A stretch of 30,092 nucleotides of DNA, from IMG/VR virus record IMGVR_UViG_3300027902_000023, positions 1-30,092 of that record, one strand, 5' to 3'. This stretch comes from a virus. This document shows, one piece after another, positions 1 to 30,092 of this stretch. Position numbers and translations under genes: made by a program. The notes below the pieces were generated by a model. It saw only the letters and a list, made by a program, of their open reading frames with translations. It had not been told where the DNA came from and made no database searches. How positions within the stretch are numbered: position 1 is the stretch's first letter; every line of letters begins with the position of its first letter.

Positions 1-66
1 TTAGACAAAAAGGCAATAGCTGAAATGGATAAAGATGGGTATTGTATTTATGATAGTGGAACATAG
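1..66 (+). CDS. 3' end of an unidentified gene
   Basis: The first 21 codons are open and end in TAG at 64-66 (C-terminus ...MDKDGYCIYDSGT). The start lies outside the window. The fragment is too short to recognise; it is kept because the next gene begins 12 bases later in the same direction, as in the compact gene packing of the rest of the window. Confidence 0.5.
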   Translation, partial: LDKKAIAEMDKDGYCIYDSGT

Positions 67-78
67 GAATGAAATAGA

Positions 79-294
79 ATGAACTTTAAAACATTTTTAA
101 ATGAATCAAAATTACCAATTGATTCCATAATATATCTTAAGCCGGAATACTATAGTGACCCTGCTATGGATTCAAGTGGTCAAAAATATTTTGATTACTT
201 AAAAAGTATTAAGGGTAAAGGTAAAATTATATCATATGGAACCTCTGGAGAGTACTATCAGGTAGATTTTGGTGGTGAATTGGTTAGGTTTTAG
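79..294 (+). CDS. Small unrecognised phage protein (71 aa)
   Basis: Product begins MNFKTFLNES, an N-terminal style common in small phage proteins. The C-terminal half (GKGKIISYGTSGEYYQVDFG) alternates hydrophobic and polar residues and reads like a small SH3-like beta barrel; this is inference from pattern only. A weak AGGAA lies 12-15 bases before the ATG. It is followed after 17 bases by another small protein of similar style. Function unknown. Confidence 0.6.
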   Translation: MNFKTFLNESKLPIDSIIYLKPEYYSDPAMDSSGQKYFDYLKSIKGKGKIISYGTSGEYYQVDFGGELVRF

Positions 295-311
295 AATAAT
301 TCTAAAATAAA

Positions 312-563
312 ATGAACCTCAAATCATTAGTAAAAAAGTCAAAAGATTTAAAGTCAGGAGATAAGATTCTAGGTTGTAGCTGGAAAGATGAGATAGAGAC
401 TGTTGAAAGAGTTGACCAGGCAGTAAATCCAGAATGTGTAAATATTCAAACAGATAAGAGAACATATACTGGAGAGTATAAAAATAAAGAATGGATTGTT
501 TCAGAAGGGAATATTAAAAATGGCAACCACAATAAAACCTACAACTACACTTACTTGGAGTAG
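312..563 (+). CDS. Small unrecognised protein (83 aa)
   Basis: Starts MNLKSLVKKSKDLKSGDKIL and contains a charged, beta-rich middle. It has no membrane segment or recognisable motif. No strong ribosome binding site is visible. Its last 44 bases overlap, in another frame, the start of the next ORF at 520, so translation of the two is probably coupled. Function unknown. Confidence 0.55.
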   Translation: MNLKSLVKKSKDLKSGDKILGCSWKDEIETVERVDQAVNPECVNIQTDKRTYTGEYKNKEWIVSEGNIKNGNHNKTYNYTYLE

Positions 564-810
564 TATTTCCACAGGATTAAAAAGTGTAGGAGCATCTAAT
601 AAAAGAATAACAAATGTATTGAGTTTGTTAAATTCTAATGAATCTTTCAAAGGTAGTAAAACGATTGCATCAAATGTCTTACAAACTTTATTGACTACCC
701 AAGGCCCATATACAAACAAATTGGTAACAACATTGGTTTCAAAAATACCTACAAATACACCGGTTATTGCAACAGTTAATAATAGCAAGAATACACAAAT
801 AATAAAATAA
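520..810 (+). CDS. Small Thr/Ser/Asn-rich protein (96 aa)
   Basis: I chose the ATG at 520 (MATTIKPTTTLTWSS) rather than the upstream in-frame start because AGAAGGGA lies 6-13 bases before it. The product is rich in Thr, Ser and Asn, with weakly amphipathic segments (RITNVLSLLNSN) and no obvious enzyme motif. The composition resembles small phage structural or internal proteins, but that is a guess. It overlaps the 3' end of the gene at 312. Confidence 0.5.
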   Translation: MATTIKPTTTLTWSSISTGLKSVGASNKRITNVLSLLNSNESFKGSKTIASNVLQTLLTTQGPYTNKLVTTLVSKIPTNTPVIATVNNSKNTQIIK

Positions 811-823
811 GGAAAAATTTTAT

Positions 824-1021
824 ATGTGGAATAGAGTAGAAGATGTAGCAAGTAACCAAAATTTAGATGCAAATAAATTTAAAGAGTTTGTCATCAAAAA
901 TAAAGGTAATGTTAAATATCCTGCTATTAATGTAACTAAAGATTATGTAGAAGTGGGCACTTGGAGTGTTGATGATTTAATTAGGGATTTCAAAAAAGAA
1001 CAAAAGAAATCAATAGATTAA
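824..1021 (+). CDS. Small charged unrecognised protein (65 aa)
   Basis: Begins MWNRVEDVASNQNLDANKF; probably helical, ends KKEQKKSID. AAGGAAAA (809-816) precedes the ATG at a suitable distance. It lies 13 bases after the preceding ORF and just before a consensus promoter at 1060, so it is likely the last gene of its transcription unit. No function recognised. Confidence 0.6.
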   Translation: MWNRVEDVASNQNLDANKFKEFVIKNKGNVKYPAINVTKDYVEVGTWSVDDLIRDFKKEQKKSID

Positions 1022-1059
1022 CTGTCAAAAGAACAAAAAAGTAAATATAAAATAAAAGC

Positions 1060-1088
1060 TTGACATTCCTTTTGATATCTATTATAAT
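1060..1088 (+). promoter_or_regulatory. Consensus sigma70 promoter before the 45-aa ORF
   Basis: TTGACA at 1060-1065 and TATAAT at 1083-1088 with a 17-base spacer: both hexamers are perfect. It would drive the short ORF at 1142 and end at the terminator at 1304-1338, making a discrete transcript of roughly 240 nt. Confidence 0.9.
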
Positions 1089-1141
1089 GTGGTAGTTAAT
1101 AAGAAATGTCAAAAAGGGAATATATAAATAATTAGGTAAAA

Positions 1142-1279
1142 ATGAGACAGATAAAATCACATAGACATAGTACATGGGCAACAATTAAATCATTGGTGGC
1201 GGGAACTATCCCCTCACTCATCCAAGGTTGTTCGTTTTTATATAATACTGATGAACCAATGAGGATGGATTTTATGTAA
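1142..1279 (+). CDS. 45-aa ORF, possible small lipoprotein or leader peptide
   Basis: Product starts MRQIKSHRHS and is basic at the N-terminus. A hydrophobic stretch follows and ends in LIQGC, which resembles a lipobox (Cys 30). It could be a tiny lipoprotein of the kind phages use in lysis, but the hydrophobic core (SLVAGTIPSLIQG) is short. The ribosome binding site is weak. It sits alone between a perfect promoter and a terminator. Bases 1267-1274 near its stop could pair with 1303-1310, which form the 5' arm of the terminator, so an attenuator leader is an alternative reading. Confidence 0.45.
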   Translation: MRQIKSHRHSTWATIKSLVAGTIPSLIQGCSFLYNTDEPMRMDFM

Positions 1280-1303
1280 AGTATTCATATATACTTTTAT
1301 CCT

Positions 1304-1338
1304 AAAATCCAACCTCAAGAACTGAAGTTGGATTTTTT
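1304..1338 (+). terminator. Rho-independent terminator
   Basis: AAATCCAAC pairs with GTTGGATTT, extended by TCA/TGA across a one-base mismatch, with a 5-base apex and a T-run (TTTTTT) at the 3' side. It separates the 45-aa ORF from the tRNA-array promoter 10 bases downstream. Confidence 0.8.
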
Positions 1339-1347
1339 ATTGTATTC

Positions 1348-1376
1348 TTGACATTTGATTTAATGTATTTTATAAT
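1348..1376 (+). promoter_or_regulatory. Consensus sigma70 promoter of the tRNA/tmRNA array
   Basis: TTGACA (1348-1353), 17-base spacer, TATAAT (1371-1376). Perfect hexamers and optimal spacing. The first tRNA begins 11 bases after the -10 box, so tRNA-Phe and tmRNA are at the head of this transcript. Confidence 0.93.
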
Positions 1377-1386
1377 AGTTTATCAT

Positions 1387-1463
1387 CCGGAAAGAGCCCT
1401 ACTGGAAAGGGCATATGGTTGAAGGCCATATCGTTGAGGGTTCGAGTCCCTTTTTCCGGTCCA
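1387..1463 (+). tRNA. tRNA-Phe (GAA)
   Basis: Acceptor CCGGAAA/TTTCCGG, D-stem GCCC/GGGC, anticodon stem TATGG/CCATA with loop TTGAAGG, T-arm GAGGG-TTCGAGT-CCCTT, CCA encoded. Position 8 is G instead of the usual T, and the discriminator is T rather than the A typical of Phe tRNAs. First gene after the array promoter. Confidence 0.93.
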
Positions 1464-1476
1464 AAATATTTAGAAA

Positions 1477-1820
1477 GGGGCTGACAGGAATCGATTGAGG
1501 CAAAATGGTTTAGAGTTGCAAGCGGAGTACCAAAACTCCTAAAAAGTTGGAAAACAATAAATGCAGAACAAGAATTTCTTTTAGCTGCTTAAAACAGCTA
1601 AACGAGCATCATTAAGGTTCCTACACTTTTTAATGCTCGCCATTTAGTAGGATAAGTTTATAGTAAATGGATGTAACTATAAAACAAAAATAACATCCTA
1701 TAAGATAAAGTGGTAATTTTAAGAACCATTTTATATGAAAAGTTGTAAATCTTAAAATAAGCTTGTAGATACTTTAGATTAAGTTGCAGCAAGACGCGGG
1801 TTCAATTCCCGCCAGCTCCA
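1477..1820 (+). ncRNA. ssrA: tmRNA (transfer-messenger RNA)
   Basis: The 5' end GGGGCTGACAGGAATCGA and 3' end GACGCGGGTTCAATTCCCGC-CAGCTCCA form the alanine-type tRNA-like domain of bacterial tmRNA (GGGGCTG pairs with CAGCTCC; T-loop TTCAATT). Length is about 344 nt, close to the bacterial norm. A short frame at 1563-1592 encodes AEQEFLLAA and TAA; if resumption is one codon earlier the tag is NAEQEFLLAA. The tag ends in LAA, the usual ClpXP degradation signal. CCA is only partly encoded (A-CA-T). It sits 13 bases after tRNA-Phe in the promoter-proximal part of the array. Host tmRNA frees ribosomes stalled on messages without a stop codon; a phage copy would support or replace that during infection. 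Confidence 0.95.
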
Positions 1821-1830
1821 CATAATTTAA

Positions 1831-1904
1831 CGGGGTGTAGCGCAGTTTGGTAGCGCGTCTGCTTTGGGAGCAGGATGCCGGAGGTTCAAATCCTCTCACC
1901 CCGA
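1831..1904 (+). tRNA. tRNA-Pro (TGG)
   Basis: Acceptor CGGGGTG/CACCCCG, D-stem GCGC/GCGC, anticodon stem TCTGC/GCAGG with loop TTTGGGA, T-arm GGAGG-TTCAAAT-CCTCT. CCA is not fully encoded (A then CAT). Begins 10 bases after tmRNA. Confidence 0.95.
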
Positions 1905-1911
1905 CATTTTT

Positions 1912-1985
1912 CAGGGAGTAATGTTTAACGGTTAGCATCCTACGTCTGGAGCGTAGTAGTTGGGGTTCGAATCCCCATTCCCTGA
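1912..1985 (+). tRNA. tRNA with anticodon TGG by position (Pro?), atypical C33
   Basis: Acceptor CAGGGAG/TTCCCTG, D-stem ATGT/GCAT, anticodon stem CTACG/CGTAG, T-arm TGGGG-TTCGAAT-CCCCA, discriminator A. The seven-base loop is TCTGGAG, placing TGG at 34-36 but C at position 33, where U is almost universal. A shifted reading (CTG) would need a broken stem. Identity is therefore uncertain; a complete cloverleaf otherwise. Confidence 0.75.
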
Positions 1986-1999
1986 CATCAAAATTATAT

Positions 2000-2071
2000 T
2001 GCGGGAAGGCCGGTGCCTGGCCGAGTCTCATAAGCTTGGATTGGTAGGATCAACACCTACTCCCGCTACCA
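2000..2071 (+). tRNA. tRNA-Met (CAT), initiator-like
   Basis: Acceptor GCGGGA/TCCCGC preceded by an unpaired T1-T72, reminiscent of the 1:72 mismatch of bacterial initiator tRNA. Anticodon stem CGAGT/GCTTG with loop CTCATAA; T-stem GTAGG/CCTAC with the odd loop ATCAACA; CCA encoded. The D-arm is unusually compact, the molecule is short (72 nt), and the three G-C pairs typical of the initiator anticodon stem are missing. It could be initiator Met or a degenerate CAT tRNA. Confidence 0.75.
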
Positions 2072-2081
2072 AAAAATTTAT

Positions 2082-2156
2082 GGCTAAGTAACTCAGTTGA
2101 AGAGTACCTGTTTCATAAGCAGGAAGTCGAGAGCTCAATCCTCTCCTTAGCCCCCA
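2082..2156 (+). tRNA. tRNA-Met or tRNA-Ile2 (CAT)
   Basis: Acceptor GGCTAAG/CTTAGCC, D-stem ACTC/GAGT, anticodon stem CCTGT/GCAGG with loop TTCATAA, T-stem GAGAG/CTCTC, CCA encoded. The T-loop is CTCAATC, with C instead of T at position 54. CAT tRNAs may be elongator Met or, after lysidine modification of C34, Ile reading AUA; sequence alone does not decide. Confidence 0.9.
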
Positions 2157-2179
2157 GTTTTTAATATGGAGAACTGAAA

Positions 2180-2404
2180 ATGGATTCTTGTAAAAGTTGT
2201 AGATCATTAGAGAGTTGTTTTGATGGAATTCATGATGAAACATGGTGGTGTAAAAAATTGAATGAGGCACTTGGAATATTAGAGATACCTTACAAATGGA
2301 ATGAAATAAAATTTAGTATACATGATCTTGATTTCAAATGTTGTTTTTATGAAAGAAGCTTATATGGAGATGCTGCTGAGACGGTGGACAGCACCAGTCT
2401 GTAA
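2180..2404 (+). CDS. Small Cys-rich protein (74 aa) running into tRNA-Tyr
   Basis: Product MDSCKSCRSLESCFDGI... has CxxC and further Cys and His residues that could bind zinc, and a WWC motif. GGAGAACTG precedes the ATG at 2180. Its stop TAA (2402-2404) lies inside the anticodon loop of tRNA-Tyr, which begins at 2366, so the last dozen codons are tRNA sequence. RNase P cleavage would leave a message without a stop codon. No family recognised. Confidence 0.6.
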   Translation: MDSCKSCRSLESCFDGIHDETWWCKKLNEALGILEIPYKWNEIKFSIHDLDFKCCFYERSLYGDAAETVDSTSL

Positions 2405-2455
2405 AACTGGAAGCCTAAAAACTCGTTGGGGGTTCGAATCCCTTCATCTCCTCCA
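2366..2455 (+). tRNA. tRNA-Tyr (GTA), long variable arm
   Basis: Acceptor GGAGATG/CATCTCC, D-stem GCTG/CAGC, anticodon stem CCAGT/ACTGG with loop CTGTAAA, a class II variable arm, T-stem GGGGG/CCCTT with TTCGAAT loop, CCA encoded. Position 8 is C and the discriminator is T, both unusual for Tyr. Confidence 0.93.
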
Positions 2456-2468
2456 TTAAAATAGTTAT

Positions 2469-2542
2469 TCCGAGGTCCTTCAATGGTAGGAGAGGTGACT
2501 GTTAATCACTCAATGGAAGTTCAATTCTTCCTCTCGGAGCCA
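2469..2542 (+). tRNA. tRNA-Asn (GTT)
   Basis: Acceptor TCCGAGG/TCTCGGA, D-stem CTTC/GGAG, anticodon stem GGTGA/TCACT with loop CTGTTAA, T-stem GGAAG/CTTCC with TTCAATT loop, discriminator G and CCA encoded. Follows tRNA-Tyr by 13 bases. Confidence 0.95.
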
Positions 2543-2550
2543 AAATATAT

Positions 2551-2626
2551 GGTGATTGTAACCTAACGGTCAAGGTACTGGTCTGTGAAACCAGGTAAGA
2601 GCGTTCAATTCGCTCCTTTCACCCCA
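2551..2626 (+). tRNA. tRNA-His (GTG) with G-1:C73
   Basis: An extra G (2551) faces discriminator C73, the hallmark of tRNA-His. Acceptor GTGATTG/CTTTCAC contains two T-T mismatches. Anticodon stem CTGGT/ACCAG with loop CTGTGAA; T-stem GAGCG/CGCTC with TTCAATT loop; CCA encoded. Confidence 0.93.
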
Positions 2627-2636
2627 AAATAATTAT

Positions 2637-2710
2637 TCTCCTTTCGTCTAATGGTAAGACAGAGGTCTTTGAAGCCTCGAATCTGAGTTCGATTCTTAGA
2701 AGGAGATCCA
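2637..2710 (+). tRNA. tRNA-Gln (TTG)
   Basis: Acceptor TCTCCTT/AAGGAGA, D-stem GTCT/AGAC, anticodon stem GAGGT/GCCTC with loop CTTTGAA, T-loop TTCGATT, CCA encoded. Nearly identical in its middle to the next tRNA, from which it differs mainly in the acceptor stem and one anticodon base. Confidence 0.96.
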
Positions 2711-2716
2711 AAATAT

Positions 2717-2790
2717 TCGCTCTTCGTCTAATGGTAAGACAGAGGTCTCTGAAGCCTCGAATCTGGGTTCGATTCCTAGAGGGCGAACCA
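2717..2790 (+). tRNA. tRNA-Gln (CTG)
   Basis: Acceptor TCGCTCT/AGGGCGA, anticodon stem GAGGT/GCCTC with loop CTCTGAA, T-loop TTCGATT, CCA encoded. A tandem duplicate of the Gln(TTG) gene six bases upstream that has switched wobble base, so the pair reads both CAA and CAG. Confidence 0.96.
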
Positions 2791-2813
2791 AAAAATTTTA
2801 TTGGAGAAATTTG

Positions 2814-2945
2814 ATGAAGGTAACTATAAAAAATTTGAAAATAGATTCACCAATTGATGATGATATTAAAATTGATTTATTAGAGTTTGAAGGATCAGAA
2901 AATGAATTTAAAACTTTATGTGAAGATTTAGGAATAAAAAGATAA
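2814..2945 (+). CDS. Small acidic protein (43 aa)
   Basis: Product MKVTIKNLKIDSPIDDDIKI..., ending LCEDLGIKR. TTGGAGAAA lies at the right distance before the ATG. It fills the gap between tRNA-Gln and tRNA-Ser, and its codon use matches its neighbours. No family recognised. Confidence 0.55.
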   Translation: MKVTIKNLKIDSPIDDDIKIDLLEFEGSENEFKTLCEDLGIKR

Positions 2946-2951
2946 AATTAT

Positions 2952-3035
2952 GGAGAGGGGCGCGAATGGTGAACGGATAGTTTGCTAAACTATTGCCCGA
3001 AAGGGTAGCGGGGTCAGTACCCGCTCTCTCCGCCA
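2952..3035 (+). tRNA. tRNA-Ser (GCT)
   Basis: Acceptor GGAGAGG/TCTCTCC with discriminator G, anticodon stem ATAGT/ACTAT with loop TTGCTAA, variable arm closed by CCC/GGG, T-stem GCGGG/CCCGC, CCA encoded. The T-loop GTCAGTA lacks T54, and position 8 is G. Confidence 0.93.
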
Positions 3036-3047
3036 TAATAAAATAAA

Positions 3048-3410
3048 ATGAAACATGATCCTAACATTGGATTTAAAGATGGTACTAGAACCATTTGGAA
3101 TAAAGGTTTAACAAAAGAAACAGATGATAGGGTTAAGAAAATATCGAAAAAAGTAGGAGATGCATTAAGGGGTAAAAAGCAATCTTTCAAAGCTATAGAA
3201 GCACAAAAAAGAGGAATGAGGTTATCAGAGATAGTAGGAGGATATAGAGAAGGATCAGGAAGAGGAAAAAAGTTCAAAGTTTTTGATTCATATAATAATA
3301 GAGTTTGTTTGCAATCATCTTATGAATTATATGTTTCTGAAATATTAGATAGGTTAAATATTAAATGGATAAGACCAAAATATTTGATTTATATAGTAGA
3401 AAAAAGATAA
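3048..3410 (+). pseudogene. Remnant of a phage homing-endonuclease gene (EDxHD/VSR-like family?)
   Basis: The 120-aa reading frame contains IWNKGLTKETDDRVKK, typical of DNA-binding modules of phage homing endonucleases. This is followed by GGYREGSGRGKK and SSYELYVSEILDRLNIKW, which resemble the start of the EDxHD (very-short-patch-repair-like) nuclease domain. The usual C-terminal continuation of the nuclease domain is missing: the frame stops after YLIYIVEKR, and no other frame restores a convincing end. There is no ribosome binding site. I read it as a truncated, probably inactive gene left in the tRNA array. Family assignment is from memory of motif style. Confidence 0.6.
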
Positions 3411-3441
3411 AGAGAAGATACAATTGGTGAAAGAACAAAAT

Positions 3442-3540
3442 ATGATTACATTATTTATTTTATCTGAGAATCTTATTACTTGTGATTATATAAAGAAAAT
3501 ATGCCGGGATAGTTCAATTTCTGGTAGAACGGTGGACTGA
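3442..3540 (+). CDS. Possible 32-aa ORF ending in tRNA-Ile
   Basis: Product MITLFILSENLITCDYIKK... with a GGTGAAAG-like ribosome binding site. Its TGA (3538-3540) lies in the anticodon loop of the tRNA that begins at 3503. It is short, so it may be chance or decayed sequence from the endonuclease remnant upstream. Confidence 0.3.
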   Translation: MITLFILSENLITCDYIKKICRDSSISGRTVD

Positions 3541-3580
3541 TAATCCATTAATAGTGGTTCGACTCCACTTCTCGGTACCA
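3503..3580 (+). tRNA. tRNA-Ile (GAT)
   Basis: Acceptor GCCGGGA/TCTCGGT, D-stem GTTC/GAAC with a long D-loop, anticodon stem GTGGA/TCCAT with loop CTGATAA, T-stem AGTGG/CCACT with TTCGACT loop, discriminator A, CCA encoded. Confidence 0.95.
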
Positions 3581-3605
3581 AAAATATAGATCTTGAGGAT
3601 AGACG

Positions 3606-3673
3606 CTGGATATCGTCTAATGGTAGGACTCCGGCAATAGTCGGCAATATGGGTTCGAGTCCCATTATCCAAG
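3606..3673 (+). pseudogene. tRNA remnant with damaged anticodon arm
   Basis: The sequence keeps a near-complete acceptor (TGGATA/TATCCA), D-stem GTCT/GGAC and a good T-arm (ATGGG-TTCGAGT-CCCAT). The anticodon arm is too short (CCG-GCAATAGT-CGG), so total length is only about 68 nt and no anticodon can be assigned. CCA is absent. Directly after it, 3674-3695 is a palindromic T-arm-like sequence (around GAGTTCGAATTC), perhaps from a second lost tRNA. Bases 3700-3809 hold no gene that I can support; an 11-base direct repeat (TCGTGAAATCC) occurs at 3708 and 3781. Confidence 0.6.
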
Positions 3674-3809
3674 TAGTGGAGTTCGAATTCCACTATTTAG
3701 GAACATTTCGTGAAATCCCTCAATTGTAGATAGACAGGAGATTCCGTTCTTGATCGGTCCGGAATTGAATGGAACGTTACTCGTGAAATCCTACAACAAC
3801 TTTTTAAAT

Positions 3810-3905
3810 GGAGAGTTAACCATAACAGAGCAATGGCCTGGTCCAGAAAATCAGTTAGGTTGCCTAATAAGCGCCATGTGGGTTCGAATCCCTCACTCTC
3901 CTCCA
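3810..3905 (+). tRNA. tRNA, long variable arm, anticodon AGA by position (Ser?)
   Basis: Acceptor GGAGAGT/ACTCTCC with discriminator T, anticodon stem CTGGT/ATCAG, class II variable arm (TTAGG/CCTAA), T-loop TTCGAAT, CCA encoded. The loop CCAGAAA places AGA at 34-36 with C at position 33. An A34 serine tRNA is rare in bacteria, and Ser tRNAs usually carry G73, so both identity and function are uncertain. The T-stem has one mismatch. Confidence 0.65.
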
Positions 3906-3918
3906 TTTTTGAATATGA

Positions 3919-4062
3919 ATGAAAGATATTACTAATTTTTTAATTGAAGCTATTAGAAGTTCGAATAGAAGATTTGTCAGAAAAAAAGTGAGAGAAGAGT
4001 ATAATATCTGGAGGGTAGCGTCCGTGGGGACAGGTGGCTTTGAATACCACCGCCGGCAATAG
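3919..4062 (+). CDS. Possible 47-aa ORF ending in tRNA-Ser
   Basis: Product MKDITNFLIEAIRSSNRRFVRKK... is basic and reads like real coding sequence up to about residue 31 (base 4009). After that it is tRNA sequence, and the stop TAG (4060-4062) is in the variable arm of the next tRNA. No clear ribosome binding site. Confidence 0.35.
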   Translation: MKDITNFLIEAIRSSNRRFVRKKVREEYNIWRVASVGTGGFEYHRRQ

Positions 4063-4092
4063 CTGAAGGTTCGACTCCTTTGCTCTCCGCCA
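4010..4092 (+). tRNA. tRNA-Ser (TGA)
   Basis: Acceptor GGAGGGT/GCTCTCC with discriminator G, long variable arm, T-arm TTCGACT, CCA encoded. The anticodon arm is GTGGC-TTTGAAT-ACCAC, giving TGA with T33 but a C31-A39 mismatch next to the loop. Together with Ser(GCT) it covers most serine codons. Confidence 0.88.
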
Positions 4093-4122
4093 TTAATTTT
4101 CATTAAGGAGATTGTATGTGTA

Positions 4123-4293
4123 ATGATCATAAACTTTATACCAATGGCCTTAGTGATAAGTATTTCTTTATATATAATAAAGAAAGATATTGAGACAATA
4201 ACATGGTTTAAGATATTTTCACCTTTTTTGATTTTAGGTTTTATAGAAATTTTGATATTGGTTTTTGATCAAAAACATAAGCTTAGTTGGTAG
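4123..4293 (+). CDS. Small membrane protein (56 aa) ending in tRNA-Cys
   Basis: Two hydrophobic segments (FIPMALVISISLYII and IFSPFLILGFIEILILVF) predict a two-helix inner-membrane protein. AAGGAG (4105-4110) lies 12 bases before this ATG and 5 bases before an out-of-frame ATG at 4116 that opens a 25-codon ORF. Either or both may be translated. The stop TAG (4291-4293) is inside the D-arm of tRNA-Cys. Function unknown. Confidence 0.5.
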   Translation: MIINFIPMALVISISLYIIKKDIETITWFKIFSPFLILGFIEILILVFDQKHKLSW

Positions 4294-4356
4294 ATTGGCG
4301 CATGCGACGGTCTGCAAAACCGTAGAAGATGGGTTCGATTCCCTCACTAAGCTCCA
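4281..4356 (+). tRNA. tRNA-Cys (GCA)
   Basis: Acceptor GCTTAGT/ACTAAGC, anticodon stem ACGGT/ACCGT with loop CTGCAAA, T-loop TTCGATT, discriminator T (the normal Cys identity base), CCA encoded. Confidence 0.95.
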
Positions 4357-4383
4357 TATATTAAATTGAAAAGGAGGAGTAAA

Positions 4384-4887
4384 ATGAAGATTAGTTCAAG
4401 TTCATGGCATTTCAGATTGTGGGCGTATAGACAGAAATTTTTTAGTGGTGATAGTGATGATAGAATTAGGCACCATTCACTTCAGTTGACTTTATGTAGT
4501 TATTTTTGGTCAGTAATTTGGACAATTTGGGTATTTTTCTTCTTTTATGCAATTAGAGTTCCACTAGGTTATATTTTTGGTTTAAGATGGGTTAAAGGAG
4601 AGCATGAATTTATTTTGAAAAATAAAATTCATGCTATATGTGTAGTAGTTTTTCTACTCTTAATGCCAACGTTTATAGCAATTCTTAATCCAAAGGTAAC
4701 ACCTGTTGCATTAACTACTTTGTTTATCTATTTCATAATTGGTGTAATAGTTGCATTAGAAAAGCTTAAAATGTATTTGAATTTATATCCAAGAAAAGAA
4801 GATAGTTTCTATAATGTAACAAAAGAATTTATCAAAGCAAAGAAAGCAAAAGTTTGTCCTAATATAGAAGTTATTTTTCCAAAATAA
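4384..4887 (+). CDS. Membrane protein (167 aa), phage-type
   Basis: I chose the ATG at 4384 because AAGGAGGAG lies 5-13 bases upstream; an in-frame TTG at 4366 has no such site. The N-terminus MKISSSSWHFRLWAYRQKF followed by LCSYFWSVIW resembles small membrane proteins I have seen in large phages. Three to four transmembrane segments are visible: at about residues 45-70, at 85-110 (AICVVVFLLLMPTFIAIL), and at 115-135. The tail is basic and cytoplasmic. Function not known. Confidence 0.75.
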   Translation: MKISSSSWHFRLWAYRQKFFSGDSDDRIRHHSLQLTLCSYFWSVIWTIWVFFFFYAIRVPLGYIFGLRWVKGEHEFILKNKIHAICVVVFLLLMPTFIAILNPKVTPVALTTLFIYFIIGVIVALEKLKMYLNLYPRKEDSFYNVTKEFIKAKKAKVCPNIEVIFPK

Positions 4888-4889
4888 GA

Positions 4890-4918
4890 TTGACTTTTGA
4901 ATAGAAATAAATTATATT
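4890..4918 (+). promoter_or_regulatory. Promoter before tRNA-Asp
   Basis: TTGACT (4890-4895), 17-base spacer, TATATT (4913-4918). Five of six matches in each hexamer. The tRNA begins 8 bases later, so this probably refreshes transcription of the middle of the array. Confidence 0.75.
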
Positions 4919-4925
4919 AAAAGTT

Positions 4926-5002
4926 GGGTACGTAGCATAATTGGTCAGTGTGCTTCCCTGTCACGGAAGAAGGTACCGGTTCGAATCCGGCCGTACCCGC
5001 CA
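4926..5002 (+). tRNA. tRNA-Asp (GTC)
   Basis: Acceptor GGGTACG/CGTACCC with discriminator G, anticodon stem CTTCC/GGAAG with loop CTGTCAC, T-loop TTCGAAT, CCA encoded. First tRNA after the promoter at 4890. Confidence 0.96.
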
Positions 5003-5014
5003 TAAATAAACAAC

Positions 5015-5091
5015 GGCCTACTACCCCAACTGGTAGAGGGAGTGGACTTAAAATCCATAAGTTCCCGGTTCGAATCCGGGGTAGGCTACCA
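5015..5091 (+). tRNA. tRNA with Leu anticodon TAA on a short-variable-arm body
   Basis: Acceptor GGCCTAC/GTAGGCT, anticodon stem GTGGA/TCCAT with loop CTTAAAA, T-arm CCCGG-TTCGAAT-CCGGG, discriminator A, CCA encoded. The variable loop is only five bases (AAGTT), whereas bacterial tRNA-Leu is class II with a long variable arm. One of four related tRNAs with leucine anticodons and this class I shape. Confidence 0.9.
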
Positions 5092-5115
5092 AAAATAATT
5101 GAAGGAGATTGTTAT

Positions 5116-5325
5116 ATGAAATGTCAGTGTTGTAATAAGAATAGAAAATCTCCTAGAAATGCAGTTGTTAGAACTGAGCAAAACAATTTTATTCTATGTG
5201 GTATATGTAGTAATGCTATACATATAAGCAAGAATATTATTTTTGGAATTATGAATAAAAATGTAGATTGGGATTTTCTTATGACATCTACTAAAAAAGA
5301 TTTTGAGAAAGGATTTATAAAATGA
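5116..5325 (+). CDS. Small zinc-ribbon-like protein (69 aa)
   Basis: Start at 5116 is set by GAAGGAGATT upstream; longer readings run back through tRNAs. Product MKCQCCNKNRKSPRN... has CxCC near the N-terminus and CGIC at about residues 36-39, a likely four-Cys zinc site. The last four bases overlap the next gene (ATGA), so the two are translationally coupled. Function unknown. Confidence 0.65.
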   Translation: MKCQCCNKNRKSPRNAVVRTEQNNFILCGICSNAIHISKNIIFGIMNKNVDWDFLMTSTKKDFEKGFIK

Positions 5326-5942
5326 TATTGCTACTTGTTTTGTTTCTTTTATTTAATGTTTCAATAAGTGAAGCACAAATAATAACAAATGAAGTAGTAA
5401 CAAGTGAAACAGTAACAAGTGAACCAAACCCTTTTGGAAGGGTGATAATTAAACATCCAACACCAGATATAACAGTTTATTATCCAGATCCAGAATTAAC
5501 ACCTGGTGTAGTAGATGAAAAAGTTACACAAGATAATTTAAAAGAAACAATTTGTGTATCTGGGTTTACAGCAACTGAAAGAGTAAACCAAACTTCCACA
5601 TTTAAGAAACAAGTTTTTGAGAGATATGGAATTGATTGGAGTCTACATAAACAGTTTGAAGATGATCATTTTTTATCACTTGAAGATGGAGGCAAAGACG
5701 GAGATTTAAATAATAGGTGGCCTCAATATTATTGTCCCAAAGCAACGGCAGGTAAAACTTGTTTCGGCGCAAGGGAAAAAGATGTTTGCGAAACTAATTT
5801 ACATAAAAGAATTTGTGATGGTAAAATGACATTGAAAGAAGCGCAAGAAATTATTATAACAGATTGGTTTATGGAATATTTAAGGATAAAAAGAATTGAT
5901 AGTTTATTAAGCCGCCCCATTAGCTCAACGGATTCAGAGTAA
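5322..5942 (+). CDS. Exported HNH-like nuclease-fold protein (206 aa)
   Basis: Residues 1-19 are a signal peptide (MILLLVLFLLFNVSISEAQ). After a linker, residues about 118-190 carry FEDDHFLSLEDGGKDGDLNNRWPQ, then GAREKDVCETNLHKRICDGK and TLKEAQEII-TDW. This matches my memory of secreted bacterial HNH-like proteins (DH-P-LGG ... NLWPQ ... AKEKDxxEN-LH-VC-G-LxLxxAQ). Export implies action in the periplasm, for example on incoming DNA, although the catalytic set is not fully canonical (DDHF for DHL/I). The stop TAA (5940-5942) falls inside tRNA-Arg, which begins at 5914, so about nine C-terminal residues derive from tRNA sequence. Starts within the previous gene (ATGA overlap). Confidence 0.75.
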   Translation: MILLLVLFLLFNVSISEAQIITNEVVTSETVTSEPNPFGRVIIKHPTPDITVYYPDPELTPGVVDEKVTQDNLKETICVSGFTATERVNQTSTFKKQVFERYGIDWSLHKQFEDDHFLSLEDGGKDGDLNNRWPQYYCPKATAGKTCFGAREKDVCETNLHKRICDGKMTLKEAQEIIITDWFMEYLRIKRIDSLLSRPISSTDSE

Positions 5943-5990
5943 GAGGCTTCTACCCTCCATGAGCCAGTTCGACTCTGGCATGGGGCTCCA
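5914..5990 (+). tRNA. tRNA-Arg (TCT)
   Basis: Acceptor GCCCCAT/ATGGGGC, D-stem GCTC/GAGT, anticodon stem AGAGG/CCTCC (A27-C43 mismatch) with loop CTTCTAC, T-loop TTCGACT, CCA encoded. Reads AGA, a common codon in this AT-rich window. Confidence 0.93.
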
Positions 5991-6036
5991 TATTTTAAAA
6001 GGAACTGAGTATAAAATTACAGCTTAAAAATAAAAT

Positions 6037-6113
6037 GCGTCTGTAGCCCAACTGGTAGAGGCAGTTGCCTCAAAAGCAGCGTGTTGGTGGTTCGAATCCA
6101 CTCAGGCGCACCA
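6037..6113 (+). tRNA. tRNA with Leu anticodon CAA, short variable arm
   Basis: Acceptor GCGTCTG/CAGGCGC, anticodon stem GTTGC/GCAGC with loop CTCAAAA, five-base variable loop GTGTT, T-arm GGTGG-TTCGAAT-CCACT, discriminator A, CCA encoded. Shares its D-arm (CCCAACTGGTAGAGG) with the TAA and AAG tRNAs, showing common descent. Confidence 0.9.
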
Positions 6114-6123
6114 TAAAAATTAT

Positions 6124-6200
6124 GGCTCTGTACCCCAACTGGTAGAGGGAGCTGGCTAAGAACCAGTATAGTAGGAGTTCAAATCTCCTCAGGGCTACCA
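6124..6200 (+). tRNA. tRNA with Leu anticodon AAG, short variable arm
   Basis: Acceptor GGCTCTG/CAGGGCT, anticodon stem GCTGG/CCAGT with loop CTAAGAA, variable loop ATAGT, T-arm AGGAG-TTCAAAT-CTCCT, discriminator A, CCA encoded. A34 in a leucine anticodon is very unusual in bacteria, where A34 (inosine) is mostly limited to Arg(ACG). Confidence 0.9.
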
Positions 6201-6205
6201 AAAAT

Positions 6206-6355
6206 ATGAAAAAGATACTAACAGAAGAAGAGTTTTTAGAAATTTTTGGAAAACCATTTGATGAACAAGAAACAAAGATTAATGTTCTAAAAATAGAATA
6301 TTTTGGATGTTCATTATGGTTTGTAAGAATAAATGCTCCGGAAGCATTACGGTAA
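6206..6355 (+). CDS. Small unrecognised protein (49 aa)
   Basis: Product MKKILTEEEFLEIFGKPFDEQ... ends ...INAPEALR. It starts 5 bases after the tRNA CCA, and no ribosome binding site is visible in the short spacer. Its 3' end lies in the palindrome GCATTACGGTAATGC. The following 6360-6494 has no supported gene, though an open stretch (FDKEQNKINLIIVDKDHLSW) without a normal start suggests a decayed related ORF. Confidence 0.45.
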   Translation: MKKILTEEEFLEIFGKPFDEQETKINVLKIEYFGCSLWFVRINAPEALR

Positions 6356-6494
6356 TGCACTCGGCCTTTATTTTTAAAAATATAAATAATTTATTTGGAT
6401 ACAAAAAAATGACTATTTGATAAAGAACAAAATAAAATAAATTTGATCATAGTTGATAAAGATCATTTGAGTTGGATGAAAGTAAAAGAATTAA

Positions 6495-6571
6495 GCCCTT
6501 TAAACATTTAATTGGATGATGCCTGGTCCTGTAAACCAGTGAAGATGGTTCGATTCCATCAAAGGGCTCCA
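6495..6571 (+). tRNA. tRNA-Thr (TGT), C33
   Basis: Acceptor GCCCTTT/AAAGGGC, anticodon stem CTGGT/ACCAG with loop CCTGTAA, T-arm GATGG-TTCGATT-CCATC, discriminator T, CCA encoded. Position 33 is C and position 8 is A; the D-stem is weak. It complements Thr(GGT) at 10906. Confidence 0.85.
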
Positions 6572-6580
6572 AAATTAAAT

Positions 6581-6653
6581 GGGGCGCTAGCTCATTCAGG
6601 AGAGCACCTGGCCTGCACCCAGGAGGCGGTCGGAGCAAAGCCGACGCGCTCCA
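6581..6653 (+). tRNA. tRNA-Ala (TGC), C33
   Basis: Acceptor GGGGCGC/GCGCTCC, D-stem GCTC/GAGC, anticodon stem CCTGG/CCAGG with loop CCTGCAC (C33), T-stem GTCGG/CCGAC with the non-canonical loop AGCAAAG. CCA is not encoded in full (A then CAT, as in the tmRNA). Only alanine tRNA of the set. Confidence 0.85.
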
Positions 6654-6682
6654 CATCAAAAATCTTTTCTATAAATAGTTAT

Positions 6683-7228
6683 ATGGAAAAGTTGAAATAT
6701 ACAATTTATCAAGTAACAAATTTGATTAATAGTAAGTTTTATGTTGGAATGCATCAAACAAAGAACCTAAAAGATGGTTATATGGGTTCTGGTAAATATT
6801 TAAGAAGAGCTATTTCAAAATATGGAATAGAGAATTTTAAGAAAGAAATTTTATGGTTATGTGATTCTTTTGAAGAAATGAAGGAATTTGAAAAAGGAAT
6901 CATTACAGAAGAATTTCTTGAACAGAATAAAGAAAATACATATAATCTATTAGTTGGTGGCAAGGGTGGATTCTATTATGTAAATAAGGAAGGGTTACAA
7001 CTTGATAACTTCTATAAAAATTTAGATAAGGAAGAAATATTATTACATAGACAGAATGGGGGATATGCTTCATCAAACAGATCAAAAGTAGTTATAACTA
7101 GAATAAGTGATAAAGTAAAAAATTACTATAAAACACATAACGGAACTTTCAAAGGTAAAAAACATACTGAGGAAGCAAAACAAAAAATGAAACGGAATAA
7201 TATACATAATAGGAATAAAATTACTTAG
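6683..7228 (+). CDS. GIY-YIG homing endonuclease (181 aa)
   Basis: The N-terminus has the GIY-YIG core: YTIYQVTNLINSKFYVGMHQT, then GYMGSGKYLRRAISKYGIENF and a catalytic-type Glu in KGIITEEFL. The C-terminus contains FKGKKHTEEAKQKM, a NUMOD3-type DNA-binding helix, and then ends soon after, shorter than many relatives. The ATG at 6683 begins the conserved domain; earlier in-frame starts lie in tRNA sequence. This is a free-standing selfish nuclease of the Seg type, inserted between tRNA-Ala and a small gene. Such enzymes cut phage genomes that lack them and promote their own spread. Confidence 0.85.
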   Translation: MEKLKYTIYQVTNLINSKFYVGMHQTKNLKDGYMGSGKYLRRAISKYGIENFKKEILWLCDSFEEMKEFEKGIITEEFLEQNKENTYNLLVGGKGGFYYVNKEGLQLDNFYKNLDKEEILLHRQNGGYASSNRSKVVITRISDKVKNYYKTHNGTFKGKKHTEEAKQKMKRNNIHNRNKIT

Positions 7229-7233
7229 AAAAA

Positions 7234-7383
7234 ATGTTATATTTTTGTACAAAGTGTCACGAAACGTGCAATTTAGAAAAACATATTGATCCATACAAGT
7301 TTATATGTGAAGATTGCAAAAGAAAGATAGATGCCTCTGTACCCCAATTGGTAGAGGGTTCTGGCTTAGAACCAGATAGTTAG
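7234..7383 (+). CDS. Small zinc-ribbon protein (49 aa) ending in a tRNA
   Basis: Product MLYFCTKCHETCNLEKHI...FICEDCKRK has CxxC twice, a likely zinc ribbon. The tRNA begins at 7333, so about the last 16 codons are tRNA sequence, and the stop TAG is at 7381-7383. No clear ribosome binding site. Confidence 0.5.
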   Translation: MLYFCTKCHETCNLEKHIDPYKFICEDCKRKIDASVPQLVEGSGLEPDS

Positions 7384-7409
7384 GAGTTCGAATCTCCTCA
7401 GGGGCACCA
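7333..7409 (+). tRNA. tRNA with Leu anticodon TAG, short variable arm
   Basis: Acceptor GCCTCTG/CAGGGGC, anticodon stem TCTGG/CCAGA with loop CTTAGAA, five-base variable loop, T-arm AGGAG-TTCGAAT-CTCCT, discriminator A, CCA encoded. Fourth member of the class I leucine-anticodon group. Confidence 0.92.
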
Positions 7410-7412
7410 AAA

Positions 7413-7487
7413 GGGCTCATAACTCAACGCGTAGAGTAGCTGGCTTTTAACCAGTAAATCGGGGTTCGACTCCCCGTGAGCCCACCA
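7413..7487 (+). tRNA. tRNA-Lys (TTT)
   Basis: Acceptor GGGCTCA/TGAGCCC, D-stem ACTC/GAGT, anticodon stem GCTGG/CCAGT with loop CTTTTAA, T-arm CGGGG-TTCGACT-CCCCG, discriminator A, CCA encoded. Only three bases separate it from the previous tRNA. Confidence 0.96.
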
Positions 7488-7495
7488 TAAAAAAA

Positions 7496-7617
7496 TTGAC
7501 TATACCGACACCTGGGTGTGGGGTCAAGGAAATGGAGGTCAATTTCTACCAAAGCGGTAGCAATCTCCATGGAGACTCAAGTGGTGTGACGCAAGGCTGA
7601 GAGGGGCCGAACCATTT
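7496..7617 (+). ncRNA. Candidate structured RNA between tRNA-Lys and small genes
   Basis: A GC-richer, ORF-free stretch with several helices: TTGAC/GTCAA (7496-7500 with 7523-7527), GAAAT/ATTTC (7529-7533 with 7542-7546), CTACC/GGTAG (7546-7560) and TCTC/GAGA around CATG (7564-7575). ACACC (7508-7512) could pair with GGTGT (7583-7587) to close the whole. The 3' part has GGCTGAGA (7595) and GAACC (7609), words found in TPP riboswitches, but the rest of that consensus is absent. It could be a leader of the gene at 7637 or an independent RNA. Confidence 0.45.
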
Positions 7618-7636
7618 TTATATATGAAGGAGTGAA

Positions 7637-7777
7637 ATGATGTTAAAACTAACTCATAAAAGACCTTGTTCAGAAACAAAAGAACATTTTATTGCTACGA
7701 ATGAAAAAGAAACTCATTATTGGTGTTTAATATGTGCAAAAGAATTGAATAAGGATGGTACAGAGAAGAAATGTTGA
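7637..7777 (+). CDS. Small His/Cys-containing protein (46 aa)
   Basis: GAAGGAGTGAA precedes the double ATG at 7637. Product MMLKLTHKRPCSETKEHF...HYWCLICAKEL contains CxxC with nearby His and Cys residues, suggesting metal binding. Its stop overlaps the start of the next ORF (ATGTTGA), so the two are probably translationally coupled. Lies downstream of the structured stretch at 7496-7617. Confidence 0.6.
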   Translation: MMLKLTHKRPCSETKEHFIATNEKETHYWCLICAKELNKDGTEKKC

Positions 7778-7950
7778 AAATAGATGATGAAACAAAAGCA
7801 ATTGTAAATGATATGAAAAAGAGATGTTTTTATTTTAAAAATGAAAAATGTTTTCATAAGCATAGAAAGATGTACTGGTTTATAAAACCGTTGTGTGATA
7901 GATCATACCATACTCCATGTATGTATTTTAAAGTTAAAGCGCGCCTGTAG
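7771..7950 (+). CDS. Small Cys/His-rich basic protein (59 aa) ending in tRNA-Lys
   Basis: Product MLKIDDETKAIVNDMKKRCFY... has four Cys and four His residues (KCFHKH, PLCDRSYHTPC), a possible zinc-binding fold. Start overlaps the previous stop. The TAG stop (7948-7950) is exactly T8-A9-G10 of the tRNA-Lys that begins at 7941, so the conserved tRNA core supplies the stop codon. Confidence 0.6.
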   Translation: MLKIDDETKAIVNDMKKRCFYFKNEKCFHKHRKMYWFIKPLCDRSYHTPCMYFKVKARL

Positions 7951-8016
7951 CAAAGAGGCTAATGCATCTGACTCTTAATCAGAAGATCGTCGGTTCGACT
8001 CCGACCAGGCGTACCA
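7941..8016 (+). tRNA. tRNA-Lys (CTT)
   Basis: Acceptor GCGCCTG/CAGGCGT, anticodon stem TCTGA/TCAGA with loop CTCTTAA, T-arm GTCGG-TTCGACT-CCGAC, discriminator A, CCA encoded. Reads AAG, complementing Lys(TTT). Confidence 0.96.
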
Positions 8017-8041
8017 TATAAATATTTTTGGAGGGTGAGTT

Positions 8042-8227
8042 ATGGTGATAACAGAAGAAATTGTAAAAAAGAGATTAACTGATTTATTGAATGAATGTTT
8101 AGAATCTGCTAATCAAGAACATTCATTTGTAGTTAAAAAGGTTGATTTAGTAAATAAAAAATTCTTAGTAGAATTTGATATAGTCGAAGTACCTGAAGAT
8201 GACTATATTGGATTTCAAGGTTATTAA
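8042..8227 (+). CDS. Small acidic protein (61 aa)
   Basis: TTGGAGGGTGAGTT provides a good ribosome binding site. Product MVITEEIVKKRLTDLLNECL... is predicted helix then beta strands, ending IGFQGY. Not recognised. It ends four bases before tRNA-Val and does not overlap it. Confidence 0.65.
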   Translation: MVITEEIVKKRLTDLLNECLESANQEHSFVVKKVDLVNKKFLVEFDIVEVPEDDYIGFQGY

Positions 8228-8231
8228 AAAT

Positions 8232-8307
8232 GCATCATTAGCCATCTGGGGATGACCACCGCCCTACAAGCGGATGCAGCGGAGTCCGATTCTCCGATGA
8301 TGCACCA
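8232..8307 (+). tRNA. tRNA-Val (TAC), C33 and C55
   Basis: Acceptor GCATCAT/ATGATGC, T-stem CGGAG/CTCCG, CCA encoded, discriminator A. The anticodon stem CCGC/GCGG encloses loop CCTACAA, giving TAC with C33. The T-loop TCCGATT has C at position 55, and the D-stem has a C11-A24 mismatch. It is the only valine tRNA of the set. Confidence 0.85.
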
Positions 8308-8332
8308 AAAATAATTTGAGATATATAGTAAA

Positions 8333-8366
8333 TTTGATTCGTTAGGGGTAAAAAAGGAGAATCAAA
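8333..8366 (+). promoter_or_regulatory. Hairpin sequestering the ribosome binding site of the next gene
   Basis: TTTGATTC (8333-8340) is perfectly complementary to GAATCAAA (8359-8366). The second arm overlaps the AAGGAG site and reaches the A of the ATG at 8366. Forming this 8-bp stem would block initiation; translation could require a protein, temperature change or upstream translation to open it. Confidence 0.55.
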
Positions 8367-8620
8367 TGAGTAAACTATATATCCCTATTGGAAATATCAA
8401 GCATGGAGAAGAGATTCCAGGAAAAGTTGGCAGGTATTGTGAAGTACATCAAACAATACATGGTCGTTTTTATAGGTGTCATAAATACTCTGAAAAAATA
8501 AAAGAAGAAATTAAGAAAGAAGAAAGAAGACATTTAAATATAAGTTCTAGTATAGCAATTGTAATAATATTTGTAATTTTACTAACGATAGAAGTATTGA
8601 AATATAAACCGCCCCTGTAG
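8366..8620 (+). CDS. Tail-anchored small protein (84 aa) ending in tRNA-Arg
   Basis: Product MSKLYIPIGNIKHGEEI... has a Cys/His-containing soluble part (RYCEVHQTIHGRFYRCHKY) and a C-terminal membrane helix (SSIAIVIIFVILLTIEVL). The stop TAG (8618-8620) is T8-A9-G10 of tRNA-Arg(ACG). AAGGAG lies before the ATG but inside the hairpin at 8333-8366. The four Cys/His residues may bind zinc. Function unknown. Confidence 0.65.
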   Translation: MSKLYIPIGNIKHGEEIPGKVGRYCEVHQTIHGRFYRCHKYSEKIKEEIKKEERRHLNISSSIAIVIIFVILLTIEVLKYKPPL

Positions 8621-8687
8621 TTCAACGGATTAGAATGCTCGGCTACGAACCGGGAGGTTGCGGGTTCAATTCCTGCCAGGGGTACCA
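8611..8687 (+). tRNA. tRNA-Arg (ACG)
   Basis: Acceptor GCCCCTG/CAGGGGT, D-stem GTTC/GAAT, anticodon stem CTCGG/CCGGG with loop CTACGAA, T-arm GCGGG-TTCAATT-CCTGC, discriminator A, CCA encoded. A34 here is the usual substrate of bacterial TadA. Confidence 0.95.
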
Positions 8688-8715
8688 AATTTTGCAGGAG
8701 TGAGGAGTTTCAAAA

Positions 8716-9219
8716 ATGGATTGTTACGTATTGACAAATAGTTTTGAATACCATGACACAATCAAGTGGAAGACTGCGATGCAAATGTTGCACCGTGAGA
8801 GTCAACCAGTTGAAGTCATCCTATACTCTGATTATGAAATTAAGCCAGGTGTTTATGCACCAAAGGTTTTAAAGTTACACAGAGATGTTAGAAAGTACTA
8901 TGGGAAGAAAGTTCATTGGAGCCCAGAAAATCTTTTTAGCAGAGATGATTATACTTGTAAATATTGTGGTATAAAGATGGGCAGAAATGAATGTACTATC
9001 GATCATGTTATACCACAATGCAGAGGTGGAAAGACTGAATTTGATAACTGTGTTACCGCTTGTCATGATTGCAACAATAAGAAGGACAACAGAACACCTT
9101 CTGAAGCAAAGATGTATTTAAAGAAATTACCATATACTCCAACAATTATGGAATTTTTCAGAAAGAAAGTAAAGAGAGATGGAATTGTTGAAGTATTGAA
9201 AGAATTAGGTATTTACTAA
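8716..9219 (+). CDS. HNH endonuclease (167 aa)
   Basis: Residues about 75-130 form a classic HNH domain with a structural zinc site: CKYCG, then CTIDHVIPQCRGGKTEFDNCVTAC, then HDCNNKKDNRTPSEA. The catalytic DH and the downstream Asn are intact. AGGAGTGAGGAG gives a strong ribosome binding site. The N-terminal 70 residues are probably an additional DNA-interaction region. It is most likely a free-standing homing endonuclease in the tRNA array, although a host-DNA-degrading role is possible. Confidence 0.85.
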   Translation: MDCYVLTNSFEYHDTIKWKTAMQMLHRESQPVEVILYSDYEIKPGVYAPKVLKLHRDVRKYYGKKVHWSPENLFSRDDYTCKYCGIKMGRNECTIDHVIPQCRGGKTEFDNCVTACHDCNNKKDNRTPSEAKMYLKKLPYTPTIMEFFRKKVKRDGIVEVLKELGIY

Positions 9220-9231
9220 AAATTATTACAC

Positions 9232-9260
9232 TTGACTCTTGAAAAGAATTACTATATAAT
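9232..9260 (+). promoter_or_regulatory. Promoter before the lipoprotein gene
   Basis: TTGACT (9232-9237), 17-base spacer, TATAAT (9255-9260). The gene starts 20 bases downstream with GGAGGAAAG before its ATG. The transcript would continue into tRNA-Arg(CCT) and beyond. Confidence 0.85.
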
Positions 9261-9280
9261 AGCTCAAAAATGGAGGAAAG

Positions 9281-9637
9281 ATGAATAAATTGTTGTTAAT
9301 TTTGATTACTATTTTTGTGTTGGTTTCAGGTTGTGGCCCAACTTTAAACCAAACAATGAATTCACAAATGATTTCAAAAGGAACTACAACAAATTCTACA
9401 CCATATGAATGTATTATTATAGAGAATTCAAAAACAAGATGGAGTGCAATATCAAAATCACTTGCAGTAGTTGCACCATTAATTTCAGCAGCGGGTGTTA
9501 GTTGGGTAGCAGGAGCTATAGCTGGTGCTTGTTCCGTTGGTTCTGCTGTTATTGCAGATGGAAAAGTAACTGACTATCTTTTAATGGGTTGCCCTACTGT
9601 GGTGAGTACATCGACAGGAACGGTAATTTTGAAATAG
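9281..9637 (+). CDS. Lipoprotein (118 aa)
   Basis: A type II signal peptide (MNKLLLILITIFVLVSGC) with lipobox LVSGC predicts an envelope lipoprotein lipidated at Cys 18. The middle has a hydrophobic Gly/Ala-rich stretch (LISAAGVSWVAGAIAGACSV) that may insert into membrane. It has its own promoter. Plausible roles are superinfection exclusion or lysis control, but nothing in the sequence decides. The stop TAG ends at 9637, which is nucleotide 1 of tRNA-Arg(CCT), so RNase P would cut between A and G of the stop codon. Confidence 0.75.
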   Translation: MNKLLLILITIFVLVSGCGPTLNQTMNSQMISKGTTTNSTPYECIIIENSKTRWSAISKSLAVVAPLISAAGVSWVAGAIAGACSVGSAVIADGKVTDYLLMGCPTVVSTSTGTVILK

Positions 9638-9711
9638 CGCCATTAGCCTATCGGAGCAGGTACTGGTTTCCTAAACCAGTTAAACAGGTTCAACTCCTGT
9701 ATGGCGCACCA
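9637..9711 (+). tRNA. tRNA-Arg (CCT)
   Basis: Acceptor GCGCCAT/ATGGCGC, anticodon stem CTGGT/ACCAG with loop TTCCTAA, T-arm ACAGG-TTCAACT-CCTGT, discriminator A, CCA encoded. Third Arg tRNA; its G1 is also the last base of the upstream gene's stop codon. Confidence 0.95.
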
Positions 9712-9734
9712 ATTTATATTTGAGGTGCTAAAAT

Positions 9735-9875
9735 ATGTTAACAGAAGAAGAAAAAGCAGAATTAAAGCAAATTTTTCATGAACTTTGGACAAGAGATGTA
9801 GGCACAGAAGGATATGAAAAGAAAAAGTGGACAAAATTGGTCCAACTTTTAAAAGAAGAAAAAGTATATGTTTAA
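9735..9875 (+). CDS. Small charged helical protein (46 aa)
   Basis: Product MLTEEEKAELKQIFHELWTRD... is highly charged and probably one or two helices. TGAGGTGC lies about 8 bases upstream as a weak ribosome binding site. Not recognised. Confidence 0.55.
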   Translation: MLTEEEKAELKQIFHELWTRDVGTEGYEKKKWTKLVQLLKEEKVYV

Positions 9876-9883
9876 TACGTGGT

Positions 9884-9935
9884 CAGCGCGGATGCTGTTA
9901 AATGGCTCCTAGATCAGGGAGCAGCCTTAATTTTT
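9884..9935 (+). ncRNA. Two-hairpin element, possible terminator
   Basis: CAGC/GCTG (9884-9897) is followed by GCTCC/GGAGC (9905-9922). GGCT (9904-9907) could alternatively pair with AGCC (9923-9926). The T-rich tail at 9927-9935 fits a rho-independent terminator after the 46-aa gene, but tRNA follows directly at 9936, so read-through or processing must be possible. Confidence 0.4.
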
Positions 9936-10011
9936 GGGCTTGTAGTTCAACTGGTAGAACACCTTCCTCATAAGAAGACAGTTGATGGTTCGACTCCATT
10001 CAGGCCCACCA
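9936..10011 (+). tRNA. tRNA-Met or tRNA-Ile2 (CAT)
   Basis: Acceptor GGGCTTG/CAGGCCC, D-stem GTTC/GAAC, anticodon arm CCTTC-CTCATAA-GAAGA (C27-A43 mismatch), T-arm GATGG-TTCGACT-CCATT, discriminator A, CCA encoded. Third CAT tRNA; the three probably divide into initiator Met, elongator Met and Ile2. Confidence 0.92.
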
Positions 10012-10028
10012 ATTTTTTATAAGGAAAA

Positions 10029-10148
10029 ATGGAACAAGGTATTTCAACAATAGCGATATGTATACTGTCAGGTGTTGCTATAATTAAAAATTATCCAACA
10101 GTTGCATTTTGGATATTATTTATTGGAGTATTAGCAATTTGGAGTTAA
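10029..10148 (+). CDS. Single-helix membrane microprotein (39 aa)
   Basis: Product MEQGISTIAICILSGVAIIK... is almost wholly hydrophobic (ending VAFWILFIGVLAIWS), predicting one or two short membrane segments. AAGGAAAA precedes the ATG. It lies between tRNA genes without overlapping them. Function unknown. Confidence 0.55.
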   Translation: MEQGISTIAICILSGVAIIKNYPTVAFWILFIGVLAIWS

Positions 10149-10153
10149 AATAT

Positions 10154-10230
10154 AGGGGTATAGTGTTTAACGGTTAGCACGATGGCCTCCAAAACCACTA
10201 GTCCGGGTTCGATTCCTGGTACCCCTGCCA
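10154..10230 (+). tRNA. tRNA-Trp (CCA)
   Basis: Acceptor AGGGGTA/TACCCCT with discriminator G as in bacterial tRNA-Trp, D-stem GTGT/GCAC, loop CTCCAAA, T-arm CCGGG-TTCGATT-CCTGG, CCA encoded. The anticodon stem ATGGC/ACCAC keeps only three pairs, with A27-C43 and C31-A39 mismatches. Confidence 0.9.
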
Positions 10231-10240
10231 TTTTTATAGT

Positions 10241-10302
10241 AACCCTATGGTCGATAGTGGCGGAAGCTCTCCGGCCAATCTATCATAAAGGTTCCATAGG
10301 TT
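10241..10302 (+). ncRNA. Compact structured RNA, unidentified
   Basis: An outer helix AACC-CTATGG / CCATAG-GTT encloses GATAG/CTATC, then TGGC-GGA / TCC-G-GCCA capped by AGCTC. The whole element folds into one long bulged hairpin, has no ORF, and lies 10 bases after tRNA-Trp and 16 before the next tRNA. A T-rich tract follows. It may be a processing signal, terminator or small RNA; I know no match. Confidence 0.55.
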
Positions 10303-10318
10303 TTCATTTTTAATATAT

Positions 10319-10408
10319 GCGGGTATGACCGAGTGGTTTAAGGTACTTGGCTTCCACCCAAGGGGTGACGTAAGTTGCCCAGGGGTTCGAATCCCCTTAC
10401 CCGCTCCA
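10319..10408 (+). tRNA. tRNA-Gly (TCC) on a class II (long variable arm) body
   Basis: Acceptor GCGGGTA/TACCCGC with discriminator T, D-arm of the Leu/Ser type (TGACCGAGTGGTTTAAGG), anticodon stem CTTGG/CCAAG with loop CTTCCAC, a long variable arm (GGG...CCC), T-loop TTCGAAT, CCA encoded. The acceptor carries the known bacterial glycine identity set (G1-C72, C2-G71, G3-C70, U73, plus C35 and C36), while the body looks like a class II tRNA. Confidence 0.9.
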
Positions 10409-16681: not shown

Positions 16682-17477
16682 TATAGCAGTACTGTACTTA
16701 GTCAGAAACAATCCTGTAGAGTCTTTAGGTCTGTTACAAAGATTTCTTGTTTCCTATAAACAGTTTCCAAGTGGACTTGAACATGATTTGATAATCATCT
16801 TCAAAGGGTTTGAAGATGATCAGGATCTTTTACAAAAGCATGTAGAATACTTACAAAATTTTAGGTACCAATCAATACTAATTGATGACTTTGGTTTTGA
16901 TCATCGCACATATTTTTCAGCGATAAAACAATACAAAACTAAATATTATTGTTTACTAAATTCTTTTACTAGAATATTAGATAGTGATTGGTTATTCAAA
17001 CTTTATTCTAACCTCACCAAATCTGGTGTTGGTATTGTTGGAGTTACTGGTTCATATGAAAGCCAGTATACAAATATTATTGGAGAACCAGATGTTACTC
17101 CAGAAAAGTTAGAAAAACATAAGAAATATTTTAATCCATATCCATCCTATCATATACGAAGTACTGGTTATATGATTTCTGCAGACACAATAAATAATTT
17201 AAAGTTACCTAGGTTTGTTACTAAAATGGATTCTTATAGATTTGAAAGTGGTAAAGATAGTCTTACAAATCAAATATTTAGAATGGGTTTAGATGCTCTT
17301 GTAGTTGATAAAAATGGTGTTGGCTATCAAAAAGAAAATTGGGCTGAATCAGAAACCTTCCGATATAGATGGCAAGATAATTTACTCATAGCAGATAAAC
17401 ATACACAAATTTATCAGAATATGGACTTAACAGAGAAGAAAAGAATAGCATTTCATACCTGGAGAAAGGAATTTTAA
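16674..17477 (+). CDS. Glycosyltransferase-like protein (267 aa)
   Basis: The fold signature is GT-A-like. A beta-strand start (SNIAVLYLVRNN) is followed by LIIIFKGF and SILIDDFGFDHRTYFSAIKQYK, then YYCLLNSFTRILDSDW in the place of the DxD region, and GIVGVTGSYESQ. The later part (SYHIRSTGYMISADTINNL) is like O-antigen/capsule glycosyltransferases acting on polysaccharide. No signal peptide. Stop and next start overlap (TAATG), coupling it with the GT2-GT9 fusion. Donor and acceptor are unknown. Confidence 0.7.
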   Translation: MSNIAVLYLVRNNPVESLGLLQRFLVSYKQFPSGLEHDLIIIFKGFEDDQDLLQKHVEYLQNFRYQSILIDDFGFDHRTYFSAIKQYKTKYYCLLNSFTRILDSDWLFKLYSNLTKSGVGIVGVTGSYESQYTNIIGEPDVTPEKLEKHKKYFNPYPSYHIRSTGYMISADTINNLKLPRFVTKMDSYRFESGKDSLTNQIFRMGLDALVVDKNGVGYQKENWAESETFRYRWQDNLLIADKHTQIYQNMDLTEKKRIAFHTWRKEF

Positions 17478-19570
17478 TGGCGGTAGGAATAAATATTGGT
17501 CAAGTGATAATTGCTGGAGATACAAAATTGAATGTGGATACCCCAGAATTAAAACCTTTTTGCATCGCAGTATTAGTATATGATCAATTAGAGGTGACAA
17601 AAAATTGTATCAATTCTATATTGACTCATACTGCTCCACCATTTGAAATAGCTGTTTTAGATAATGGTTCTGATTTTGCAACTAAGGAATATCTCAGATC
17701 TATCAAATCAAATATTATTCATATCTATAGGGAAGAGAAGAATGTAGGAGTAACAAAAGGATATAACATTCTTTTTGATTATGTAAAGAATAATTATGAA
17801 TATGTTGCTCTTTTGAATAATGACATAATTATAGAAGAAAAGAATTGGAATAATATTTTACTGAATGAGATACGAGATAAACCTAACGTGGCCATGGTTG
17901 GGCCTATTCAAGAATATGGTAGATTAACTTCAGAGATGATGGGAACTAATAGGTTTCCAGATAATCCAACACTAGATTATATGGAAACTTCTTGTGCTAT
18001 TGTAAATACAAAGATAATCAATAAGCATCTCCCTAGATTGTATGACTCAAAGTATTTGATATATGGTTTTTGTGAAGATTCTGATTTTACTCTTAGATTA
18101 AGAAATCTTGGATATGAAATAAAAGAAGTACGTGTAGGAGTAAGGCACCTTCATAATGTTACAATTGGAGCTTTGAAAGACCCAGCTATCTATCAATATG
18201 AATTAAGAAATAGAGCAGTAATAAAAGATAGGTGGGAGCACTTTATTGCTGGAAAACCACCACTTAGGATTCTTGTAGATAGAACAGCCGCCATGGGTGA
18301 TGTTCTAATGATAGAACCTATCATTCGAGAGTTAAAATACAAATACCCTTATTCAGAAATATATGTTAATACTGCATGTCCTACACCATTAGCACATGTT
18401 GATAATATACACGAATTGAGAATGGATCTAACTTACAAATATCCAAGAACATTTTTTGATAAAATCATAATGTTAGACTTTGCTTATGAAAATACTCCTA
18501 TGAGGCATGTAATTGATTCTTATGCAGAACAGTCTGGAGTAGTGTTGGATGTAGGAGAAGAAAGAATTCCTAGATATAGTTCTAAACTCAAATGGACTGG
18601 AAAAGATTCAAAAAGATTAGCAGTATGTTCAGAAGGTTCTTGGACAAGTAGAACATGGAATTTGAAAAAATGGCAAGCTTTTCTTAGAAAGTTGAAAGAA
18701 AGAGGATATGAAATAACAGAAGTAGGAACAAATAATTATATGGGAGTTGGCGAAAATAAAATCAATAGTATATCTTTACATGATACTGCAAAAATTATCG
18801 CAAACTCAGAAATGTTCTTAGGTTTTGATGGTGGGTTGATGCATATAGCTCAGGCAGTAGGAACTCCAGTTTTTATCATATTTGGTTGCACTTGTCCTAA
18901 TTATAGAATTCATGATTGGAGTAAAGCAAAAGTTGTTTGGATTAATGAAGATGAATTAAAATGTGCTGGGTGTCATCATAAAGCGCCGCCTCCAAGAAGT
19001 CATACAGTCTGTGTTGAATCCAAAATATATTGCTTAGAAAACATAACAGAGGAAATGGTGGAAACAGTATTTGATGGAGAATTTGGAAATATAACAAAAC
19101 CTCTAAAAGACACAAGTGAAGAAATCAAAGTTATTGATATAGATGAACGTATTTTCAAAAATTTGACTCATACTAAACCATATGTAGTTAGCACAACTTC
19201 ACCGATAGTTCAACATATACAAAATAGAAATAAAAGAAATATTACAGGAGTGGCTGTTCTTATAGGAACATACAGAAAGATTGTAACAATTAATATGCAA
19301 GTATCTGTTTTAAATACTGAGGGACAATTGATATATGCACAATTTTTTCCTGTTAGAGATGTATCTGATAATAGTTACATTACTTTTAAATTTCAAAAAC
19401 CAATAATAACAGGACCATATTTTGCTTTAAAGTTTTCTAATTTTCCTGTAGAAGGAACTATTTTTCATAATAGTATTGCTCTATTTGTAGAAGAAACTAA
19501 TCATTTATTACAGGAAATAGATTATGGTGGCGGTAGACGGTATGGAAGAATAAACATGGAGGTATTTTAG
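17477..19570 (+). CDS. GT2-GT9 fusion glycosyltransferase (697 aa)
   Basis: Residues 28-250 are a GT2 domain: CIAVLVYDQLEVTKNC, VLDNGS, NVGVTKGYN and the metal site LLNND (112-116), with SCAIVN and FCEDSDFTLRL further on. Residues about 260-530 are a GT9 heptosyltransferase-like GT-B domain: DRTAAMGDVLMIEPIIRELK and the nucleotide-binding end FLGFDGGLMHIAQAVGTPVF. A C-terminal region (about 560-697) is unrecognised and may be a beta-rich targeting domain. Two transferases in one chain can add two successive sugars. GT9 enzymes usually transfer ADP-heptose to LPS, which suggests a Gram-negative surface or LPS-like phage glycan. Follows the 267-aa GT with a TAATG overlap. Confidence 0.88.
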   Translation: MAVGINIGQVIIAGDTKLNVDTPELKPFCIAVLVYDQLEVTKNCINSILTHTAPPFEIAVLDNGSDFATKEYLRSIKSNIIHIYREEKNVGVTKGYNILFDYVKNNYEYVALLNNDIIIEEKNWNNILLNEIRDKPNVAMVGPIQEYGRLTSEMMGTNRFPDNPTLDYMETSCAIVNTKIINKHLPRLYDSKYLIYGFCEDSDFTLRLRNLGYEIKEVRVGVRHLHNVTIGALKDPAIYQYELRNRAVIKDRWEHFIAGKPPLRILVDRTAAMGDVLMIEPIIRELKYKYPYSEIYVNTACPTPLAHVDNIHELRMDLTYKYPRTFFDKIIMLDFAYENTPMRHVIDSYAEQSGVVLDVGEERIPRYSSKLKWTGKDSKRLAVCSEGSWTSRTWNLKKWQAFLRKLKERGYEITEVGTNNYMGVGENKINSISLHDTAKIIANSEMFLGFDGGLMHIAQAVGTPVFIIFGCTCPNYRIHDWSKAKVVWINEDELKCAGCHHKAPPPRSHTVCVESKIYCLENITEEMVETVFDGEFGNITKPLKDTSEEIKVIDIDERIFKNLTHTKPYVVSTTSPIVQHIQNRNKRNITGVAVLIGTYRKIVTINMQVSVLNTEGQLIYAQFFPVRDVSDNSYITFKFQKPIITGPYFALKFSNFPVEGTIFHNSIALFVEETNHLLQEIDYGGGRRYGRINMEVF

Positions 19571-19573
19571 AAA

Positions 19574-20362
19574 ATGAAGGTGGTCATTTTTGCCGGTGGA
19601 AGAGGCACAAGAATTGAAGAAGAATCCGCAACCAAACCTAAACCAATGATTGAAATTGGTGGTAAGCCTATTCTCTGGCATATTATGAAAACCTACTCAT
19701 CATATGGTCTTTATGATTTTATTATCTGCCTTGGTTATAAAGGATATATGATTAAAGAATACTTCCAAAATTTATTATTGCATAACTCAGATGTATTATG
19801 TGATTTTGGAGCAAGTAGTACTCCAATTATTCTTGGAACTCATAATATTGCTCCGTGGAAAGTTACATTAGTTGATACTGGGATGGATACAAATACATCT
19901 CAAAGGTTGAAAATAGCTGGAAAATATATAGAAGATGTATCTGATAATTCAGAAAATTTTATGTTAACATATGGAGATGGAGTTGCTGATATTAATTTAG
20001 ATAATCTTCTTAAATTTCATTTAGATCAAAAAAGATTAGCTACAGTAACAGCAGTTCAACCAGATGGAAGATTTGGGGCATTAGAATTATCTGAAGCTGA
20101 TCAAGTTTTATCTTTTATTGAAAAACCAAAAGGAGATAATTCTTGGATTAATGGAGGATTCTTTGTATTGAATAAACATGTATTAGATCACATAGAAGAT
20201 TCAGATGAAACTTTTGAGGAAGGACCATTGAAAAGATTATCTAGTATGCGTGAATTAATGGCCTATAAACACCATGGATTTTGGCATCCGTTGGACACCT
20301 TACGTGATATGAAATATCTGAACAAATTATGGGAATCTGGAAAGGCACCTTGGAAAGTATAA
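19574..20362 (+). CDS. rfbF: Glucose-1-phosphate cytidylyltransferase
   Basis: Makes CDP-glucose from glucose-1-phosphate and CTP, the entry step to CDP-linked deoxysugars. Motifs: VVIFAGGRGTR at residues 3-13, TKPKPMIEIGGKPILWHIMK, CLGYKGYMIKEYF, TLVDTGMDTNT, LTYGDGVADI, and the C-terminal FWHPLDTLRDMKYLN. All match the RfbF/DdhA family and its usual 257-260 aa length. GGAGGTATTTTA, at the end of the GT2-GT9 gene, is its ribosome binding site. The CDP-glucose 4,6-dehydratase that normally accompanies it is not in this window. Confidence 0.93.
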   Translation: MKVVIFAGGRGTRIEEESATKPKPMIEIGGKPILWHIMKTYSSYGLYDFIICLGYKGYMIKEYFQNLLLHNSDVLCDFGASSTPIILGTHNIAPWKVTLVDTGMDTNTSQRLKIAGKYIEDVSDNSENFMLTYGDGVADINLDNLLKFHLDQKRLATVTAVQPDGRFGALELSEADQVLSFIEKPKGDNSWINGGFFVLNKHVLDHIEDSDETFEEGPLKRLSSMRELMAYKHHGFWHPLDTLRDMKYLNKLWESGKAPWKV

Positions 20363-20368
20363 ATTATT

Positions 20369-21550
20369 ATGATAGTTAGATCAAAAACATTAGAGCTTTT
20401 TCAACAAGATGATTTATCAAAAACTAGAAAAATAAATAGTGGACTGAATACGTATGAGGCAAAAGAAGAAAAAGTATTACTAGAATCTTATCCAAGAAGA
20501 ATAGTTCTAGAACTAACCAATTCTTGTAATCTCAGATGTAAAATGTGTGGACGTGATGATGTTAAATTTGTACCTACCTTTTTACCTCTTGAAGAGATAG
20601 TGAATCCTCTACGAAATATTTTGGAATATGCAGAAGAAGTGACTCTATTCGGTTGGGGAGAACCTCTTATTCATCCACAGTTTGAAGATTATCTAAGTTT
20701 CTTGAATATATTTCATGTAAGAAAATACTTTGTTACTAACGGAATGCGATTAAAAGAAAAAATTGAAACTATTTTTGAGAACAATGTAGATATCATTGCT
20801 ATTAGTTTAGATGGTCCTTCTGCAGAAATAAATGACCCTATAAGAGTAGGTTCTAGTTTTGAAAAGATTGTGAATAATATTAGAGAACTTGTTACTGAGA
20901 AAAAGAGAAGAGGAAAAAAGAATCCTTACATCAATTTTGTTTTTACAGCCATGAAGAGCAATATCAACTATTTACCAGCCATGGTTAGTTTGGCAAAAGA
21001 ATTAGATATAGAAGAAGTTAAAGTAGTTTATTTGACTATTTTTTCAGAAAAATTGAAAGAGGAATCATTATGGAATTGCCAAGATCTTACAATATTAAAT
21101 TTTGCTGCAGCTGAAGTTTTAGCAAACAAATTGAATATAAAACTGAAACTTCCATACATTCAAGGCAATGATATAGCCTGGATGCGATATCATAAAGAAT
21201 GTTTTGTAGGATGGCGTGATTTATTCATAGGTTCTGACGGATACATTAGACCATGCCAATCTATCAAATTGAAATTCAAACACATTAGTGAATATGAAAG
21301 TATAGAAGAATTATGGAACTCAGTTGATTATCAAAACTTTAGAAGACAAGTAAATGCTGATTATTATATGATTGATGAATGCAAAAGATGTTATCAATCT
21401 TCTCATGCAAATTTCAATAGAGAAAAAGCTTTTAATCAAATTTCAGAAGAATGGGCACCTACTTGGGAGAAAAAGAAAGAAGAATCACTTCAATCTTTCT
21501 TAGAAATTGCTCTGGAAGAAAATAGAGTAATTAAAGAAAGTAAATCATGA
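20369..21550 (+). CDS. Radical SAM protein with SPASM-like C-terminus (393 aa)
   Basis: ELTNSCNLRCKMCGRDD (Cys at about residues 53, 57, 60) is the CxxxCxxC iron-sulfur site of radical SAM enzymes. TLFGWGEPLIHP and ISLDGPSAEIND are the downstream SAM-binding motifs. The C-terminal part holds CFVGWRDLFIGSDGYIRPCQ and CKRC, typical of a SPASM auxiliary cluster domain. Such enzymes run radical chemistry on peptides or sugars. Because it lies between the cytidylyltransferase and the C-methyltransferase, a sugar-nucleotide dehydratase, epimerase or deoxygenase role is plausible. Its end overlaps the next gene (ATGA). Confidence 0.88.
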   Translation: MIVRSKTLELFQQDDLSKTRKINSGLNTYEAKEEKVLLESYPRRIVLELTNSCNLRCKMCGRDDVKFVPTFLPLEEIVNPLRNILEYAEEVTLFGWGEPLIHPQFEDYLSFLNIFHVRKYFVTNGMRLKEKIETIFENNVDIIAISLDGPSAEINDPIRVGSSFEKIVNNIRELVTEKKRRGKKNPYINFVFTAMKSNINYLPAMVSLAKELDIEEVKVVYLTIFSEKLKEESLWNCQDLTILNFAAAEVLANKLNIKLKLPYIQGNDIAWMRYHKECFVGWRDLFIGSDGYIRPCQSIKLKFKHISEYESIEELWNSVDYQNFRRQVNADYYMIDECKRCYQSSHANFNREKAFNQISEEWAPTWEKKKEESLQSFLEIALEENRVIKESKS

Positions 21551-22770
21551 ATGTAACCTGCCGGTTTTGTGGAAACCGTATAGAACAGATTTTAGATTTA
21601 GGGGATCAACCTTTAGCTAATTCCTTCTTAAAAAATGAGGAAGAATTTAGTAAGGAAGAAAAATTTCCTCTAACTATTTGTTTATGTGAAAGTTGTGGGT
21701 TAGTTCAATTAGGCTATGATCATAACTCAAAAGAAATATTCAATGATGATTACATCTATTTTTCTAGAAACTCTGAGGCCACTCATAATCATGCGAAATG
21801 GTTGGTAAAAAGATTTGAAGAAAAGTTTGGATTAAAAAATAAGTTTTTGATAGAAATAGCCAGCAATGATGGAACTGTTTTGAAATATTTCAAAGAAAAG
21901 ATGAATGTTCTAGGTATTGAACCAACTAAAAATACTGCTGATTACGCAGTTATGAAAAATAATATCCCAACTATAGTAGATTTTTTCAGTTATGATCTGG
22001 CAAAAACATATTGGACAAATATGATTCCATATGCGGATTTCATTTTAGCAAGAAATGTTTTTGCACATGTTCCTGATATACATCCTTTTGTAAAAGGATT
22101 AGAAGAATTACTGAATATAGAAGGGGTCATCGCCATAGAAAATCCTTACATGGCGTATACAATACTACAGAATAAGTTTGATACTATCTATCATGAGCAT
22201 TATTCTTATCTTTCAGTAAAACCTATGAAATTATTATTTGAAAGATATAAGTTAGAACTATTTGATATTGATGAAGTTGATATGCAAGGTGGATCGCTTA
22301 TTTACTATATTGGTAGGAAAAATGAACATGAAGTAATGCCGATAGTGAAAGAATATTTAGATTATGAAGAAAATACTGGATTGACTTCACTCAAAGGTTT
22401 TAAAGATTTTGCCAGAAAAGTACAAAATATTAAGGAAGAGCTTTTAACTCTTCTTTTGTTCATAAAGAGCAAAGGAAAAAGAATAGCGGCATATAGTGCC
22501 CCCGCAAAGGGTAACACTTTGTTGAATTATTGCGGGATAGATAGCTCCTTGATAGATTTTGCTGTAGATAAAGGTCCAGAAAAACAAGGTAAATTTATGC
22601 CAGGTTCTCATATACCTATTTTTCATCCAGATAAATTAGAACAGGATATGCCAGAGTATACACTCCTGCTATCTTGGAATATACAAGAAGAAGTTTTAAA
22701 ACAACAAAAAAACTATATAGAAAAGGGTGGAAGGTTTATTATACCAATTCCAAAGGTCATTATTGTATGA
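21547..22770 (+). CDS. Sugar C-methyltransferase (NovU/TylCIII-like, 407 aa)
   Basis: N-terminal zinc-binding part: CRFCGNRIEQILDLGDQPLANSF, then CLCESCGLVQL (Methyltransf_13-type). Middle SAM-binding domain: LIEIASNDGTVLKYF, GIEPTKNTADYA, ARNVFAHVPDI. Conserved IENPYMAYTILQNKFDTIYHEHYSY, then the C-terminal domain with YSAPAKGNTLLNYCGI and DKGPEKQGKFMPGSHIPI. These are characteristic of enzymes that add a methyl group to carbon 3 of NDP-4-keto-deoxysugars, giving branched sugars. Length fits the family (about 410). Overlaps both neighbours by ATGA junctions, indicating one translational unit. Confidence 0.92.
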   Translation: MNVTCRFCGNRIEQILDLGDQPLANSFLKNEEEFSKEEKFPLTICLCESCGLVQLGYDHNSKEIFNDDYIYFSRNSEATHNHAKWLVKRFEEKFGLKNKFLIEIASNDGTVLKYFKEKMNVLGIEPTKNTADYAVMKNNIPTIVDFFSYDLAKTYWTNMIPYADFILARNVFAHVPDIHPFVKGLEELLNIEGVIAIENPYMAYTILQNKFDTIYHEHYSYLSVKPMKLLFERYKLELFDIDEVDMQGGSLIYYIGRKNEHEVMPIVKEYLDYEENTGLTSLKGFKDFARKVQNIKEELLTLLLFIKSKGKRIAAYSAPAKGNTLLNYCGIDSSLIDFAVDKGPEKQGKFMPGSHIPIFHPDKLEQDMPEYTLLLSWNIQEEVLKQQKNYIEKGGRFIIPIPKVIIV

Positions 22771-23303
22771 ACACAAATGAAATGGAAGATGTAATTGAGT
22801 TTTTTCCTCGTATTCATACTGATGAAAGAGGATCATCCATCAGTGTTTTTGATAGAAATAAGTTTCAAGAAATAACGGGAATAGATTTTCAATTAGACCA
22901 AGAATATGTGGCACATAACTTACATGCTCGCACTATAAGAGGAATACATTATCAAAAATTTATTCAGCAAGCTAAAATAGTTAGATGTGAACCAGATTCG
23001 TCTTTGGGTATTTTTATAGTAATTATAGATTTAAGAGAATATGAATGGCAAACATTCTTAAAAGTTTACAGCAAAGCTTTAATCCCAGGTTCTTTAATTT
23101 ATGTTCCAAAAGGTTGTGCTTTTGGGTACCAAACCTTAGATGATAACACCACCGTTAGATATTTGATTGAAGGAAGCTATGAGAAAAATTATGCTTGTGG
23201 AATCAGATATAATGATCCATTCTTTAACATTCAATGGCCTTTTGCTCCTAGTGTTATTTCAAAACAAGATTTGAATTGGGAGGATTATAAAATTAAGATA
23301 TGA
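22767..23303 (+). CDS. RmlC-type NDP-4-keto-sugar epimerase (178 aa)
   Basis: The start at 22767 overlaps the previous stop (ATGA). Cupin motifs match dTDP-4-dehydrorhamnose 3,5-epimerases: F-PRIHTDERGSSISVF, ARTIRGIHYQ (catalytic His), QAKIVRCEPDSSLGIFIVIIDLRE (catalytic Lys region), YVPKGCAFGYQTL, and IRYNDPFFNIQWP (Asp of the dyad). The usual FAHGF is CAFGY here. The enzyme inverts C3 and/or C5 of the 4-keto sugar; after C3-methylation, C5 epimerisation is likely. Confidence 0.9.
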   Translation: MNTNEMEDVIEFFPRIHTDERGSSISVFDRNKFQEITGIDFQLDQEYVAHNLHARTIRGIHYQKFIQQAKIVRCEPDSSLGIFIVIIDLREYEWQTFLKVYSKALIPGSLIYVPKGCAFGYQTLDDNTTVRYLIEGSYEKNYACGIRYNDPFFNIQWPFAPSVISKQDLNWEDYKIKI

Positions 23304-24100
23304 AAAAGGTAATGGTTACAGGATCTACTGGGTTTATAGGAAGACATGTAATACCAATTCTATTAGAAAAAGGTTATGATGTCTACGCACTCTATAACAA
23401 AACAAAATACCTCATAGATTCAGAAAATTTTCATTATAGATATTGTAATCTTATGTTTAAAGAAGATATAATGAGTGTGATGCAGGATGTAAAACCTGAT
23501 AGTTTGATACATTTAGCTTGGTATGTGAATCCAAAAGATTATTGGACTTCTGATTATAATTATGATTTTGTTGCCGCAAGTTTGAATTTATTGAAAGAAT
23601 TTTATGCTATAGGAGGAAGTAATGTAGCTTTTGCTGGAACCGCGATAGAATTTAGTTCATTAGGAAAAGATACTATCTATGGAACTTGTAAAAGAAATCT
23701 TCGAAATTTGTACTTGAAATATTGTGAAACTCATGATATGCATGGTTCTTGGGGATTTATTAATTATGTATATGGGCCAGGTGACTATGAAACCAAGATT
23801 GTGCCAAGTCTTATAAGAGGTATGGTTTCAAATAATCCAATAATAATAAAAGATCCTTATACTCATTTCAATTATACCTATGTGAAAGATGTAGCTAATG
23901 CTTTTGTTGATATGATTGAACATAAATATATTGTGGAAGTGATTAATATTTTAGAATCTACTACAGTAACAATAAAAGATTTAGAAAAAGTGATAGAACA
24001 TACATTGAATCCAGAAATAGAAATCAATCCTTCCTTAAAGTTTCTCGAAGAACCTATGAAAGAAACTGTCAAATATTACACTCAAAAGTTAAAAATTTGA
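23300..24100 (+). CDS. NAD-dependent epimerase/dehydratase family sugar reductase (266 aa)
   Basis: N-terminal Rossmann motif MVTGSTGFIGRH, a GTAIEF segment where the catalytic Ser/Thr sits, YGTCK (catalytic YxxxK), FINYVYGPGDYETKIVPSLI, and FNYTYVKDVANAF. At 266 aa it is shorter than 4,6-dehydratases and fits a 4-ketoreductase that finishes a deoxysugar. ATGA overlap with the epimerase. Last gene of the overlapping sugar set; a new promoter lies 3' to it. Confidence 0.88.
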   Translation: MKKVMVTGSTGFIGRHVIPILLEKGYDVYALYNKTKYLIDSENFHYRYCNLMFKEDIMSVMQDVKPDSLIHLAWYVNPKDYWTSDYNYDFVAASLNLLKEFYAIGGSNVAFAGTAIEFSSLGKDTIYGTCKRNLRNLYLKYCETHDMHGSWGFINYVYGPGDYETKIVPSLIRGMVSNNPIIIKDPYTHFNYTYVKDVANAFVDMIEHKYIVEVINILESTTVTIKDLEKVIEHTLNPEIEINPSLKFLEEPMKETVKYYTQKLKI

Positions 24101-24124
24101 ATTCTGTTATAAACAATATATAAT
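24097..24124 (+). promoter_or_regulatory. Promoter before the methyltransferase gene
   Basis: TTGAAT (24097-24102), 16-base spacer, TATAAT (24119-24124). It overlaps the stop of the reductase gene and lies 20 bases before the next start. Confidence 0.65.
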
Positions 24125-24143
24125 ATGAAACATTGGAGGGGAA

Positions 24144-24689
24144 ATGTCAGAGACTCTCAAATGGAGAAAATTGTTACTTCCTTATTGTAAAGGTAAAGGA
24201 ATTGATATAGGTTTTGGTGGAGATCCAATTTGTGAAGATGTTATAACTTTTGATAGAGATATATCTCATCCAAGTTATGCTCATGTAGGTAAAAATTCAA
24301 GACCAGATTTTATTGGAGATGCAAACAATCTTTCAATGTTTGAAGATGAAAGCTTTGATTATGTATACAGCAGTCATTGCATTGAAGATTTTGAAGATAC
24401 CAAAAGTGTTTTAGTTGAATGGATTAGAATATTAAAACCATATGGGAATCTTTGTTTATTGTTTCCAGACGAACAGAGGTATTGGGAAGTTTCCGCCTGT
24501 AGAAATACAAACCATAAACATACCAATATGGGATTATCATTCATGGATAAAATTCTTGATGAAATACCGAGTGTTTGTTATATGGATAAACAAGAATTAT
24601 TTGTTCGTGATGAACGATCAAATTTAAATGATGGTTTCCCTGATTATAGTTGTATGCTGGTACTAAAGAAAATTGGAGGATTCAAGTAA
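24144..24689 (+). CDS. SAM-dependent methyltransferase (181 aa)
   Basis: TTGGAGGGG provides the ribosome binding site. KGKGIDIGFGGDPICEDVITFD is the SAM-binding glycine motif, DANNLSMFEDESFDYVYSSHCIEDFEDTKSVLVEWIRILKPYGNLCLLFPD the class I core. Related small methyltransferases occur next to glycosyltransferases in O-antigen and phage glycan clusters, where they methylate sugars or transfer partners. The substrate is unknown. Confidence 0.85.
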   Translation: MSETLKWRKLLLPYCKGKGIDIGFGGDPICEDVITFDRDISHPSYAHVGKNSRPDFIGDANNLSMFEDESFDYVYSSHCIEDFEDTKSVLVEWIRILKPYGNLCLLFPDEQRYWEVSACRNTNHKHTNMGLSFMDKILDEIPSVCYMDKQELFVRDERSNLNDGFPDYSCMLVLKKIGGFK

Positions 24690-24690
24690 C

Positions 24691-25809
24691 ATGGCAATGG
24701 TTCAACCAGGATTAATCCCTGAAATTAAAGAAAATAATTTGGTGCTTTGGTACTTATCAGATTTTGCAGGTTGTGGATATCTTAGATCTATATTCCCAAA
24801 TGATATACTTAATAGTTCCTATGGTAGGAAAGAACAGTATGCGGGAGTAGCATCAAACTATTTCATAACTGATAAAAATGTGTTTTCCAAAGCTAAGGCT
24901 ATACATTTTCAAAGACAAATCACTCCTCAACAAGTTCAATTTATTGAACTGTTTAGAAAACTTAGAGACGATAATCCCACCATTTTAAAGTACAAGATTA
25001 TTTATGATCTGGATGACCTCTATACTGAAATTCCACCTTACAATTATTGTTGGGATAAGTTCATAAAACAAGATGTTTTGGATGGCTTTGAAAAGATAAA
25101 ACATTATGTTGATATTTTTACTACCTCTACTTATTTTCTAAAAAAGAAGATTATGGAACTAGGGCCAGGAGCTTGTAAGATGGAAGTGATGCCTAATTAT
25201 ATTCCTAGATACATCTATGGTGGGAATGTTATTAAAACCAAAAATGAAAAACCTAGAATTGCCTGGGCTGGCTCTGAAACACATTTCAATTGGGTGGATA
25301 TGGGTGATTTCAAGCCTATATACGACTTAGTAAAGAATACATGGCAAGAATTTGATTGGATGTTTCTTGGAATTAGAAAATTTCAAGGTTGGATGGAAGA
25401 GTTTCAAGGAAAGGTTAAAAATGTACCGTGGACTTCTTTATTTGATTTTCCAAGAAAATTGAAAGATATAAATGCTGATTTTGGTGTTGCACCATTGATT
25501 GATAATAATTTCAACAGAGCAAAATCAAACATCAAGTGTTTGGATTATTGGTCTGCTGATATCATACCAATTTGCAGTAATTTGAATCCTTATTCAGAAA
25601 CTGCAGATCTTTTCTTCTCAGGTGATTGGAAAGTTGATAGAGATATGATTTGGGATATATTCAATAGCACAGAGAAAACAGAGTCTATCATAAAAAGACA
25701 AAAAAGGAAATTAGAAAAATATTGGTTAGAAAATCATATGGAAGATTATCTAGAGCTTTTTGATTTCAAAAAAGTTGGACTTAATATAGAAAATAAAGGA
25801 GGGATATAA
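24691..25809 (+). CDS. Phage glycosyltransferase, GT-B type (372 aa)
   Basis: I start at ATG 24691; TTGGAGGATTC inside the previous gene supplies the ribosome binding site. N-terminal AGCGYLRSIFPND and YKIIYDLDDLYTEIPPYN, central TSTYFLKKKI and VMPNYIPRYIYG, RIAWAGSETHFNWVD, and C-terminal FGVAPLIDNNFNRAKSNIKCLDYWS match large GT4-like proteins common in phages. In these the EX7E-like region is replaced by the N-R-x-KS-N-IK motif. Ends in TAATG overlap with the metallopeptidase gene. Confidence 0.82.
   Translation: MAMVQPGLIPEIKENNLVLWYLSDFAGCGYLRSIFPNDILNSSYGRKEQYAGVASNYFITDKNVFSKAKAIHFQRQITPQQVQFIELFRKLRDDNPTILKYKIIYDLDDLYTEIPPYNYCWDKFIKQDVLDGFEKIKHYVDIFTTSTYFLKKKIMELGPGACKMEVMPNYIPRYIYGGNVIKTKNEKPRIAWAGSETHFNWVDMGDFKPIYDLVKNTWQEFDWMFLGIRKFQGWMEEFQGKVKNVPWTSLFDFPRKLKDINADFGVAPLIDNNFNRAKSNIKCLDYWSADIIPICSNLNPYSETADLFFSGDWKVDRDMIWDIFNSTEKTESIIKRQKRKLEKYWLENHMEDYLELFDFKKVGLNIENKGGI

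Positions 25810-30092: not shown

Follow-up and report, generated by a model that had tools for sequence, protein, structure and literature searches.

The tmRNA gene and its structural elements

The stretch of DNA analysed here, referred to as the window, is an IMG/VR virus record of 30,092 bases. Close to its beginning a tRNA array follows a consensus promoter in the order promoter (1348-1376), tRNA-Phe (1387-1463), tmRNA and the other array genes, such that the tmRNA is the second gene of the array and lies 100 bp behind the promoter. The features of the locus are as follows.

1060-1088, plus strand: second predicted promoter, TTGACA-17-TATAAT, perfect match to the consensus
1348-1376, plus strand: predicted sigma70-type promoter, TTGACA-17-TATAAT, 12/12 match, just ahead of the array
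1387-11058, plus strand: tRNA array, 34-35 tRNA-like genes, all 20 amino acids (ARAGORN, Rfam)
1477-1820, plus strand: one-piece tmRNA gene (ssrA), acceptor stem to discriminator base (ARAGORN, RF00023, fold z, helices)
1477-1483, plus strand: acceptor stem 5' strand GGGGCUG, pairing with CAGCUCC at 1813-1819 (7/7)
1524-1550, plus strand: predicted pseudoknot PK1, S1 1524-1528/1535-1539, S2 1530-1533/1547-1550
1558-1559, plus strand: U at -5 and A at -4 of the resume codon, equivalents of E. coli U85 and A86
1563-1592, plus strand: tag frame GCA...UAA, AEQEFLLAA* (ARAGORN, frame reading)
1580-1602, plus strand: hairpin P5, 8 bp, enclosing the tag end and the stop codon (helix search)
1603-1652, plus strand: predicted pseudoknot PK2, S1 1603-1608/1634-1639, S2 1619-1624/1647-1652
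1657-1698, plus strand: predicted pseudoknot PK3, S1 1657-1664/1676-1683, S2 1669-1674/1693-1698
1705-1757, plus strand: predicted pseudoknot PK4, S1 1705-1714/1725-1734, S2 1717-1724/1750-1757
1796-1812, plus strand: T arm GCGGG-UUCAAUU-CCCGC, 5/5 pairs (Rfam, helix search)

ARAGORN made a single tmRNA call in the window, a one-piece tmRNA on the plus strand at 1477-1821 with the tag AEQEFLLAA*. Infernal/Rfam analysis matched the full RF00023 model (1-374) at 1477-1823 with a score of 137.7 bits (E 3.9e-54; gathering score 47 bits), close to the 146.2 bits of one bacterial chromosomal tmRNA. The acceptor stem, which includes the alanine identity pair G3-U70, runs up to 1819; the discriminator A occupies 1820 and CAT follows, so that a 3' CCA is absent from the gene. 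An extent of 1477-1820 had been proposed in a preliminary description of this DNA and is exact for the part before the CCA, beginning with the acceptor stem and closing with the discriminator. The calculated fold of the tmRNA amounted to -94.6 kcal/mol, as compared to a mean of -65.3 for shuffled sequences (z -6.2). Matches to the two-piece (permuted) tmRNA family RF04321 were sub-threshold overlaps only (23.4 bits vs. 47), and a weak Rfam match to YrlA overlapping the T arm was also below threshold.

No close homologue was found; the four predicted pseudoknots can all form. Their second helices comprise 4, 6, 6 and 8 bp for PK1, PK2, PK3 and PK4, respectively, and were compared with chance by shuffling the loop and downstream segments (n=5000). 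The crossing helix of PK4 was reached by 26 of the 5000 shuffles and that of PK1, only 4 bp long, by 142, both of which are unusual, while S2 of PK3 (392/5000) is marginal. With G-U pairs allowed, the length of S2 of PK2 was reached in 1685 of 5000 cases and, taken alone, is within chance. The case for the predicted pseudoknots is thus one of a match to the whole family, not of single knots. As judged from its sequence, the tmRNA is structurally complete, with all defining parts present. The complete ssrA with tRNA-like ends claimed in the preliminary description is borne out, since ARAGORN and RF00023 agree and every defining part was located; the covariance search with Infernal/ARAGORN that had been suggested as a check gave a full-length match, PK1-PK4 able to form and GCA as the resume codon.

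In E. coli tmRNA, U85 and A86 set the tag frame and their importance has been measured (PMC2481249). GCA at 1563 is favoured as the resume codon because U and A precede it at -5 and -4, respectively, and because both programs agree. An A at 1556 also stands four bases ahead of AAU 1560, and the A rule alone is therefore not decisive for the frame. No LAA-type tag is found in frames +1 and +2; only frame 0 has the LAA end and a stop inside P5. Two tags, AEQEFLLAA or NAEQEFLLAA, had been offered for this gene. The former, read from GCA 1563, stands, whereas the start for NAEQEFLLAA appears less likely, given the U at -5 and the agreement of both programs.

Comparison with known tmRNAs and search for a host

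With the E. coli ssrA and one-piece RF00023 tmRNAs, the window tmRNA shares the acceptor stem with G3-U70, the T arm, PK1-PK4, U-A at -5/-4 and the LAA end. In contrast to E. coli ssrA, its tag is AEQEFLLAA and not ANDENYALAA, CCA is unencoded, the molecule is compact (344 nt) and its pseudoknots are A-U-rich. The earlier statement that the tag is unlike that of E. coli and keeps the LAA end agrees with the reading of frame 0.

Phage tmRNAs had been described as known but uncommon, and the literature is in accordance with this view: tmRNAs occur in 402 of 18,146 phage genomes and represent 133 distinct structures (PMC9004378), ten phages with tmRNA have been named (PMC4131195), and huge phages with tmRNA are known, some of them also with SmpB (PMC7162821). 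A complete tmRNA in a large genome, as here, is found in mycobacteriophages (Bxz1, Wildcat), Bacillus phage G, Streptomyces phages and huge phages, and in C1 mycobacteriophages the tmRNA stands beside many tRNAs, like in the array of the window. The tags of those phage tmRNAs differ from the one reported here (ANSKFAFALAA and ANSNVASAYALAA in Streptomyces phages), and their similarity in the phage collection is limited to the T-arm end. When compared to 50,697 phage records, tmRNA similarity among the matches listed was confined to the last 33-36 bases (10% of the length), some of these T-arm-end matches being in records annotated as Streptomyces phage tmRNAs. The tmRNA of the methylophage Melnitz is also phage-encoded, but it is two-piece and lies near a glutamine riboswitch (PMC9004378); no riboswitch was found in the window with Rfam, and the tmRNA there is one-piece. 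Assignment to a DS6A-type class of TLD-only decoys was set aside, the mRNA-like domain being complete here.

About 50 tmRNAs were called when viral contigs were scanned for tmRNA 3' ends. Nearest in build were those of contigs L082 (AEKNFSLAA), L108 (ANKQFALAA) and L117 (ANDFALAA), which like the window tmRNA are one-piece, with 327-384 nt and tags of 8-9 residues. Their tags end in SLAA or ALAA and their overall sequence similarity to the window tmRNA is low. In the alignment, L108 and L117 lack the same bases in the D region (GA--CAGG, GA--CCGG) and otherwise show little similarity. L117 is from a T4-like phage with rIIA/rIIB, and at 3801-5374 its compact tmRNA and an RNA ligase gene are immediate neighbours; the two kinds of gene may travel together.

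The pattern GGGGCTGANNGGAATCGA occurred at 39 loci in viral contigs, only two of which had ARAGORN tmRNAs, neither with a similar tag. Strict and relaxed patterns for the tag itself gave no match in other viral contigs, and the exact tag AEQEFLLAA was found in none of the 84,980 species genomes searched. The tag thus appears private to the window phage in our searches, occurring in no species genome and in no other viral contig. The preliminary description had expected the tag to help identify the host, an expectation that failed with 0 matches to the tag pattern among the 84,980 species. A close relative of the tmRNA was likewise not found among these species, and the host cannot be named from the tag or the tmRNA. 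The 3'-end pattern matched one Marinilabiliales MAG, whose tag is GADNYALAA. We attribute this match to a conserved end shared by chance and do not take the MAG as the host, since the promoters and Shine-Dalgarno-like sites of the window are unlike those of Bacteroidota. Sigma70-type TTGACA/TATAAT promoters and Shine-Dalgarno-like sites are not the Bacteroidota pattern, and the genes of the window do have Shine-Dalgarno-like sites.

The tRNA array and the rest of the fragment

Both promoters are consensus matches and as such predicted only; a perfect TTGACA-17-TATAAT would be expected by chance 0.007 times per strand in 12.3 kb. The promoter-proximal position in the array, as first described, is right in the sense of the consensus match at 1348-1376. 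Small ORFs and homing endonucleases are interspersed in the array. ARAGORN at default settings detected 29 tRNAs, and all 20 amino acids are covered because relaxed settings add genes missed at default, namely Ser(gct) at 2952-3035, Ser(tga) at 4010-4092, Ala(tgc) at 6581-6654 and Val(tac) at 8232-8307, besides a Met-like gene. A phage with tRNAs for all 20 amino acids, XacN1, is already known (PMC5852040).

Some members of the array are unusual. The Met(cat)-like tRNA at 2000-2071 has an initiator-type loop CTCATAA and odd arms, and a divergent tRNA-Pro(tgg) at 1912-1986, with only 26 bits in Rfam, directly follows a well-formed tRNA-Pro(tgg). At 3606-3673 a tRNA-like gene has good D and T arms (Rfam 43 bits), a shortened anticodon arm and no legal anticodon; a pseudo-tRNA or a decoy for anticodon nucleases is a possible reading. 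Noncoding stretches between genes at 12738-12850, 10236-10300 and 7505-7625 fold into long stems and match no Rfam family; they are possibly unknown structured RNAs.

Among the phage-type genes of the window are those for a T4 RNase H-like exonuclease, homing endonucleases and a phage metallopeptidase, together with an RNA ligase sequence; structural genes of a phage were not identified within the 30 kb. The RNA ligase at 11716-12689 (phrog_548; 44% to Erwinia phage Hena1) is apparently interrupted by a frame break: its C-terminal part forms a separate ORF at 12048-12689, and the ORF before it, at 11716-11982, gave no match to a family. A 727-aa protein encoded at 13072-15255 (phrog_33734) is 53% identical to a protein of a Niallia taxi megaplasmid and 27% to one of jumbo phage XacN1; its C-terminal part resembles TerD stress proteins by eye, with no Pfam match. 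About 9 kb at 16674-25809 contain sugar-nucleotide and glycosyltransferase genes (nucleotidyltransferase, C-methyltransferase, epimerases, radical SAM-SPASM), which probably serve a surface glycan or glycosylation. On the minus strand, 27530-29806 encodes a 758-aa low-complexity protein with TNIPAS.TINNV repeats and no Pfam match.

Relatives of the 727-aa protein (about 50% identity) were found on three contigs of 170, 170 and 45 kb. One of the 170-kb contigs carries a T4-type gp23 capsid gene and two of the three have tRNA clusters. No tmRNA was seen in any of the three contigs, which may be incomplete, and the tmRNA therefore seems not to be a stable part of the lineage. Used as a probe, the exonuclease revealed no relatives in viral contigs. 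A large T4-related phage, sampled in a metagenome, is supported as the predicted source of the window. A gene for SmpB was not found on the 30-kb fragment, which cannot show its absence from the genome, nor in the three relatives or in four other contigs with tmRNA, several of which are fragments.

Proposed function and alternatives

We consider it very probable that this one-piece tmRNA of a T4-related phage is functional and carries out trans-translation, the likely function of such a molecule. Points that weigh against this reading are that no close homologue was found, the short S2 of PK1, the chance-level S2 of PK2 and the relatives with the 727-aa protein, in which tRNAs but no tmRNA were seen. 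From the observed anatomy and genomic setting we infer the following course, from transcription and charging through SmpB binding and tagging to degradation and a benefit. The tmRNA would probably share a transcript with tRNA-Phe and the tRNAs downstream, made from the promoter at 1348-1376; it would be excised by host tRNA-processing enzymes, provided with CCA by the host CCA enzyme and charged with alanine by the host AlaRS via G3-U70. Host SmpB, whose supply is presumed because no SmpB gene lies on the 30-kb fragment, would bring it to ribosomes stalled on broken mRNA. Alanine and AEQEFLLAA would then be appended to the nascent chain, which a protease of the ClpXP type should recognise by its LAA end. 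The host would presumably supply this protease as well as the alanyl-tRNA synthetase and the CCA enzyme. Since the tag keeps LAA and lacks the E. coli-type adaptor-binding part (AANDENY), it might be non-host by design, the phage thereby altering the degradation rate or the adaptor in infection, which we regard as unlikely.

The likely benefit would be that ribosome turnover is kept up while mRNA and tRNAs are cut in infection, a suggestion made because nucleases of phage and host break mRNAs and cut tRNAs and because the genome has a full tRNA set and an RNA ligase sequence. According to an earlier proposal, phage tRNAs make up for the cleavage of host tRNAs (PMC10264068), and by extension the tmRNA may likewise offset mRNA and tRNA cleavage.

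It is very unlikely, in our opinion, that the tmRNA serves as a decoy, taking up SmpB and AlaRS in competition with the tmRNA of the host and thereby blocking trans-translation there. The tmRNA of mycobacteriophage DS6A consists of little beyond the tRNA-like domain, and a DS6A-like molecule strongly inhibits tmRNA, perhaps by SmpB titration (PMC4131195); the missing SmpB gene on the 30-kb fragment would also fit. However, a decoy would not need the mRNA-like domain, frame determinants, open tag and four pseudoknots that are all kept here. We give just as little credence to a recently captured host gene or excision relic retained without function. Host ssrA can be a prophage integration site, and it has been suggested that phages obtained ssrA by gene exchange with such a prophage (PMC9004378), but this tmRNA lies inside the tRNA array in the same orientation, its essential parts are intact, and neither the tag nor a close tmRNA was found among the 84,980 species. 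Least probable is an origin of the contig from a megaplasmid or chromosome, for which the Niallia taxi relative of the 727-aa protein and the lack of an identified structural gene speak, against the IMG/VR virus record, the T4-type exonuclease, RNA ligase sequence, homing endonucleases and phage metallopeptidase and the gp23-type capsid gene on a relative contig.

Functional trans-translation remains our preferred reading. Phage tmRNAs are a known kind, found in a few per cent of phages; this gene, with its private tag, adds a well-formed example to a small set and leaves the general picture of tmRNA unchanged. Because its tag is found in no sequenced host and because the phage has tRNAs for all 20 amino acids and an RNA ligase sequence, it would be a reasonable test case for asking whether the phages' own ribosome rescue offsets mRNA and tRNA cleavage in infection.

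What the first reader, a model, noticed from the sequence alone, without database searches (positions are those of the whole stretch)
2180..9637. Gene stop codons lie inside tRNAs, so tRNA maturation would create stop-less mRNAs next to a phage tmRNA
ORFs ending at 2404, 4293, 5942, 7383, 7950, 8620 and 9637, and two weaker ones ending at 3540 and 4062, use stop codons inside or straddling a downstream tRNA. At 7948-7950 and 8618-8620 the TAG is the conserved T8-A9-G10 of the tRNA. At 9635-9637 the stop spans the RNase P cut site. RNase P cleavage of each co-transcript removes the stop codon from the mRNA, and ribosomes would stall at the new 3' end. tmRNA is the pathway that rescues such ribosomes and tags the product for degradation, and this phage carries its own tmRNA at the head of the same array. 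The arrangement could couple tRNA processing to a switch from making small early proteins to destroying them, or could simply be tight packing made tolerable by tmRNA.
Basis: partly seen in the sequence, partly recalled or inferred. Interest (0 to 1): 0.88.

Follow-up and report, generated by a model that had tools for sequence, protein, structure and literature searches.

The report
Gene stops borrowed from phage tRNAs
In a crowded phage tRNA cluster several small genes end on stop codons that lie inside the next tRNA; this is real, but the same packing is found in phage T5 and other phages that lack their own tmRNA, so it looks like ordinary tight packing rather than a tmRNA-linked switch.

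Summary
Seven ORFs (ends 2404, 4293, 5942, 7383, 7950, 8620, 9637) stop inside or across the 5' end of a downstream tRNA; the two weak ones (3540, 4062) remain doubtful. A 345-base tmRNA with tag AEQEFLLAA lies in the same array. Three of the genes are well supported as coding, three moderately, one weakly. The arrangement is not more frequent than its setting predicts: tRNA and tmRNA cover 32% of the array, and 7 of 19 stops fall in them against 6.0 expected under rotation. No gene start does. It is not tied to a phage tmRNA: pooled over 17 other phages or contigs, 3 of 19 gene-to-tRNA junctions overlap with a tmRNA and 12 of 60 without. Phage T5, which has no tmRNA, carries it in its published annotation. 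The one close homologue found (L001, of 8366-8620) has its own TGA where the window has the tRNA, so the window gene lengthened by three residues to the tRNA's T8-A9-G10. Best reading: gene and tRNA modules became joined so tightly that the tRNA supplies the stop. RNase P should then leave stop-less mRNA, which host rescue can handle. The proposed synthesis-to-destruction switch has no support.

The parts
1348..1376 (+). Consensus sigma-70-like promoter (TTGACA-17-TATAAT) just upstream of the array
   Evidence: 12 of 12 consensus match; not tested functionally
1477..1821 (+). Phage tmRNA (ssrA), tag AEQEFLLAA
   Evidence: ARAGORN; Rfam RF00023 137.7 bits, full length
2180..2404 (+). ORF, 74 aa, stop TAA at tRNA-Tyr positions 37-39
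   Evidence: ORF list; SD and modest codon score; no homologue found
2366..2455 (+). tRNA-Tyr(GTA) that supplies the stop of 2180-2404
4123..4293 (+). ORF, 56 aa, hydrophobic, stop TAG at tRNA-Cys positions 11-13
   Evidence: SD match of 6 bases, weak codon score
4281..4356 (+). tRNA-Cys(GCA)
5322..5942 (+). 206-aa secreted-type protein, relatives on plasmids (some annotated HNH endonuclease); stop TAA at tRNA-Arg positions 27-29, last 9 residues read from the tRNA
   Evidence: codon score 34; tblastn to plasmids E down to 2e-18; alignment
5914..5990 (+). tRNA-Arg(TCT)
7234..7383 (+). ORF, 49 aa, CxxC motifs, stop TAG at tRNA-Leu positions 49-51; weak
   Evidence: ORF list; no SD
7333..7409 (+). 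tRNA-Leu(TAG)
7771..7950 (+). ORF, 59 aa, start overlaps stop of 7637-7777, stop TAG = T8-A9-G10 of tRNA-Lys
   Evidence: no homologue found
7941..8016 (+). tRNA-Lys(CTT)
8366..8620 (+). ORF, 84 aa, stop TAG = T8-A9-G10 of tRNA-Arg; homologue in L001 ends with its own TGA where the window has the tRNA
8611..8687 (+). tRNA-Arg(ACG)
9281..9637 (+). 118-aa lipoprotein-like ORF; stop TAG split by the RNase P site (TA|G) of tRNA-Arg
   Evidence: codon score 16, SD; no homologue found
9637..9711 (+). tRNA-Arg(CCT)

Best explanation
This is tight packing in a phage tRNA array. Protein-gene and tRNA modules were joined, by insertion or recombination, so closely that the gene lost its own stop codon and now ends at an in-frame stop inside the tRNA. 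T8-A9-G10 and similar trinucleotides are ready-made stops, and about 70% of tRNA/frame combinations hold one. The overlap is tolerated because ribosomes can finish on the uncut transcript, while the tRNA folds and is cut by RNase P afterwards. Copies cut first would be stop-less and would go to the cell's ordinary ribosome rescue and RNA decay. The phage tmRNA may add capacity, but the arrangement neither needs it nor appears built around it. Shown: the overlaps, their lack of excess over random placement, their presence in phages without a tmRNA, and one stop lost at a tRNA joint. Inferred: co-transcription, cutting, order of events, and rescue.
For: Homologue of 8366-8620 in L001 ends LKYK-TGA with no tRNA there, while the window reads LKYK-PPL-TAG across the tRNA 5' end. 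Stops in tRNAs: 7 of 19, 6.0 expected; starts: 0 of 19; the observed frame is often not the one with the nearest stop. First stops exist in 73 of 105 tRNA/frame combinations, 19 of them at position 8. Same overlaps without a tmRNA over cut-off: T5 T5.069, hegC and hegD as annotated, the Vibrio phage TDDLMA homing endonuclease (TAG at 8-10), GAP32_468 and the nt-1 HNH gene. In the T5orf172-domain family, four T5-like phages have the gene ending in a tRNA: tRNA-Asn, tRNA-Glu (two phages) and tRNA-Lys, with overlaps of 24, 14, 10 and 10 nt; none has a tmRNA over cut-off. The distantly related contig G002 has HNH genes ending at positions -1 and 8, and no tmRNA over cut-off.
Against: The window has a higher share of overlapping junctions than the other phages sampled (5 of 8 against 15 of 79, P 0.014), which leaves room for something peculiar to it. 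Only one of the seven genes had a close phage homologue that could show the ancestral stop. The gene caller is home-made, and the sample of phages was chosen by hand.
Confidence: 0.85

Rival explanations
1. Programmed switch: RNase P cutting of the co-transcripts turns early mRNAs into stop-less mRNAs, and the phage tmRNA tags their products for destruction.
For: Geometry fits: all seven stops would be removed or split, and a full-length tmRNA sits in the array. The share of overlapping junctions is high here.
Against: No excess over random placement of stops; overlaps as common in phages without a tmRNA; the homologue in L001 lacks it; tmRNA-bearing Braelyn has an interleaved array of the same style with 1 of 11 junctions overlapping, and phage G 0 of 3.
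Confidence: 0.03
2. Tolerated by-product: the overlaps arise by chance packing, but stop-less mRNA is made in quantity and the phage tmRNA was kept partly to pay that cost.
For: Follows from RNase P and tmRNA biochemistry (own knowledge); tmRNA and tRNA arrays occur together in several phages (PMC5966550, PMC4131195). PMC5966550 suggests that arrays may call for extra ribosome rescue, for a different reason.
Against: No association between overlap and tmRNA in the sample (3 of 19 against 12 of 60); hosts normally have their own tmRNA (own knowledge).
Confidence: 0.25
3. Translation governs tRNA maturation: ribosomes terminating within the tRNA 5' half delay its folding and cutting, so tRNA yield depends on translation of the upstream gene.
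For: Stops lie at tRNA positions -1 to 51, so a terminating ribosome would sit on the tRNA.
Against: No conservation of stop position or of which tRNA is involved across the cases seen; no data on yield.
Confidence: 0.05
4. Artefact: the ORFs are not genes.
For: 7234-7383, 3424-3540 and 3919-4062 lack an SD, an ATG start or a confirmed tRNA; several ORFs have no homologues.
Against: 5322-5942, 8366-8620 and 9281-9637 have SD, codon signal or homologues.
Confidence: 0.05

Closest known systems
Phage T5 tRNA region (T5.069, hegC and hegD overlapping tRNA-Asn, tRNA-Ser2 and tRNA-Gln2)
   Same: Interleaved small genes, homing-type endonucleases and tRNAs, with annotated stops inside the downstream tRNA
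   Different: No phage tmRNA; a smaller share of junctions overlap (3 of 7 against 5 of 8)
tmRNA-bearing phages with tRNA arrays (Streptomyces phage Braelyn, mycobacteriophage Rey, Gordonia phage Sixama, Bacillus phage G)
   Same: tRNA genes and a tmRNA in the phage genome, interleaved or nearby (PMC4131195, PMC5966550)
   Different: Few gene-tRNA overlaps: 1 of 11, 1 of 2, 1 of 3 and 0 of 3 junctions
Mitochondrial tRNA punctuation
   Same: mRNA 3' ends set by tRNA excision, with stops split or lost at the joint (general knowledge; papers)
   Different: In mitochondria polyadenylation completes T or TA to TAA; here most stops lie well inside the tRNA and could not be mended so. Only TA|G at 9635-9637 could in principle

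Membership tests
Phage tRNA array with tmRNA | Many phage tRNA genes with an ssrA gene in the same array | tested here: met
   29 tRNAs plus tmRNA by ARAGORN; Rfam largely agrees
Phage tRNA array with tmRNA | Contig is viral | tested here: met
   Held as a virus record; phage-type endonuclease hits in PHROGs
T5-type gene/tRNA overlap | Coding gene whose stop lies in the downstream tRNA on the same strand | tested here: met
   Seven cases, three with strong coding support
T5-type gene/tRNA overlap | Own stop present in a homologue without the tRNA | tested here: met
   One gene only: 8366-8620 against L001
tmRNA-dependent regulatory switch | Overlap associated with a phage tmRNA | tested here: not met
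   3 of 19 junctions against 12 of 60
tmRNA-dependent regulatory switch | Overlap conserved in relatives | tested here: inconclusive
   L001 homologue of one gene has its own stop and no tRNA; no phage relatives found for the other genes tested
tmRNA-dependent regulatory switch | Tagged products and stalled ribosomes at the cut ends | not testable with these tools
   Needs infection experiments; host unknown
Mitochondrial-type tRNA punctuation | Split stops completed by poly(A) | not testable with these tools
   Only the stop at 9635-9637 (TA|G) has the right geometry

The most novel reading that the evidence does not exclude
Phage tRNA arrays show a bacterial form of tRNA punctuation: RNase P cutting regularly makes stop-less mRNAs from overlapping genes, limiting how many times each message yields a finished protein, and a phage tmRNA clears the stalled ribosomes.
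Probability: 0.12. Interest if true: 0.7.

Novelty: new member of a known kind. Interest (0 to 1): 0.3.

Why it matters
Stops borrowed from tRNAs turn up in unrelated tRNA-rich phages, yet no paper on them came up in the searches made here. They raise a plain, testable question: how often does tRNA cutting strand ribosomes, and who rescues them? They also mean that gene callers that forbid CDS-tRNA overlap may lose or truncate real phage genes, as the PSa2 copy of the T5orf172 gene suggests (present, not annotated).

Tried and rejected
Searches for homologues of 5322-5942, 9281-9637, 7774-7950 and 2180-2404 in viral contigs found none; 5322-5942, 8366-8620 and 9281-9637 found none in phages. 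The tag-coding pattern of the tmRNA found no exact relative in viral contigs. Blastn with the tmRNA matched only its 3' end in the listed phages. Selection for the shortest read-in was tested and rejected: at tRNA-Cys, -Arg(5914), -Leu and -Tyr the gene uses a frame whose stop is not the nearest. A genome-contig scan for 5322-5942 gave one short match in an archaeal bin, not followed. Accessions NC_005859, NC_004687 and AY129337 are not held. Paper searches for stop codons inside phage tRNAs found nothing direct.
Full report
What was claimed. Several ORFs in a phage tRNA array end on stop codons inside the downstream tRNA; RNase P would remove the stop, and a phage tmRNA in the same array would handle the stalled ribosomes, perhaps as a switch.

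Observation. ARAGORN lists 29 tRNAs and one tmRNA between 1387 and 11058, and Rfam agrees on most, adding tRNAs at 3606, 3810 and 6581. The tmRNA is full length (Rfam 1-374, 137.7 bits). The seven main ORFs are present, with stops starting at tRNA positions 37, 11, 27, 49, 8, 8 and -1. With a codon model trained on the window's long ORFs and scored only outside tRNAs, 5322-5942 scores 34, 9281-9637 scores 16 and 8366-8620 scores 7, each with a Shine-Dalgarno match; 2180-2404 and 4123-4293 score 5 and 2 with an SD. ORFs 7234-7383 and 7771-7950 have no SD, but the ATG of the latter overlaps the stop of 7637-7777. 5322-5942 has relatives on many plasmids (E down to 2e-18), two listed ones annotated as HNH endonuclease, whose similarity ends about where the tRNA begins.

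Chance. In the array tRNA and tmRNA cover 31.6% of the bases (this count includes five extra tRNA-like stretches placed by eye or by Rfam). Of 19 genes that I listed by hand, 7 stops lie in them; rotation of the stops gives 6.0 +/- 2.0, P 0.40. No start lies in them (P 0.0007). So stops are neither drawn to nor kept out of tRNAs, while starts are kept out. A stop is found in 73 of 105 tRNA/frame combinations, most often at position 8 (19 cases), so a gene that runs into a tRNA usually ends there.

Other phages. A uniform home-made caller was run on 17 other phages or contigs. Overlapping junctions: T5 3 of 7, G002 3 of 7, KVP40 1 of 3, nt-1 1 of 5, TDDLMA 1 of 8, GAP32 1 of 10, DSL-LC03 1 of 2, G003 1 of 1, and none in G004, RaK2, XacN1, SCTP-2 and T4: 12 of 60 without a tmRNA over cut-off. 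With one: Rey 1 of 2, Sixama 1 of 3, Braelyn 1 of 11, phage G 0 of 3: 3 of 19 (Fisher P 1.0). The window has 5 of 8 by this caller, higher than the rest (P 0.014), but it was selected for this trait. G002, G003 and G004 may be incomplete, so absence of a tmRNA there is provisional. Several overlaps are in the depositors' own annotation: T5, TDDLMA, GAP32.

Recurrent origin. The T5orf172-domain gene (Pfam PF10544, PF13455) ends inside tRNA-Asn in T5 (24 nt), inside tRNA-Glu in phages faergetype (14 nt) and GEC_vB_N7 (10 nt, the stop at 8-10), and, unannotated, inside tRNA-Lys in PSa2 (stop at 8-10). None of these phages has a tmRNA over cut-off. In G002 two HNH genes end at positions -1 and 8 of tRNAs. 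Many overlapping genes are thus endonucleases of mobile type, as expected if the joint is made when a gene is inserted or recombined beside a tRNA (inference). For the window itself, the homologue of 8366-8620 in L001 has LKYK followed by TGA overlapping the next ATG, with no tRNA; in the window LKYK is followed within two bases by the tRNA, and the frame reads PPL and the tRNA's TAG. This is the clearest single piece of evidence on origin.

Mechanism. If gene and tRNA share a transcript, cutting at the tRNA 5' end leaves a stop-less message; this rests on known RNase P and trans-translation biochemistry, not on data here. Consensus promoters lie at 1060-1088, 1348-1376 and 9232-9260, and the pattern scan found no + strand terminator in the array, though the number of promoter-like sites as a whole is at chance level. 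Host tmRNA would serve as well as the phage's. No evidence supports a timed switch.

Literature. Phages with ssrA are known (PMC4131195), as are arrays with tmRNA, and it has been suggested that extra rescue factors go with tRNA arrays (PMC5966550). No paper held here was found that treats stop codons inside phage tRNAs; the library is open-access only.

Verdict. A real feature, ordinary in kind, at the high end in number. Interest 0.3; the broader question of stop-less mRNA from phage tRNA arrays deserves a direct experiment in T5.

Noticed in passing
9635-9637; L009 8154-8156; L038 3379-3381; L030 and L012 (minus strand): Five of the called overlaps have the stop split by the RNase P site (TA|G or T|AG). 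Added A residues could restore TAA, as in mitochondria. Pure speculation for bacteria.
   Followed up: no
L051 401-868: Escherichia phage PSa2 carries an unannotated T5orf172-type reading frame ending at tRNA-Lys positions 8-10; seemingly lost from the annotation because of the overlap.
   Followed up: partly
2002-2072, 2951-3034, 4008-4093, 8231-8307, 10240-10300: Further tRNA-like sequences, judged by eye, that neither ARAGORN nor Rfam reports at default cut-offs.
   Followed up: no
3606-3673: tRNA-like sequence reported by Rfam in the own-genome search but not by ARAGORN; its anticodon region looks unusual.
   Followed up: no
6683-7228 and 8716-9219: GIY-YIG (SegE-like) and HNH endonucleases within the array, likely homing endonucleases.
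   Followed up: partly
27530-29806 (-): A 758-aa ORF made of NIPAS.TINNV-type repeats, with a 197-aa ORF on the opposite strand.
   Followed up: no
1060-1088 and 1302-1340: Consensus promoter before a 45-aa ORF, followed by an inverted repeat with a T run that looks like a terminator (by eye; not in the scan's list), just upstream of the array promoter.
   Followed up: no

What the first reader, a model, noticed from the sequence alone, without database searches (positions are those of the whole stretch)
5015..7409. Four leucine-anticodon tRNAs lacking the long variable arm of bacterial tRNA-Leu
tRNAs with TAA, CAA, AAG and TAG all have a five-base variable loop and share a D-arm (CCCAACTGGTAGAGG type) and A73. 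Bacterial tRNA-Leu is class II. These genes descend from one class I ancestor whose anticodon diversified over four leucine anticodons. Either they are charged with leucine despite lost class II shape, or they carry another amino acid and would mistranslate leucine codons.
Basis: partly seen in the sequence, partly recalled or inferred. Interest (0 to 1): 0.75.

Follow-up and report, generated by a model that had tools for sequence, protein, structure and literature searches.

The report
Phage leucine tRNAs without variable arm
This phage carries four leucine tRNAs that lack the long side arm textbooks give to bacterial leucine tRNAs; they keep every contact known to matter for E. coli leucine loading, and the same short form turns out to be common in phages and fixed in the chromosomes of some bacteria, so it is probably an overlooked but working version of tRNA-Leu rather than a mistranslating tRNA.

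Summary
Window tRNAs at 5015 (TAA), 6037 (CAA), 6124 (AAG) and 7333 (TAG) are intact 77-nt cloverleaves with a 5-nt variable loop, and no class II tRNA-Leu was found in the window. The premise "bacterial tRNA-Leu is class II" is not universal. All four carry the leucylation set known from E. coli (A73, A14, A15-U48, G18G19, A20a); published work says the arm is dispensable there. The same shape occurs in over 100 viral contigs, in phage KVP40, in 31 of 31 sampled Bifidobacterium genomes, and in Rhodobacter and Curtobacterium, where it is the only UUA-reading tRNA found. Across 199 distinct short-armed Leu tRNAs, A73 is kept in 198 and U48 in all 199, although neither was asked for in the search. 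Serine tRNAs from the same viral loci almost never lose the arm. Best reading: working leucine tRNAs charged by host LeuRS. Mistranslation has no support. Common descent of the four is shown only for AAG and TAG. Elsewhere the arm was plainly lost from class II tRNA-Leu; for the window's own subtype the origin is unresolved. Charging was not tested. The general point contradicts a 2023 review.

The parts
5015..5091 (+). tRNA-Leu(UAA), class I shape; variable loop 5059-5063 (AAGTT)
6037..6113 (+). tRNA-Leu(CAA), class I shape; variable loop 6081-6085 (GTGTT)
6124..6200 (+). tRNA-Leu(AAG), class I shape; variable loop 6168-6172 (ATAGT); 82% identical to the UAG tRNA
7333..7409 (+). tRNA-Leu(UAG), class I shape; variable loop 7377-7381 (TAGTT)
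1387..11058 (+). tRNA array holding the four genes: 29 tRNAs and a tmRNA by ARAGORN, further tRNA-like genes by Rfam and by eye

Best explanation
The four genes are working leucine tRNAs of a large tailed phage. The host leucyl-tRNA synthetase charges them because it reads A73, U8:A14, the A15-U48 pair, G18G19 and A20a, not the anticodon or the long variable arm. The arm is therefore free to be lost in tRNA-Leu, unlike in tRNA-Ser, and a short class I elbow serves instead. The four anticodons give the phage its own decoders for UUA, UUG and the CUN box. Shown here: the shape, the conserved identity set, the wide and Leu-specific occurrence, the status as only tRNA found for UUA in two bacterial chromosomes, and arm-loss pairs in other phages. 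Inferred: charging, use on the ribosome, and that the window's own subtype arose by arm loss.
For: All four carry U8, A14, A15, G18, G19, A20a, U48, A73. In E. coli A73, A15-U48, G18G19 and A20a are essential and variants without the arm remain active (PMC9976931). Over 199 distinct folded short-armed Leu tRNAs, U48 199/199, A73 198/199, U8 199/199, none of these positions fixed by the search pattern (A15, G18G19 and A20a were fixed). An independent set of 72 short-armed viral Leu tRNAs outside the pattern: A73 64, A15:U48 61. Full tRNA sets of Rhodobacter sp. KR11 and a Curtobacterium: five Leu tRNAs each, UAA the only short one and the only UUA reader found. 31/31 Bifidobacterium genomes hold one. 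Control: in viral loci Ser 114 long, 2 short; Tyr 45 long, 2 short; in loci fetched without regard to arm, Leu 6 short/23 long, Ser 0/33. Same-anticodon pair L103/L294 is 95% identical outside the arm. KVP40 tRNA-Leu-3 has the form.
Against: No charging data for any short-armed bacterial or phage tRNA-Leu were found. The host is unknown, and its LeuRS may lean on the arm more than that of E. coli; the same review's summary table lists a large variable region among bacterial Leu elements. Most relatives were fetched with a D-loop pattern that itself fixes A15, G18G19 and A20a, so only U48, A73, U8 and the anticodon context are free tests. The body outside the D-loop does not score closest to class II tRNA-Leu. 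The CUU codon test is weak (4 Leu, 4 Ile of 15). The Rhodobacter assembly is incomplete, so a second UAA gene cannot be wholly excluded.
Confidence: 0.87

Rival explanations
1. The tRNAs are charged with an amino acid other than leucine and cause phage-directed mistranslation of leucine codons.
For: Class I shape and A73 are shared with Ile, Val, Met, Ala, Lys and Phe tRNAs; outside the D-loop the bodies score about as near Lys, Ile or Arg profiles as class II Leu.
Against: None of the other A73 identity sets in PMC9976931 is met (no G3-U70 for Ala, no A35C36 for Val, no C34A35U36 for Met, no A35U36 for Ile, no U35 for Lys or Tyr). The full Leu set is present. Aligned homologues show Leu at TTA 25/59, TTG 11/23, CTA 6/10 (one protein counted twice). 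The short form is the only UUA decoder found in two free-living bacteria.
Confidence: 0.04
2. The genes are decoys, processing by-products or decaying pseudogenes of a mosaic tRNA array and take no part in translation.
For: The array holds several degenerate tRNA-like stretches (3606-3673, 1912-1986 with C33, 8230-8313 with C33); related phages differ in their tRNA sets.
Against: All four fold fully, keep U33, the T-loop TTCRA and encoded CCA, and all identity positions are intact in all four copies although the copies differ by 18-41%.
Confidence: 0.06
3. They are leucine tRNAs but the short shape is itself selected: it escapes host toxins or nucleases that recognise long variable arms.
For: Some toxins do read the variable arm: MenT3 loses activity on tRNA-Ser without it (PMC11541572). 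Arm loss is frequent in phage tRNA-Leu: about 16 of 120 contigs in a sample that admits both forms.
Against: The form is also fixed in bacterial chromosomes, where escape from the cell's own toxins is less obvious; known Leu-directed toxins were not examined; neutral loss explains the data as well.
Confidence: 0.12
4. The form arose by recruitment of a class I tRNA (Lys-, Ile- or Arg-like) that gained A15, A20a and U48, not by loss of an arm.
For: For A9-type short Leu tRNAs the nearest class II Leu and the nearest other isotype are about equally close (median 0.72 against 0.70); for the window's TAA and CAA genes another isotype is nearer.
Against: G9-type short Leu tRNAs are clear arm-loss derivatives (up to 95% identity to a class II Leu of the same anticodon), one A9-type (L057) is 84% identical to a class II Leu, and a relative of the window's phage (L508) has a short-armed Leu(CAA) with a class II D-arm where another relative (L506) has a long-armed Leu(CAA).
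Confidence: 0.35

Closest known systems
Class II tRNA-Leu of bacteria (for example E. coli tRNA-Leu)
   Same: Anticodons, A73, A14, A15-U48, G18G19, A20a, 3-bp D-stem with 11-nt loop AAYYGGTAGA, frequent G1-U72
   Different: No long variable arm; A9 in place of G9; D-stem of C-G pairs (NCC/GGN) in place of GYG/CRC
Short-armed tRNA-Leu in chromosomes of Bifidobacterium (CAA), Nocardioides, Curtobacterium and Rhodobacteraceae (TAA)
   Same: Same shape, A9, D-arm type, U48 and A73
   Different: Usually one gene per genome with one UUR anticodon, where the phage has four genes over both Leu boxes; sequences of the window genes are at most 72-78% identical to any short-armed Leu tRNA elsewhere
tRNA-Leu-3 (UAG) of Vibrio phage KVP40
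   Same: Class I shape, A14 A15, U48, A73, in a phage tRNA array
   Different: One extra base in the D-loop; known as an annotated gene only
Animal mitochondrial tRNA-Leu(UUR)
   Same: Leucine charged without a long arm, with A14 and A73 as main elements (PMC9976931)
   Different: Mitochondrial LeuRS, degenerate structure, different evolutionary setting
Short-loop tRNA-Leu(TAG) of mobile-looking tRNA clusters in Mycobacterium (PMC6582537)
   Same: A tRNA-Leu with a short variable loop in a tRNA gene cluster with an HNH endonuclease, noted in passing by the authors
   Different: Single anticodon; not pursued there as a general form
[quoted passage not shown]
   Same: Leu anticodon without the arm
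   Different: A tRNA-Met with a recent anticodon change and very low expression; the phage tRNAs carry the Leu set and score poorly as Met

Membership tests
Class II tRNA | Variable region of 10 or more nucleotides, usually a stem-loop | tested here: not met
   5 nt in all four
tRNA-Leu (functional isoacceptor family) | Anticodon reading UUR or CUN | tested here: met
   TAA, CAA, AAG, TAG
tRNA-Leu (functional isoacceptor family) | Discriminator A73 | tested here: met
   4 of 4; 198 of 199 in the whole set
tRNA-Leu (functional isoacceptor family) | U8:A14, A15-U48 trans-Levitt pair, G18G19, A20a (E. coli set, PMC9976931) | tested here: met
   4 of 4; literature
tRNA-Leu (functional isoacceptor family) | Charged with leucine by LeuRS | not testable with these tools
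   no experiment possible; indirect genetic evidence from relatives
tRNA-Leu (functional isoacceptor family) | Leu codons of the phage fall on Leu positions of homologues | tested here: inconclusive
   TTA, TTG and CTA favour Leu; CTT 4 Leu and 4 Ile of 15
Short-armed tRNA-Leu type of phages and Actinomycetota chromosomes | 5-nt loop ending in U48, A9, D-arm NCC-C-AAYYGGTAGA-GGN, A73 | tested here: met
Anticodon-shifted tRNA-Met, -Ile, -Val or -Ala | Identity set of the donor synthetase | tested here: not met
   3-70 is C-G or G-C, position 36 is A or G and no donor anticodon set is present; log-odds below the short-Leu profile with the full alignment
tRNA-Ser | Long arm and G73 | tested here: not met

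The most novel reading that the evidence does not exclude
Short-armed tRNA-Leu is a distinct, mobile tRNA type that phages favour because it stays a full LeuRS substrate while hiding from host toxins or nucleases that read the variable arm, and it has displaced the class II gene in several bacterial lineages.
Probability: 0.1. Interest if true: 0.8.

Novelty: new variant of a known kind. Interest (0 to 1): 0.52.

Why it matters
[quoted passage not shown] The searches here contradict that: the short form is common in phages and fixed in at least one bacterial genus. It is a natural test of the old finding that E. coli LeuRS does not need the arm, it bears on how tRNA class and identity evolve, and it warns that tRNA annotation which takes Leu to be class II will mislabel real tRNAs. 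KVP40-type phages and cultured bacteria offer ready test systems.

Tried and rejected
Megablast of the window against phage records found no close relative, only fragments. A scan for the window's exact AAG/TAG tRNA core in viral contigs gave nothing. Two phylum-wide draws with the strict pattern gave 6 of 296 and 1 of 299 genomes (the centre genome counted in each), so the strict form is rare overall and clustered in certain clades. Isotype log-odds meant to show descent from class II Leu did not: the bodies look like generic class I outside the D-loop, so I do not claim ancestry from that. A tree of 94 short-armed genes is poorly resolved. Three viral relatives of the 727-aa protein carry no tRNAs in the fetched flanks; in the two examined further the arrays lie elsewhere and hold mostly class II Leu. 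ARAGORN's start is one base early for some loci, which made some A73 counts look worse. Of seven phage records searched for Leu tRNAs (KVP40 and six found through homologues of the 727-aa protein), four gave pattern matches, none a short-armed Leu of the window's type; KVP40's own gene falls outside that pattern because its D-loop reads GGCAGA. Paper searches found no paper that treats the short form as general in bacteria; only open-licence papers are held, so this is weak evidence of novelty.

Full report
Setting. The window is a complete IMG/VR record of 30,092 bases, 33% G+C, a fragment of a tailed phage. It holds a tRNA array from 1387 to 11058 with 29 tRNAs and a tmRNA by ARAGORN, more by Rfam, then an RNA ligase-like gene, a 727-aa protein of unknown family phrog_33734, a T4 RNase H-type exonuclease and a nucleotide-sugar gene cluster. 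Distant kin of the 727-aa protein occur in large phages such as XacN1 and Weasels2 and in two 170-kb viral contigs. The host is unknown.

Observation. Four tRNAs with Leu anticodons (TAA 5015, CAA 6037, AAG 6124, TAG 7333) have 5-nt variable loops and are otherwise intact: 7-bp acceptor, U33, T-loop, encoded CCA. No tRNA-Leu with a long arm was found in the window. A pattern for this form matches four times where shuffles give none.

Identity. In E. coli, leucylation needs A73, the A15-U48 pair, G18G19, A20a and D/T-loop contacts; neither the anticodon nor the sequence or folding of the long arm matters, and minimal tRNAs without the arm stay active (PMC9976931, read; its table still lists a large variable region among bacterial Leu elements). 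All four window tRNAs carry U8, A14, A15, G18, G19, A20a, U48 and A73. The D-arm (3-bp stem, 11-nt loop with AAYYGGTAGA) has the architecture of class II tRNA-Leu (compare the class II genes). No other A73-type identity set of the same table is met.

Distribution. The bacterial ones are mostly single chromosomal genes in Actinomycetota (Bifidobacterium CAA, Nocardioides TAA or CAA, Curtobacterium TAA, Micromonospora and Salinispora CAA, Lentzea and Saccharothrix TAA) and in Rhodobacteraceae (TAA). All 31 sampled genomes of the Bifidobacterium genus have one. In phylum-wide draws the strict form is rare, 6 of 296 and 1 of 299 with the centre genome counted. In a viral sample that admits both forms, about 16 of 120 contigs have the short one. 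Phage KVP40 tRNA-Leu-3 has it, and similar genes lie in other KVP40-like phages.

Test of function by genetics. Full tRNA sets were recovered for Rhodobacter sp. KR11 and a Curtobacterium. Each has five tRNA-Leu genes, one per anticodon; four are class II and the UAA gene is short-armed. It is the only tRNA found that can read UUA, so it should carry leucine there. Caveat: the Rhodobacter assembly lacks some tRNAs (for example Tyr and Ile-GAT), so an unseen second UAA gene is possible.

Test of function by conservation. Over 199 distinct folded short-armed Leu tRNAs (the four of the window included), positions not fixed by the search are U8 199/199, U48 199/199 and A73 198/199. In 72 short-armed viral Leu tRNAs that do not match the fetch pattern, A73 is read in 64 and A15:U48 in 61, and some of the rest are frame shifts of the caller. 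Sequence elsewhere varies much more. I read this as selection for the LeuRS set.

Control. If loss is tolerated because LeuRS ignores the arm, serine tRNAs should keep theirs. In the viral loci Ser is 114 long and 2 short, Tyr 45 and 2. In loci fetched without regard to arm, tRNAs other than the fetched one are Leu 6 short and 23 long, Ser 0 and 33, Tyr 1 and 14. The Fisher test on Leu 16/123 against Ser 2/116 gives p about 0.001 (the two samples were not drawn in the same way).

Codons. Against solved homologues of three window proteins (four alignments, one protein used twice), TTA aligns to Leu in 25 of 59, TTG 11 of 23, CTA 6 of 10, CTT 4 of 15 with Ile also 4. No sign of reassignment for TTA, TTG and CTA; CTT is inconclusive.

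Origin. Some short genes are plainly class II tRNA-Leu with the arm removed: L103 and L294 (both UAG) are 95% identical outside the arm. Among distant relatives of this phage, L508 has a short-armed CAA gene with a class II D-arm, while L506 has a long-armed CAA gene. These keep G9. The window's subtype has A9 and a C-G-rich D-stem, and its nearest class II Leu and nearest other isotype are about equally close, so its origin is unresolved. AAG and TAG are 82% identical and share a strongly supported set; TAA and CAA are not closer to them than to outsiders; one clade for all four is not rejected (p 0.54) and not shown.

Conclusion. Working leucine tRNAs of a short-armed type, with charging inferred. 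Mistranslation is unlikely. The single case is ordinary for phages once the census is made; the general point is not in the papers I could search, apart from a passing remark on a Mycobacterium tRNA cluster (PMC6582537), and it contradicts the review statement that only animal mitochondria lack the arm (PMC9976931).

Noticed in passing
window 10319-10408: tRNA-Gly(TCC) has a class II shape (18-nt variable region) on a Ser-like D-arm but the full Gly set of E. coli: U73, G1-C72, C2-G71, G3-C70, C35 C36. The viral loci hold 28 other long-armed tRNAs outside Leu, Ser and Tyr, several Thr(TGT), Lys or Trp on Ser-like bodies. No match in phage records.
   Followed up: partly
window 2958-3034, 3810-3905, 4010-4092, 6581-6653, 8230-8313, 2002-2071: tRNA-like genes missed by ARAGORN, read by eye and partly by Rfam: Ser(GCT), Ser(AGA) with U73, Ser(TGA), Ala(TGC) with G3-U70, Val(TAC) with C33, and an fMet-like one.
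   Followed up: partly
window 1912-1986 and 8230-8313: tRNAs with C33 in place of U33 in the anticodon loop; possibly relevant to anticodon-nuclease escape.
   Followed up: no
window 6124-6200: Anticodon AAG is unusual for a bacterial-type Leu tRNA; A34 may need conversion to inosine or read CUU directly. CTT is a common Leu codon in the window (83 of 412 Leu codons).
   Followed up: no
window 1477-1821: Phage-borne tmRNA with tag AEQEFLLAA.
   Followed up: no
window 11716-12689: RNA ligase-like gene (phrog_548) apparently split over two open frames; only the C-terminal part of the profile matches in the second frame.
   Followed up: no
window 13072-15255: 727-aa protein of phrog_33734, unknown function, conserved at 24-50% identity in unrelated large phages.
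   Followed up: partly
window 12740-13030 and 7500-7620: Structured-looking non-coding stretches: an inverted repeat region with repeated CTTCCTTCTA, and a G-rich stretch after tRNA-Lys; neither matches an Rfam family.
   Followed up: no
L508: A distant relative phage has an 85-nt, long tRNA-Asn(GTT), another class II shape on a class I anticodon.
   Followed up: no
L095 and L080: The only two short-armed Ser-anticodon tRNAs in the viral set; L095 carries A73.
   Followed up: no
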